42,734 nucleotides of DNA, from positions 1 through 42,734 of the IMG/VR virus record IMGVR_UViG_3300032820_000025; one strand, written 5' to 3'. Under the pieces are notes generated by a model. That model saw only the letters and a list, made by a program, of their open reading frames with translations. It ran no database searches and had not been told where the DNA came from. Positions 1 through 42,734 of the stretch are shown here, in pieces. The position numbers and the translations under genes were made by a program. The stretch's first letter is position 1. Each line of letters starts with the position of its first letter. Origin of the DNA: a virus.

Positions 1-2
1 AA

Positions 3-1667
3 ATATATAATTATTATTTTAAAAATGGTATGTTCAAAGCTGATAAAGATGATGGATATTCGACAACAGTTTCTGATAAGATAATTGAAAGTGATGTAAT
101 AGGCGGCGCAGTTAAACCAGGTAATGTCGGTTATACATACGAAAATTTTGGTTATAATTTGTATAATAAACTTGAAACAAAAAATTTATTTTCATTTATG
201 TCTTTATATCTTGTAGCAAGTGGGCAGTATACAAGAATTGATTTAGTTAATCCATATGTTTCTTCGATGCAACATGATACATTTTCTCAAGAAGAACATT
301 CTACAGTAGGACAAATTACTATGCAATGGGTTTATGAGACAGTTGTATACAAAGGTAATGGATTAGTTAATGACGAAGGGCCGCTAGCAGGTCTTTTAAA
401 TGAAGAAGATGGAATTTTCCATGATGGATGGAATGAAGCATCAATAACACCGTCTCCGGAGAATAGAGATACAAGTAATAAGAGTATAATATCACAGCCA
501 ACATATTTCGGATATGATGATGCCACACCAGCTAAAGTACAATTAAAGAGTACAACTGGTGGTTATATGAGTGATTTTTTTAGTGCTCCTGCACCTGAGA
601 AAAAAGAAGTAGAAGAAGGACAATCTCATGTTGATACTTTTGATAAAATTCATACTGACAATATGCGAAATCTTCTTGCAACAGCCGCTGACTTTGGTGC
701 TGATGCTAAAGAAATGGAATCAGCACTTGATCGATCACAATTAGCACAAGCAGTAAGTGCCAAAGGTAAAGGATACAAAGGTCCTAATATGAATGAAAAA
801 GTTGTAAAATATGTTAAGACCGCCCGGACAACTGGATTAGAAAATCGTTTTGTTAGAGGAGCAGTTTCAAAACCGGATGGTGGAATTGGTGCTGGCGGAA
901 GGTTTAAAACTAGTGCCAAACAAAAAGTTGCGGATGCCGCATATGATACAGAACTTGAGGGTCAGGCCGCTGTTAAACAACAACAAGCGAAGTCAGAGCC
1001 GGAGGCAACAGTAACAAAAGATGGATTTAGATTAACTTCAGAAGGTTACGTCCTGACCGGTGATCAAACTCCAAGTCTTATGCAAACAATTGAAAACTGG
1101 ACCGACGGTGATCCTGCAGATCCCATCAGTGTTAGTGCAGTAATAGTAGGACAATTAGCCAAAATGGGTATTGCTCCCACTGCGTTTGAAGGAGCAAGTG
1201 GGCAACTTGAAGCCCAAATAGTTATTGATCTTCTTACAGGAGACTTTGGTAAAGGCCGACAACAGTTTCAGACACAGACTACTTTTGAAAAAGTAATGGT
1301 AAGTTTAAAGGGCGGTTCATCGAGAGCGGGAGAAACTGATAGTCGAGGTATGGGCGCAACGAATGAACAGGTAATGATGTACCATGGTATAGTAAATATG
1401 TCAGCACAAGATGCTAAAGCATTAACATCAGCAGTGATCAATGCTGGAAAACCTATTAGTGGTGACCCATATAGCGAATTCGAAACCGAGCGAATAGAAG
1501 AGAAGATAGCGAAAGCCACTGGTACTGGTGAATTTTCCAGAACCGCACCCGCTCACTTTTCCGGACCCGATCATGAGCGAATGCGGGCTATGATTAATAA
1601 TGTTGCTCAACGCCGAGGATTATTATCTCCAAGTTCGATAGATCCAGACGCAATCGGAACTAGTTAA
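3..1667 (+). CDS. Virion structural protein, tail-tube-like N-terminal part (5' partial)
   Basis: The reading frame is open to the window edge. The first ATG is at 30, but the frame runs upstream without a stop, so the gene very probably starts outside the window. Residues about 50-110 (from the ATG) contain the pattern NPYVSSMQHDTFSQEEHS followed by TMQWVYETVVY. This resembles the closing strands of T4 tail-tube-fold proteins (gp19/gp48/gp54 type), where a 'tF.y..g.s.mem.m.f.YEsv.Y' segment ends the fold. The rest (residues 190-545) is Ala/Gly/Lys-rich and resembles nothing I recognise. It lies directly upstream of a late promoter and gp4, consistent with a virion gene. The tube-fold assignment rests on one short motif and is tentative; a large tail- or baseplate-associated protein is the best reading. 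Confidence 0.5.
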   Translation: MYNYYFKNGMFKADKDDGYSTTVSDKIIESDVIGGAVKPGNVGYTYENFGYNLYNKLETKNLFSFMSLYLVASGQYTRIDLVNPYVSSMQHDTFSQEEHSTVGQITMQWVYETVVYKGNGLVNDEGPLAGLLNEEDGIFHDGWNEASITPSPENRDTSNKSIISQPTYFGYDDATPAKVQLKSTTGGYMSDFFSAPAPEKKEVEEGQSHVDTFDKIHTDNMRNLLATAADFGADAKEMESALDRSQLAQAVSAKGKGYKGPNMNEKVVKYVKTARTTGLENRFVRGAVSKPDGGIGAGGRFKTSAKQKVADAAYDTELEGQAAVKQQQAKSEPEATVTKDGFRLTSEGYVLTGDQTPSLMQTIENWTDGDPADPISVSAVIVGQLAKMGIAPTAFEGASGQLEAQIVIDLLTGDFGKGRQQFQTQTTFEKVMVSLKGGSSRAGETDSRGMGATNEQVMMYHGIVNMSAQDAKALTSAVINAGKPISGDPYSEFETERIEEKIAKATGTGEFSRTAPAHFSGPDHERMRAMINNVAQRRGLLSPSSIDPDAIGTS

Positions 1668-1672
1668 TTTTT

Positions 1673-1680
1673 CATAAATA
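1673..1680 (+). promoter_or_regulatory. Late promoter box CATAAATA
   Basis: Seven of eight bases match the T4 late box TATAAATA. The box ends 5 nt before the ATG of the next gene (spacer TTATT), so transcription is expected to start at or next to the start codon. Confidence 0.6.
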
Positions 1681-1685
1681 TTATT

Positions 1686-2090
1686 ATGACAATAGAATCT
1701 GGTGTAACTACTTTAGTTAAAACATATGGCACGCCTAGTGTAAGTGAGCCTGGCAGTACTATAGCATCTAATATTAATAAATTAGATTTAGTAGTGAATG
1801 GAACCGAGCTTGATATTGCAATAGGAATGTTTGATAATGACGCAATGATAGCTAATCAAACAGTGAAAGAGACATTAGCACTTTTATTAGTTGAAGCGGC
1901 AAAAATTATGGAAGTAAGTGTAACAGATTTAATTTCTCCTTCGGCAAGTGATAAAGATAAACTTACAATTACTGAAATTGGACTAGAGATAATTAATCGA
2001 TTGCGACCAAATACTAGTCAAATTGGAGTTAAAATTGTTTCACCGACTCCTGCTTCTACTGTGTATGTTAATAGAAATATTCTTGCATAA
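1686..2090 (+). CDS. Hypothetical late protein (134 aa)
   Basis: No family recognised. The protein is acidic and rich in Ile, Thr and Ser, with an N-terminal stretch suggesting beta structure (KLDLVVNGTELDIAIG), a helical middle (LALLLVEAAKIMEVSV) and a C-terminal beta-like segment. There is no signal peptide or membrane segment. Its own late promoter box lies 5 nt before the ATG and no Shine-Dalgarno is visible. Its stop codon overlaps the ATG of the downstream gp4-like gene by one base (TAATG), so the two are probably translationally coupled. Late expression and position between a tail protein and the head-completion gene suggest a virion or assembly role, but this is inference from context only. 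Confidence 0.6.
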   Translation: MTIESGVTTLVKTYGTPSVSEPGSTIASNINKLDLVVNGTELDIAIGMFDNDAMIANQTVKETLALLLVEAAKIMEVSVTDLISPSASDKDKLTITEIGLEIINRLRPNTSQIGVKIVSPTPASTVYVNRNILA

Positions 2091-2542
2091 TGGCTAAATT
2101 TGCACAAGGACTTTTTGCTCCAGAAAATAATCAAAAATATGTTGGCACAAGGGCGCCAAGATATAGATCTTCATGGGAATTAGCATTTATGCGAATGTGT
2201 GATGCCCATCCAAATATTGTTAGTTGGGCAAGTGAAGCATTAAGAATTCCTTTTATTCATCCAGTAACTGGACGAAAAACAACGTATGTGCCAGATTTTA
2301 TTATACAATATAGAGATAAAAACGGTAAACAACATAATGAAGTAGTAGAAATAAAGCCGTTTGCACAAACTTCAGAAGAAAGAGCCACGCATATTAACGA
2401 AAGACAAATGGCAATTGTTAATAAAGCGAAATGGTCAGCTGCTAATGAATGGTGTAATAAGAAAGGTATGCGATTTCGTGTATTAACAGAAAATGAAATT
2501 TTTATGAATCCTACCCGTCGTAAATCTCGCAAGCGTCGATAA
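2090..2542 (+). CDS. 4: Head completion nuclease-like protein, T4 gp4 (gp50) family
   Basis: At 150 aa it has the length of T4 gp4, the protein that finishes filled heads before tail joining. The pattern follows the family: a basic start, 'YRSSWELAFMRMCDAHPNIVSWASEALRIPF', then YVPDF and VVEIKP. E30, D69 and the E87-x-K89 pair form a PD-(D/E)xK nuclease-type active site of the TnsA/gp4 kind. The C-terminal end is strongly basic (RRKSRKRR), as expected for DNA contact. It overlaps the preceding gene by one base and is followed by a late promoter for the small terminase. I rely on remembered family features; no alignment was run. Confidence 0.85.
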   Translation: MAKFAQGLFAPENNQKYVGTRAPRYRSSWELAFMRMCDAHPNIVSWASEALRIPFIHPVTGRKTTYVPDFIIQYRDKNGKQHNEVVEIKPFAQTSEERATHINERQMAIVNKAKWSAANEWCNKKGMRFRVLTENEIFMNPTRRKSRKRR

Positions 2543-2553
2543 ATTCTTTGTTA

Positions 2554-2561
2554 AATAAATA
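2554..2561 (+). promoter_or_regulatory. Late promoter-like box AATAAATA
   Basis: Seven of eight match to TATAAATA, 22 nt before the small-terminase ATG. Unlike most late boxes here it would leave a leader of about 17 nt. Confidence 0.4.
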
Positions 2562-2583
2562 TATTAAGTAGGTAGTTATCTAT

Positions 2584-3057
2584 ATGACAAAAAAACTTGA
2601 AGAGGAGTTTAATCTTCCACCATTGAAAGAGACATTTGATGAAGATATATCAAATACTCTTGTAGTTGAAAAGGAAGAAATTTATGCCGCATTAAAAGCT
2701 GCTGATAAAATTGACGAAGCATTACCTGTTGTTCGCGGATTAGAAATGCATGATACTGATATGGATACTTATGCAAAGGATGCGGCACAAGCATTCCAGG
2801 ATTTAATGGATTTGGGAATGAATGTAGAGTCTCGCCATGCTGGTGATATTTTTGCCGCAGCTCAACGTATGTTGAAGAATGCAATTGAAGCAAAGACAAG
2901 TAAAGCAGATAAAAAGTTAAAAATGATTGAATTGCAACTGAAGAAGTTAAAAGAAGATAGTAATAATAAAGAATCAGACACAATTAATGGTGATGGATAT
3001 GTTATTGCGGATAGAAACGACATTCTCAAAAGTTTTATAGATAAGGAAAACGAATAA
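2584..3057 (+). CDS. 16: Terminase small subunit, gp16
   Basis: This is the 157-aa small terminase of T4-like phages, which recognises or regulates DNA ends and stimulates the gp17 motor. The sequence shows the family layout: a short acidic N-terminus (LEEEFNLPPLKE), then two long helices containing YAKDAAQAFQDLMDLGMNVESRHAGDIF and FAAAQRMLKNAIEAKTSKADKKLKMIELQLKKL, the coiled-coil core that forms the ring, and an acidic tail. T4 gp16 is 164 aa, so length agrees. In T4 gene 17 overlaps gene 16; here 4.5 kb and five genes intervene. A late-type box precedes the gene. Confidence 0.85.
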   Translation: MTKKLEEEFNLPPLKETFDEDISNTLVVEKEEIYAALKAADKIDEALPVVRGLEMHDTDMDTYAKDAAQAFQDLMDLGMNVESRHAGDIFAAAQRMLKNAIEAKTSKADKKLKMIELQLKKLKEDSNNKESDTINGDGYVIADRNDILKSFIDKENE

Positions 3058-3060
3058 ATA
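3053..3060 (+). promoter_or_regulatory. Late promoter-like box AATAAATA
   Basis: Seven of eight match to TATAAATA; it overlaps the gp16 stop codon and lies 31 nt before the next ATG, which has a purine-rich ribosome site (AGAGGA) in the leader. Confidence 0.4.
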
Positions 3061-3091
3061 CTAAAACACTCTTGCAAGAGGAATAAGTGTA

Positions 3092-3628
3092 ATGAAAACA
3101 TTAAAAGAATATTTGGCTGAATCAGTTAAAGAATACAATTATAAGATTAAAATTCTTGGTGAGGTTGAGGATGGCATGATGGATGTCATTGAAAACGAAT
3201 TAAAGAAGTTTGACCTTAAGAGTATGGGTTCAGCATCAAAAACAATTTTTCAAAAACAGCCTTTAGACTTTGATGAAGATGTATCCGGTGAAGTTAATAT
3301 TGCTAACTTTACAACAGGATTACCACTTGCCAAGGATGTAATTCGTGATCGTATTGCACAAAAACTTGGCATGCCCGAAAGATATTTAAAGATTCGTTCT
3401 GAGAATGATCCTCTTGAGCATGACTTAGTTGATAACAATGTTGACACAGAAATTACAGTTGGCGAAAGTGATCCAGCAGATGCAGCTTTAAACAATGATT
3501 ATCCTGCAGATGAACATAAAGCAGAAGATTATCATGGTAATGAGTTTAATACAAAGTTTGTTGAAGAATTAATGAAGTTAGTAAAAGGTAGAGATCAACA
3601 CGTATCAAATTATATGAAGGATGATTAG
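3092..3628 (+). CDS. Putative capsid-targeted protein with T4-like CTS peptide (178 aa)
   Basis: The N-terminus MKTLKEYLAE|S closely matches the capsid-targeting sequence of T4 internal proteins (IPIII begins MKTYQEFIAE|A), including the LxE site that prohead protease gp21 would cut after residue 10. The remainder is acidic, with an ordered N-terminal part (YNYKIKILGEVEDGMMDVIENELKKFDL, ferredoxin-like alternation) and an Asp-rich tail (residues 115-150). No enzymatic motif is seen. It may be delivered into the prohead or be a scaffold-associated processed protein. The CTS similarity is visible; packaging is inferred. It lies within the five-gene insert between gp16 and gp17. Confidence 0.65.
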   Translation: MKTLKEYLAESVKEYNYKIKILGEVEDGMMDVIENELKKFDLKSMGSASKTIFQKQPLDFDEDVSGEVNIANFTTGLPLAKDVIRDRIAQKLGMPERYLKIRSENDPLEHDLVDNNVDTEITVGESDPADAALNNDYPADEHKAEDYHGNEFNTKFVEELMKLVKGRDQHVSNYMKDD

Positions 3629-3630
3629 CA

Positions 3631-4809
3631 ATGAACCACGGTCAAGGCACTAGAAATAATGCAGATGTCCATAGAGCATTGAGTATTGTACAGCAATATA
3701 ATACTTCACAAGAAGTTGATGAAGCACCATATAGTGCTTGGTCGAATGTAAAGGACACTGCCCGGCAAGCCGCAACATTAGGTTTCGGTGGCGGTGCTCG
3801 TATGGCTAAAGGTCGTAAAGAATCTGGTAAACTTGCCAATCAACTTAATAAGCAATGGCAGTATATTATGGGCAAGAAAGGATTTAAAGATGCTAATCAA
3901 GCAACTATTGGTGATTTAAAAGGATATATATCGAATGTTGCACCAAATGTAAAAGCAGAACCATTTTTTGCAAAAGCAAAAGTAGAAGGGAATGACGAAA
4001 CACCTCTCCCGTCTACAATGCAAGATCAAATTTTATTATCAGTTGCCCAAGGTTTAAATCAAGCTGGATATACTGCTCTTGGTGCCGACGGTAAAGCAGT
4101 TACAGGTGCAGTTGCTGATGAGCCAACTGGTCAAGAACCAGCACAAGATACAGCATCAGGAGGCGGAGGCAGCGGCGGCGGACTGGCTAATTTTGCAAAG
4201 CAAGCCACAGACGCACGAGGTCAGCAGGGTGATGTAGATATTAATATAAACCAACGGCAACATCAAGGCATAGACACACGAGGTCCGACCGGACAGCAAC
4301 AACAAGTACCACCTACAACAGGTGAGACACCACCTGCAATTCCAGATAAGTTCCAGGCAAAAGGAACAGATGGAAATACTTATGTATGGCAACAAACTAA
4401 TAATCAATGGGTAAACATAAATGGTAGTTTGCCAGTAGAAGCAGGCACTCCTATACATATTGAATTAACAAATACTGCTACCGCATCTATTCAAGACCAA
4501 CAAGTACCAGACGGCGAACAAGTACCAAAAGGTAAGGAGACAAGTGATCCAGAACTAGATGGTAAGCAAGGAGATTCAGAGACAGATGAACAACCTCCCT
4601 CAGAGACAAAACAAGCAGAACTTATTAATTTTGTTGCATCGTTAGATCCTGACCGACAAACAGCAATAGGTAATGCGATTAGTGATTTAGCAGGTGAACA
4701 AGCCCTTCACTTGCGAAAAGCAGGAAGAGGTCCTAGTTTCAAAAAGAAAACACCTCCGTCGCTGAAAGATCGAATCACAACTCAGGTACAGCAGAGTCAA
4801 ACAGGATAA
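3631..4809 (+). CDS. Low-complexity virion-associated protein (392 aa)
   Basis: Function not recognised. Residues about 30-115 look folded and basic (AWSNVKDTARQAATLG, GKLANQLNKQWQYIMGKKGF). Residues 160-340 are Gly/Gln/Pro/Thr-rich low complexity, including a glycine run (SGGGGSGGGL) and a short globular island (FQAKGTDGNTYVWQQTNNQWVN). The C-terminus, residues 376-392, carries PSLKDRITTQVQQSQ, nearly the same as an internal segment of the next protein. It starts 3 nt after the preceding stop and its stop (GGATAATG) abuts the next ATG, so the genes form one translation unit. A structural or internal head role is inferred from neighbours only. Confidence 0.55.
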   Translation: MNHGQGTRNNADVHRALSIVQQYNTSQEVDEAPYSAWSNVKDTARQAATLGFGGGARMAKGRKESGKLANQLNKQWQYIMGKKGFKDANQATIGDLKGYISNVAPNVKAEPFFAKAKVEGNDETPLPSTMQDQILLSVAQGLNQAGYTALGADGKAVTGAVADEPTGQEPAQDTASGGGGSGGGLANFAKQATDARGQQGDVDININQRQHQGIDTRGPTGQQQQVPPTTGETPPAIPDKFQAKGTDGNTYVWQQTNNQWVNINGSLPVEAGTPIHIELTNTATASIQDQQVPDGEQVPKGKETSDPELDGKQGDSETDEQPPSETKQAELINFVASLDPDRQTAIGNAISDLAGEQALHLRKAGRGPSFKKKTPPSLKDRITTQVQQSQTG

Positions 4810-7238
4810 TGAAAATACAAGAATTTAAGAAACCGACACCTTATTTGTATGAATCAGTACTTCATACAAATGAGTTATCATTGTTGTCTGTTTCTCAACG
4901 CAGAATTATAGAACAAGTTCAGGATACATTACTTCCGTTTATTAACGAATATCAAAGTTCAATTTTACTTGAAGCACCAATAGCTGTTGATCAAATAACA
5001 CAAGTTTTTGGACAAGCCGCAGAGTTGCATAAAGGAACTCCAGCTGGTAAGGGAATATTACAAAAAACTGGTAAAGCAATTGCTCAAAGTTTACCAGTAG
5101 AAGTAGCTCGTAAAGCAAATAATGCATTAAACGGGTTAAGTGATAAGCTTGAAAGTAACGAAGCAGTTCAAGGTTTTAATGCTCAAGTTGATAAGCAAAT
5201 TTTGTCTGTAAAGACACTACTAGCAAAGAATCCTATAAGCAATGAAGTTCTTCTCGCAATACAGGGATGGAAAAAACAAGGTATAGAAAATCCTACTAGG
5301 CAAGCATTAATTATTGGTGCAATAGTTCTGGTAGCAAGTTTCGCCGGTGGACCACTTGGCGGTGCTATTGCTGGTTTTATAGTAAAAACTGTTTCAGGTA
5401 TGATACAAGGCCAGACATTAACTAAGGCAGGTTTTCAAGCAATGAAAGTAGCTGCATATGGTGCTATTGCTGGTTGGGCATTGCAAGGACTTGGTGATTG
5501 GTTTGAAGGATTAAGAACAGAGGTAATTCCTTACGATAAGGCGCCAGGACTTGAAACATTATCTATGGATTTTGAATATTCACTTAAAATGCCAGGATTT
5601 GAAAGTACAAAAACATTACATAATTTAGTAGTTCCAGAAGTTGATGTAGAACAATTTCGTGTTATTGCAGATACTATAACTCAAAATGCAGGTAATTCCG
5701 ACGAAGCAATTGGTGCATTTAATCAATTATGGAATCACGCAAAAACATTTGATACAGATGCATTTTTAGCAGATATGAATCTTGCTAATGATGTTGCACA
5801 AGAGATTGCAATAGCAAACGATGCATTTTTACAGAATTTAACAGCAATTAATAGTGGAATTGCAGCGTTAGCACAAGGTTCAGTAACTGCGGCAAGCGAC
5901 GATGGGTCCGAGACTGAAATTATGCCTAGCGATGTTGAAGTTAATGGTCAGCCAGTTAAAGCAGAAGAACCAACAGCTGAGAGTATAAACGAAGATTCTG
6001 ATTTATATGAATTAGATTTCTCTGGTATAAAGAGAGTAGCAGGCACACTTGGAAATAAAGTAAAAGGTGCATTAGCAGATGCTGGAGACAAGCTACAAGA
6101 TGTCGGTACATGGTCTGAAAAAGGTTTAATAAAACAATGGAAGGCAGCTGGGTCACCAGAAGATACCGATGCTATTAGAAATATTTTAGTCAGTGCAGGA
6201 ATGTCAGCAGATACTATTGACACTGCATTTTCAAATGCTAAAATTACAATTAATCCAACAGATACAAAAGAATTATCTAGTCCTGATGCAGATGCATCAG
6301 ACGAAGGAGATAACGAACAATCATCGGATACCGATGTAAAAGACACAGGAGATACAGAAGTGGCAGAACCATCATTAAAGGATAGAATTAAGACTGATGT
6401 ACAAAAGAGTCAAGATGCCGCTGATCAACCAGCTGCAACAACAATTCCAGCAGATATTTCAGATGCAGATTTGATACAAATGCTTATTGATGCTGGATTG
6501 GTAAATTTAGGTTCACCTGATGATGATTATGCAGGATATGATCCTGACTTTATTGGTTTTTCCAAAGATGGAGACCAAAGGGGGAACCCAGGTATACCTG
6601 GATCTATTAAAAATCAAGCATTAGCAAAATTAATAGCCAGTAAAGATTACGAAAAGGAGAATGAAATGAGAGTAGATGAGATGTGCGGCGGAGGCTGCGG
6701 TACCGAAATGGAAATGCCGAAGACAAACTACAATCTAAGTGTTACAAAAGACGAAGGTAACACACATAAATCAATGACAGTTACAAGTGACCAACCAGAT
6801 GAACTAATACGAGTATTACAATTGTCTGGTATGGATACAGGACATTCAGAACCAGATGGTGATGAAATTGCCGGTGTTGATATGGATCATGACGAGCCAA
6901 TGGACCAACATTCACAAATGAAAGGGTTGATAGCAAAAATTGCAAATCCACATAATGGGGACGACGAACATGACCATGATGGTATGACACATTCACATCC
7001 CGGTGGCGATGAAGATCATGAGCATGATGATGAAGCACATGAAGAAGCCGCAGAGGTAGAGCAAGACATTCGTAGTAAGCCATCAACATTTAGTGTTAGG
7101 GATTTAGTACCTGGCCAAGTAAAGAAACAACCGAGGCAACGAAAAGTTGCGGCAAAACACGGTGACAATCCTTACAAAGATGCAGGCCAGTTAGAAGAAA
7201 AGTACGTTCGTGCGTATGCTGAATTTAAGGAGGACTGA
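4809..7238 (+). CDS. Large capsid-associated protein with hydrophobic core segment and His-rich tail (809 aa)
   Basis: No named family recognised. Ordered features: an N-terminus with LYE|S at residues 13-16, a possible prohead-protease site; a helical region (20-160); a hydrophobic Gly/Ala-rich segment at about 165-193 (LIIGAIVLVASFAGG) and a second at 216-232, which could be membrane-active; an acidic linker; PSLKDRIKTDVQKSQ near 521-536, shared with the preceding protein; a Cys cluster CGGGCG near 625; a compact domain ending LIRVLQLSGMD; a His/Asp-rich run at about 713-745 (DEHDHDGMTHSHPGGDEDHE) that could bind metal; and a basic end. The hydrophobic stretch plus probable head location would fit a DNA-ejection protein, but that is speculation. 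Confidence 0.6.
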   Translation: MKIQEFKKPTPYLYESVLHTNELSLLSVSQRRIIEQVQDTLLPFINEYQSSILLEAPIAVDQITQVFGQAAELHKGTPAGKGILQKTGKAIAQSLPVEVARKANNALNGLSDKLESNEAVQGFNAQVDKQILSVKTLLAKNPISNEVLLAIQGWKKQGIENPTRQALIIGAIVLVASFAGGPLGGAIAGFIVKTVSGMIQGQTLTKAGFQAMKVAAYGAIAGWALQGLGDWFEGLRTEVIPYDKAPGLETLSMDFEYSLKMPGFESTKTLHNLVVPEVDVEQFRVIADTITQNAGNSDEAIGAFNQLWNHAKTFDTDAFLADMNLANDVAQEIAIANDAFLQNLTAINSGIAALAQGSVTAASDDGSETEIMPSDVEVNGQPVKAEEPTAESINEDSDLYELDFSGIKRVAGTLGNKVKGALADAGDKLQDVGTWSEKGLIKQWKAAGSPEDTDAIRNILVSAGMSADTIDTAFSNAKITINPTDTKELSSPDADASDEGDNEQSSDTDVKDTGDTEVAEPSLKDRIKTDVQKSQDAADQPAATTIPADISDADLIQMLIDAGLVNLGSPDDDYAGYDPDFIGFSKDGDQRGNPGIPGSIKNQALAKLIASKDYEKENEMRVDEMCGGGCGTEMEMPKTNYNLSVTKDEGNTHKSMTVTSDQPDELIRVLQLSGMDTGHSEPDGDEIAGVDMDHDEPMDQHSQMKGLIAKIANPHNGDDEHDHDGMTHSHPGGDEDHEHDDEAHEEAAEVEQDIRSKPSTFSVRDLVPGQVKKQPRQRKVAAKHGDNPYKDAGQLEEKYVRAYAEFKED
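7227..7233 (+). promoter_or_regulatory. Strong Shine-Dalgarno AAGGAGG for a micro-ORF
   Basis: A full 7-base match to the anti-Shine-Dalgarno lies 6 nt before the ATG at 7240, inside the end of the upstream gene. Such sites are rare in this window, so it supports translation of the 25-codon ORF that follows. Confidence 0.7.
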
Positions 7239-7239
7239 T

Positions 7240-7317
7240 ATGACAAATAAGCAACTCAGCTATGCTTTAGGCGTAGTATGTATTGTATTATTAGTTGGCG
7301 GGATTTGGTGGTGGTAA
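7240..7317 (+). CDS. Small membrane peptide (25 aa)
   Basis: A 25-codon ORF starts one base after the preceding stop codon and has the best ribosome-binding site in this region (AAGGAGG, 6-nt spacing). The peptide has a polar start (MTNKQLS), a single hydrophobic helix (ALGVVCIVLLVGGI) and ends in three tryptophans directly before the stop. That gives one transmembrane segment with an aromatic anchor at the C-terminal interface. It lies 6 nt upstream of the next gene. Function unknown; a lysis accessory, a membrane anchor or a packaged peptide are all possible. Confidence 0.55.
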   Translation: MTNKQLSYALGVVCIVLLVGGIWWW

Positions 7318-7323
7318 TAGTCA

Positions 7324-7590
7324 ATGAAGCTTGCTGATTTTTTAAACGAAGATCCAGGCGACGATTTAATGATGCATCGTAGTCGTGATGATCGACCGAC
7401 AGTTGGCGACCGCCGCTTATGGGGCGGTGCGAGCGGTGTGTTAATTAAACAAGCAAAACGCCTTGAACATGTTGTTGATGAACTACTTGGTCACAAGGAA
7501 ATTAGTATACATGATGCAGATGACATGGTAAAACAGAAGTTTAAAGAAGCATTAGACGATTTGAATGCATTTGCTGACAATAATTTATAA
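7324..7590 (+). CDS. Small CTS-bearing protein before gp17 (88 aa)
   Basis: The N-terminus MKLADFLNE|D has the hallmarks of a T4-type capsid-targeting peptide with an LxE cleavage site at residue 9. Downstream there is an Arg/Asp-rich region (HRSRDDRPTVGDRRLWGG) and a C-terminal helical part (LIKQAKRLEHVVDELLG, KFKEALDDLNAFADN). No family recognised. It is the last gene before the late promoter that drives the large terminase. It is probably delivered to the head interior, judged only from the CTS-like peptide. Confidence 0.6.
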   Translation: MKLADFLNEDPGDDLMMHRSRDDRPTVGDRRLWGGASGVLIKQAKRLEHVVDELLGHKEISIHDADDMVKQKFKEALDDLNAFADNNL

Positions 7591-7592
7591 TC

Positions 7593-7600
7593 TATAAATA
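7593..7600 (+). promoter_or_regulatory. Late promoter box TATAAATA (perfect)
   Basis: Exact T4 late consensus, ending 5 nt before the terminase large-subunit ATG (spacer TTTTT). No Shine-Dalgarno fits in between, so a leaderless message is predicted. Confidence 0.8.
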
Positions 7601-7605
7601 TTTTT

Positions 7606-9201
7606 ATGCCACACGGAACAGACAGTCATTTAGTTAAGACTGCTCATAAAAGAACAAAATATACCAAGAAACAGGTTGAGACTTTAGAGAAATGTCTTGA
7701 TCCAGATTCTGGCCCATTGCATTTTATGAGTAATTTTATATACATACAGCATCCTGTTAGAGGACGAATTGAGTTTCATCCATATGATTTTCAATTAGAT
7801 TTAATAGAAAATTATCATGATTATCGTTTTTCAATAAACATGTGTGGGCGACAAATGGGTAAAACTACTGTTGCCGCAGGATATTTGCTATGGTTTGCAA
7901 TGTTTAAACCAGATAGCACAATATTAATTGCCGCACATAAGTATCAAGGCGCTGCTGAAATTATGCAACGTGTTAGATACGCATATGAAAGTGTTCCAGA
8001 TTTTATTAGGTCGGGTGTAGTTAATTATAATAGAAATAGCATTGATTTTGACAATGGTTCTCGTATAATGGCCGCTACAACTACTGAAACTACTGGACGT
8101 GGTATGTCCTTGTCGTTAATTTACATGGATGAGTTTGCATTTGTGCAACCAAGAGTGGCAAAAGAATTTTGGACTTCACTTTCACCTACACTTGCAACAG
8201 GTGGTAAGTGTATTATTACTTCAACACCTAATAGTGATGATGATCAATTTGCTACAATTTGGCGAGAAGCAAATAATCGAATAGATGAACTAGGGGAAGA
8301 ACAAAAATTAGGGCGTAATGGATTCTCAGGCGTTAAAGTTGTTTGGAATCAACACCCAGATCGTAATGATGAATGGGCAAGGGAAGAAAGATCACGTGTT
8401 GGTGAGGAAAGATTCCGGCGAGAGCATTTATGTGAGTTCATTATTTACGATGAGACTTTAATTGATCCTTTAAAACTTGTTGTGTTAAAAGGAGAGGACC
8501 CGTTATTAAGAACTGGGGAAGTGCGTTGGTATCGCCGCCCAAAGAAAGGCCGGATATACCTAGCAGGATTAGATCCAAGTTTAGGAACTGGTGGTGATTA
8601 CGCTGCTATTGAAGTATATGATGGCACTACAATGCAACAGGTTGCTGAATGGCAACATAATAAGTCTCCTGTAAAGAGGCAATTAAAAATTTTGCAAGAT
8701 ATATTAAAATATATTGAGCAAGAAACAGAATATGTTGAAGGTCCTCACTCGATAACAGAGATATATTGGAGTGTAGAGAACAATACATTAGGAGAAGCGG
8801 CATTATCGGTTATTGAATACACTGGTGAAGAGAATTTTCCAGGGCAAATGATAAGCCAACCCAAAGCAATGAGTTCTTCAAGAAGGTTTAGAAAGGGTTT
8901 TACCACTACTGCTAAAACAAAATTGTCAGTATGTTCGATGTTAAAGAACATGGTTGAGTCAGATAAGATTGATATTAAAAGTAAAAGATTAATAAGAGAG
9001 TTAAAGAATTTTGTTGCTAATGGTTTAAAGTTTGAAGCGAAGTTAGGTGAGACAGATGATTTAATATCTGCCACTTTGTTAGTTTTGAGGTTAAGTGATC
9101 ATTTAGCAAAGTATGATGAACGCATACATGAGAGGATGGCCCAAGGTGCAGAAGATGATGATGGCGGGTTTGCTGAGCCGTTACCATTGGGCATAATTTA
9201 A
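7606..9201 (+). CDS. 17: Terminase large subunit, gp17 DNA-packaging motor
   Basis: This is the ATP-driven DNA-translocating motor and headful nuclease of T4-like phages. The ATPase domain shows Walker A GRQMGKTT at residues 81-88, Walker B LIYMDEF at 171-177 with catalytic Glu next to Asp, and the coupling motif TSTPNS at 206-210. The C-terminal RNase H-like nuclease shows AGLDPSLGTGGDY with D323, WSVENNTLGEA with E391, and GETDDLIS near 482-486, giving the expected acidic triad. The length (531 aa) is shorter than T4 gp17 (610 aa) but complete. The gene is driven by a perfect late promoter and is unusually distant from gp16. Confidence 0.95.
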   Translation: MPHGTDSHLVKTAHKRTKYTKKQVETLEKCLDPDSGPLHFMSNFIYIQHPVRGRIEFHPYDFQLDLIENYHDYRFSINMCGRQMGKTTVAAGYLLWFAMFKPDSTILIAAHKYQGAAEIMQRVRYAYESVPDFIRSGVVNYNRNSIDFDNGSRIMAATTTETTGRGMSLSLIYMDEFAFVQPRVAKEFWTSLSPTLATGGKCIITSTPNSDDDQFATIWREANNRIDELGEEQKLGRNGFSGVKVVWNQHPDRNDEWAREERSRVGEERFRREHLCEFIIYDETLIDPLKLVVLKGEDPLLRTGEVRWYRRPKKGRIYLAGLDPSLGTGGDYAAIEVYDGTTMQQVAEWQHNKSPVKRQLKILQDILKYIEQETEYVEGPHSITEIYWSVENNTLGEAALSVIEYTGEENFPGQMISQPKAMSSSRRFRKGFTTTAKTKLSVCSMLKNMVESDKIDIKSKRLIRELKNFVANGLKFEAKLGETDDLISATLLVLRLSDHLAKYDERIHERMAQGAEDDDGGFAEPLPLGII

Positions 9202-9209
9202 TATTTTTT

Positions 9210-9217
9210 AATAAATA
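9210..9217 (+). promoter_or_regulatory. Late promoter-like box AATAAATA
   Basis: Seven of eight match to the T4 late box, 7 nt before the following ATG and just after the gp17 stop codon. Confidence 0.45.
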
Positions 9218-9224
9218 ATACATT

Positions 9225-11162
9225 ATGGCTATAAGTGTAGATAAAGTTGCAACTGAAGTTAGAAAGATTATAAAAGGATCAGGGTATCGTCTCGAAATGT
9301 TTACAGAAGACGGTAATTCGACTCTTGATGATAGAACGGCAAGGAGGTTTTTTGTAAAACCTTCTAATATTATGATTACTATTGATGAAAAAGAAGGTAT
9401 GCTTAAATTGCATAAACCAGATGAAGTGCCGTTAGCAGAAGTAGATGGACTACGAAGAACATTAAAAAATGTAGCGCAGAAGAACAGATTAAATTTTGAC
9501 TTCAGATCATTTGGACACACGTTAGAGCCAAAAGACTATGTACACCAAGCAGTTCAATCAATGAATGATGAGGAATTAAAAATGAATAAGATGGCAGAGG
9601 GCATGTCTCCGATGTCCGGCAGTACAAAGTCAAGCTACCAATTAGTAGATGACAATGTAAAATTAATCGTGAGACACACAAAAGCAGTAGACGAAGCGGT
9701 TCGTGGATCCCGCAGTAGGAATATTAAGGCTTTGTTTATAGAAAATGGAGCCGGAGAAAGATTTCAATATCCACATATACATTTAGCAGGTGCTCGAGCA
9801 ATGGCACGCCATGTAAGTATGGGAGGTACACCATATGATTCGGTTGGCACCCATATTGGAAAGCTATCTGAAGACTATAAAAAATTACAAAAATTTATAA
9901 GATATGCTAAATCAAGTAATGTAGTAAATGAGGATACGGCTGAAATTGTTGAAGCAATTAAAAGTCGATACTATGATATTAGAAAGAATTTAAGTCAGTT
10001 ATCTGGTGTTAAAGGATATGCACATCAAGTTGAAGCTATTCATGAAGATGCATATGAAGCAACAGATGATAAAGTTACAGAACTTCGCAACATGTTTACT
10101 GCCAAAACATTTGACGAATCCCTTGAAGAAGTATTACCATTAATTTCACAAATTCTTGAATATCGTATTAAGAAAGATGATCCGTCTCAACAACCAGTTG
10201 GTGATCAAATGACTCCTGAATTGCTTAAAATGAAAGCTGAAGATGTAGAATTTCATGAACCAACAGAGTCGCAAGACGAATATGCAAGTGGTAATATTAT
10301 GAAGTTTGCAACACAAGTTGACGAAGTTGCATATAAAGTTGGTGAGCTTGCAGGTAGAGTTACTGATGATGTATTAACATCATTTTTAGCCAGAATGAGT
10401 CAAAGGCTTCAAGAACGAGATCAGTCTCTTGCTTCCGATGAAGGTAGAGAAGAATTGGATGTAGTGCATACAGTTTTGAAACGTGCAGATGAAGCAGGTA
10501 TTTTTGCTAAAAAAGATTCTGCACAATCAGATGATTCAACAGATGATGGAAATCCAGCAGAGATGCCAGATGATCTTTATGATGAAGGAAAGCAATTTGA
10601 AAGTTGGTTAGATTCAATTGCAGGTGATAAAGCACTTTTTGAAGACGTAGGAATATCAGAAGATGATTTTGTTGATTTTAATCGTGCGTTAGCAACTGCA
10701 AGAAGTCGAATGGATACATTGCCTCGTATGGGTGATGGCGCTCCATTAATTCGACGAGTTAAAGGCATGTGTGAGGAAGTTGCTGGTGAATATGATATTG
10801 ATAAAGATAATCTTTACGCTGCATTAAGTGGTGAAGAGATTGTTAATGAAGAAGAGCCACGCATTGATCATACAGATGATGATATTGATCGTGTAATGGC
10901 TGGATATGGTGAACCAACTGTAGAACCAGTTATTGAAACTAGCCCGCGACCAGAAGCAGAACATATTTTAACAGCGATTGAAACGACTGAAAAGTTTGCT
11001 GGTAATACCTCTGGATTTTATGATTGGTTGAAAATATATGCAGACGAGAATGATATCGACCCAGATGAACTTGCAAATATCCCAGATGTACAAGATGCTG
11101 TTAGAGTTAATACTGCTGAAAGCGAAGAACTTGATCGTGTAAGACATTTAGCAGGCGTATAG
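9225..11162 (+). CDS. Large virion structural protein with C-terminal LAGV tag (645 aa)
   Basis: Not a named family to me, though its general look (long, acidic, helical, late promoter, directly after gp17) is typical of conserved virion proteins in marine T4-like phages. Residues 1-100 form a basic, possibly DNA-binding alpha/beta region. The middle (150-280) contains helical repeats with RHVSMGGTPYDSVGTHIGKL and YYDIRKNLSQLSGVKGY. Residues 330-470 are helical and acidic, and the C-terminal third is Asp/Glu-rich. It ends LDRVRHLAGV, a terminal motif shared with three other proteins here. There is no CTS-like N-terminus. Head or neck association is inferred. Confidence 0.6.
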   Translation: MAISVDKVATEVRKIIKGSGYRLEMFTEDGNSTLDDRTARRFFVKPSNIMITIDEKEGMLKLHKPDEVPLAEVDGLRRTLKNVAQKNRLNFDFRSFGHTLEPKDYVHQAVQSMNDEELKMNKMAEGMSPMSGSTKSSYQLVDDNVKLIVRHTKAVDEAVRGSRSRNIKALFIENGAGERFQYPHIHLAGARAMARHVSMGGTPYDSVGTHIGKLSEDYKKLQKFIRYAKSSNVVNEDTAEIVEAIKSRYYDIRKNLSQLSGVKGYAHQVEAIHEDAYEATDDKVTELRNMFTAKTFDESLEEVLPLISQILEYRIKKDDPSQQPVGDQMTPELLKMKAEDVEFHEPTESQDEYASGNIMKFATQVDEVAYKVGELAGRVTDDVLTSFLARMSQRLQERDQSLASDEGREELDVVHTVLKRADEAGIFAKKDSAQSDDSTDDGNPAEMPDDLYDEGKQFESWLDSIAGDKALFEDVGISEDDFVDFNRALATARSRMDTLPRMGDGAPLIRRVKGMCEEVAGEYDIDKDNLYAALSGEEIVNEEEPRIDHTDDDIDRVMAGYGEPTVEPVIETSPRPEAEHILTAIETTEKFAGNTSGFYDWLKIYADENDIDPDELANIPDVQDAVRVNTAESEELDRVRHLAGV

Positions 11163-11177
11163 GATCCGGAATGGCTC

Positions 11178-12971
11178 ATGTTATTAAAAGAGATACTTTT
11201 ATTAGAATTAAACATTGAGCCAAACGGCCTTAAACGGTTAGATCAATGGATAGAAGATCTTGAACTTGATTTCTCGCATCTTATGCCAAAAGTAAATCAT
11301 GATAAATTTTTAAACAGATTAAAAAAAGATATTGTCAATGATCAACTTGGCATGGGAATATCTGATATAGTAGCGAAGTATAAGCCAACCGACGATGATC
11401 CCCCATTTATTAAAAGTGCATCAGGCGATGTACATACAATTTATCGCAATAAAGACGATATTCCAAAAGATGTTCAGAAAGGAATTGCATCTATTAATAT
11501 GGCTGTACCTTTTAAATCGGATCCCGAATATGAAAATTGGGTCGATATAAGACTATCTGCTCCCCACGGATTTCATTTAGCAAAACTTCAAGATGCAATA
11601 TATCAACGGTTATTAATTGCAGACGACCCAGAAACCGGCCAACATGATGTTATAAGTAAGATGATAAAGATGTATAAGAAATCACAAGAACAAAAAGGTG
11701 ACGAAGATTCTAAAGATGCTCTAAAAATTATGAAGAAGTATGAGCAAGGTAAGTTCAATCTTGAAGGTCTATATAATGTAATTGAAGAATTTCATTCTGC
11801 AGGTCCGTTATGGAAACGCGATCCAGTAGAAAGAAAACGATTAGAAAAAGAAGCACCAGTTATCATGAAATTTCCTGATGGCTTTATGTGGGTGCGTTTA
11901 GATTCAAAATTAGAGTTCGAACACGAATCAGGTATGTTAGGAAATTGCTTACATGGTTATTGCCCACCGCAAGCAGCTCCAACAGGCAAAGGATCTGGAG
12001 AAAGCAGAGATGCTGTTTATCAAGCATGGAAAGATGCAGGCAAGCCAATGGATAAAGAAGCATTAGCATACGAAAAAGCTGGCAACCATATATTAGATTA
12101 TTGGTGGTGGAATGACCAAGAGCATGGTGACGGCGTATCAGAACCAATGAGTGCAAATCTCCGTCTCTTAATGAAATGGATTAATAAAACAAAAGCAAAA
12201 TTATATCCAGATTGGAACGAGAATGATTTTGCTGATGATCAACCACATGGTTGGAAATATGGTGTAGATATGGATGATCATACATTTACAAAATATGTAG
12301 ATATCGATCATTATATAGCACATCATATTATAAATTGGGAATACTTGGCAGCCGATCCGGCTGACCCTGAGCATGAGCCAGATGAGTGGGATCATGGAAC
12401 AGTTCCTGATACTGCTGGCGGCCATTTAGTTTATAGTTTGCGTGATAAGAATGGTCAGTCACATGCCGCAATTGAATATGATAGGCATAAGGAAAAGCCA
12501 AAACAGTTAGAATTAAAGGGTAAGCAAAACGATGACCTTGATCAGAAATATATGAAGTATGTTGATGCTTTGAAAAAACACTGGAAAGAACACCCAGAGG
12601 ACTTCGGGGTAAAAGTAACTACTGATCAATTCGATGCTGAAGACGATGTAGAAGAAGGTAAAGTTATTCATCATGATTTTAGGTCTGATAAGCCAGACCT
12701 TTCGGATAATGGTGAATACGAATTACTTTCTTCAGATCCGGATCCAGATGTTTATGATCCAGATGGTAACAGGGATATGTTTGATCCTGATGCATCTGTA
12801 ATGGTTATTAGAAAAGTATCAACCGGCGAAGTTAGATATATGCCTGGTGTAGAGATTCCTGATATAGCAGATTTTGAAGACGCTGATTGGGAACATACTG
12901 AAGATGAAAAAGGAAGGGTACTCCGAGTGGTAGATAGTATACAACGTCTTAAACATTTGGCAGGAATATAA
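11178..12971 (+). CDS. Tandem paralogue A: PcfJ-like motif protein with LAGI tail (597 aa)
   Basis: The N-terminus MLLKEILLLE|L carries an LxE site at residue 10. The central segment reads WKRDPVERKRLEKEAPVIMKF, MWVRLDS, then GNCLHGYCP at residues 255-263, and later GHLVYSLRDKNGQSHAAIEY from about 415. The pairing of an 'NC-hGYC' motif with a following 'SLRD..G...aaiEy' strand is reminiscent of PcfJ-like domains (HCVG.Y ... SLR......TIE). The stretch between the motifs (residues 264-410) is Trp/His/Asp-rich. The protein ends RLKHLAGI. The adjacent downstream gene is a clear paralogue with every one of these landmarks. Biochemical role unknown; the PcfJ likeness is by eye. Confidence 0.6.
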   Translation: MLLKEILLLELNIEPNGLKRLDQWIEDLELDFSHLMPKVNHDKFLNRLKKDIVNDQLGMGISDIVAKYKPTDDDPPFIKSASGDVHTIYRNKDDIPKDVQKGIASINMAVPFKSDPEYENWVDIRLSAPHGFHLAKLQDAIYQRLLIADDPETGQHDVISKMIKMYKKSQEQKGDEDSKDALKIMKKYEQGKFNLEGLYNVIEEFHSAGPLWKRDPVERKRLEKEAPVIMKFPDGFMWVRLDSKLEFEHESGMLGNCLHGYCPPQAAPTGKGSGESRDAVYQAWKDAGKPMDKEALAYEKAGNHILDYWWWNDQEHGDGVSEPMSANLRLLMKWINKTKAKLYPDWNENDFADDQPHGWKYGVDMDDHTFTKYVDIDHYIAHHIINWEYLAADPADPEHEPDEWDHGTVPDTAGGHLVYSLRDKNGQSHAAIEYDRHKEKPKQLELKGKQNDDLDQKYMKYVDALKKHWKEHPEDFGVKVTTDQFDAEDDVEEGKVIHHDFRSDKPDLSDNGEYELLSSDPDPDVYDPDGNRDMFDPDASVMVIRKVSTGEVRYMPGVEIPDIADFEDADWEHTEDEKGRVLRVVDSIQRLKHLAGI

Positions 12972-12972
12972 A

Positions 12973-14247
12973 ATGATTATTAACGATATCTTTTTAATTG
13001 AAGCAAACGTTGAACCTAAAGCATTAGATCTGATTGACAAGTTTATTCATGAAATAGGTGAGGAATTAGAACATTCTAATCCTACAATTAATCATAATGC
13101 TTTCTTAAAAAGGTTAAAAAAGGATATCATTAATAATAATAGAATAATGGGTCCAGAAAAAGAGTTTACAGCATTAACACTTTACAAACCTAAAAAAACA
13201 GATCCAGATTATATTAAAAATGCTCAAGGTGAAGTATATACAATTGCTAAAAATGCGTTAAATGAAATATGGAATGAAATTTTAGATCTTTTTATACCCG
13301 ATGAAGGCGAACCTACTGCTCATGCACTGTTTAATAAATTTCATGAGTTAGTTAAAGATGCAAAAACATTAGATCCACATATTGCAAATAAACTTGTTCC
13401 TCTTAAAAAGAAATACGAACAAGGTAAATTTGATTTCGCAGGCCTAAAACAAGCAATGCAAGTTATGACGCAATTAGGTGCTCAAAAATGGAAACATGAT
13501 AAACAAGAAAGACACCGTGTAGAAACCGAAGCACCAATTATTATGAAGTTTAGAAATGGAATGATGTGGGTAAGGTTAGATTCACAAGAAGAAATGAAAC
13601 GCGAAGGCGACATGATGCAGAATTGCATTAGTGGTTATTGTCCGGTTGGAACAGGCGTAGATTTGACATTTGGATTACGAGATAAATTTAATCAAGAGGT
13701 TGAACTAGTAGATCAGACTGATGACGAGGCTTATGACTGGCTTGCAAATTGGTTTGCTGAGAATGACACAGATACACAAGATTTTTTGAGTAATCAACAA
13801 GACGATCTTAACGGTGATGCCTATGATGCAGTGGAAGAGGTATTGGGTATGGACGAAGACGAAGCATTTGACTGGATGCATTCTCAACTTATAGACGCCG
13901 ATGCTGATATGGAAACTGGAGAATTAATCAGCGGCCATCTAATTTATAGTTTGCGTGATAAACACGGAGAGTCTCATGTATCTGCAGAATACAATCCAAA
14001 TATGGATATGGATTATGTAGAGCCAGAATCAGCATTAGGCAAACAAAATGACGAGGCTAATGACAAATATAAACCATACATTGAAAAATTAAATGACTTT
14101 TTTGCAGAGAACCCCGAAACATTTGGTCCTAAAGGTAATACAAAGGATATGCCATTCCATCCAGATTATGATGATAATCGTGAACATCCGATGTATCATG
14201 ATGAATCGGTTGATCTAACTCGTATTAAACATTTAGCAGGGATATAA
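12973..14247 (+). CDS. Tandem paralogue B: PcfJ-like motif protein with LAGI tail (424 aa)
   Basis: This copy starts one base after paralogue A ends. It shares the LIE|A site at residues 8-10, the pattern 'YKP...DP.(F/Y)IK.A.G.V(H/Y)TI', 'EAPIIMKFRNGMMWVRLDSQ', the QNCISGYCP motif at residues 216-224, 'GHLIYSLRDKHGESHVSAEY' near 320, and the terminal RIKHLAGI. It is 173 residues shorter, mostly in the regions between motifs, and has an acidic Asp/Trp-rich insert (residues 245-310) in place of the longer insert of copy A. This is a tandem duplication that has diverged strongly at the sequence level while keeping its landmarks, suggesting both copies are under selection. Confidence 0.6.
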   Translation: MIINDIFLIEANVEPKALDLIDKFIHEIGEELEHSNPTINHNAFLKRLKKDIINNNRIMGPEKEFTALTLYKPKKTDPDYIKNAQGEVYTIAKNALNEIWNEILDLFIPDEGEPTAHALFNKFHELVKDAKTLDPHIANKLVPLKKKYEQGKFDFAGLKQAMQVMTQLGAQKWKHDKQERHRVETEAPIIMKFRNGMMWVRLDSQEEMKREGDMMQNCISGYCPVGTGVDLTFGLRDKFNQEVELVDQTDDEAYDWLANWFAENDTDTQDFLSNQQDDLNGDAYDAVEEVLGMDEDEAFDWMHSQLIDADADMETGELISGHLIYSLRDKHGESHVSAEYNPNMDMDYVEPESALGKQNDEANDKYKPYIEKLNDFFAENPETFGPKGNTKDMPFHPDYDDNREHPMYHDESVDLTRIKHLAGI

Positions 14248-14250
14248 ATA
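14243..14250 (+). promoter_or_regulatory. Late promoter box TATAAATA (perfect)
   Basis: Exact consensus overlapping the stop codon of the upstream gene and ending 5 nt before the next ATG (spacer TTATT). Confidence 0.75.
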
Positions 14251-14255
14251 TTATT

Positions 14256-14621
14256 ATGAAAGTTTTTGATTTGTTAAACGAAGCAATGCCAACAGAAATG
14301 GTACCTACACAATATATTGTAATAGATCGTACATTTCCAGAACGTAGGTTTATTGCAGATAGTAAAAAAGATATTGTTGATGCAATTATGGCTAATTCTA
14401 TTAAGCACTGGCAAGTCATTGAAGCAGATGACGAGGAAATTATAGCAGATTCAGATCACGATACTATTTTGCATGGTACTATTACGCCTATAGATAAAAC
14501 TTACAATCGTATAAAAGAGTTAATGTTTGATATGAGCGATGATATTCCAGATCATGCGTCATTTCCAAAAGTAAAAGCAGATATGGAAGTAATTGATCCT
14601 GAATGGTCAGAAGAAGCTTAA
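14256..14621 (+). CDS. Small CTS-bearing late protein (121 aa)
   Basis: The N-terminus MKVFDLLNE|A is a clear capsid-targeting-like peptide with an LxE site at residue 9. The rest contains a predicted alpha/beta unit (YIVIDRTFPERRFIADSKKDIVDAIMANSIKHWQVIEAD) and a helical acidic C-terminus. No family recognised. The gene has a perfect late promoter 5 nt before the ATG and no Shine-Dalgarno. It is the last plus-strand gene before a convergent minus-strand unit, and both share the palindromic stop TTAA at 14618-14621. Confidence 0.6.
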   Translation: MKVFDLLNEAMPTEMVPTQYIVIDRTFPERRFIADSKKDIVDAIMANSIKHWQVIEADDEEIIADSDHDTILHGTITPIDKTYNRIKELMFDMSDDIPDHASFPKVKADMEVIDPEWSEEA

Positions 14622-15529
14622 GCCCAGTCGAAGATTTGTCCAGATTCTAAATACAATAATGCTTTTCTTACTCCAATAGGAATTTTATTTCCTTTTTTAT
14701 CTGTAAACAGTGCAACATGAATAGCTTTACTTGGTTCTAGATTGCATTTATCTAAAAGTGTATTATAATGTTTTTCGTATTTGTTCCACCAAAAATCTGT
14801 TCCAAACTGTTTCATAAAATGTAAACCAGTCCACATATCAGCAACATTAATATAACTATAATCGTTCATAATTTTTATAGGTCCATTTATAGGTTTTCGT
14901 GAGTATCGTAGTCCAATACGATGAGCACCCATTCCAAATGCTTTACTTAATGAGAAAGTTATTGTTTGTATTGCAGGATGGTTTATATTAAAATTAATAT
15001 CTCTACAGCAAGGATACCATGCCGCATCGATATGTACAGGAATATTTAATTGTAAACATCGCATTAATATATTTTGCATGTTGGGATGTACATCATTGTT
15101 AAACCATGTAAATGGTGTCGCCATAATTAGTACGTCTCCTGCTGAAAGTGTACTGACTGTTCGTTTAGTAATATTTGGAAATAGTCTAGTATGATAGTTA
15201 TAGTCGCCATTGAAAATAACTATTTTGTTAGGATGCATTATGTAAAGTTCATCAAGTTGATGTGTTACTCCTAAACAAACATTTTTGTCTGGAAATGCTT
15301 CTAATCCAGTAAATGAAATTAGTTTATGATTACAAATCCATTCATGCATTTTTTCTTTAAACATATTAGTTAGTAATTCCATTTCACCATCCATAGAAGG
15401 AATTCCTGTAATTTCTGTGCTTGATCGCCATGGCTTTCGTAAGGTTAAATGATATTCATGTACTTCGGGATCGTACATTGGTTTTTTTTGTATGCCTCGT
15501 TTTCTTTGTATAAGATCATTTAATGTCAT
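14618..15529 (-). CDS. PLP-dependent aminotransferase-like protein (303 aa)
   Basis: The fold-type I aminotransferase signature is clear: VHIDAAWY with D168 (expected to bind the pyridine nitrogen of PLP), then SLSKAFGMGAHRIGLRYS with K196 as the Schiff-base lysine and R204 as the phosphate-contacting Arg. Upstream, GDVLIMATPFTWFNN matches the substrate-entry strand of class I/II enzymes. The chain is short (class I enzymes are about 380-420 aa) and the C-terminal small domain seems abbreviated. The gene overlaps the radical SAM gene upstream by 14 bases in the same direction, so they are almost certainly co-translated and may act on one substrate. The substrate is unknown. Confidence 0.7.
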   Translation of the reverse strand: MTLNDLIQRKRGIQKKPMYDPEVHEYHLTLRKPWRSSTEITGIPSMDGEMELLTNMFKEKMHEWICNHKLISFTGLEAFPDKNVCLGVTHQLDELYIMHPNKIVIFNGDYNYHTRLFPNITKRTVSTLSAGDVLIMATPFTWFNNDVHPNMQNILMRCLQLNIPVHIDAAWYPCCRDINFNINHPAIQTITFSLSKAFGMGAHRIGLRYSRKPINGPIKIMNDYSYINVADMWTGLHFMKQFGTDFWWNKYEKHYNTLLDKCNLEPSKAIHVALFTDKKGNKIPIGVRKALLYLESGQIFDWA

Positions 15530-16712
15530 TGTATATTACCATAGTATCAAATATATGAGGTGCAACATCTTGAATATTAAATCCTCTAACAGTATTCATC
15601 CAGTTAGTAAATTTTATAAATTGTTGATAATCTGATTTTAAATTTTTTGGTTCAGTATTTAAAGAATTTTGAATATTTTGTATGCTAGTTTTGTCATTTA
15701 TTTTTTTCTTTATTTTGTGTAATAAGTTATTTTTAGTTGAATTGGGTAATAGATTAGCATTTAGATAAAATTCAATAGCAGGATAAACTGAGAAGTCAAT
15801 TGTTCCATATTGGGAAAAGTGTTTAAATGTTTCAGTTATATTTTCTATATTATATATACTCATAGTATAGTTGATTCCCATTTGTTGAACATTACTATGA
15901 TTTAGTAATATTTGAAAATTCTTATCTATGTTATCAAAGTTAGTTCCTCTTACCCATTCGTATATTTTGTTTACTCCATCGATGCTGGCATATATATGAA
16001 GATTTTTTAATTTGTCAAAAGTTTTTAATGTTTTATCAGTTATGTGTGTAATGTTACTAACTATTTTTATTTTTAAGTTTGGTCTAACACTTCCTAATCT
16101 ATTAAGGAATGCTAAACAGTTTTTATCATATAATGGTTCTCCTCCTTTAATAATAAGAACTTCTAGATCGTTTATATTGTTTAATATAGAGTCTATAGTT
16201 TCTTTTTGTAATACAACTGGTTTAAATTCACGAATGCCATAACTGTTTTTTATTGTATTAAATAAATCATTAGGCATTAATTTTTCTTGCTGTGCCCAAT
16301 GAGAACTATGGACACTGTTACACATTACACAACCTAAGTTACATTGATTACTAAAACTAATATCCATATGTTTAATTTTAGGTTTAAGTTTTGGTGTCGA
16401 TCTTTTAAAAATTTTTTCTTTAGATGTAACATTTCGACTATTGGCATATTTTAATCTATGACTAATAATTCCTTTTTCTTCTCTTGTGTAACACATATTA
16501 CATGCTTGTACAAATTCATCTTTTAACATTTTTTGTCTAATGTTGTTTATTTGATTACTGTTAAATATATCTTCGATATTTTTGTGAGATTTTGTAAAAT
16601 CGTGTAAGACGTGTTCTTTATTAGGAGTCCACACAGGACATAATTGTGCTCTACCTTTTGGATCTATGGTAAGTCCTTCGAATGGAATATAACAGTAATG
16701 TTTTTCTTTCAT
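15516..16712 (-). CDS. Radical SAM enzyme with N-terminal auxiliary-cluster cysteines (398 aa)
   Basis: The core motif CNLGCVMC (C124, C128, C131; CX3CX2C) binds the SAM-reducing [4Fe-4S] cluster, and IIKGGEP supplies the SAM-binding GGE. Before the core lie C7, C25, C71 and C74 within CYIPFEGLTIDPKGRAQLCP and CNMCY, the twitch/SPASM-like arrangement known from 'twitch-domain radical SAM' proteins, including phage ones. An in-frame ATG at 16727 lies too close to the promoter box (1 nt), so I chose the ATG at 16712. The gene is followed without a gap by the PLP enzyme. Together they form a minus-strand cassette with its own late-type box. Substrate unknown; peptide or nucleotide modification are possible. 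Confidence 0.8.
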   Translation of the reverse strand: MKEKHYCYIPFEGLTIDPKGRAQLCPVWTPNKEHVLHDFTKSHKNIEDIFNSNQINNIRQKMLKDEFVQACNMCYTREEKGIISHRLKYANSRNVTSKEKIFKRSTPKLKPKIKHMDISFSNQCNLGCVMCNSVHSSHWAQQEKLMPNDLFNTIKNSYGIREFKPVVLQKETIDSILNNINDLEVLIIKGGEPLYDKNCLAFLNRLGSVRPNLKIKIVSNITHITDKTLKTFDKLKNLHIYASIDGVNKIYEWVRGTNFDNIDKNFQILLNHSNVQQMGINYTMSIYNIENITETFKHFSQYGTIDFSVYPAIEFYLNANLLPNSTKNNLLHKIKKKINDKTSIQNIQNSLNTEPKNLKSDYQQFIKFTNWMNTVRGFNIQDVAPHIFDTMVIYNDIK

Positions 16713-16728
16713 GATAAGTAATAACATA

Positions 16729-16736
16729 TATTTATT
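16729..16736 (-). promoter_or_regulatory. Late promoter-like box AATAAATA (minus strand)
   Basis: Reading on the minus strand, AATAAATA lies 16 nt before the chosen ATG of the radical SAM gene. It is divergent from, and close to, the sigma70 promoter of gp32. Confidence 0.45.
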
Positions 16737-16757
16737 GTAGATTTTTTAGAAATATAC

Positions 16758-16786
16758 TTGACAATTGTTTAATTAGGCATTATAAT
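16758..16786 (+). promoter_or_regulatory. Consensus sigma70 promoter for gp32
   Basis: TTGACA at 16758-16763 and TATAAT at 16781-16786 are both perfect and separated by 17 bases. Transcription should start near 16793 and give a leader of about 52 nt that contains the ribosome site AGGAG at 16833-16837. A host-polymerase early promoter is implied. Confidence 0.85.
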
Positions 16787-16844
16787 ATATCTAATTACAG
16801 TGCAAATATGGCACATAATTTTAGGCTAATATAGGAGAAAAAAT

Positions 16845-17837
16845 ATGGCAACTTTGGCAGAACTACGAGCAAAATTACAGGCTCAAGACCAGCGACAAAA
16901 TTCAGCTCGCGAAACAGATAACGCAATCTATGCGTTTTGGAATATCCCAAACGACACTACGGCAACATTACGGTTTCTTCCCGATGGGGACGAAAGCAAC
17001 ACATTCTTTTGGCAAGAACGTCAAATGATTCGAATTGTTTTCCCAGGTGTAAAAGGGCAGGATGAGGCACGGAGCGTTACCGTTAATGTGCCTTGTATAG
17101 AGATGTGGGGCGACACTTGCCCCGTTCATGCAGAAATTCGTCCGTGGTTTAAGGACCCGACATTGGAAGATGTTGCGCGAAAATATTGGAAGAAACGTTC
17201 TTATATTTTCCAAGGGTTTGTTGTAAACAATCCACTGGACGGTGATGTAGCACCAGAAAATCCGATTAGACGTTTTGTTATTAATCCTTCAATATATAAG
17301 ATTATCAAAGCCGCTTTAATGGATCCGGAAATGGAATATCTACCAACAGATTATGTTAATGGTACTGATTTCCGTCTTACAAAAACACAAAAAGGTCAGT
17401 ATGCTGACTATTCAACATCAAACTGGGCACGGCGAGAACGTGGTCTTGAGGATGATGAATTAGAAGCAGTTAATTCTAACGGATTATTTACTTTGTCAGA
17501 TTACTTACCAAAACGACCATCAGCCGATTCAGTTGCGGCGATTTATGAGATGTTTCAAGCATCCGTTGATGGTGAATTGTATGATCCTGATAAATGGAGT
17601 GATTTTTATCGCCCATTTGGTGTCCAAGCGGCATCAACTGAGAAAGTAGAATCAAAAACAGTAAGTGACGGACTTGGAACAGGAACTGTTACCAAAGTGA
17701 CGACTTCTGATGATGTTCCGGGCTTTGAAAAAGAAGAAAAAGCCGCGGCAACTACAGAAAGTCCAGAAAGTAAGTCAAATGCTGATGAGATTCTTAGCAT
17801 GATTCGTAGCCGTGCAAAGGCAAAAGATACTGCTTAA
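16845..17837 (+). CDS. 32: Single-stranded DNA-binding protein, gp32
   Basis: gp32 coats ssDNA during T4-type replication and recombination and recruits UvsY, gp59 and primase-helicase. The family layout is present: a basic N-terminal self-association region (AELRAKLQAQDQR, residues 5-17), an OB-fold core with aromatic-rich segments (FWNIPNDTTATLRFLPDG, KYWKKRSYIFQGFVV), and an acidic, flexible C-terminal tail with an AAATTESPESKSNADEIL segment. The zinc region retains C84, C92 and H95, but no His lies in residues 1-83, so the fourth ligand of T4 gp32 (His64) has no visible counterpart. It has a consensus promoter upstream and a strong terminator downstream. Confidence 0.93.
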   Translation: MATLAELRAKLQAQDQRQNSARETDNAIYAFWNIPNDTTATLRFLPDGDESNTFFWQERQMIRIVFPGVKGQDEARSVTVNVPCIEMWGDTCPVHAEIRPWFKDPTLEDVARKYWKKRSYIFQGFVVNNPLDGDVAPENPIRRFVINPSIYKIIKAALMDPEMEYLPTDYVNGTDFRLTKTQKGQYADYSTSNWARRERGLEDDELEAVNSNGLFTLSDYLPKRPSADSVAAIYEMFQASVDGELYDPDKWSDFYRPFGVQAASTEKVESKTVSDGLGTGTVTKVTTSDDVPGFEKEEKAAATTESPESKSNADEILSMIRSRAKAKDTA

Positions 17838-17848
17838 TATTTCTTATA

Positions 17849-17874
17849 AGGAGGGGGAAACCCCTCCTATTTTT
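17849..17874 (+). terminator. Rho-independent terminator after gp32
   Basis: The 8-bp stem AGGAGGGG/CCCCTCCT with a GAAA tetraloop is followed by ATTTTT. A Shine-Dalgarno for uvsX (GGAGG at 17876-17880) lies immediately after, so gp32 probably makes a separate abundant message with partial read-through to uvsX. Confidence 0.85.
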
Positions 17875-17887
17875 CGGAGGATAAAGA

Positions 17888-18952
17888 ATGGCAAAAGCAT
17901 ATGACTTTTCAAAATTAAGAAAGAATTTAACAAAAAACATTGACGGGTTAAGTATAGGATTTCATGACCCTAAGGATTGGATTAGTACTGGTAGTCATGC
18001 ATTAAATTATCTTATTAGTGGAGATTTTTATAACGGTGTTCCATTAGGACGGGTAACGATGTTTGCAGGAATGTCAGGAAGTGGTAAGAGTTTAATTGCT
18101 AGTGGGAATCTAGCAAGCAATGCCCAGAAAGCTGGGTGTTTTGTTGTTATGATGGATAGTGAAAATGCATTGGATACTGATTGGTTACAAGCACTTGGAG
18201 TAGATACAAGTGAAGAAAAATTGTTAAAAATTGGTGTTTCAATGATTGATGATGTTGCTAAAACATTATCAGAATTCCTTAAAGGATACAGGGAAGAAAA
18301 TGAAGAAAATGATTATGAGGATTGTCCAAAAGTAGTCATTATTATTGATAGTTTAGGTATGTTGTTATCACCAACTGATGTCAAACAATTTGAAGCCGGT
18401 GATCTTAAAGGTGATTTGGGTCGTAAACCTAAAGCACTTACAGCATTAATTCGTAATACTGTTAATAGCATTGCTCCTTATCCAATAGGACTTATAGTAA
18501 CCAATCACACTTATGCATCGCAGGATATGTTTGATCCGGATGATAAAATTAGTGGTGGCGCAGGATTTGTGTATGCTTCGTCTATAGTAGTTGCTATGAA
18601 ACTTTTAAAGTTAAAAGAAGATGAAGAAGGTAATAAAATTACTCAGGTTCGAGGTATTAGAGCTGCTTGTAAAGTTATGAAAAGTAGATTTTCAAAACCG
18701 TTTGAGGCAGTTCAAATTAAAATACCATATGAAACAGGAATGGATTCGTATTCAGGGTTAGTTGATTTGTTTGAAAAATCTGGTGACCTTGTTAAACGAG
18801 GCAACAAATTAGTTTATACTGATTCAGCAGGTAACGAACATAGTTATTTTAGGAAAGGATGGAATGCCGAAACACTCGAATTAATACTCCAAGATAAAAC
18901 TGATAGTGAGGTAAATACTCCTGAATTGGAATATCTTGGAGATGATGCATGA
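17888..18952 (+). CDS. uvsX: RecA-like recombinase UvsX
   Basis: UvsX forms filaments on ssDNA and drives strand invasion for recombination-dependent replication. The protein has Walker A GMSGSGKS at residues 61-68, FVVMMDSENALD containing the catalytic-Glu region, and Walker B VVIIIDSLGML near 155. VTNHTYASQDMFDPDDKISGGAGF forms the L2/DNA-binding region. The length, 354 aa, is close to the T4 protein (391 aa). GGAGG lies 7 nt before the ATG. Its stop overlaps the ATG of the small acidic gene (ATGA), and uvsY follows, giving the cyanophage-like order uvsX-x-uvsY. Confidence 0.95.
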   Translation: MAKAYDFSKLRKNLTKNIDGLSIGFHDPKDWISTGSHALNYLISGDFYNGVPLGRVTMFAGMSGSGKSLIASGNLASNAQKAGCFVVMMDSENALDTDWLQALGVDTSEEKLLKIGVSMIDDVAKTLSEFLKGYREENEENDYEDCPKVVIIIDSLGMLLSPTDVKQFEAGDLKGDLGRKPKALTALIRNTVNSIAPYPIGLIVTNHTYASQDMFDPDDKISGGAGFVYASSIVVAMKLLKLKEDEEGNKITQVRGIRAACKVMKSRFSKPFEAVQIKIPYETGMDSYSGLVDLFEKSGDLVKRGNKLVYTDSAGNEHSYFRKGWNAETLELILQDKTDSEVNTPELEYLGDDA

Positions 18953-19176
18953 GCAGTGAACCAGAACTTTTAATTGAGATGTGGAGTGCTTTGAGATCAT
19001 ATATCCCAGAGAAGGAAAGAATGGATGCGGCACTTCGTGTCATAAATCTATTTGATACTTTTGGTGATATTGAAGAACTTAAAGAATATGTTGGGCAAGA
19101 TTCATATCTTGATAAAGCACTAGAAGATTATTTTGAAGAAGAAGACGAAGAAAACGAAGACGAAGACGATTATTAA
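18949..19176 (+). CDS. Small acidic protein between uvsX and uvsY (75 aa)
   Basis: No function recognised. Residues 1-55 form a probably helical unit (LLIEMWSALRSYIPEKERMDAALRVINLFDTFGDIEEL) and the last 17 residues are almost all Glu/Asp (FEEEDEENEDEDDY). The start overlaps the uvsX stop by 4 bases (ATGA) and uvsY follows after 2 bases, so the three genes are coupled. A DNA-mimic-like acidic tail and this position suggest a modulator of recombinase or ssDNA-binding protein; that is inference. Confidence 0.7.
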   Translation: MSSEPELLIEMWSALRSYIPEKERMDAALRVINLFDTFGDIEELKEYVGQDSYLDKALEDYFEEEDEENEDEDDY

Positions 19177-19178
19177 CT

Positions 19179-19664
19179 ATGGCTAGTTGGTATCAAACAG
19201 TAGTACGTGATATGGCTTCATTGCCTGATTGTATTGATCATTTTGAAGATCAATTAGCAGAAGCTAAATCAGAGATTAAGTTTCAAGGAAGTATTGAAAA
19301 AGCGGCAAGTGCGATTCCTGCAATTGTGCAAACTAGATTTTCGCAGTTGCAGGAAGCTGAAGCAATACTAGAACATTTAAATATTCATTTAAGAAAATTA
19401 CGAGCACAGACTTTTCGTAAGTTTTTGGAAAACTACCAACGGGCATTAACATCTAGAGATGCTCAAGCATATGTAGATGGTGAGCAGGCAATTGTAGATC
19501 AAACAGAATTAGTAAATGAGTTTGGTTTATTGCGGAATCAATTCCTCGGAGTGTTAAAAGCATTGGAAGCAAAACAATTTCAGATTAATAATATTGTGAA
19601 GTTACGAGTTGCAGGATTAGAGGACTCTGAGATTAATATGTTTTATGGAAATCCAAACAAATAA
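19179..19664 (+). CDS. uvsY: Recombination mediator UvsY-like protein
   Basis: UvsY loads UvsX onto gp32-coated ssDNA as a hexamer. This 161-aa protein is all-helical. Its C-terminal half keeps the family pattern: a central helix with HLRKLRAQTFRKFLENYQRALTSRDAQAYVDGE, then VDQTELVNEFGLLRNQFLGVLKALEAKQFQINNIVKLRVAGLED, which parallels the T4 UvsY end '...LLDFCSGALDAIKSRGFAIKHIQDMRAFEAG'. The gene neighbourhood directly after uvsX agrees. Sequence identity to T4 UvsY is clearly low, so the call leans on pattern plus context. Confidence 0.75.
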   Translation: MASWYQTVVRDMASLPDCIDHFEDQLAEAKSEIKFQGSIEKAASAIPAIVQTRFSQLQEAEAILEHLNIHLRKLRAQTFRKFLENYQRALTSRDAQAYVDGEQAIVDQTELVNEFGLLRNQFLGVLKALEAKQFQINNIVKLRVAGLEDSEINMFYGNPNK

Positions 19665-19667
19665 TGC

Positions 19668-19696
19668 TTGACATATGAATTATGTATAAGTATAAT
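19668..19696 (+). promoter_or_regulatory. Consensus sigma70 promoter
   Basis: TTGACA at 19668-19673 and TATAAT at 19691-19696 are perfect with a 17-base spacer. It starts 3 bases after the uvsY stop and serves the gene at 19722. It also rules out the upstream TTG at 19668 as the start, because that codon lies in the -35 element. Confidence 0.85.
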
Positions 19697-19721
19697 AAAG
19701 TATTGTAAAGGAGAAATTGTT

Positions 19722-20123
19722 ATGGAAATCAATTTACGAAAGGCCGCTACTCTGCAAGATCAAATACGGCAGGGGATTTCCGATGTTAATTTGGAAGGGA
19801 GTGTCGGAAGTGAGTTAGAACAGAGGTTGACACACCTTGAAGATTTGGAATCTGTACTGTATAGTTTGAGAGATAAGGTTGGTAAAGCAAATGTCGAAAC
19901 CGGTGTAAGCACTTTGCTAACAAAAAGAGTTCAGCTGAATAATTTAATTAGTAGATATGAGAGACTAGTCCGTAGAGGAGAAGATGGATTTCGTACAAAG
20001 TTATCCGATCTTCGTAAGGAAAGAGTAACGATTAGTGAGAAGATTCTTGAACTAAATGTTGGATCAAGTGTTGATCTACCAGAAGGTGATGTAGAAATTC
20101 TTGCTCGTGAAAACATACTATAA
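19722..20123 (+). CDS. Coiled-coil protein of unknown function (133 aa)
   Basis: Start chosen at the ATG at 19722, which has AAGGAG 5-6 nt upstream and lies just after a consensus promoter; the longer frame from TTG overlaps the promoter. The product is helical and strongly coiled-coil like (LEQRLTHLEDLESVLYSLRDKV, RVQLNNLISRYERLVRRGEDGF, LSDLRKERVTISEKILEL), with a short acidic end. No family recognised. Its strong own promoter and the downstream terminator suggest substantial early expression. It could be a small DNA metabolism or host-takeover factor. Confidence 0.65.
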   Translation: MEINLRKAATLQDQIRQGISDVNLEGSVGSELEQRLTHLEDLESVLYSLRDKVGKANVETGVSTLLTKRVQLNNLISRYERLVRRGEDGFRTKLSDLRKERVTISEKILELNVGSSVDLPEGDVEILARENIL

Positions 20124-20245
20124 GACATAAAGCTAGACATTGTTATAAGGTGAGGAAACTAAGATTCGGGAAATAATAATAATACTTGCTAATTGTTGAA
20201 AGAGTAGATAGAAATCACATAAGAGAAAGTGTTTAGCTTATTGCG
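20124..20245 (+). other. Transcribed 3' region without gene
   Basis: These 122 bases lie between a gene stop and a strong terminator. No ORF with a ribosome site, no tRNA-like fold and no repeat is apparent. It would be the 3' untranslated part of the message from the promoter at 19668. Confidence 0.4.
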
Positions 20246-20273
20246 GGAGGTACCTTCGGGTACCTCCTTTTTT
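20246..20273 (+). terminator. Rho-independent terminator with UUCG loop
   Basis: A perfect 9-bp stem (GGAGGTACC/GGTACCTCC) closed by TTCG is followed by six T. It ends the transcript of the coiled-coil gene and stands 5 bases before the next promoter. Confidence 0.92.
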
Positions 20274-20277
20274 ATGC

Positions 20278-20308
20278 TTGACATAATAATAATCTTTGTT
20301 ATTATAAT
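20278..20308 (+). promoter_or_regulatory. Sigma70 promoter, 19-base spacer
   Basis: TTGACA at 20278-20283 and TATAAT at 20303-20308 are both perfect, but the 19-base spacer is longer than optimal. It serves the gene at 20323. Confidence 0.65.
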
Positions 20309-20322
20309 AAAGAGGTTTAATT

Positions 20323-20538
20323 ATGTTAAAAGAACAAACAAATAAGATTATGACAGATTGTATTGAATCGATTATTAAAGTTGGCGCGAAGCATGGAATA
20401 AATGTTAAGGATGAAAATTTTGTAAAAGATCTTGCATTATCATCTGGTTTTATTAGGGCTGCATTTGACCGACAATTAGGAAAGCCTAGTGTGTTGCACG
20501 AAGGCATGTCTGATCTTATGAAAGATAATTTAGTTTAG
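20323..20538 (+). CDS. Small hypothetical early protein (71 aa)
   Basis: No family recognised. The peptide is mostly helical (TNKIMTDCIESIIKVGAKHGINV, FVKDLALSSGFIRAAFDRQLG) and ends in VLHEGMSDLMKDNLV. It is preceded by a two-hexamer sigma70 promoter and a GAGG ribosome site, so it is likely expressed early. Its last 23 bases overlap the end of a convergent radical SAM gene, and no terminator lies between them, so antisense pairing of the two 3' ends is possible. Confidence 0.6.
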   Translation: MLKEQTNKIMTDCIESIIKVGAKHGINVKDENFVKDLALSSGFIRAAFDRQLGKPSVLHEGMSDLMKDNLV

Positions 20539-21478
20539 TTGTTTTGAAATCTGTTACATTGACGCAATAGTCATTTGGGCATTGAACAGGATCGTTAGGA
20601 AATTGTATGCTTTGAGGATTGTTAACATTTCCGAGAGCACCCCTTCCGCCGCCTGCTTTGCACCATGACCCTCGGCTTATCCGGCCGTCGATTCCTATAA
20701 AGATTTTTTCTACACCTATGTAGCAATTCCATCCTTTAAAACGATTTTTATTCTCGTTAATCCAACTAGCAGGATAAATGGTTTCGTTTTTCCCATCTTT
20801 GTATTCTATTTTAAATCGTGGATTAAATTTTTTTGATTTTGGTTGTTCCCAATTCGAATCGTAATTATTAAAGATGCTATATTTGGCCATAAAGTCTAAT
20901 TGCTCACTTGAGTATGGGTAAAATATATGTCCAAAGTTAATTCGTAATGGTTTTAATATAACAGGGTAACCATTATTATTTTTTGTTAATGTGATTGCAT
21001 TATTGACACTGGTATCCCAGTCGTCATGTTTCATTGGAACATTTGCTGTAACATCTGCTGTCTCATTCATTAGTTGTGCTACTTCTAACATATGTTCAGC
21101 ATCACCTTCCTCGGTATGGCAAGTTAAATTAAGCACATCGAAAATCTCTTGATAGTCTTTCCACCAACGCAATGTTCGTGATCCATTTGATAAGCAAGTT
21201 ATAATATTATCTGGATTACTTTTTATTAAATCTAGTTTTTCTTTTATTTTTGGATCCATTGTAATTTCACCACCAGATAAAATAAAGTGTAATGGTAAAG
21301 TAGTGTGTTGATATATTTTATCAAGCAGTTGTTGTAATTTGTCTATTCCAATCCATAACGTTGATCCATTGTGTAATTCATCAGGGCAGTAACTACAGGA
21401 AAAATTGCAGGTGCTACCGACTGACCAATCTACGGTAAAGTATTTCTCTATATTAGTGACTAAACGAATATCTTCCAC
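20516..21478 (-). CDS. Radical SAM enzyme with C-terminal SPASM-like cysteines (320 aa)
   Basis: CNFSCSYC gives C24, C28 and C31 (CX3CX2C) and LSGGE at 68-71 binds SAM. C252, C273, C300 and C305 near the end, in NCYIGVEKIFIGIDGRISRGSWC and CPNDYC, fit a SPASM-type domain with auxiliary clusters; such enzymes often modify peptides or proteins. The start is GTG at 21478, placed 5 nt after a CATAAATA box on the same strand. The product is unrelated in detail to the other two radical SAM genes here. It is convergent with, and overlaps, the small gene at 20323. Confidence 0.8.
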   Translation of the reverse strand: MEDIRLVTNIEKYFTVDWSVGSTCNFSCSYCPDELHNGSTLWIGIDKLQQLLDKIYQHTTLPLHFILSGGEITMDPKIKEKLDLIKSNPDNIITCLSNGSRTLRWWKDYQEIFDVLNLTCHTEEGDAEHMLEVAQLMNETADVTANVPMKHDDWDTSVNNAITLTKNNNGYPVILKPLRINFGHIFYPYSSEQLDFMAKYSIFNNYDSNWEQPKSKKFNPRFKIEYKDGKNETIYPASWINENKNRFKGWNCYIGVEKIFIGIDGRISRGSWCKAGGGRGALGNVNNPQSIQFPNDPVQCPNDYCVNVTDFKTTKLNYLS

Positions 21479-21483
21479 GCAAT

Positions 21484-21491
21484 TATTTATG
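21484..21491 (-). promoter_or_regulatory. Late promoter box CATAAATA (minus strand)
   Basis: Seven of eight match, ending 5 nt before the GTG start of the radical SAM gene (spacer ATTGC), the same geometry as the plus-strand late genes. Confidence 0.6.
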
Positions 21492-21495
21492 GGGT

Positions 21496-21535
21496 TTAAA
21501 TACCTGACAAAAAACCAGGTATTTCCCGTATTTAA
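21496..21535. repeat. Nested inverted repeats in a divergent promoter region
   Basis: AAATACCTG at 21498-21506 is the exact inverse of CAGGTATTT at 21516-21524. The overlapping TTAAATAC at 21496-21503 is the exact inverse of GTATTTAA at 21528-21535. The two pairings are mutually exclusive. No T-run follows, so it looks more like an operator or a protein-binding site than a terminator. Confidence 0.6.
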
Positions 21536-21583
21536 GGATTTGCTAATATAAGGATTTTCTTATATAAGTATTTGCTTATATAG
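21536..21583 (+). repeat. Three tandem 16-bp repeats upstream of an early promoter
   Basis: Three contiguous units of 16 bp share the form G(G/T)ATTT(G/T)CT(A/T)ATATA(A/G): 21536-21551, 21552-21567 and 21568-21583. They end 11 bp before the -35 element of the promoter at 21595. The arrangement suggests a cooperative binding array. Confidence 0.65.
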
Positions 21584-21594
21584 ACCGTTTAAGA

Positions 21595-21622
21595 TTGACA
21601 AATCTCCAAGATGTCTTATAAT
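21595..21622 (+). promoter_or_regulatory. Sigma70 promoter with ATG at predicted +1
   Basis: TTGACA at 21595-21600, 16-base spacer, TATAAT at 21617-21622, then AGTAGT and ATG at 21629. The start codon coincides with the expected transcription start. The sequence around the -35 is repeated almost exactly at 22390-22409. Confidence 0.75.
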
Positions 21623-21628
21623 AGTAGT

Positions 21629-21805
21629 ATGAGAATAAAAGAAAACCGGAAGATCCCAAAAACCGCTGTTGCTACGGTAGGCGTAGCAGCTACGATATAT
21701 GGGGCGTATAAATTAGGTAAATATTTGACTGGTAAAAAGGCTCCAAAACGAGCCTGGAAAACCGATTATGGAAGACATGGTCGAAACACGGAAGAAACAG
21801 CATAA
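21629..21805 (+). CDS. Small membrane-anchor protein with DYGRHG tail (58 aa)
   Basis: An ATG at 21611 lies between the -35 and -10 elements, so the start is the ATG at 21629. The peptide has a basic N-terminus (MRIKENRKIPK), one short hydrophobic segment (TAVATVGVAATIYGAYKLG) and a basic tail with TGKKAPKRAWKTDYGRHG. The segment from YGAY to GRHG is repeated at the C-terminus of the 267-aa protein at 38637, so this gene is the free-standing form of a module. Its stop overlaps the next ATG (TAATG). Function unknown; a membrane or virion anchoring module is a guess. Confidence 0.65.
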   Translation: MRIKENRKIPKTAVATVGVAATIYGAYKLGKYLTGKKAPKRAWKTDYGRHGRNTEETA

Positions 21806-21942
21806 TGGAAATTCTCTTATTTTTAATTTTAGTAGTTTTGGTAATTAAGTTTTTCCCAGAAGTGGTTAATGTAATTTGGGGTGGGATTTTAGTGCTTTGC
21901 GCTATTATTGGTGGCCTCGTTCTTCTTGCTATTATTATATAA
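21805..21942 (+). CDS. Small two-helix membrane protein (45 aa)
   Basis: A 45-codon ORF starts on the last base of the preceding stop (TAATG), implying coupled translation. The product is almost wholly hydrophobic: a first helix of about residues 3-14 (LLFLILVVLVI), a short polar turn (KFFPEVVN), then a second hydrophobic stretch of about residues 23-45 ending in three Ile. The HAD phosphatase gene begins 8 bases after it ends. Small two-helix proteins of this sort include class II holins, but there is no endolysin next to it, so that is only one option. Confidence 0.55.
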   Translation: MEILLFLILVVLVIKFFPEVVNVIWGGILVLCAIIGGLVLLAIII

Positions 21943-21950
21943 AGCCTAAA

Positions 21951-22391
21951 ATGGCAGATATCATTTTTGATGTAGATGGGACGCTGATGGATATTGAGCA
22001 TCGGCGCCATCATGTTGAGCAGTCGCCCAGGAACTTTAAAGCATTTCGTGATGAGATGATCAATGATACTCCTAACGAAGATATCGTAATGATGGCTAAC
22101 CTGCTGAAAGAGGCAGGACATCGTATCCTTATTTCCACCGGGCGTCTTGAGAAAGACAAAGAGTTAACGCTGAAGCAGTTAAAGGATGCTGGCGTTGCGT
22201 TTGATTTGGCTTTGTTTCGATTAAAGGAAGAGGAGTTTAAGCCTGACTCGGAAGTCAAAGAAAACATGCTTGAGGATATGAAGAAGTTTGGATTCAATCC
22301 TACGATGGCGTTTGACGACCGTCAAAGGGTTGTGGATATGTGGAGACGCAATGGACTCCGTGTGTTTCAAGTAGATTCTGGAGACTTTTAA
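21951..22391 (+). CDS. HAD-family phosphatase, like the Pnk/PseT 3'-phosphatase domain (146 aa)
   Basis: The ATG at 21951 places the catalytic HAD motif at the N-terminus: IIFDVDGTLMDIEHRR, with D7 as nucleophile and D9 as acid/base. Motif II is ILISTGRLEK (Thr) and motif III/IV is MAFDDRQRVVDMWRRNGLRVFQV, with two Asp for magnesium. This order and size match the phosphatase half of T4 polynucleotide kinase (PseT), and the kinase half is absent. A role in 3'-end or nucleotide dephosphorylation is likely. The coding frame extends upstream to 21876 but that part lies over the small membrane ORF and is rejected. Confidence 0.75.
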   Translation: MADIIFDVDGTLMDIEHRRHHVEQSPRNFKAFRDEMINDTPNEDIVMMANLLKEAGHRILISTGRLEKDKELTLKQLKDAGVAFDLALFRLKEEEFKPDSEVKENMLEDMKKFGFNPTMAFDDRQRVVDMWRRNGLRVFQVDSGDF

Positions 22392-22393
22392 GA

Positions 22394-22421
22394 TTGACAG
22401 ATCTCCAACCTGTAGTATAAT
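22394..22421 (+). promoter_or_regulatory. Sigma70 promoter for the AAA+ gene
   Basis: TTGACA at 22394-22399, 16-base spacer and TATAAT at 22416-22421. The 20 bases from 22390 match the sequence at 21591-21610 with two differences, so both promoters may share a regulator. It gives a leader of about 38 nt with GAGG before the ATG. Confidence 0.8.
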
Positions 22422-22465
22422 GTATAGATAATGTAAATTTTGGATCAACAACCGCGAGGTAATAT

Positions 22466-23503
22466 ATGTCCGCTCAGAAGTTAGTAAAGGTTAATGGGTC
22501 CTATCGGAATACGCCTGTTCCAGGTGTTGTGTTTCCGTTAGTCAAGGCTCTAACAAAAGGTAAGAAAGGTGACTTTGTTACCGTTGATGGAACATCAGTT
22601 CCTGGATACCCAGATCGTCATCTTCGTATTAAGGTGGCAAATAAGTCAGATTACGAATTTGTTAATTCTGATACTCCTATGGGATTACCAGAGAATGCTC
22701 CAAATAAAGTAGAAACCGAAGAAGAAGCAATTGAGCGAATCCGTGATCGGTTTGCAATCCTCGATGAAATGACTGAAGCCACTATTGATGGCACGGTGCG
22801 AGGTATGATTGTTTCAGGCCCCCCAGGTGTTGGTAAGTCATATGGTGTAGAAAGTGTGTTAGAGCGATCTAATACTTTTAATAAACTTGCTGGCAAGAAA
22901 TGCAAGTATGAAATTGTCAGAGGTGCCATGACAGCACTGGGTCTGTATGCTTTACTTTTTAAGTGGAGCGACCCTGGAAGGGTTCTGGTGCTCGACGATT
23001 GTGATACAGTTCTTTGGGACGAACTTTCGTTAAACCTTCTTAAAGGTGCTTTGGACTCCGGCAAGAAGAGACGGCTTTTTTGGAATGCTGATAGTAACAA
23101 ACTGCGTGGAGAGGGTATTCCGGATCAATATGAATTTAATGGTTCGATCATCTTTATATCGAACTTGAAATTCGACAAGTTAACGCAGAGTGGTCGGATT
23201 GGTAAGATTAAGGATCACTTGGAAGCCATTATCTCCCGTTGTCACTATTTGGATCTGACACTGGATACAATGCGCGACAAGATGCTCCGTATACATCAGA
23301 TCGTTGGTGATGGTATGTTGGATGAATATAAGTTCAACAAGACTGAGACAGCGATGATTGTAGACTACATTGACGAGAATAAAGAGAAGTTGCGTGAAGT
23401 GAGTTTGCGTATGGTGCTAAAGATTTCAGACTTGTACAAGATGGCACCCAAAAACGATCACTGGAAACGACTTGTCGAGACAACTTGTATGCGTAGAGTA
23501 TAG
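22466..23503 (+). CDS. AAA+ ATPase (345 aa)
   Basis: The Walker A motif GPPGVGKS is at 118-125, Walker B VLVLDDCD at 173-180, and sensor 1 lies at GSIIFISNLKFD near 225. An Arg-finger region follows (ISRCHYLDL). A C-terminal helical lid is present (MVLKISDLYKMAPK). The N-terminal 95 residues include a small beta-rich region (KGDFVTVDGTSVPGYPDRHLRIKV). Such AAA+ proteins are common in marine T4-like phages and their role is unproven. This is not gp44, whose sequence motifs differ. The gene has its own promoter and terminator, making a monocistronic unit. Confidence 0.8.
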   Translation: MSAQKLVKVNGSYRNTPVPGVVFPLVKALTKGKKGDFVTVDGTSVPGYPDRHLRIKVANKSDYEFVNSDTPMGLPENAPNKVETEEEAIERIRDRFAILDEMTEATIDGTVRGMIVSGPPGVGKSYGVESVLERSNTFNKLAGKKCKYEIVRGAMTALGLYALLFKWSDPGRVLVLDDCDTVLWDELSLNLLKGALDSGKKRRLFWNADSNKLRGEGIPDQYEFNGSIIFISNLKFDKLTQSGRIGKIKDHLEAIISRCHYLDLTLDTMRDKMLRIHQIVGDGMLDEYKFNKTETAMIVDYIDENKEKLREVSLRMVLKISDLYKMAPKNDHWKRLVETTCMRRV

Positions 23504-23528
23504 TTTACACTATCTGAGCGGATGGTGG

Positions 23529-23553
23529 CCGGGGGGAGACCCCCGGTTTTTTT
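23529..23553 (+). terminator. Rho-independent terminator after the AAA+ gene
   Basis: A 7-bp stem CCGGGGG/CCCCCGG with a GAGA tetraloop is followed by seven T. Its last bases overlap the stop codon of the convergent radical SAM gene, so it sits exactly between two converging genes. Confidence 0.9.
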
Positions 23554-24820
23554 AACGAAATCTACTGCAAGTATAACCGCATAACATTAATCGAGCAGGA
23601 TCCCCATCATAGTCATGTTTCCAACTTTGTACTAATTTGTTACTAAACCATTCATGATTTAAAATTTCTTCAAGTGTGTGATAATACAGATTATTAAATT
23701 TACTTCCATACTTACCGTGTGTTTCTTGATAAAACTGATATGCCATTTCGTTTCCATTAGGATCGTCCCAAGGTACTTGTTTTTTTCCAAAACGCACACC
23801 GCCTACTTCACAGCAAGGCCAAACTTCTCCATTAAACATAAATTGTAAACCTGGATCTCCGTCTTGATTTTCAGTATATGAATCTGCATTTTTATCCCAT
23901 CGACATTGTATTCGTCCATGCTCCCAAAATTTATCAATATCATTGTTATATTGTTTTAAATGTTCTTTAAATAAATCTATATTTTCATCTGCTGTTTTAT
24001 CTATAACATATGGTAAGTCAGCTTTTTCATTTTTATTTGTTTTGTCTCCTGACTCTACACGATCTCCTGTAAGTTCTTCGGCAAATCCTTTTTGTTCCAT
24101 TGGTGCATAACCTTCGATTGCTTCGTCAGGATTCTCTGCTTCCCATATTGTTTCGTTTCTTCCATAACCTCCAACAGTAAAAAAGTTTTCAAATCCCATG
24201 TCAAAAGCCATACTTTTTGCTTCATTAATTTGATGTTCGTTATGTTCGAATATAATAAATTGCCATTCAGCATGTCCGCCAGCATTAATAAATGCTTTAG
24301 AATTTTCCATGCATTTTTTCCAGTTAACTTGTCGGCGATATATATGATTAGTGTCTTCCAGTCCATCAAATCCAAAAACAACTTTTCCAGGATATTGTTT
24401 TATTTCATCACCAGTATTGTATTTTTTATTTAAAGTTTGTGCTAATTCTTTCCACCAACCAGTAGAGTTAATACCTCCGTTAGTTGCAATATTAATGATA
24501 CAAAGTTCTTGTTTTACGCCAGCTTTTAATCGTGCTTCGATATTTTGTTTACTGATCATCCAATCGCACCCTCTTATAAGATCAGGATGTAATGGTGGAT
24601 CTCCATAGTTGCCACAAATGTCAAGCAACTCGAGTGAGTTTACAATGGGTTTTAAGAAAGATTTATAAAGATTCCAAGGCATATCTGCAAGTGGCATATT
24701 TTTATTAAGATATTTCCCATCAACATTACGAGCACATCGTAAACAAAGAGCATTACATTTAGTAGTATAATCTAGTTGTACTCTTTTAATTTGAGGAACT
24801 GTTATGTATTGATTATTCAT
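23552..24820 (-). CDS. Radical SAM/SPASM-like enzyme (422 aa)
   Basis: The core motif CNALCLRC gives C22, C26 and C29. The usual GGE is replaced by CGNYGDPPLHPD (residues 69-80), the GNYGDP variant seen in some SPASM radical SAM families. C-terminal cysteines C306, C336, C337, C414 and C418, in CRWD, NGEVWPCCEVGG and LCGYTCSRF, fit one or two auxiliary clusters. The insert at 225-300 is acidic. The gene starts at an ATG 5 nt after the box AGTAAATA. The likely role is modification of a peptide, protein or small molecule late in infection; the substrate is not inferable from the window. Confidence 0.8.
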   Translation of the reverse strand: MNNQYITVPQIKRVQLDYTTKCNALCLRCARNVDGKYLNKNMPLADMPWNLYKSFLKPIVNSLELLDICGNYGDPPLHPDLIRGCDWMISKQNIEARLKAGVKQELCIINIATNGGINSTGWWKELAQTLNKKYNTGDEIKQYPGKVVFGFDGLEDTNHIYRRQVNWKKCMENSKAFINAGGHAEWQFIIFEHNEHQINEAKSMAFDMGFENFFTVGGYGRNETIWEAENPDEAIEGYAPMEQKGFAEELTGDRVESGDKTNKNEKADLPYVIDKTADENIDLFKEHLKQYNNDIDKFWEHGRIQCRWDKNADSYTENQDGDPGLQFMFNGEVWPCCEVGGVRFGKKQVPWDDPNGNEMAYQFYQETHGKYGSKFNNLYYHTLEEILNHEWFSNKLVQSWKHDYDGDPARLMLCGYTCSRFR

Positions 24821-24825
24821 ACTAG

Positions 24826-24833
24826 TATTTACT
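24826..24833 (-). promoter_or_regulatory. Late promoter-like box AGTAAATA (minus strand)
   Basis: Six of eight match to TATAAATA with the fixed 5-nt spacer (CTAGT) to the ATG of the radical SAM gene. It is divergent from the zf-CHCC promoter, which is only 5 bases away. Confidence 0.45.
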
Positions 24834-24837
24834 AAAC

Positions 24838-24866
24838 TTGACTTCTTAGGGTAAATAATTTACAAT
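24838..24866 (+). promoter_or_regulatory. Sigma70 promoter with ATG at predicted +1
   Basis: TTGACT at 24838-24843, 17-base spacer, TACAAT at 24861-24866, then AGTAGT and ATG at 24873. The -10-to-ATG junction is the same as at 21623-21631. Confidence 0.7.
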
Positions 24867-24872
24867 AGTAGT

Positions 24873-25091
24873 ATGGCTGAAGATATAGTTTATACTAGTG
24901 CTGAGGATGTTAGTTGTAAAGGGAGTACTGTTTTTGACGGCCATCCACTTGTTTATTATACATTTGGAAAATTCGGTCATTTACCAGGAGCACCTAAGAT
25001 TGTTAAAGGTAAACCAGAAGTAATTTGTGCTTATTGTGGTAGAAAATTTATATATAAAAAAGATGCAGAACGCAAAACTAATTATCCGTGA
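24873..25091 (+). CDS. zf-CHCC (NDUFS6-like) zinc-finger protein (72 aa)
   Basis: The sequence fits the zf-CHCC family, which includes the mitochondrial complex I subunit NDUFS6 and small bacterial homologues: DVSCKG (C15), then GHPLVYY (H24), then EVICAYCGRKFIY (C52, C55). These four residues would bind one zinc. The chain is 72 aa, a normal size for the stand-alone bacterial form. The promoter is placed so that the ATG is at +1. The last 29 bases overlap the start of uvsW. A role in the phage is unknown; iron-sulfur assembly or redox-complex interaction would be extrapolation from the family. Confidence 0.75.
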   Translation: MAEDIVYTSAEDVSCKGSTVFDGHPLVYYTFGKFGHLPGAPKIVKGKPEVICAYCGRKFIYKKDAERKTNYP

Positions 25092-26517
25092 TGAAGTAAA
25101 CATTAAGTTTGATGGATTAGATCCGTCAACACGCCGTAAGTTATCCGCGGCGGTTAAGTTTATGTTACCGTATGCATACCATATGCCTTCGTATAAGTTA
25201 GGACGGTGGGACGGAATGATACGGTTTTGTGATATTGGTGGTCGTTCATATTTAAATTTGCTTGATACATTATTACCCATTGTACAAAATGCAGGGTATC
25301 AAATTGAAGTAGAAGATCATAGGCAGACTTGGGAATTTGAATTTGATCCAATTGATAAAGATTATTTAAGTAAGATTAAATGGCCTAAAGGACATACTCA
25401 TGCTGGTGAGAAAATTGAGTTGCGTGATTATCAAGTAGAAGTTGTTAATAACTTTTTTGGTAACTTACAATGTTTGCAAGAAGTTGCTACTGGTGCAGGT
25501 AAAACTATTATTACTGCAACGTTGAGTAAGATAGTTGGTAAGTATGGTCGCACGATAGTTATTGTTCCAAACAAGAGTTTGGTTACGCAAACAGAAGATG
25601 ATTATATTATTGCTGGATTAGATGTTGGTGTGTTTTATGGAGATAGGAAAGAGTATGGACGCCAGCATACTATTTGCACATGGCAGTCATTAAATGTGTT
25701 ATTAAAAAAGAGTAAAAAGAAACAGGCAGAGATAGACATTGATGCATTTATAGATGGCGTAGTGTGCGTTATAGTAGATGAGGTGCATCAAGCAAAAGCA
25801 GATGTTTTAAAAACATTGCTTACAGGAGTGTTTGCACACATTCCAATACGGTGGGGATTAACAGGAACAATACCTAAAGAGGATTATGAGTTTGCGAGTC
25901 TTAAGTCAAGTCTTGGTGATGTTATTAATAGGATAAGTGCATCAGAGTTACAGGACCAGGGTATCTTAAGTAATTGCGAAGTTAAGGTATTGCAGTTAAA
26001 AGATGATGTAGAGTATCCAAATTATCCAAGTGAGTTAAAATATTTGGTTACTGATGAGAATAGAATTGATTACCTTGCTGACACAATACAAGATATTGCA
26101 AAGACAGGTAATACACTTGTGTTGATTGTTCGTATTAAAACGGGTGACATGTTAGTTAAGAGATTACCAAATGCAGTGTTTGTAAGAGGAGCAACTAAAA
26201 ATGAAGAACGTCGAGAGCATTATGATGAAGTGGCAAAGAGTAATGACAATCTTATCATTGCAACATACGGTGTTGCATCTATTGGCATTAATATTCCTCG
26301 TATCTTTAATTTGGTTCTTATAGAGCCAGGGAAAAGTTTTGTTAGAGTAATTCAAAGCATAGGTAGAGGTATTCGTAGAGCACATGATAAAGACTTTGTA
26401 CAGATATGGGATATTACAAGTAATTGTAAATACAGTAAACGCCATTTAACTGCACGGAAGAGATATTATCGTGAAGCAAATTACCCATTTGATATTGATA
26501 AGGTATTGTATAAATGA
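25063..26517 (+). CDS. uvsW: UvsW-type DNA/RNA helicase
   Basis: UvsW is a superfamily 2 helicase that unwinds R-loops and branched recombination intermediates in T4. The ATG at 25063 gives MQNAKLIIRDEVNIKFDG, which starts the N-terminal domain that ends with PSYKLGRWDGMIRFCD (like T4 FRYGNWDGRIRLLD). The Walker A motif is ATGAGKT (142-148), DEVH is at 239-242, GLTGTIPK is motif III-like, and the C-terminal part carries VASIGINIPRIFNLVLIEPGKSFVRVIQSIGRGIRR with the motif VI arginines. The length of 484 aa is close to T4 (503). It overlaps the zf-CHCC gene by 29 bases. Confidence 0.92.
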   Translation: MQNAKLIIRDEVNIKFDGLDPSTRRKLSAAVKFMLPYAYHMPSYKLGRWDGMIRFCDIGGRSYLNLLDTLLPIVQNAGYQIEVEDHRQTWEFEFDPIDKDYLSKIKWPKGHTHAGEKIELRDYQVEVVNNFFGNLQCLQEVATGAGKTIITATLSKIVGKYGRTIVIVPNKSLVTQTEDDYIIAGLDVGVFYGDRKEYGRQHTICTWQSLNVLLKKSKKKQAEIDIDAFIDGVVCVIVDEVHQAKADVLKTLLTGVFAHIPIRWGLTGTIPKEDYEFASLKSSLGDVINRISASELQDQGILSNCEVKVLQLKDDVEYPNYPSELKYLVTDENRIDYLADTIQDIAKTGNTLVLIVRIKTGDMLVKRLPNAVFVRGATKNEERREHYDEVAKSNDNLIIATYGVASIGINIPRIFNLVLIEPGKSFVRVIQSIGRGIRRAHDKDFVQIWDITSNCKYSKRHLTARKRYYREANYPFDIDKVLYK

Positions 26518-26534
26518 TAAAGATGTAGTATAAT
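26506..26534 (+). promoter_or_regulatory. Probable sigma70 promoter
   Basis: TATAAT at 26529-26534 is perfect, while the -35 candidate TTGTAT at 26506-26511 (17-base spacer) matches only four of six. The downstream leader has AGGAAA before the ATG at 26551. Confidence 0.5.
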
Positions 26535-26550
26535 AATAATAGGAAAACGG

Positions 26551-27057
26551 ATGCAGATTTTAACAGTAGAAAATGAAACATATAGTCTTAATAATTTACC
26601 AAATGAGATAGGTGATGTAAGATATTGTGTGCTCGATGTTACAGATCCAACATTTATTGATTATTACTTTTTGCCTTTAATATTTTTGGAGAGTTTTAAT
26701 ACACCAGCGGTAGTATTGCAAATAGGAAATAGATTTCAAATACAAATGCCATTGGATTGGAGTGTGTTAGTAGGTGAACCAGGGCAAGGAGATTTACAAG
26801 TTATTCCATTAACAAATTTAAATGATAGAGGGTTTACAACATTATTATATAATCCATTAAAAGGTTATATGCCAACTTGGGAACCAATACAAATTGTTAA
26901 TGTGTTTGTTGAGATAAAATGGTTTTTTCCAAAATTAAAGTATGGGCATTTATTAGTAATGCCGTTACATGATGGAACTAATCCTCTTTGTGGATTTTTT
27001 GTAAAAGAAACAAATAAGATTCCTGATGTTATTGATGTTGGTGATATTGTTTTATGA
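26551..27057 (+). CDS. Conserved-looking hypothetical protein (168 aa)
   Basis: No family name recognised. The product looks globular and mostly beta: MQILTVENETYSLNNL, LDVTDPTFIDYYFLPLIFLESF, AVVLQIGNRFQIQMPLDWSVLVGE, LQVIPLTNLNDRGFTTLLYNPL, and a last third with WFFPKLKYGHLLVMPLHDG. No catalytic motif, membrane helix or cysteine cluster stands out. It has its own probable early promoter, and its stop overlaps the ATG of the gp62-like gene (ATGA), so it is likely co-translated with replication proteins. A role in replication or transcription control is inferred from context. Confidence 0.65.
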   Translation: MQILTVENETYSLNNLPNEIGDVRYCVLDVTDPTFIDYYFLPLIFLESFNTPAVVLQIGNRFQIQMPLDWSVLVGEPGQGDLQVIPLTNLNDRGFTTLLYNPLKGYMPTWEPIQIVNVFVEIKWFFPKLKYGHLLVMPLHDGTNPLCGFFVKETNKIPDVIDVGDIVL

Positions 27058-27539
27058 AAGTTGATATGTTCAAAGAAATCCTCCCTGCTATTGGAAAGGG
27101 AGATAGAGAGTTCTATAATAATCTCAAACAAGAATCTAAGACTAGTACTAATTTTAGTCTTTGGATGATACATAGATGGGCAACGTGTCCTATAAAAAAT
27201 AAAGAACATTATATTTTATTTGTAAATGAATTGTGCAATCAACATTATAGCGAATTAAGTAAGCACCCAGAAATGCAATGGTTGTTATTAAGTGTTATTG
27301 GCTTAGGCGAAGAAAAGTATTTTAAGCAATGGGTTGGTACACCTAATAGTAGAACAAAAACAAATTCTATTGATAACTTTTTATTAGAAGCATATCCTAC
27401 AATTAGTGACGACGAGTTAAGTTTATTAAGAGAATTAAACGACCAAGAGGATTTTATTCAACTTGCAAAAGAAATGGGATACAACGACGAACAAATTTCT
27501 AATATCTTTGATGGAAAACGTAGAGATAAAAAAGGCTGA
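27054..27539 (+). CDS. 62: Clamp-loader small subunit, gp62-like (161 aa)
   Basis: T4 gp62 forms the clamp loader with gp44 to place the sliding clamp gp45. The protein has the look of the marine T4-like gp62 group: an N-terminal start (MFKEILPAIGKGDREFYNNL), a central signature 'FSLWMIHRWATC...FVNELCNQHYSEL..HPEMQWLLLSVIG' followed by EKYFKQWVG, and a C-terminal part with SIDNFLLEAYPTISDDELSLLREL. This corresponds to the family pattern 'PF(M/I)vNR.ls ... vNEmn ... QydfLinsi ... krFsKW' and a C-terminal '..Y..s...a...l..L.deq'. gp44 is not next to it, as it is in T4, and is not in the window. Confidence 0.6.
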   Translation: MKVDMFKEILPAIGKGDREFYNNLKQESKTSTNFSLWMIHRWATCPIKNKEHYILFVNELCNQHYSELSKHPEMQWLLLSVIGLGEEKYFKQWVGTPNSRTKTNSIDNFLLEAYPTISDDELSLLRELNDQEDFIQLAKEMGYNDEQISNIFDGKRRDKKG

Positions 27540-28218
27540 CGGCTTTAAGTGTAAATTTTGCAATAGAGAGTTTAAGAGTGTAAGAACTTTAAGCGCACAC
27601 ACCTGTGAGCAGAAACGTAGGCACACGTCAAAGAATGAGAAGTATGTGCAATTAGGATATAGGGCATTCCAACGATTTCATGAATTAAATTCAACTGCAA
27701 TTAAACCAACGCCTAAAACATTTGAAGAGTTTAGGCAGTCTCAATTTTATTTAGGATTTACAAAGTTTGGTAAGTTTGCACAGGGAGTAAATTGTTTACA
27801 GCATGAAGATTTTGTAGATTGGCTTGTTAGAAATAATTTGAAATTAGATGATTGGATAAAAGATGGTGCGTATGAACTATTTGTTAGAGAATATACTAGA
27901 GGTGAAAGGGCCGAATATGCTTTGGAACGTAGTGTTAAGTTTATGCAACGTTGGTCAGAAAAAGAGAATACTCATTGGCACGATTTTTTTAGAGAAGTTA
28001 ATTTAAATATTTTTACATATTGGATAAGGACAGGACGTATATCACCATGGGCAATTTTTAATTGTCGTAGTGGAACAGAAGTGTTAGCTAGGTTAAGTGA
28101 TGAGCAAATGGGATTAGTAGCAGACGCATTGGATCCAAAAGTATGGTCAACGAGGTTTGAGGTTAGTCCTGATGAGACTAGGTTTGTGCAAAACATTTTA
28201 ATAAAGGCTGGATTATGA
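27511..28218 (+). CDS. Zinc-finger protein of unknown function (235 aa)
   Basis: The ATG at 27511 is preferred over a TTG at 27463, which would extend the overlap with the gp62-like gene; overlap is then 29 bases. Residues 12-40 hold a C2H2/C2HC-type finger: FKCKFCNREFKSVRTLSAHTC, with C14, C17, H30 and either C32 or H38 as ligands. The rest (about 190 aa) is Trp/Phe/Arg-rich and helical (YRAFQRFHELN, FVDWLVRNNLKLDDWIKDGAYELFVREYTRGERAEYALERSVKFMQRW) and matches no family I know. It is likely nucleic-acid binding. Its stop overlaps the next ATG (ATGA), inside the replication block. Confidence 0.65.
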   Translation: MENVEIKKADGFKCKFCNREFKSVRTLSAHTCEQKRRHTSKNEKYVQLGYRAFQRFHELNSTAIKPTPKTFEEFRQSQFYLGFTKFGKFAQGVNCLQHEDFVDWLVRNNLKLDDWIKDGAYELFVREYTRGERAEYALERSVKFMQRWSEKENTHWHDFFREVNLNIFTYWIRTGRISPWAIFNCRSGTEVLARLSDEQMGLVADALDPKVWSTRFEVSPDETRFVQNILIKAGL

Positions 28219-28772
28219 AACTGCCTGACATTGATATTGATTTAAAAAATCGTGAAGAGGTATTAAATGTATTAAAGCATATACCTGCGAGTATTAATGA
28301 GAACAAAAAACATAATACAGGCGTATACTTTAATAATATACCAGTTAACCCATTTATTGGATCTGCTAGTATTGATTATAAAGAAGCAGAAGATAGAGGT
28401 TATTTTAAATTAGATCTTTTAAATGTTAATATGTATACTGATGTTAAGTCAGAAGAACACTTAAATGAGTTAATGAACAAAAAGCCAATGTGGTTTATGT
28501 TAGAGCATAAAGAGTTTGTCGAACAGTTATTTCATATACATAATCATTTTGATGTTGTGCAACAAATGAAACCACAGAATGTTGAACAATTAGCGGCAGT
28601 GTTAGCAATTATTCGTCCAGCAAAAAGATACTTGTTAGGTAAAAGTTGGAATGAAGTGTTTGCAGAAGTATGGATTAAGCCAACCGATGATGCATATTAT
28701 TTTAAGAAAAGTCATTCAACATCGTATGCATTAGCAATTATAGTTCAAATGAACTTGTTTACAGATAAGTAA
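28215..28772 (+). CDS. Miniature DnaE-like (DNA polymerase III alpha-like) protein (185 aa)
   Basis: The linear order of motifs follows the catalytic core of bacterial PolIII alpha. LPDIDIDL at residues 3-10 parallels PDFDVDF (D401/D403 in E. coli). KHNTGVYFNN (32-41) parallels HAaGVvIs. DRGYFKLDLLNV (60-71) parallels GLvKfDfLGL, with D67 at the place of D555. LAAVLAIIRPA (126-136) parallels iAl.RPGP. FKKSHSTSYALAI (163-175) parallels FNKSHaaaYal. DnaE is about 1100-1160 aa, so this is a compact derivative with large deletions between motifs. It lacks a visible PHP domain, tau-binding or OB region. Whether it polymerises DNA, or is an inactive relic or regulator, is unknown. It is coupled to its neighbours by ATGA overlap. 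Confidence 0.65.
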   Translation: MKLPDIDIDLKNREEVLNVLKHIPASINENKKHNTGVYFNNIPVNPFIGSASIDYKEAEDRGYFKLDLLNVNMYTDVKSEEHLNELMNKKPMWFMLEHKEFVEQLFHIHNHFDVVQQMKPQNVEQLAAVLAIIRPAKRYLLGKSWNEVFAEVWIKPTDDAYYFKKSHSTSYALAIIVQMNLFTDK

Positions 28773-28776
28773 ATTT

Positions 28777-29457
28777 ATGAATGTAAAAATACTTGAACAA
28801 TTGGAATTAATTTTTCAAACCTCTCCCCAGTTACTTCGGAATAGTTTTAAATTACAGCAAACTATACAAGGAACTTTTAATGTTTGGGTAGATGATGTTA
28901 GTTTTAATAACTTAGGTGATCTAGTAGAACGCATCGATGATAAAGTATTGGAAAAATACTTTAGTGAGATTTGGCAATCTGAAACTAAAAAATACAAGTA
29001 TAGTGGATTGTCTTTAGTTGATGAAATAAACAATTTAAAACCAGAAGCAGTGTTAGATGCTGGATGTGGGTTCAATGAGTTTAAAGGAAAAATACATAAT
29101 TTAATAGGTATAGATCCTTATAATGATAAAGCAGACATTAAAGTAAAGATAGCGGACTATACCCCAGATCGGTTGTTTGATGCAATAATATGTTTAGGGT
29201 CTGTTAATTTTGGTTCTACAGATAAAATTTTTACTGAACTTGAATGCATTGTTAATCTTGCCGCGGCAAATAGTAAAATGTATTTTAGAGTAAACCCAGG
29301 AATAGCACAGCCCCAGCCTGAATCAAATTGGATTGTATTTTATCCTTGGACACCGAATTTTATAATTAATTCTGCAGATTATTTAGGTGTTGATATTATA
29401 GAATTACGTAAGGATTATAAGGATAGGATGTATTTTGTTTGGTCGAAGAATAAATAA
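28777..29457 (+). CDS. Class I SAM-dependent methyltransferase-like protein (226 aa)
   Basis: Residues 92-98 read VLDAGCG, the SAM-binding motif I of Rossmann-fold methyltransferases, followed by HNLIGIDPYND (motif II acidic residue) and FDAIICLGSVNFGSTDKIF (motif IV/V region). There is a helical N-terminal part of about 80 aa. The C-terminal half has few hallmarks, so the substrate is unknown. It follows the DnaE-like gene by 4 bases and is the last gene before the transporter operon, which has its own leader. Confidence 0.7.
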   Translation: MNVKILEQLELIFQTSPQLLRNSFKLQQTIQGTFNVWVDDVSFNNLGDLVERIDDKVLEKYFSEIWQSETKKYKYSGLSLVDEINNLKPEAVLDAGCGFNEFKGKIHNLIGIDPYNDKADIKVKIADYTPDRLFDAIICLGSVNFGSTDKIFTELECIVNLAAANSKMYFRVNPGIAQPQPESNWIVFYPWTPNFIINSADYLGVDIIELRKDYKDRMYFVWSKNK

Positions 29458-29468
29458 TAATATTATAA

Positions 29469-29494
29469 GTTAACGAGTGTTAACTCCCGCGAGT
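29469..29494 (+). promoter_or_regulatory. Overlapping mutually exclusive hairpins upstream of the transporter gene
   Basis: GTTAAC (29469-29474) can pair with GTTAAC (29479-29484), and GAGT (29475-29478) with ACTC (29483-29486). The same ACTC can instead pair with GAGT (29491-29494) around a CCGC loop. They lie 27 bases before the ATG, with Shine-Dalgarno AAGGAG at 29509-29514. Confidence 0.35.
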
Positions 29495-29520
29495 GCGTTT
29501 ATTATTTTAAGGAGACACAA

Positions 29521-30990
29521 ATGGATATTACAAATATCTTTCCGTTGTTTCCTCCCAGTACTGGAATAATTGTCTTAATGATTTATGGGTTATTCGCATT
29601 AGCAATGACTCTCTGGTATTCGCGAGGATATAACGATACAAAAACATCATTTTTAGTAGCACGTCGAGAACTGAATACGTTTCAGGGATCGTTAAGTGTC
29701 GCGGCGGCCTGGCTGTGGGCCCCCGGCTTGTTTATATCAACACAGCAAGCATATGTAAACGGCCTTGTAGGACTATTCTGGTTCTGCTTGGGCAATTTCT
29801 TGACCCTAGGAGCATTCGCTTATTTTGCTAAACGAATACGCGAAAAAGCACCAGAAGGATTTACATTCTCTGGATATTTACGAGATAAATTTTCAGGCAG
29901 GGTGCAAGGACTATTTGTTGTAGAGATGATGCTGTTAGCAATCTGTGCGTTTGCTATTAACTTATTAGCAGGTTCAAAGACAGTAGAAATACTTACAGGT
30001 ATAGATTATACACTAGCAACATTCTTAATGGCTGGCGTAGCAATACTATATTCATTCCGTACTGGACTTAAAGCAACTGTAGTCACAGAAGTTATTAAGA
30101 TTCTTATAGTATGGACTGGTGTAATTATATTAGTACCGTGGGCAATATCTGCCGCGGGTGGTTGGAGTGTAGTAGTAGCAGGTCTTGGTGGTCGTACAGG
30201 ATTAGGTGGAAGCATATTTGGCACACCGTTTGCTTGGGGCATATTTACAGGCTTTGGAGCGGCGGCATTCTTAGGACACTTAGGTGGCCCATGGGGTGAC
30301 AACAGTTTTTACCAACGTGCGTTCTCAATTAAAAAGAACTGTATTATTCCGTCATTTATAATTGCAAGTTTTGTTTTTATAGTAGTTCCAATATGTATGG
30401 GGCTGTTAGGATTTTTAGCCGCAGGTGCAGGACTTGAAATTCCTAATTCAATGGTAGGTGTAACTAATGCGATTACTATAGGTACATTTTTACCAACAAG
30501 TGCGGCAATAGTGTTTATGTTTATGGTGTTTGCAGGATTAGTTGCTATACTTGATTCACAATTTGCAAGTGTAGCAAACATGACAGGACATGACATCTTT
30601 AATAAATTTAAAGGTGGCACAGATGACAAACAAGTCATTAACTATGCAAGGGGTGGTATGATTGCTCTTGCTATAGCAGGTGTAGGTGTAGCAAATATTC
30701 CAGGTATGCAATTGGTATACTTGTTCTTATTTTTTGCTGTACTACGAGCATCTGTATGGTTGCCTTCAATGATGTCAATAGTAAAGCCAGCATGGGTTAC
30801 TGAACTAGGCATGTTTTGGGGTATTGCAATACCAGCAACAATAGGTGAGATACTATTTGTTGCAGGTAAGTTAGGTTATAGTGATACTGCATTTACAGGA
30901 GTGCTAATAGCGATTTTTGGATCACCACTATTAGTGTTTATTATAAGCAGGATGGATAATGCCAGACTCACACAGACGAACGCTAGTTAA
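29521..30990 (+). CDS. Sodium:solute symporter family transporter (489 aa)
   Basis: The protein has the architecture of the SSS family (PutP/urea/pantothenate type): a short N-terminus, then about a dozen hydrophobic helices beginning IIVLMIYGLFALAMTLWYS. The family-typical start is TKTSFLVARRELNTFQGSLSVAAAWLWAPGLF, similar to '.fflagR.l......s..a.w.sa..f.g.....y..G', and residues near 370-400 read VFAGLVAILDSQFASVANMTGHDI. That matches the conserved 'lms.lsS.lns.s...t.D.y' region in which Ser/Thr residues contact sodium. The substrate is not predictable. A good ribosome site (AAGGAG) precedes the ATG. It overlaps the next gene by 32 bases. Phage-encoded transporters of this family are unusual. 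Confidence 0.85.
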   Translation: MDITNIFPLFPPSTGIIVLMIYGLFALAMTLWYSRGYNDTKTSFLVARRELNTFQGSLSVAAAWLWAPGLFISTQQAYVNGLVGLFWFCLGNFLTLGAFAYFAKRIREKAPEGFTFSGYLRDKFSGRVQGLFVVEMMLLAICAFAINLLAGSKTVEILTGIDYTLATFLMAGVAILYSFRTGLKATVVTEVIKILIVWTGVIILVPWAISAAGGWSVVVAGLGGRTGLGGSIFGTPFAWGIFTGFGAAAFLGHLGGPWGDNSFYQRAFSIKKNCIIPSFIIASFVFIVVPICMGLLGFLAAGAGLEIPNSMVGVTNAITIGTFLPTSAAIVFMFMVFAGLVAILDSQFASVANMTGHDIFNKFKGGTDDKQVINYARGGMIALAIAGVGVANIPGMQLVYLFLFFAVLRASVWLPSMMSIVKPAWVTELGMFWGIAIPATIGEILFVAGKLGYSDTAFTGVLIAIFGSPLLVFIISRMDNARLTQTNAS

Positions 30991-31159
30991 AACAATTATA
31001 TGGCGAGTATTTAATTTTATATACTGGCCAATACTTGCGTATGCAATAACAGGTTCGTGGAAATCAACAGGGCTCCTAACTATAGGAGCCATTGTTGGTA
31101 TGTTTTTGTATTATGGTTATGAAAGACTTTGGAATAAAATTCAATGGGGGAAAGAATAA
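30959..31159 (+). CDS. DUF2061 small membrane protein (66 aa)
   Basis: The sequence fits DUF2061: MPDSHRRTLVKTIIWRVFNFIYWPILAYAITGS in the first half (family pattern SHRRslvKaitWR), then a second hydrophobic stretch (TGLLTIGAIVGMFLYYGYERLW) and a basic end. Two membrane segments are expected. It overlaps the transporter by 32 bases and its stop TAA overlaps the next ATG (TAATG), so it is in the same operon. Function of the family is not established. Within its coding sequence, GGCTCCTA/TAGGAGCC at 31071-31090 forms a perfect 8-bp hairpin. Confidence 0.8.
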   Translation: MPDSHRRTLVKTIIWRVFNFIYWPILAYAITGSWKSTGLLTIGAIVGMFLYYGYERLWNKIQWGKE

Positions 31160-31812
31160 TGGAAGATCCAGTAGTTAGTGAAATGGAAGTAGAAAGACCA
31201 AATATGCTAGTGGTTACAGGTCCGCAAGGATCAGGTAATCATTTGTTTGCAAAATTATTTAATTTGCATCCAGAAGTATATGGTTGGAATATGGACAAGT
31301 ATTGGGTAGGGCATCATACAGAACCATTTTCAGAGTATTGGTGGGATCCAGCTACAGTTGATGAGTTTGGATGGGATCTTTGTAGTGATTATTATACAAC
31401 AAGTATCAGCTGCCCGTATTATAGAAATAAAGAACCGCAAATTCCAAAGTATGAGGAGTTTATTACAGCAGTTGAAAAACATTGTGATATTCTTGTTGCT
31501 ATCATTGGTCGTGATCGAACTATACTAGAATATGAACAAACTCGGGTTCGCAAAGGATATACTACTCCACTTGCACTTAAAGAATTTGAATATCTTTATA
31601 CATTAGATCCATATTTTATATCAATGGAGTTAGTATTTTTATATAGGGAAAATTATTTAAAGCAGGTCGGAAGAGATTTAGGTTTTCCAATAATAGAGAA
31701 TGCAGATATGATTAATGATGTATTAGTTGATGAATCTAATAAGAAGTATATACAAGAAGCAGGAGAACAACCATTAGATTTAGAAATTTATAAAGCGTGT
31801 GATGAATCATAG
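31159..31812 (+). CDS. Sulfotransferase-like P-loop protein (217 aa)
   Basis: The start is at the ATG overlapping the DUF2061 stop; an in-frame ATG 15 bases upstream lies inside that gene. Residues 16-34 read MLVVTGPQGSGNHLFAKLF followed by NLHPEVYGW. This resembles the 5'-phosphosulfate-binding loop of sulfotransferases, where a loop of the type 'GprkSGttll.kLL..hPev' opens the protein. Further conserved features (3'-PB region, Arg-Ser) are not obvious, so it may be an inactive or divergent nucleotide-binding protein. The stop overlaps the next gene start by 14 bases. It may add sulfate from PAPS to an acceptor, unproven. Confidence 0.55.
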   Translation: MEDPVVSEMEVERPNMLVVTGPQGSGNHLFAKLFNLHPEVYGWNMDKYWVGHHTEPFSEYWWDPATVDEFGWDLCSDYYTTSISCPYYRNKEPQIPKYEEFITAVEKHCDILVAIIGRDRTILEYEQTRVRKGYTTPLALKEFEYLYTLDPYFISMELVFLYRENYLKQVGRDLGFPIIENADMINDVLVDESNKKYIQEAGEQPLDLEIYKACDES

Positions 31813-32401
31813 ATATATTATTTTTACTGGAGCACCTGGGTCTAAATGGAGTTCAGTTGTAAAAAACATTTATTGGTCATGTGATTTAGATCAGTCTGAT
31901 TATAGTACGGAAAGATTGTATTATCATGATGCTGATACACCAGGTACTAAACAATTAATGCATTTGGGTGCATATTGGGATCCAGGCATGGAATTTGAAC
32001 CTAGAGAATGGGACCTTCCTTTTACATCAGAAAATTTAGATCTTAAACGCATTGTAAAAAGTCATGTGTTTGCGTATGAACTTAATCGTTTAAAAGATTC
32101 GCATCCATTGGTTATGGTGTATCGCAATGATGTTGATTGTATTGAATGGTGGAAAAAATGTGGGCATTTTAATATAACCTATCCAAATTATACACCTTAC
32201 TATATAGATCTTAACAATATGTGGTATGAAATACAAAAACAAAATCGTGCAATAATGCAATTTGTAAAAAACAACTTAGCAAGAATACACCAGCCGGAAA
32301 ATAATATTGATCTTTGTGGGATGTTAAATTTAGAATCCCCGGACGATTTCATTTACCATAATTACAAAGAAAAGGATATAAAAGTATATGTCTACAAGTA
32401 A
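31799..32401 (+). CDS. Second sulfotransferase/P-loop-like protein (200 aa)
   Basis: The N-terminus YIIFTGAPGSKWSSVVKNIY resembles a degenerate P-loop or phosphosulfate-binding loop, like the upstream protein but not closely similar to it. The body contains FTSENLDLKRIVKSHVFAYELNRLKDSHPLVMVYRNDVDCIEWWKKCG; the 'KSH' and 'vYRndvdciewW' parts parallel the sulfotransferase pattern 'KtHl...l......k.iyl.RnP.D...S'. Two tandem ATG codons are present at 31799 and 31802. It overlaps the oxygenase gene by 14 bases. Sulfotransferase-fold assignment is suggestive, not certain. Confidence 0.5.
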   Translation: MMNHRYIIFTGAPGSKWSSVVKNIYWSCDLDQSDYSTERLYYHDADTPGTKQLMHLGAYWDPGMEFEPREWDLPFTSENLDLKRIVKSHVFAYELNRLKDSHPLVMVYRNDVDCIEWWKKCGHFNITYPNYTPYYIDLNNMWYEIQKQNRAIMQFVKNNLARIHQPENNIDLCGMLNLESPDDFIYHNYKEKDIKVYVYK

Positions 32402-33038
32402 TTGGGAACACGGCAAAGCACAGAGTGACTATCATTTTGACTGGCAACGTAAAGAAACAAGCGGGCATGATTACAAATGGTTAGCAAGATTTGAAGGGGA
32501 ATGGTCTGTAGAATTAGAACAAATCAAACAACAAGCACAACCAAAAACATGGGCTACACGTGGCAAAGATTATCACCCAGGCGATTCTGATTTACAATCA
32601 GAACAAAACGATTTAGTTAATGCTGGGATGAATACAGAGCAAGTTATATTTCGTAAGGTACTTGAGTTTGAAGGTGTGTGGAAAACTATGATAGATGAAT
32701 TAGGATTACTATACACTAAACAAGCATTTCATATACAGTACCCAGGCGAAATGTTAAATTTACATATAGATAAACAATACGAAATGAATGATGATCCTAA
32801 ACAAGTAGCAAGATTTTTTATATTTTTAGAAGATTGGAAACCGGGGCATTTTTTACAAATGGGTACTAGTTTTATTCAATGGCGTAAGGGTGATTTAGTT
32901 TGGTTTGATTGGCCAAATATTCCACATGCAAGTGCTAATGCAGGCTGGGAGCCAAGATGTTTAATACAAATTACAGGCACTATGTCGGATAAGACTAATG
33001 ATCTATTTTTAGGAAGACGCAGAAGATTGATAATTTGA
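32388..33038 (+). CDS. 2-oxoglutarate/Fe(II) dioxygenase (216 aa)
   Basis: The iron-binding facial triad is visible: H126-x-D128 in LNLHIDKQYEMN and H180 in NIPHASANAGW. The 2-oxoglutarate-binding Arg is R190 in EPRCLIQITG. Between them WRKGDLVWFDW forms the double-stranded beta-helix strand. The shape 'H-x-D ... W..GDlv.fd....H...N.g...R' is that of aspartyl/asparaginyl beta-hydroxylase-like enzymes. Such oxygenases are common in marine T4-like phages. It hydroxylates an unknown substrate. It is the last gene of the transporter operon and ends 2 bases before the convergent minus-strand gene. Confidence 0.8.
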   Translation: MSTSNWEHGKAQSDYHFDWQRKETSGHDYKWLARFEGEWSVELEQIKQQAQPKTWATRGKDYHPGDSDLQSEQNDLVNAGMNTEQVIFRKVLEFEGVWKTMIDELGLLYTKQAFHIQYPGEMLNLHIDKQYEMNDDPKQVARFFIFLEDWKPGHFLQMGTSFIQWRKGDLVWFDWPNIPHASANAGWEPRCLIQITGTMSDKTNDLFLGRRRRLII

Positions 33039-33040
33039 AA

Positions 33041-33421
33041 TTATTCTTTATCCATTTTTCGGATTAATTGTACAGTTCGTCTTTTTGCTCGTTTTCGTAT
33101 GATGTTATGAAGACTTGTAATAGGCCCAAAGAGAAATTCAACATCTTTGCTAATAAAATTTTGTAAGCAAAAACGAAATCCTTCCATTTCTTTTGGAAGA
33201 AATAAATTAATAGGTGTTATGCGGTTACTTTCCCACCACCAAGTTTCGCCAAGAGTGAGAAATCGCTTTTTTAATTCTTCTTCTTTTAATCTATCAAAGC
33301 AATAAATGCTAGTTATGTGTGAATTATGGTTTTGTATAATGCCGATGATTTCTTTACCAGAGTACTTGATGCCCGAAAGGAATGGATATTTTTCAATTAT
33401 TTCATCGACGTTTTCACTCAT
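33041..33421 (-). CDS. Hypothetical protein with GETWWWESNR motif (126 aa)
   Basis: No function known. The sequence has the look of a conserved small globular protein: IEKYPFLSGIKYSGKEIIGIIQNHNSHITSIYCFDRL, then LTLGETWWWESNRITPINLFLPKEMEGF, and a basic C-terminal end (IIRKRAKRRTVQLIRKMDKE). I believe similar proteins exist in other marine T4-like phages, but I cannot verify this here. It starts 6 nt after TATAAGTA on the minus strand, a weak late-type box. It is the fourth minus-strand unit in the window and is convergent with the oxygenase operon. Confidence 0.65.
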   Translation of the reverse strand: MSENVDEIIEKYPFLSGIKYSGKEIIGIIQNHNSHITSIYCFDRLKEEELKKRFLTLGETWWWESNRITPINLFLPKEMEGFRFCLQNFISKDVEFLFGPITSLHNIIRKRAKRRTVQLIRKMDKE

Positions 33422-33427
33422 ATCTAA

Positions 33428-33435
33428 TACTTATA
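33428..33435 (-). promoter_or_regulatory. Weak late-type box TATAAGTA (minus strand)
   Basis: Seven of eight match to TATAAATA, 6 nt before the ATG of the minus-strand gene, close to the near-leaderless geometry. It is almost adjacent to the divergent box at 33438. Confidence 0.4.
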
Positions 33436-33437
33436 TG

Positions 33438-33445
33438 GATAAATA
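33438..33445 (+). promoter_or_regulatory. Late promoter box GATAAATA
   Basis: Seven of eight match to the late box, 17 nt before the ATG at 33463. It indicates that the virion protein here is transcribed late although it stands among replication genes. Confidence 0.5.
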
Positions 33446-33462
33446 TTTTAGAGTATAAAACT

Positions 33463-34257
33463 ATGGCTGTAGGTAATCTATTTAAATATAAAACAACATA
33501 CGAGTTGACATTATCGGACAGCGGGAAAAGGATGACTGGCCCTATGTATAATAATACAATTAAAATTCATAAAGGTATGAATGATAAAATAACTTTTAAT
33601 GTTTCGGATGATTCTCGTCGAGCTGCTAATGTTGCTAATTTAACTTTAACATTTCGTATGATAGATGCAAATACTGGTGTAACAGTTTTGAGTAAGACAC
33701 CAGTCGCTCGTGATGATGTAAATGGAAAAATTGATGTTGAATTTTTATGGGCAGAAACAGTAAATCTTGATATTGGACTTTATCAATTTAGTGTTACAGC
33801 AACAGATGTAAATGATAGTGAATCAATTTTTTATACAGATTTGTCTCAAGATGCAATTGGAACAATTGAACTACTTGATAGTGTTGCTCCAAGTCCTTCA
33901 GAAACATTAAATGTTGTAGCAACTGATTTTACAGTAAATGGAACAAGACATGAGAGCACTCCTCTTACAGCATCTCCGGATAGAAGTTATACATCATCAC
34001 TCCATACCGTAGTAGTTTATTTGACAGATTATACTGGATTATTTTATGTCGAAGGCAGTCATGATATTACTGCACCAGTTAATTGGTACATAATTGATCT
34101 TCATCCAGCAAATGCCTTGTTAGATCATAACATTTATACAAGTAAAACGGGTTTAGACCCAAATAATTTTATTTTAGCTACGAATTGGGTTCGATTTGTT
34201 CATATTCCTGATGGTTCGAACGTTGGAACCATTGACAAAGTTATGATTAGAAGTTAA
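33463..34257 (+). CDS. Putative virion structural protein (264 aa)
   Basis: The ATG at 33463 is preferred over the one at 33382, which lies in the antisense gene and before the late box. The sequence starts MAVGNLFKYKTTYELTLSDSGKRM and continues with beta-sandwich-like stretches (ANLTLTFRMIDANTG, GKIDVEFLWAETVNLDIGLYQFSVTATDVND, HTVVVYLTDYTGLFYVEGSHDITAPVNWYIID). This is typical of phage tail, baseplate or fibre-associated Ig-like proteins. No catalytic residues are obvious. A late promoter precedes it, and it is a lone late gene placed before primase and helicase. Structural role inferred from fold impression and promoter. Confidence 0.55.
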   Translation: MAVGNLFKYKTTYELTLSDSGKRMTGPMYNNTIKIHKGMNDKITFNVSDDSRRAANVANLTLTFRMIDANTGVTVLSKTPVARDDVNGKIDVEFLWAETVNLDIGLYQFSVTATDVNDSESIFYTDLSQDAIGTIELLDSVAPSPSETLNVVATDFTVNGTRHESTPLTASPDRSYTSSLHTVVVYLTDYTGLFYVEGSHDITAPVNWYIIDLHPANALLDHNIYTSKTGLDPNNFILATNWVRFVHIPDGSNVGTIDKVMIRS

Positions 34258-34266
34258 ACTATATTA

Positions 34267-35256
34267 GTGCTTATAGATAAGGTAAAGTCTGTTATTCTGC
34301 CAAGCCTTCCAAAAAAGAAAGTAAGTCCTGGCGGATGGATGTCAATGAATTGCCCAATGTGTGTTACTATGGGTGAATCTCGCCCAGATAAAAGGAAACG
34401 AGGCGGGTTTAATTTTACAGCAGATAATTCAATAATGTATCACTGTTTTAATTGTGGATACAAAACTGGATGGAAGCCCGGTGGTGTTTTAGGAAAGAAG
34501 TTTGTTAGTTTATTAACTGGACTAGGTATTGAGGATAGTACAGTTAATAAATTAAAGATTGAGAGTATTCAGGAAAGAAGCAAAGAGGTAGTTTATGAAG
34601 CACCAAAGCAATTAAGATTAGATTGGGAGGAAGTTAATCTCCCAGATGGTGCAAAGAAAATTTCTGCTGATACAGATTCAGACGTGCTTTCATATTTACA
34701 GTCTCGTGGAAGAGGTATATTTGAAAATTGGGATTATTATTGGACATCTGACACTTATATGGATTTAAATAAAAGGATTATTGTCCCATGTTTTTTTAAA
34801 GACAAAATAGTAGGTTGGGTGTCAAGACATGTTAAACCAAATAAAACTTCAAAGCCAAAATACTATGTCAAAGTGCAACAAAATTATTTGTTTAATTTAG
34901 ATCAACTCTATGAAAAAGATCGTAAATATGTTATACTAGTTGAAGGACCGTTTGATGCAATCGGTGTTGACGGAGTTGGATTGTTGGGATCAAGTATAAA
35001 TCGGACACAAATAGAATTTTTAAATACTTTTGATAAACAAATTATTCTTGTTCCAGACAGAGATACTGCTGGTAAAAGATTAGTTGCAACTGCTATTGCA
35101 AATAAATGGGCAGTTAGTTTCCCAGATTGGGAAGATGATATACATGATGTCGCTGATGCTGTAAATCGATATGGTAGATTATTTGCATTAAAAAGTATTA
35201 TTGATTCAATGGAAGAAAATCCAACAAAGATTAATGTGTTAAAAAGGAGAGTGTAG
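34267..35256 (+). CDS. 61: DNA primase, gp61 family
   Basis: The N-terminal zinc-binding domain has C29-P-M-C32 and C60-F-N-C63, the last inside MYHCFNCGYKTGW. The TOPRIM domain has VILVEGPFDAIGV with E226 and VPDRDTAGK with D263 and D265, the magnesium-binding acidic residues. T4 gp61 makes primers with the gp41 helicase; the gene pair gp61-gp41 lies here with one small gene between. The start is GTG at 34267, chosen because any later ATG would remove the zinc-binding cysteines. The length of 329 aa is close to T4 gp61 (342 aa). Confidence 0.9.
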   Translation: MLIDKVKSVILPSLPKKKVSPGGWMSMNCPMCVTMGESRPDKRKRGGFNFTADNSIMYHCFNCGYKTGWKPGGVLGKKFVSLLTGLGIEDSTVNKLKIESIQERSKEVVYEAPKQLRLDWEEVNLPDGAKKISADTDSDVLSYLQSRGRGIFENWDYYWTSDTYMDLNKRIIVPCFFKDKIVGWVSRHVKPNKTSKPKYYVKVQQNYLFNLDQLYEKDRKYVILVEGPFDAIGVDGVGLLGSSINRTQIEFLNTFDKQIILVPDRDTAGKRLVATAIANKWAVSFPDWEDDIHDVADAVNRYGRLFALKSIIDSMEENPTKINVLKRRV

Positions 35257-35619
35257 ATGTCTCATATAAGTGAGTTATATAAAAAAATTGAGGAACTTCA
35301 AAAACAAATGGATGAAATGAAAGTTCAAAATGAGAAGTTTCAAGATTTAATTGATACCGCAGGTGGTGTGCTTGATGCTGATAATTTACCAAGTACAGAC
35401 GATTCAAAAAAAAACGACCCCCCTGGGAAAACACCCCAATCCTCTAGTGGAGCAGGGTGTGGTACAAAGTTAAATTATAAAGAACAGGTACTAATGAAAT
35501 CAATTATACAACAAATGAAAGTTAAACGAATATCGACTATTAATATAGTAAAATTTATGGAAAGAAAGTTAAAACAAGATCCTCATTTTGTGCATGAGAT
35601 TTTAAGAGAAAGAATTTAA
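35257..35619 (+). CDS. Coiled-coil protein between primase and helicase (120 aa)
   Basis: No family recognised. Residues 1-35 form a coiled coil (LYKKIEELQKQMDEMKVQNEKFQDL). Residues 45-70 are disordered and polar (DDSKKNDPPGKTPQSSSGAG), and residues 72-120 form a basic helical domain (YKEQVLMKSIIQQMKVKRISTINIVKFMERKLKQDPHFVHEIL). A Shine-Dalgarno AAGGAG at 35244-35249 precedes the ATG, which starts right after the primase stop. It could bridge primase and helicase or load the helicase, judged only by position. It does not look like T4 gp59. Confidence 0.6.
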   Translation: MSHISELYKKIEELQKQMDEMKVQNEKFQDLIDTAGGVLDADNLPSTDDSKKNDPPGKTPQSSSGAGCGTKLNYKEQVLMKSIIQQMKVKRISTINIVKFMERKLKQDPHFVHEILRERI

Positions 35620-35621
35620 AT

Positions 35622-37001
35622 ATGGCAAAAGAGTTTACAGAAGATTTACAAAAATTATTTTTAAGTTTTTTAATAAGTGATAAAGAATTATATCTTCGCG
35701 TACAAAGTTTAGTTGTACCAGATTATTTTAATAATAAATTTCGGCCAGCGGTTAGATTAATTCGAGAACATGCTGATAAGCATAATAGTGTGCCAACCGT
35801 TGAGCAAATTAAAGGTAAAACAAGTATTCAATTAGAGTTAGATAGAGATATAACTGCCAGGCATAAAGACTGGTTTGTTGATGAGTTTCAAGATTTTGCA
35901 AAGTTTAAAGCACTTGAAAGAGCAATTTTAGCAAGTGCTGATGATATCGACAAAGGTGAATATTATTCTGTTGAAAAAAGAATTAAAGAAGCATCTGACA
36001 TTGGATTAGCAACAAATTTAGGGACTAATTATTTTCATAATCCGTTAGAAAGATTAAAAAGTTTAAGAGACAATAATGGACAAGTAAGTACAGGTTGGGC
36101 GGCAATTGATAAAAAGTTATTTGGTGGATTTAATAAAGGAGAACTTAATATTTTTGCTGGTGGCAGTGGCACAGGAAAAAGTTTATTTTTACAAAATCTT
36201 GCTTTAAATTGGTCAATTGAAAAACTTAATGTTGTTTATATTACATTAGAGTTAAGTGAAGAATTAGTAGCAATGCGATTAGATAGTATGAATACAGGCA
36301 TGAGTAGTAAAGCATTATTTAAGAATATGGAAGATGTTGATTTAAAAGTGCGTATGCTTGCAAAAGGAGCTGGCGCATTGCAAATTGTGTATTTGCCAAG
36401 TGGTGTAACTGTATCTCAACTTAAATCATATTTAAAAGAGTATGAAATTCAAAGTGGGCTGCAACCACAAGCAGTTATAATTGATTATCTTGATTTAATG
36501 ATGCCTAATGATAGACGTGTAAGTCCAAGTGATTTATTTGTTAAAGACAAATATGTTGCAGAGGAGTTGCGTAATCTTGCAGTTGAATTAGACACATTGT
36601 TAGTAACAGCATCACAATTAAATAGAACAGCAGTAGAAGAAATAGAATTTGATCATTCTCATATTGCAGGTGGATTAAGTAAAGTACAGACAGCAGATAA
36701 TGTTATGGGTATATTTACAAGTGCGCCAATGCGTGAAAGAGGGCGTTATCAAATTCAATTTATGAAAACTAGAAGTAGTAGTGGTGTTGGACAACGAGTA
36801 GACTTGCAGTTTAACATAGAAAGTTTGCGAATTAGTGATTTACCTGAAGGTGAAGAAGCAAATGAACCAGATGTTTATAATAATATTATGCGTAATAGCA
36901 ATGTTAAAGACGATAAAGAAGCCAATAATAATCAAAACCCGGATGTAAAGGCGCAGGATTTGCGTAAAATGATTGCTAATATGAACAAATTAAATAGATA
37001 A
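35622..37001 (+). CDS. 41: Replicative DNA helicase, gp41 (DnaB family)
   Basis: gp41 is the hexameric 5'-3' helicase at the T4 fork. The N-terminal domain (about 1-130) is helical. The RecA-like domain has Walker A GGSGTGKS at 180-187, Walker B AVIIDYLDLM at 284-293 and ITLELSEELVAMRLDS, which corresponds to the Glu-bearing motif after Walker A. ASQLNR near 336 and FMKTRSSSGVGQRVDLQFN near the end match motifs 3 and 4. The length of 459 aa agrees with T4 gp41 (475). It starts 2 bases after the preceding stop. Confidence 0.95.
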   Translation: MAKEFTEDLQKLFLSFLISDKELYLRVQSLVVPDYFNNKFRPAVRLIREHADKHNSVPTVEQIKGKTSIQLELDRDITARHKDWFVDEFQDFAKFKALERAILASADDIDKGEYYSVEKRIKEASDIGLATNLGTNYFHNPLERLKSLRDNNGQVSTGWAAIDKKLFGGFNKGELNIFAGGSGTGKSLFLQNLALNWSIEKLNVVYITLELSEELVAMRLDSMNTGMSSKALFKNMEDVDLKVRMLAKGAGALQIVYLPSGVTVSQLKSYLKEYEIQSGLQPQAVIIDYLDLMMPNDRRVSPSDLFVKDKYVAEELRNLAVELDTLLVTASQLNRTAVEEIEFDHSHIAGGLSKVQTADNVMGIFTSAPMRERGRYQIQFMKTRSSSGVGQRVDLQFNIESLRISDLPEGEEANEPDVYNNIMRNSNVKDDKEANNNQNPDVKAQDLRKMIANMNKLNR

Positions 37002-37015
37002 AAGAAACTTTTTAA

Positions 37016-37023
37016 GATAAATA
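37016..37023 (+). promoter_or_regulatory. Late promoter-like box GATAAATA
   Basis: Seven of eight match to the T4 late box, just downstream of the gp41 stop and 23 nt before the ATG at 37047. It separates the replication genes from the late block. Confidence 0.45.
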
Positions 37024-37046
37024 ATTAATAGTTGCGGATTGCTAAA

Positions 37047-37328
37047 ATGAAAATAAACAGTATTTTAAATGAAATTGAAAATATTATTCCTCAAAAGAAT
37101 AAAGATTTAATTGTTGATAGTCGTGCTAATCATGTTATTACTAGCGCAAGTAATATTATGCGATTAATTAATGAAAATTATGATTTAGCAACGTCTGAAA
37201 AATTACAAAAGAAGTTTTTAAATGCTATTCGTACTGGTAATCCAGAAAAGTTTAGTAACGCTTTGAAAAGGTTAAACAATGCAAGTACAGGAACTAATCC
37301 TAAATATAAAGCAGAAGCGGAAGTTTAG
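37047..37328 (+). CDS. Small CTS-bearing late protein (93 aa)
   Basis: The ATG at 37047 is preferred over an earlier TTG because it gives MKINSILNE|I, a capsid-targeting-like N-terminus with an LxE site at residue 9. The rest is helical and basic (NHVITSASNIMRLINENYDLATSEKLQKKFLNAIRTGNPEKFSNALKRLN). No function recognised. Its last 50 bases overlap the next gene in another frame, so coupled translation is likely. Confidence 0.65.
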   Translation: MKINSILNEIENIIPQKNKDLIVDSRANHVITSASNIMRLINENYDLATSEKLQKKFLNAIRTGNPEKFSNALKRLNNASTGTNPKYKAEAEV

Positions 37329-38628
37329 AGGCCCGCGGGTTCTACGACGAAAACAAATCGGGTTTCATAAATTAGATAAAGTTCGTAATTTACTTAAAGA
37401 TGAATTTGAATTAGACGAAGCCGCTAATGTTCATTTACGTCACTTTGAAGATAAAATCTTACACGACGGATATGATGGTGCTGAATTGGCATTAAGTATT
37501 GCCGCAGGACTTTTAGATATGCTCGAAGGGCATACTAAATCCGCAGTAGATATTACAACAAAATGGGACGGTGCTCCTGCACTTCTTGTAGGACGAGATG
37601 CTGACGGTAAGTTTATAATGGGCGACAAAGGAATTTTTGCAAAAACTGGCCCTCGTATTATGAATACACCAGATGCTATTGATGCTAATAAACAAGGTGA
37701 CGAAAAAAGCGGATTACGTGCAAAGTTAAAACACGTGTTAGCAGAGTTGCCTAAAATTTTTCCTAGTGATTATAGAGGATTGATACAAGGTGATTTACTT
37801 TTTACATCTGACAGTAAAGAGAGAGCAACGGTTGATGATGAAGAACATATTTCATTTACTCCAAATACATTAACATATACTGTTCCTGCTAATAGTGATT
37901 TAGGTAACCAAATTGATACAGCAGATGTAGGTATTGTGTTTCATACACGATATTCAAGTTGGCCAGAGAACAATGATCCAACATTTGGTGCAAATGTTGA
38001 TGAGTTAATACCGACTTCGTCTGTCTGGTTTCGTGATGCAAGAATACACGATGTAAGTGGACAAGTAACTTTTACTGCTGATGAGACTGCAAAAATTCGG
38101 CAAGGAATGAATAATGCTAAAAGAAGTTTAATTAGTGCTGGTAAAAAAGCATTTGATTTTATTGAAACAACTGAATTAGGTAAAGACCTTAAACAAAGTC
38201 TAGAAGCAGTTATTAATGCTAGTATTAAACAACAAGGAACAATTCCAGAAAATCCCGAAGCATTTGCTAATAGTTTTATTAGTCGGTTTGAAGACAAGAC
38301 AGAAACTGCGATAGCAGCGTTAAAAAGACAAGATACTATTGATAAGCGAACACAAGAACTTGAACAAGGATTAGCATTTTTTGAAGCAAATAGAGATAGG
38401 TTTATAAAGTTATATGAGGTATGGTTAATTTTATTTGGTATTAAAGGTTTGTTTTCAGCAAAATTAAATAAAATTAAAGCAATGGATACTTTTCAAATTA
38501 ACCCAGATGGGTCATATGATGTTGTAGATCCGGAAGGATTTGTAGCAGTAGATCATATTGGCAATGCAGTAAAGATTGTTGACAGGCTTGGTTTTAGTGC
38601 GGCCAATTTTAAATCAACTTTTCGGTAA
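37279..38628 (+). CDS. DUF6267-type protein with ligase-like KxDG motif (449 aa)
   Basis: Residues 93-100 read TTKWDGAP, the motif I (KxDG) of the nucleotidyltransferase superfamily (DNA/RNA ligases, capping enzymes); K95 would carry the AMP. GDKGIFAK, LIQGDLLF and FTPNTLTYTVP follow at ligase-like intervals. From memory, a marine T4-like phage family (DUF6267) shows the same order, normally with a short CTS-like start like 'MKTF.EFLxEA..NTHMEHLED'. Here the equivalent is FELDE|AANVHLRHFEDKI at residues 43-59, preceded by a 40-residue basic extension. The true start may therefore lie downstream or the N-terminus is fused. Ligase activity is not demonstrated; late position suggests a virion association. 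Confidence 0.65.
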   Translation: MQVQELILNIKQKRKFRGPRVLRRKQIGFHKLDKVRNLLKDEFELDEAANVHLRHFEDKILHDGYDGAELALSIAAGLLDMLEGHTKSAVDITTKWDGAPALLVGRDADGKFIMGDKGIFAKTGPRIMNTPDAIDANKQGDEKSGLRAKLKHVLAELPKIFPSDYRGLIQGDLLFTSDSKERATVDDEEHISFTPNTLTYTVPANSDLGNQIDTADVGIVFHTRYSSWPENNDPTFGANVDELIPTSSVWFRDARIHDVSGQVTFTADETAKIRQGMNNAKRSLISAGKKAFDFIETTELGKDLKQSLEAVINASIKQQGTIPENPEAFANSFISRFEDKTETAIAALKRQDTIDKRTQELEQGLAFFEANRDRFIKLYEVWLILFGIKGLFSAKLNKIKAMDTFQINPDGSYDVVDPEGFVAVDHIGNAVKIVDRLGFSAANFKSTFR

Positions 38629-38631
38629 ATA
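38624..38631 (+). promoter_or_regulatory. Late promoter-like box GGTAAATA
   Basis: Six of eight match to the late box with the fixed 5-nt spacer TTATT before the ATG; it overlaps the preceding stop codon. Confidence 0.4.
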
Positions 38632-38636
38632 TTATT

Positions 38637-39440
38637 ATGGAATTAGAGTTTATTACTGAATTATGTGAAAGCCGATTAATTCGGCAGAAAAAACAGATAA
38701 AACAATTTACTGCAAAGGACGCTGCGGATCTTGTATTCTTATATTGTTGTACATTAACTATTCTTAAAAATGAGTTTAAATATGCACCAGTTGCTTCAAG
38801 TTATGCTAAAAAAACAGTAATGTTTAATAATTGGGATGTGTTTAGAATGAATGGTACTGATCTGTATGTTTTATTAGTTGGACTAGTTGGTACAGATGAT
38901 ACAAGTTCGTTATTTTCAGATAAAGAAGCAAGTCAGTTGTTTGTAGATAATGTGAAAGTAAATCAGACACAATTAAAGACTTGGTTTCGATTTACTGGTA
39001 AAGCTAGAGTAAACAAAAGTTTTGATTCTCAATTTTTGTTTAGATTAGAAAGGCAGTTACAAGTTAATAATTCACAGTATAAATCAATTCGTCGTCTAGC
39101 TTCAGATTGGGCAAATTTGAAACATGGGCAAAAGACACTGGTTATAACACGAATTTTACAGGCATTTCGAGCACGAGCACGTAGGTCAGAACTTATGCCG
39201 TTTATGGTAAAATTAGCAAAAGAGAAAAAATATGATAGTAACAAGCCAGTTAGAGATATGGAAAAAGTACAGCCAGCAAATACAAAGGGTGGTATGTCGA
39301 CAAGATCAAAGATTGCTCTTGGTGTTGGGTTAGTAGGCGCTGGAACATACGGTGCATATCGATTGGGTAAACATCTAACTGGTAGACAAACACCAAAAAG
39401 GTCATGGAAAAGCGACTATGGCCGACATGGTCAGAAGTAA
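38637..39440 (+). CDS. CTS-bearing protein with C-terminal membrane segment and DYGRHG tail (267 aa)
   Basis: The N-terminus MELEFITE|L resembles that of T4 Alt (MELITELFDED) and has an ITE site at residues 6-8. A helical middle follows (DLVFLYCCTLTILKNEFKYAPVA, FRFTGKARVNKSFDSQFLFRLERQLQVNNSQYKSIRRLASDW). The end has a hydrophobic segment (IALGVGLVGAGTYGAYRLG) followed by TGRQTPKRSWKSDYGRHG. The last 40 residues are paralogous to the small 58-aa protein at 21629. The protein is probably a capsid-delivered or virion protein with a membrane-anchoring or pore-like tail. The start sits 5 nt after a weak late box. Confidence 0.6.
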   Translation: MELEFITELCESRLIRQKKQIKQFTAKDAADLVFLYCCTLTILKNEFKYAPVASSYAKKTVMFNNWDVFRMNGTDLYVLLVGLVGTDDTSSLFSDKEASQLFVDNVKVNQTQLKTWFRFTGKARVNKSFDSQFLFRLERQLQVNNSQYKSIRRLASDWANLKHGQKTLVITRILQAFRARARRSELMPFMVKLAKEKKYDSNKPVRDMEKVQPANTKGGMSTRSKIALGVGLVGAGTYGAYRLGKHLTGRQTPKRSWKSDYGRHGQK

Positions 39441-39472
39441 ATTAAAGATCTACTTATAATTACTTCATTAGT

Positions 39473-39480
39473 GATAAATA
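39473..39480 (+). promoter_or_regulatory. Late promoter box GATAAATA
   Basis: Seven of eight match, 50 nt before the ATG of the next gene. This is the longest late leader in the window. Confidence 0.55.
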
Positions 39481-39489
39481 AAAGTATAG

Positions 39490-39506
39490 AACTGGTAAAA
39501 CCAGTT
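39490..39506 (+). promoter_or_regulatory. 5' leader hairpin and Shine-Dalgarno of an abundant late message
   Basis: AACTGG/CCAGTT forms a 6-bp stem with a TAAAA loop close to the predicted 5' end. The Shine-Dalgarno AAGGAG lies at 39517-39522, 8 nt before the ATG at 39531. A 5' hairpin plus strong ribosome site is a typical design for a long-lived, highly translated message. Confidence 0.6.
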
Positions 39507-39530
39507 AAATGATAAAAAGGAGAAATTCCA

Positions 39531-39800
39531 ATGGTAGCAAGAGTAAATGGCGCAATCGCAGCTGGTTCGTTTATCGGACATGACATTGATCACTGGTCCT
39601 GCACAGGACTTGATATGACAGCCGCGGCAGTCGCAACAGCATTTTTCGACATTGTCGAATCAAAAGCTTCTGTAATAATTATTGGTGTTCTAGAAAACGC
39701 AGCTGGTAACACAGCATTCGCAGTAGAGTCACCAAGTGCATGGACAGCGGCAACATTGTCAGCTGCAACAGGCGGAACAGTTACAGCAGTTGCATACTAA
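39531..39800 (+). CDS. Probable abundant virion protein (89 aa)
   Basis: The protein is Ala/Thr/Gly-rich and compact: VNGAIAAGSFIGHDIDHW, DMTAAAVATAFFDIVESKASVIIIGVLEN, AFAVESPSAWTAATLS and a terminal TGGTVTAVAY. No membrane helix or enzyme motif is visible. Its codons are more G/C-ending than in the neighbouring genes, a sign of high expression. It has a late promoter, a leader hairpin, a strong ribosome site and its own terminator, so it forms a monocistronic, heavily expressed late unit. A head-decoration or other abundant structural protein is the likely role (T4 Soc is of similar size), though no sequence match to Soc is seen. Confidence 0.6.
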   Translation: MVARVNGAIAAGSFIGHDIDHWSCTGLDMTAAAVATAFFDIVESKASVIIIGVLENAAGNTAFAVESPSAWTAATLSAATGGTVTAVAY

Positions 39801-39824
39801 TTTTTTTTAGTATAACACAAATAC

Positions 39825-39851
39825 AAAACCCCCTCCTTGAGGGGGTTTTTT
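39825..39851 (+). terminator. Strong terminator (bidirectional form)
   Basis: An 11-bp stem AAAACCCCCTC/GAGGGGGTTTT with a short loop is followed by T residues and preceded by an A-run, so it can work in both directions. It closes the small structural gene unit. Confidence 0.92.
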
Positions 39852-39857
39852 ATTAGT

Positions 39858-39865
39858 ACTAAATA
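39858..39865 (+). promoter_or_regulatory. Late promoter-like box ACTAAATA
   Basis: Six of eight match to the late box with the 5-nt spacer TTTTT before the ATG at 39871, directly after the terminator. Confidence 0.45.
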
Positions 39866-39870
39866 TTTTT

Positions 39871-40257
39871 ATGCATGAATTCAATCCTGAAAATGCAACA
39901 TGGTTTACCTTATATACTTTAATTGATATTACACCCTCACAAAGAAGAAAAGATGTTTCACAAAAAAATTGGGATACGATTATCAACGGTGTTAGTATGA
40001 GATGTCAGCCATTGGGTTCAAGAGAACCAGAGAAGAAAAAAAAGAAACTTTCTGGTTTTAAATTTGGTAGTGAGTATAAAACTAAGGTAAGAAATGTATG
40101 GACTTGGTCATTTGCAGTTGAATATAGTGGTATTATCTCAGTTGATTTTTTAGTTAAAGAATTAAATGGCATGCCAGTTATTGATAAGTTAGAATATCTT
40201 GAAACTAAAGATCGTAGAATTAAAAACACTTATTTTATCGAATCAGAAAGATTATAA
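39871..40257 (+). CDS. Hypothetical late protein (128 aa)
   Basis: No family recognised. The protein begins MHEFNPENATWFTLYTLIDITPSQ and has a basic Lys-rich loop (EPEKKKKKLSGFKFG, residues 52-66) flanked by beta-like segments (VWTWSFAVEYSGIISVDFLVKELN, KNTYFIESERL). No cysteine, membrane helix or catalytic motif. A second ATG follows at codon 2-3 in another frame. The gene has no visible ribosome site; the late box is 5 nt away. Probably a virion or assembly protein by expression class. Confidence 0.6.
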   Translation: MHEFNPENATWFTLYTLIDITPSQRRKDVSQKNWDTIINGVSMRCQPLGSREPEKKKKKLSGFKFGSEYKTKVRNVWTWSFAVEYSGIISVDFLVKELNGMPVIDKLEYLETKDRRIKNTYFIESERL

Positions 40258-40260
40258 ATA
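40253..40260 (+). promoter_or_regulatory. Late promoter box TATAAATA (perfect)
   Basis: Exact consensus overlapping the preceding stop codon and 5 nt before the ATG at 40266 (spacer TAGCT). Confidence 0.75.
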
Positions 40261-40265
40261 TAGCT

Positions 40266-40532
40266 ATGGCAGAACAACAACCAAAGCGATTTCATGTACA
40301 TTCAGGAGAGACTTATGAGATTGAGTCAGAAAGCCTTGAAGCGCATGTTGCTATTTGTAGTGAACGATTTTTGGCTGTACAACAGCATTTGCAGGATTGT
40401 GAAGTTCGTTTAACTGATAAAATTGATAATAATAGTAGTCAAATAATTAGGTTAGAAAAGGTTTTCTTTTGGGGAATTGGTGCAATTTTTGTAACTCTTT
40501 TAGGCGGTATCTTAACTGCCCTTTTAAATTAA
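40266..40532 (+). CDS. Coiled-coil plus C-terminal membrane helix protein (88 aa, XhlA-like topology)
   Basis: The order is a polar N-terminus (MAEQQPKRFHVHSGETYEIE), a coiled-coil (HVAICSERFLAVQQHLQDCEVRLTDKIDNNSSQIIRLEKV) and one C-terminal hydrophobic helix (FFWGIGAIFVTLLGGILTALL, residues 67-87). This is the topology of XhlA/hemolysin-type phage lysis accessory proteins and of some spanin or holin components. No sequence-level match can be claimed. It has a perfect late promoter 5 nt upstream. No endolysin lies beside it in this window. Confidence 0.55.
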   Translation: MAEQQPKRFHVHSGETYEIESESLEAHVAICSERFLAVQQHLQDCEVRLTDKIDNNSSQIIRLEKVFFWGIGAIFVTLLGGILTALLN

Positions 40533-40553
40533 TTTAAAAACTTATTCAGAACA

Positions 40554-40561
40554 CATAAATA
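40554..40561 (+). promoter_or_regulatory. Late promoter box CATAAATA
   Basis: Seven of eight match, ending 5 nt before the ATG at 40567 (spacer TAAGT). Confidence 0.6.
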
Positions 40562-40566
40562 TAAGT

Positions 40567-40902
40567 ATGAATTTAGTAGACCTGTTAGGCGAAGATCCAA
40601 TTGTAGAAGCAAGGCGTGTTTGGGCAAGACGCGGTAACAAGGTTGTTGTTAAGTTTAGATGTTCATCGGGATGGCGTAAGAATAGGCTAGTTGCAACACC
40701 AGCAAGTTGTTCTAAACCACTTGATGTAAAGAAAAGGTTTTCTATTAAGAGAACCCGGGCACGGTTAGGTCCACGAATTGTTCGAAAAACAAAGAGAGCA
40801 AAAAGATTTAATCCAATAACAAGACGATTAACATCATTAAATAAATCAACGAGGCCAAAAGGAAAAACAAGTAAAGCAGGTAAGTGGTGGCATAGACGAT
40901 GA
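40567..40902 (+). CDS. Basic CTS-bearing protein, probable internal head protein (111 aa)
   Basis: The N-terminus MNLVDLLGE|D carries an LxE site at residue 9, like T4 capsid-targeting peptides. The body is very basic, with 40 or so Arg/Lys in 111 residues: RRVWARRGNKVVVKFRC, KKRFSIKRTRARLGPRIVRKTKRAKRFNPITRRL, and ends KAGKWWHRR. Its few Cys residues are not arranged as a zinc finger. DNA binding inside the head, like the T4 internal proteins that are co-injected, is a natural inference. The stop overlaps the next ATG (ATGA). Confidence 0.65.
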   Translation: MNLVDLLGEDPIVEARRVWARRGNKVVVKFRCSSGWRKNRLVATPASCSKPLDVKKRFSIKRTRARLGPRIVRKTKRAKRFNPITRRLTSLNKSTRPKGKTSKAGKWWHRR

Positions 40903-41600
40903 AAACTAGATTATATGAGAAATTAACAGCAAAATTAATTGATAGGTATGGATCAAACATTCATACCGCGTTTGCTGACATATTAGAGATATCTAAAGAT
41001 GAAGCAGTTGCTATTAGTAAAAATTTACGATTTAAGCAATATTTAAATATGTCTAATGCGTTAGCATCTGGTGATGTTAATACTGCCCGTGCTCTTGCAA
41101 CAGAGGCTAAAGAGAATTATGAGTTAACTGAACAACCGTTTAGAAATGCTAGTTCAAATCATCAAGGCGCTGCATCGAATACTAAAAATCCAGCTGCTCT
41201 TGGTGCCATAGGACAATATCCAACAGCAGCTACAACAGGTAAACAAGTCCCACAAGTTGGACTGACAGCAACTCAAAAAAGACATCTTGCAGATTTACAA
41301 CAACAACGACAAGTAGCACAGCAATCAAAATCAATGGCAGCTGCGCCACCACCGTCATCGCCTACTGCAAGTCCGCAACCGGATATGGCAAAAAAACAAC
41401 CACCGAAGGTAAATGTTCGTCCTGGCCAAACTGCTGGTGCAGTATTGTCTGACTTTAAAGCTAAAATGAAACCCGGTGATACACAAGTAGAGTTTACTGA
41501 CGGCGAGACATCATTTTATGTGGATCAGAATGTTTTTGTTGATAAAGAAGACATGCAGGCTGAAGATTTAAAACGCCTTAAAAGGCTTTCAGGAATTTAA
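40899..41600 (+). CDS. Virion-associated protein with LSGI tail (233 aa)
   Basis: The N-terminal half is helical and basic (MKTRLYEKLTAKLIDRYGSNIHTAFADILEISKDEAVAISKNLRFKQYLNMSNALASGDVNTARALA). A Gln/Pro/Ala-rich low-complexity linker (residues 90-165) follows. The C-terminal 65 residues look like a small ordered beta unit (TQVEFTDGETSFYVDQNVFV) and end LKRLKRLSGI, the terminal motif shared with the proteins at 9225, 11178 and 12973. Overlap of ATGA with the previous gene and 2-base gap to the next place it in one operon. Function unknown. Confidence 0.6.
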   Translation: MKTRLYEKLTAKLIDRYGSNIHTAFADILEISKDEAVAISKNLRFKQYLNMSNALASGDVNTARALATEAKENYELTEQPFRNASSNHQGAASNTKNPAALGAIGQYPTAATTGKQVPQVGLTATQKRHLADLQQQRQVAQQSKSMAAAPPPSSPTASPQPDMAKKQPPKVNVRPGQTAGAVLSDFKAKMKPGDTQVEFTDGETSFYVDQNVFVDKEDMQAEDLKRLKRLSGI

Positions 41601-41602
41601 TA

Positions 41603-42487
41603 ATGAAAATAAAAGATATAGGAGTTAAAGCAATTATAGAGACAACATCAGCAGGAAGTATTGCTAGTGTTGCTTCGAGTCTTTTTACTCCAACACCAGA
41701 CGGTAGACCGGCTTTAATTCGAAGAACAAAAAAGAAGAAAAATAAAGATCCTAGTGTATACAGTGAAGGTTCTGCTAGACCAGAGTATCATAATACACAA
41801 GTTAAAGGTAGTGATGCAACACCAAACGCAAAGCCTGGAAGAACTAAACATCCTTTCAAAGGTAAGTTAGTTGGAGAAGCCGACATTGAAGCAGATCGCA
41901 AAGCAGGTATTAAATGGGCAGGTGATCCAGATTGGAAGCGGTTGCATGATATGGATGATGAAATGATTAAGGATTATATTAATCATAAAGGAGATGTTTC
42001 GGAAGCAGTAGCTATGACTAGGCAACATTTTGAAGTGATTGCTGATTTAATTGGATCATTTCCAGGTAATCCTAAAGTTCGTATGGATTTTATGACTCAT
42101 GTAATGGACAAATTAAGAGAGATTAATCCACAATTTAAGGATAGTACATTTGTTGCACGAGTTCGGAAGGCAATAGCAGATCAGCAAAATGCCCCAACTG
42201 ATGATGATAAAGAATCTGACGCTGAGTTTAAAGCGGCCAGCGATCGCATCGCAAGAGATGCTGTAGGAGATGACACAACACTTACTCCCTTCAAATACTC
42301 TAATAAGAAAGAATCTATAAGAACAGAAAGGAAACTTTCCGGAACTGAAAAAAAAAACAAGGAACATAACGTAAAAAAATTAAAATCACACAAAAAGAAT
42401 TTTACTGACCAATATGGAAAGGACGGTGAAAGTGTAATGTATGCGGTAGCAACAAAATCCGCAAAGAAAGGAAAAAAATACAAGTAG
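41603..42487 (+). CDS. Basic virion-associated protein with TTSAGS start (294 aa)
   Basis: The start MKIKDIGVKAIIE|TTSAGSIASVASSL has an (I)xE site at residue 13 followed by a Ser/Ala-rich segment, similar to processed head-targeted proteins. A Lys-rich linker (RRTKKKKNKDP) follows, then an ordered helical region (ADIEADRKAGIKWAGDPDWKRLHDMDDEMIKDYIN). The last 50 residues are strongly basic (KKESIRTERKLSGTEKKNKEHNVKKLKSHKKNF) and end DQYGKDGESVMYAVATKSAKK. No enzyme motif. Probably a DNA-binding head component, by composition and context. Confidence 0.6.
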   Translation: MKIKDIGVKAIIETTSAGSIASVASSLFTPTPDGRPALIRRTKKKKNKDPSVYSEGSARPEYHNTQVKGSDATPNAKPGRTKHPFKGKLVGEADIEADRKAGIKWAGDPDWKRLHDMDDEMIKDYINHKGDVSEAVAMTRQHFEVIADLIGSFPGNPKVRMDFMTHVMDKLREINPQFKDSTFVARVRKAIADQQNAPTDDDKESDAEFKAASDRIARDAVGDDTTLTPFKYSNKKESIRTERKLSGTEKKNKEHNVKKLKSHKKNFTDQYGKDGESVMYAVATKSAKKGKKYK

Positions 42488-42496
42488 GAGATTACA

Positions 42497-42734
42497 ATGG
42501 CAGTAGAAACATATAAAGATATTTTAGATCAAATGAAAGCACTTGCTGAGAAAATCAACAAGCATTATGATACTGTAACTCTAGAAACAGAGATACCAAT
42601 TGAAGATGAAACTACACGAATACTTCGTGAAGCTGGTATTTTTGAAGATGAGGATGACGATGAGACATCAGAGGATGAATCGACAGTGGCCGAAGAGACA
42701 GAAGCACAGTCTGATGAAGAGGAGACCACTGAGG
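42497..42734 (+). CDS. Acidic protein, 3' partial
   Basis: An ORF starts with ATG at 42497, with AGGAG at 42486-42490 upstream, and runs open to the window edge (79 codons). It begins MAVETYKDILDQMKALAEKINKHYDTV, a helical unit, and becomes very acidic (EDEDDDETSEDESTVAEETEAQSDEEE). The acid-rich low-complexity segment may continue beyond the window. No function can be assigned. It follows the basic protein at 41603 by 9 bases and probably belongs to the same operon. Confidence 0.6.
   Translation, partial: MAVETYKDILDQMKALAEKINKHYDTVTLETEIPIEDETTRILREAGIFEDEDDDETSEDESTVAEETEAQSDEEETTE

Follow-up and report, generated by a model that had tools for sequence, protein, structure and literature searches.

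Radical SAM and PLP enzyme genes as a coupled, repeatedly fused pair in phage DNA

In butirosin biosynthesis, oxidation by the radical SAM (rSAM) enzyme BtrN is followed by an aminotransferase step, and the aminotransferases of this pathway are of the DegT type. BtrN oxidizes 2-deoxy-scyllo-inosamine, with an auxiliary cluster as the likely electron acceptor (PMC9012708). Phage rSAM genes are on record from T4-related marine genomes: one T4-like environmental genome carries 12 of them (PMC5332604), and rSAM cassettes distinguish two pelagimyophages (PMC7029224). The portions of these two papers that concern such genes mention neither a PLP partner nor a fusion or pathway; in one of them, rSAM genes are linked to Fe-S metabolism. 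Marine-phage rSAM genes have thus far figured as auxiliary genes to which no reaction is assigned, and the description of the family NF033640 (N_Twi_rSAM; N-terminal twitch, C-terminal rSAM core, four plus three cysteines) likewise names none. Pelagibacter phage Mosig EXVC030M encodes a putative aminotransferase (Mosig_00079) in company with hydroxylases, a desaturase and reductases; a term search of its announcement (PMC7892664) found neither “radical” nor “aminotransferase.” No description of a coupled rSAM-PLP pair, or of fusions of the two, in phage was found in the open-licence PMC literature. What is reported here is a coupled, repeatedly fused arrangement of known enzyme superfamilies that is apparently new to the literature.

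The window, i.e., the whole stretch of DNA analyzed, is the 42,734-base IMG/VR virus record IMGVR_UViG_3300032820_000025. Its core genes (terminase, virion protein, SSB, UvsX, UvsY, primase, helicases) are on the plus strand. The nearest isolates to its terminase are Pseudomonas PA5oct-like phages of ~287 kb (52.6%), for which reason its sequence places it among the T4-related large phages, apparently of marine type; several to many rSAM genes per genome are a further likeness to the T4-related genomes cited above. The rSAM-PLP pair is on the minus strand, flanked by a 121-aa gene on the left and by the gene for SSB on the right (Table 1).

Table 1. Features of the window in and around the rSAM-PLP pair, in order of position.
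Feature	Position	Strand	Basis or remark
Left flanking gene, 121 aa, no assigned function	14256..14621	+	Last core gene ahead of cassette
Predicted short fold-type I (class I/II aminotransferase-like) PLP enzyme, 303 aa	14618..15529	-	ORF, model, homologue alignment
14-nt overlap of rSAM and PLP genes	15516..15529	-	ORF coordinates
Predicted radical SAM enzyme, N-terminal twitch type (NF033640), 398 aa	15516..16712	-	ORF, profile matches, alignment, model
Late-promoter-like octamer AATAAATA	16729..16736	-	24 nt upstream of 398-aa rSAM start
Right flanking gene, single-strand DNA binding protein (SSB)	16845..17837	+	phrog_1192, 1.4e-62
Second radical SAM gene, 320 aa, CNFSCSYC	20516..21478	-	Motif; relatives near PLP elsewhere
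Late-promoter-like octamer CATAAATA	21484..21491	-	13 nt upstream of second rSAM start
Third radical SAM gene, 422 aa, CNALCLRC	23552..24820	-	Motif; SPASM match, weak and C-terminal; relatives in locus L256

The rSAM frame can be read as 403 aa (from the ATG at 16727) or 398 aa (from the ATG at 16712); the shorter form is likelier, because relatives begin at the equivalent of its MKEKHYCYIPF. In 403-aa numbering, the CNLGCVMC motif (CxxxCxxC) comprises C129, C133, and C136, and four more cysteines (C12, C30, C76, C79) are N-terminal to it; all seven, and a GGE motif, are invariant in the 18 rSAM proteins aligned. With this motif and a match to PF04055 above cut-off (6e-12; 46.4 bits, cut-off 29.5), the protein is predicted to belong to the radical SAM superfamily. 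A SPASM/twitch match (PF13186) over residues 12-80 (1.2e-5; 25.9 bits, cut-off 21.5) and the extra cysteines point to a putative auxiliary cluster as well. NF033640 is matched over its full length, at residues 9-393 (2.5e-73; 247.5 bits, cut-off 170), with the same domain order and the same four plus three cysteines; what sets the window lineage apart is its coupling to a PLP enzyme. The nearest folds to the model, among the matches listed, are BlsE, SkfB, anSME, SuiB, and DesII, tied at Z 13.7-12.7. These enzymes act on sugars or peptides, and the structure matches do not choose between the two kinds of substrate.

The PLP protein matches no Pfam family up to E 10, Aminotran_1_2 included, and no NCBIfam family above cut-off. 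Its AlphaFold model (pLDDT 82, pTM 0.84) has a class I/II aminotransferase fold (fold-type I), with a best Foldseek E of 1.4e-10 to such enzymes and a best VIA-align match at Z 18.9 (rmsd 4.1, 273 aligned; Z 18.9-17.6 across the best 50 matches). With HisC, CobD decarboxylase, MalY/C-S lyases, RohP, and NifS it shares the fold, K196, D168, S193-x-x-K, and R204; at 303 aa it is shorter than these (~330-400 aa). K196, D168, and S193 are kept in 70 of 70 relatives, and R204 in 67 of 70. By their roles in class I/II enzymes, we take K196 to be the Schiff-base lysine, D168 the aspartate at the pyridine, and S193 and R204 phosphate ligands. The C-terminal arginine of class I/II aminotransferases binds the substrate carboxylate; R288 of the window protein, a candidate for this role, aligns with its counterpart in 12 of the 22 clade rows, and nine of the 22 have gaps there. 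A class-I aminotransferase signature fits the window protein but only 14 of 71 relatives, and was dropped as a test.

A sequence-only reading of the window had described a 398-aa rSAM protein with CNLGCVMC and four N-terminal cysteines, overlapping by 14 bases a 303-aa fold-type I PLP protein with D168, K196, and R204 intact, and all of this stands. Loss of the catalytic lysine in homologues, which it had named as evidence to the contrary, was looked for, and the residue proved invariant.

Cysteine desulfurases carry their catalytic cysteine in a C-terminal loop. In alignments A2 and A4 of the PLP protein and its homologues there is no invariant counterpart to it, nor any invariant cysteine; seven of the eight rows of A4 retain C175, which is next to the stretch with the active-site Asp. 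A role for the PLP protein as a sulfur donor of the NifS desulfurase kind, be it to feed or repair rSAM Fe-S clusters or to provide sulfur for insertion, is very unlikely. NifS chains do occur among the Foldseek matches of its model, but as one among many similar structures; a phage rich in rSAMs has many such clusters in need of supply, and Fe-S assembly genes are described from phages of this kind (PMC5332604).

Relatives of both proteins in IMG/VR were reached by profile searches; single-protein scans of IMG/VR with either one gave no matches. One pattern-limited genome scan found no cellular homologue of the PLP protein, its single match (L091, a Paceibacter MAG) being phage-type DNA, and plasmids gave no match. 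Phage isolates yielded no PLP relative other than that of Mosig, and a fused PLP-rSAM query matched only rSAM genes of Vibrio phages among them. Mosig_00079 is homologous to the window protein (24.8%, E 2e-8) and keeps the catalytic residues; it differs in belonging to another PLP clade and in having no adjacent rSAM gene that could be detected.

The two enzymes occur as natural fusions in 13 loci on 12 contigs (four representatives at 80% identity), and in both domain orders: rSAM-PLP in L172, L190, L191, and L237 (813 aa) and in L195-L200 (820-826 aa), PLP-rSAM in L202, L204, and L205 (703-715 aa). In the rSAM tree (a quick FastTree with many long branches; rows collapsed at 75%, to 100 of 194), the fused rSAM domains represent two lineages, each distinct from that of the window, and linkage therefore arose more than once. 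L220 has, as a separate gene, the rSAM nearest to those of the PLP-rSAM fusions; this gene is upstream of the PLP gene, which it overlaps by 14 nt. The overlap has the same length as that of the window in L023, L024, L025, and L027 also, and is 4 nt in L026 and 1 nt in L182-L184. Window-type rSAMs (window, L023, L027, L183) form one clade, every row of which is a PLP partner.

For the PLP tree, rows were collapsed at 80% identity to 71 representatives and one of <180 aa (L174) was removed. In the clade of the window, fusion to an rSAM or adjacency to one is seen in 18 of 22 rows, and among the 48 other rows in two; the linkage labels require six changes, where shuffled labels average 17.7 and none of 500 shuffles was as low. 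Linkage as counted here includes opposite-strand neighbors (L187, L188). The sister clade, of the pelagiphage Mosig type, has 1 of 23 members linked. Within the same loci, 20 of 48 pair-clade PLP representatives are rSAM-linked, compared to 71 of 657 other genes. Adjacency is partly a matter of density, because many clade members are in rSAM-dense islands, but the fusions are free of this objection.

The distribution at the insertion site is all-or-none. Eighty loci were collected by way of the SSB protein, with both flanks visible in 12: five have both genes, seven have neither, and none has one alone. Four further loci have the rSAM gene on a contig that stops short of the PLP position; the remaining 64, where both flanks are not visible, have no PLP gene listed upstream. 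The seven empty loci represent two lineages, one of five loci identical over 300 nt and one of L104 and L105. In the gap of the latter two is a 34-nt remnant of the rSAM 3' end (scores of 38 and 43, vs. 35 and 40 for the best of 500 shuffles), evidence that loss of the cassette has occurred and not gain alone. In L028, a 475-aa B12-binding rSAM gene is inserted between the rSAM and PLP genes. The pair is also found at other sites, near DnaB-helicase relatives, in L027 and L182-L184.

That two unrelated cargo genes have merely travelled together through a phage insertion hotspot is hardly credible. The site is indeed a variable insertion site, and most Mosig-clade PLP genes have no rSAM neighbor, but fusions in either order with different rSAM lineages largely refute a chance association, and neither the all-or-none presence at one site nor the persistence of the pair at a different one (the DnaB side, in L184) is what it would lead one to expect. 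The sequence-only reading had placed both enzymes in one pathway, and had proposed a neighborhood survey in which lack of co-occurrence in relatives would count against this. The genes do co-occur, and the fusions, the clade-wide linkage, the presence or absence of the pair as a unit, and the operon with second-rSAM relatives described below all bear the proposal out. The coupling of the rSAM and PLP proteins is well supported, and they very probably act in one pathway; the reaction, its substrate and direction, channeling, late timing, and any benefit to the phage are what we infer beyond that.

The two genes may thus be regarded as one module, sometimes one polypeptide, that phages would gain and lose as a block. 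Its rSAM enzyme would form a 5'-deoxyadenosyl radical at the CxxxCxxC cluster, and the radical could abstract hydrogen at a carbon (C-H or C-OH) in some small substrate (a sugar, cyclitol, or amino-acid-like compound). A second electron would pass to the auxiliary cluster, presumably held by C12, C30, C76, and C79, to yield a carbonyl. The PLP enzyme, with its cofactor as a Schiff base on K196, the pyridine nitrogen toward D168, and the phosphate toward S193 and R204, could then aminate this carbonyl or otherwise rework an adjacent amine, and translational coupling or fusion may serve to retain the intermediate between the two sites. The working analogy is to BtrN, an rSAM with one auxiliary cluster that oxidizes an alcohol ahead of PLP amination. 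It is an imperfect one: BtrN is absent from the best 50 matches of both rSAM structure lists, the window has no antibiotic cluster, its PLP protein is class I/II-like rather than DegT-type, and SPASM/twitch domains are described as C-terminal extensions (PMC9012708), where that of the window rSAM would be N-terminal. Oxidation followed by amination is accordingly put forward tentatively, as one chemistry the pair could have. A two-enzyme biosynthetic module with this as its proposed mechanism is the best explanation we can offer as a whole, held with slightly less than even confidence. By tying phage rSAMs to a specific PLP partner, the fusions suggest a two-step reaction that can be tested and for which few product classes come into question; the single-polypeptide versions (703-826 aa) are directly expressible.

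Two further rSAM genes of the window (Table 1) are at separate sites of their own and outside the finding of the sequence-only reading. Relatives of the second (~30% identity) immediately follow the PLP gene in L182-L184, giving in L184, at the DnaB side, an operon of the order rSAM1-PLP-rSAM2; in L027 and L180 they are two genes away from it. In L256, a single run includes two relatives of the second rSAM, two of the third, and a 616-aa relative of the pair rSAM, and adjoins genes for an amidinotransferase and for a PLP protein that shares 50% identity with that of the window, all within 11.5 kb. Among 11 records, mostly fragments, one being of the window's species, the second rSAM is found in six and the third in one. 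By tblastn of the phage collection, the second had no match and the third one weak match, in Mosig. Records with related PLP genes have up to 19 NF033640 matches, a few of which are pieces of one frame.

Amidinotransferase genes (PDB matches HsvA, 7e-10, and SxtG, 1e-7) are also neighbors in L027, L185, L187, L221, and L235/L236/L238. As a fixed pathway member the enzyme was rejected and retained as an occasional one, since it is not clearly enriched: it occurs in 15 of 50 PLP-bearing records (chosen from 80 loci of the profile search) and, in the comparison set, in 8 of 41 (26 SSB-anchored, 15 carrying a Mosig-clade PLP gene). The sequence-only reading had suggested an amino sugar, a nucleotide, or a virion peptide as what the pathway might modify; the presence of the amidinotransferase leans toward an amine-bearing product. 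The additional rSAM enzymes and, in some phages, the amidinotransferase could join the pathway of the pair. A mobile, dispersed phage pathway of rSAMs, a phage-specific PLP enzyme, and sometimes an amidinotransferase, which during infection would build a natural-product-like molecule or decoration in aminated or guanidinylated form, is conceivable, if doubtful. Should the product be of this small-molecule kind, phages would encode multi-step biosynthesis of a natural-product type.

Fifty of the 63 island neighbors were scanned by Pfam. They include four rSAMs, four Asp/Arg hydroxylases, three QueC-like proteins, and two Clp proteases, with a carbamoyltransferase, a 2OG oxygenase, a nitroreductase, an Asn synthase, an ATE_C protein, and a DUF6473 protein among those found once. 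An island family with a DxD-type motif (17 matches), which we take to be glycosyltransferase-like, has no PDB match and for that reason carries no claim.

These neighbors bear on two further explanations. The rSAMs might modify residues of phage proteins (tail fiber, capsid) or host proteins, with the PLP protein reworking the modified residue. SPASM/twitch enzymes often act on peptides, as do some of the nearest folds listed (anSME, SkfB, SuiB); the hydroxylases and the ATE_C protein would suit such a role, and the related PLP gene of Mosig is in a modification-type cluster near tail-fiber genes. The cassette of the window, however, is away from tail genes, and no precursor-peptide-like gene, as looked for with RiPP maturases, adjoins the pair there: the 132-nt gap from the rSAM start to the SSB gene has no minus-strand ORF of at least 20 aa wholly within it. 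The usual substrates of class I/II PLP enzymes, moreover, are free amino acids or keto acids, and modification of proteins seems on the whole rather unlikely. That the pathway provides the phage genome with a modified nucleotide (nucleotide or DNA hypermodification) is a distinctly unlikely alternative. It could account for the QueC-like neighbors and for the position of the window cassettes beside SSB, UvsX, and UvsY, but the QueC matches are weak (best 3.6e-6), may represent other ATP-PPi enzymes, and are from relatives, not the window; and the same replication genes flank the site in relatives without the pair.

The two-enzyme module was also proposed, in the sequence-only reading, to be expressed late. 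As late-promoter consensus we assumed the octamer NATAAATA. It occurs 12 times on the plus strand and twice on the minus strand, vs. Markov expectations of 14.8 and 12.1, so there is no excess on either. Both minus-strand copies are just upstream of rSAM starts, in weak agreement with that proposal, but their spacing is odd, that of the second rSAM being short for a promoter; only the placing of these two copies stands out.

To the left of the cassette, the window encodes two neighbouring proteins of 597 and 424 aa, both containing EAP[VI]IMKF..G.MWVRLDS, which look like paralogues. A Pfam search with the first gave no significant family; the second has a weak tape-measure match. The 121-aa flanking protein scores 27.7 bits against the model of the Tse3 N-terminal domain, where the cut-off is 27.2; this borderline hit is probably due to chance.

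The cassette itself varies among relatives. In one, a gene for a 475-aa B12-binding radical SAM (rSAM) protein is located between the rSAM and PLP genes; in two others, just a short piece from the 3' end of the rSAM gene survives between the flanking gene and the SSB gene, as a deletion scar. Near the PLP gene of two loci, a small DUF6614-type protein and an amidinotransferase are encoded close to each other.

Twitch rSAM genes are very numerous in some phage records, with 19 (G044), 17 (G022), and 10 (G048) matches to NF033640, a few of these being pieces of one frame. This set also includes a protein of 1417 aa that contains two rSAM units; its gene comes immediately ahead of the fused rSAM-PLP gene. 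A conserved unannotated family (one protein and 16 homologues), without a match in Pfam or PDB searches, is also found in rSAM islands; it may carry a DxD motif.

Features in the window and related loci (L-numbers)
Feature	Location	Record	Match
597-aa and 424-aa proteins	window 11178-14247
121-aa flanking protein	window 14256-14621
B12-binding rSAM gene	L028:5534-6961
rSAM remnants	L104:7100-7257, L105:6378-6535
DUF6614-type protein	L187:8871-9200		PF20319, 4.6e-21
Similar-looking protein	L185:6635-6988
rSAM-dense loci	L172-L178	G044, G048, G022	NF033640
Unannotated island protein	L205:1717-2415

The contig of L091, the sole match of one pattern-limited genome scan, was binned into a Candidatus Paceibacter MAG, yet its gene set is of the type of Pelagibacter phage Mosig EXVC030M; it looks like phage DNA, and its placement is likely a binning error.

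Follow-up and report, generated by a model that had tools for sequence, protein, structure and literature searches.

A Pol III alpha-type palm protein, probably one half of a split minimal enzyme, in the replication block of an uncultured T4-like virus

Results

The uncultured virus fragment analysed here (IMG/VR record IMGVR_UViG_3300032820_000025, 42,734 nt, hereafter the window) encodes a 185-aa protein that is homologous to the palm of bacterial Pol III alpha, a C-family polymerase. We consider it probable (roughly 0.7) that this protein, the C-half, and a second viral protein, the N-half, constitute a split minimal C-family (Pol III alpha-type) nucleotidyltransferase in which two chains build a single palm beside a family B replicase. 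This reading draws on the homology of the two proteins to adjacent segments of Pol III alpha, on the way in which these segments tile, on their co-presence in the same genomes and their co-occurrence with family B polymerase, on residue conservation and purifying selection, and on the location of the C-half in a replication block.

Genomic location and catalytic motifs of the C-half

The C-half gene is a real and conserved ORF that runs from ATG to TAA. Its main neighbours in the window are the following:

22466-23503 (+): AAA+ protein with a weak match to the T4-type clamp loader family (PHROG 1250)
25027-26517 (+): UvsW-like helicase
26551-27057 (+): conserved neighbour of unknown function (PHROG 11279)
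27054-27539 (+): gene of unknown function (PHROG 11758), putatively labelled gp62-like in the preliminary description
27463-28218 (+): C2H2-type zinc-finger protein (PHROG 11058)
28215-28772 (+): C-half of the probable split minimal Pol III alpha, 185 aa (motifs, PHROG 11778 and structural model)
33041-33421 (-): antisense gene, in relatives the next one downstream of the C-half (PHROG 11637)
34267-35256 (+): DNA primase
35622-37001 (+): DnaB-like replicative helicase

The translation bears out the motifs that had been recognized from the sequence, in the same order as in Pol III alpha: PDIDID (residues 4-9), HNTGVYF (33-39), KLDLL including D67, IRPA (133-136), and KKSHSTSYALA (164-174). Positions in E. 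coli were taken from the DnaE sequence, and their correspondence to the window protein was read by motif and structural alignment. Since the E. coli motif PDFDVDF opens with P400, residues D401, D403, and D555 correspond to D5, D7, and D67 of the window protein, as had been proposed. By the same alignment, D405 corresponds to D9, K553 to K65, H511 to H33, R639 to R134, K758 to K165, and H760 to H167. The C-half thus holds the metal-binding aspartates (D5, D7, and D67), the lysine K65, and remnants of the fingers (R134, K165, and H167). These aspartates are kept among homologues: DxDxD is present in all 168 C-half homologues compared, and D67 is invariant across a 62-row alignment of diverse homologues. 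K65 is invariant as well.

The remainder of the polymerase is strongly reduced. The stretch from DxDxD to H511, which contains the thumb in E. coli, has shrunk from about 105 to about 23 residues, and the stretch from RPGP to KSH, which holds R709 and R710, from about 115 to about 30. Both fingers arginines and the thumb are absent from the C-half. The Gly-Ser nucleotide-binding loop is also missing from this protein, whose chain opens at the DxD motif.

Homology to Pol III alpha and family size

The profile matches indicate a resemblance to DnaE beyond chance. PHROG 11778 ("DNA polymerase") matches the whole window protein (1.6e-68), and a weaker match was obtained to phrog_405, a phage DNA polymerase family of 1190 positions (1.1e-5). 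Among 62 diverse C-half homologues, 54 matched Pfam DNA_pol3_finger (best 2e-4) and 50 matched NCBIfam TIGR00594 (best 1.2e-6). Searched as a single sequence against the PDB and Pfam, the window protein yielded nothing significant, reaching only 0.036 in Pfam, and family profiles and structure were needed to establish the homology. NCBIfam matches to cmk and arginine succinyltransferase were rejected as spurious, as they involved 1-20 members and fell far under the cut-offs.

C-half homologues were found in 63 phage records and, within the 600 stretches scanned, at least 579 times in IMG/VR; nearly all are 180-200 aa long. Both halves are under purifying selection, with a median pairwise dN/dS (Nei-Gojobori, pairs with 0.2<dS<1.2) of 0.16 (C-half) and 0.07 (N-half). 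In one relative (L116), codon 76 of an otherwise intact C-half is an in-frame TAA, which is either a sequencing error or a real disruption.

Predicted structures tile one palm

The AlphaFold2 model of the C-half, built from the 62-row alignment, has a mean pLDDT of 91.6. When the PDB was searched with this model by Foldseek, each of the top 16 matches was a Pol III alpha or a PolC (best E 1.5e-3, probability 1.00). With VIA-align, model residues 1-185 were placed on residues 398-778 of E. coli alpha (2hnh) with a Z score of 8.9, 181 of the 185 residues being aligned at 3.7 A; the first unrelated row had a Z score of 3.8. The equivalent regions in other structures are 417-806 of 5lew, 460-835 of 3e0d, and 968-1298 of PolC (9qrn). 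The structural check proposed earlier found the DnaE palm, and the alignment of the model with Pol III palms suggests that D5, D7, and D67 cluster. Structural alignment also resolved the placement of the sequence, as hhalign had set both ends of the C-half in the wrong place and got only its middle block right.

The model of the N-half (mean pLDDT 88.5) aligns through residues 81-179 with 279-395 of 2hnh, 308-415 of 5lew, 303-457 of 3e0d, and 824-966 of 9qrn, while its residues 1-80 are barely covered by structural matches. In each of these four structures the C-half starts two or three residues after the end of the N-half, so that the two proteins tile one palm. As modelled, the split point is just before the metal-binding strand.

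The missing palm segment is encoded by a separate viral gene

We identified the N-half by searching MAGs that hold C-half relatives with Pfam PF07733. The matches are separate ORFs of about 173 aa, ending WGVGRGSSVASFCLFLIGVHKINPMLYNLDITEFLR-stop, and correspond to the DnaE segment that directly precedes PDFDVDF, with the Gly-Ser (GRGS) loop and the preceding palm helices. PF07733 is matched by all 37 members of a diverse N-half set, and each of 126 N-halves compared contains GRGS. In PHROG the family has the number 11127 and is likewise named "DNA polymerase". Several contigs of this virus group (L086-L093) are binned into bacterial or archaeal MAGs such as Pelagibacter and Natrialbaceae, where they are probably contaminants.

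Both halves and a family B polymerase are present in each of the 14 searched records of at least 277 kb, which comprise six IMG/VR contigs (G008, G034, and G039-G042) and eight phages (Atu_ph07, CBB, Cassandra, Phosso, XacN1, Vibrio 2.275.O, SCTP-2, and CM1). The two genes lie far from each other; in G008, for example, about 230 kb separate them, and in CBB 34 kb. Among the 60 phage records listed with a C-half, 58 also appear in the N-half list, and XacN1 was added by profile search; W12-3, a 109-kb record with a C-half, gave no N-half match. Several fragments of roughly 50-220 kb bear one half only, which fits the large gene spacing and is not taken as loss. Neither tblastn nor the GRGS motif revealed an N-half in the window, and no family B polymerase was found among the window ORFs scanned. 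The N-half of this virus is likely unseen because the record is a 42.7-kb fragment; an N-half is present in the virus of L030, one of the large records, whose C-half shares 66% identity with that of the window.

These results refine the preliminary description. Its radically shortened C-family piece in a T4-like replication block is upheld by profiles, structure, and neighbourhood, but a stand-alone mini-polymerase is not, because the palm segment with the GRGS loop lies on a separate viral gene.

A conserved replication neighbourhood

A T4-type replication set is present in the window (gp32-like SSB, UvsX, UvsW, DnaB, and primase), and the surroundings of the C-half are largely fixed. We compared 133 relatives for which 6.5 kb of sequence or more was available. 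Near the C-half, 132 of them have the zinc-finger gene and 132 have PHROG 11637; the counts are 128 for PHROG 11758, 119 for the primase, 118 for PHROG 11279, and 109 for UvsW. PHROG 11279 and PHROG 11637 are candidates for further replication factors of this lineage.

In the window, the stop codon of the zinc-finger gene overlaps the start of the C-half by four bases (ATGA), an overlap shared by 22 of the 133 relatives. The zinc-finger ORF as listed begins at TTG and its true start is likely a later ATG. Among phage records, 61 encode the zinc-finger protein, and they are essentially those with a C-half; such matching is expected inside one lineage and is weak evidence of joint function. We nevertheless view this protein as a candidate DNA-binding partner of the C-half.

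In the window, about 4.3 kb of cargo (28777-33040, +) separates the C-half from PHROG 11637, its neighbour in relatives. This cargo encodes a sodium:solute symporter (Pfam SSF) accompanied by a DUF2061 membrane protein, a 226-aa protein that could not be assigned, and three further proteins that gave no matches; just one of the 133 related loci has the symporter and the 226-aa protein. The plus-strand structural and replication blocks are also broken up by three genes on the minus strand (15516-16727, 20516-21478, and 23552-24820) that match radical SAM or SPASM families.

Discussion

Possible activity of the two-chain palm

Most likely, the two halves form one active site that assists the phage family B polymerase. 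The N-half would supply the Gly-Ser loop that binds the nucleotide, together with the palm helices ahead of it, the C-half would contribute the metal-binding aspartates, K65, and the fingers remnants, and the two chains would associate non-covalently into a single palm. Devoid of a thumb, PHP domain, fingers arginines, and C-terminal DNA-binding domains, such an enzyme would be distributive and suited to primer extension, gap filling, or repair. Phage partners, for instance the zinc-finger protein of the neighbouring gene, may tether it to DNA while the family B enzyme acts as the main replicase. With no DNA grip of its own, it probably acts on short patches to which phage replication proteins recruit it.

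Templated polymerization by this pair is not assured, since it lacks R709, R710, and the thumb, and since hhalign puts a glutamate of the N-half opposite R390. The main rival is a two-chain palm that works as a template-independent nucleotidyltransferase and, like small Pol beta-fold enzymes, attaches nucleotides to the end of a nucleic acid or to a protein. Such an activity would agree with the retention of the metal ligands and the Gly-Ser loop and with the loss of the thumb, most of the fingers, HhH, OB, and R709/R710. We nonetheless judge it unlikely, given that the locus sits in a replication block between UvsW and the primase and that the C-family finger residues R134, K165, and H167, not obviously needed by a simple transferase, have been kept. 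The full proposal of a two-chain C-family polymerase of ~360 residues that dispenses with the thumb and most of the fingers, possibly has the zinc-finger protein as a DNA-binding third subunit, and works beside the family B replicase throughout a very widespread T4-like lineage is a tentative one, somewhat less probable than even.

The extreme truncation, and the ability of the family B polymerase of the same viruses to replicate the genome, could also mean that the halves are not catalytic at all and serve as a structural or regulatory factor, or as a decoy that ties up the clamp or tau, the partners of the host Pol III. We find this improbable: the three aspartates, the GRGS loop, and K65 are invariant, a strictness across two chains that would be unexpected of a decoy, and the aligned part stops at E. 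coli residue 778, ahead of the C-terminal domains of Pol III alpha that bind the clamp and tau. A decaying relic of a host dnaE might be short, like the C-half, and might acquire a stop codon, as in L116; yet at least 579 homologues of nearly uniform length (180-200 aa), a dN/dS of about 0.16, and fixed synteny have already largely refuted this origin, which we regard as very improbable. The decoy and the relic had both been raised in the preliminary description, and both are disfavoured by the invariance of active-site residues on two proteins and by the low dN/dS. A split minimal nucleotidyltransferase remains the preferred reading.

Significance

Split minimal Pol III was known beforehand, having been predicted in 2021 for giant phages, and the window locus is a further member. 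Our analysis shows that the split arrangement is widespread in uncultured viruses and adds hundreds of homologues from them, a residue map, purifying selection, a fixed neighbourhood of replication genes, and the loss of the fingers arginines. Should the pair be active, few templated polymerases would be smaller; its active site would be shared by two genes, and it would define the minimal C-family catalytic core. It would also open to testing the question of why, in hundreds of lineages, viruses with their own family B replicase retain a bacterial-type nucleotidyltransferase as a second enzyme. The halves are usually annotated separately (often as hypothetical, structural, or simply "DNA polymerase"), and naming them as a pair should aid annotation.

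Comparison with known systems

Bacterial Pol III alpha/DnaE (E. coli, M. tuberculosis, and Thermus) and PolC share with the C-half the palm fold, the DxD and D motifs, K553, and the finger RP and KSH motifs. They differ in being single chains of about 1160 aa with PHP, thumb, full fingers, HhH, OB, and CTD, none of which is found in the C-half; relative to the full-length enzyme, the C-half has the aspartate triad but lacks a Gly-Ser loop on the same chain. A 547-aa single-chain C-family polymerase without PHP, with GS, DxD, and fingers RR motifs (L262, 547-2190, -), shares the 49.8-kb contig G027 with a mini C-half (L112); it may represent an intermediate form, or else one virus may have two such enzymes.

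Cyanobacterial DnaE, split by an intein, is likewise encoded by two genes, at a split site that differs from the viral one. No intein part is visible in either viral half, the N-half ending in ...EFLR-stop and the C-half starting just before PDIDID, so the chains would stay separate.

Among the papers searched, none reported experiments on the split enzyme. In phage CBB, a Pol III alpha truncated to 172 aa, CBB_328, was noted earlier (Buttimer et al. 2017, PMC5259590), and its position and length identify it as an N-half. CBB therefore has the same system, with gp287 as the C-half, homologous to the window protein, and CBB_328 (gp328) as the other half. RefSeq names both CBB proteins (L083 and L266) "DNA polymerase", GenBank lists the C-half as "putative membrane protein", and in many phages the C-half is listed as hypothetical. 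The closest precedent is the split minimal Pol III that Iyer et al. (2021, PMC7824862) described for jumbo phages of "group 2.2". The window shares with these phages a C-terminal protein bearing the metal-binding aspartate motifs of the Pol III palm and a T4-type replication set, and we see no essential difference between the two systems, the window being a fragment of an uncultured virus whose N-half would lie outside it.
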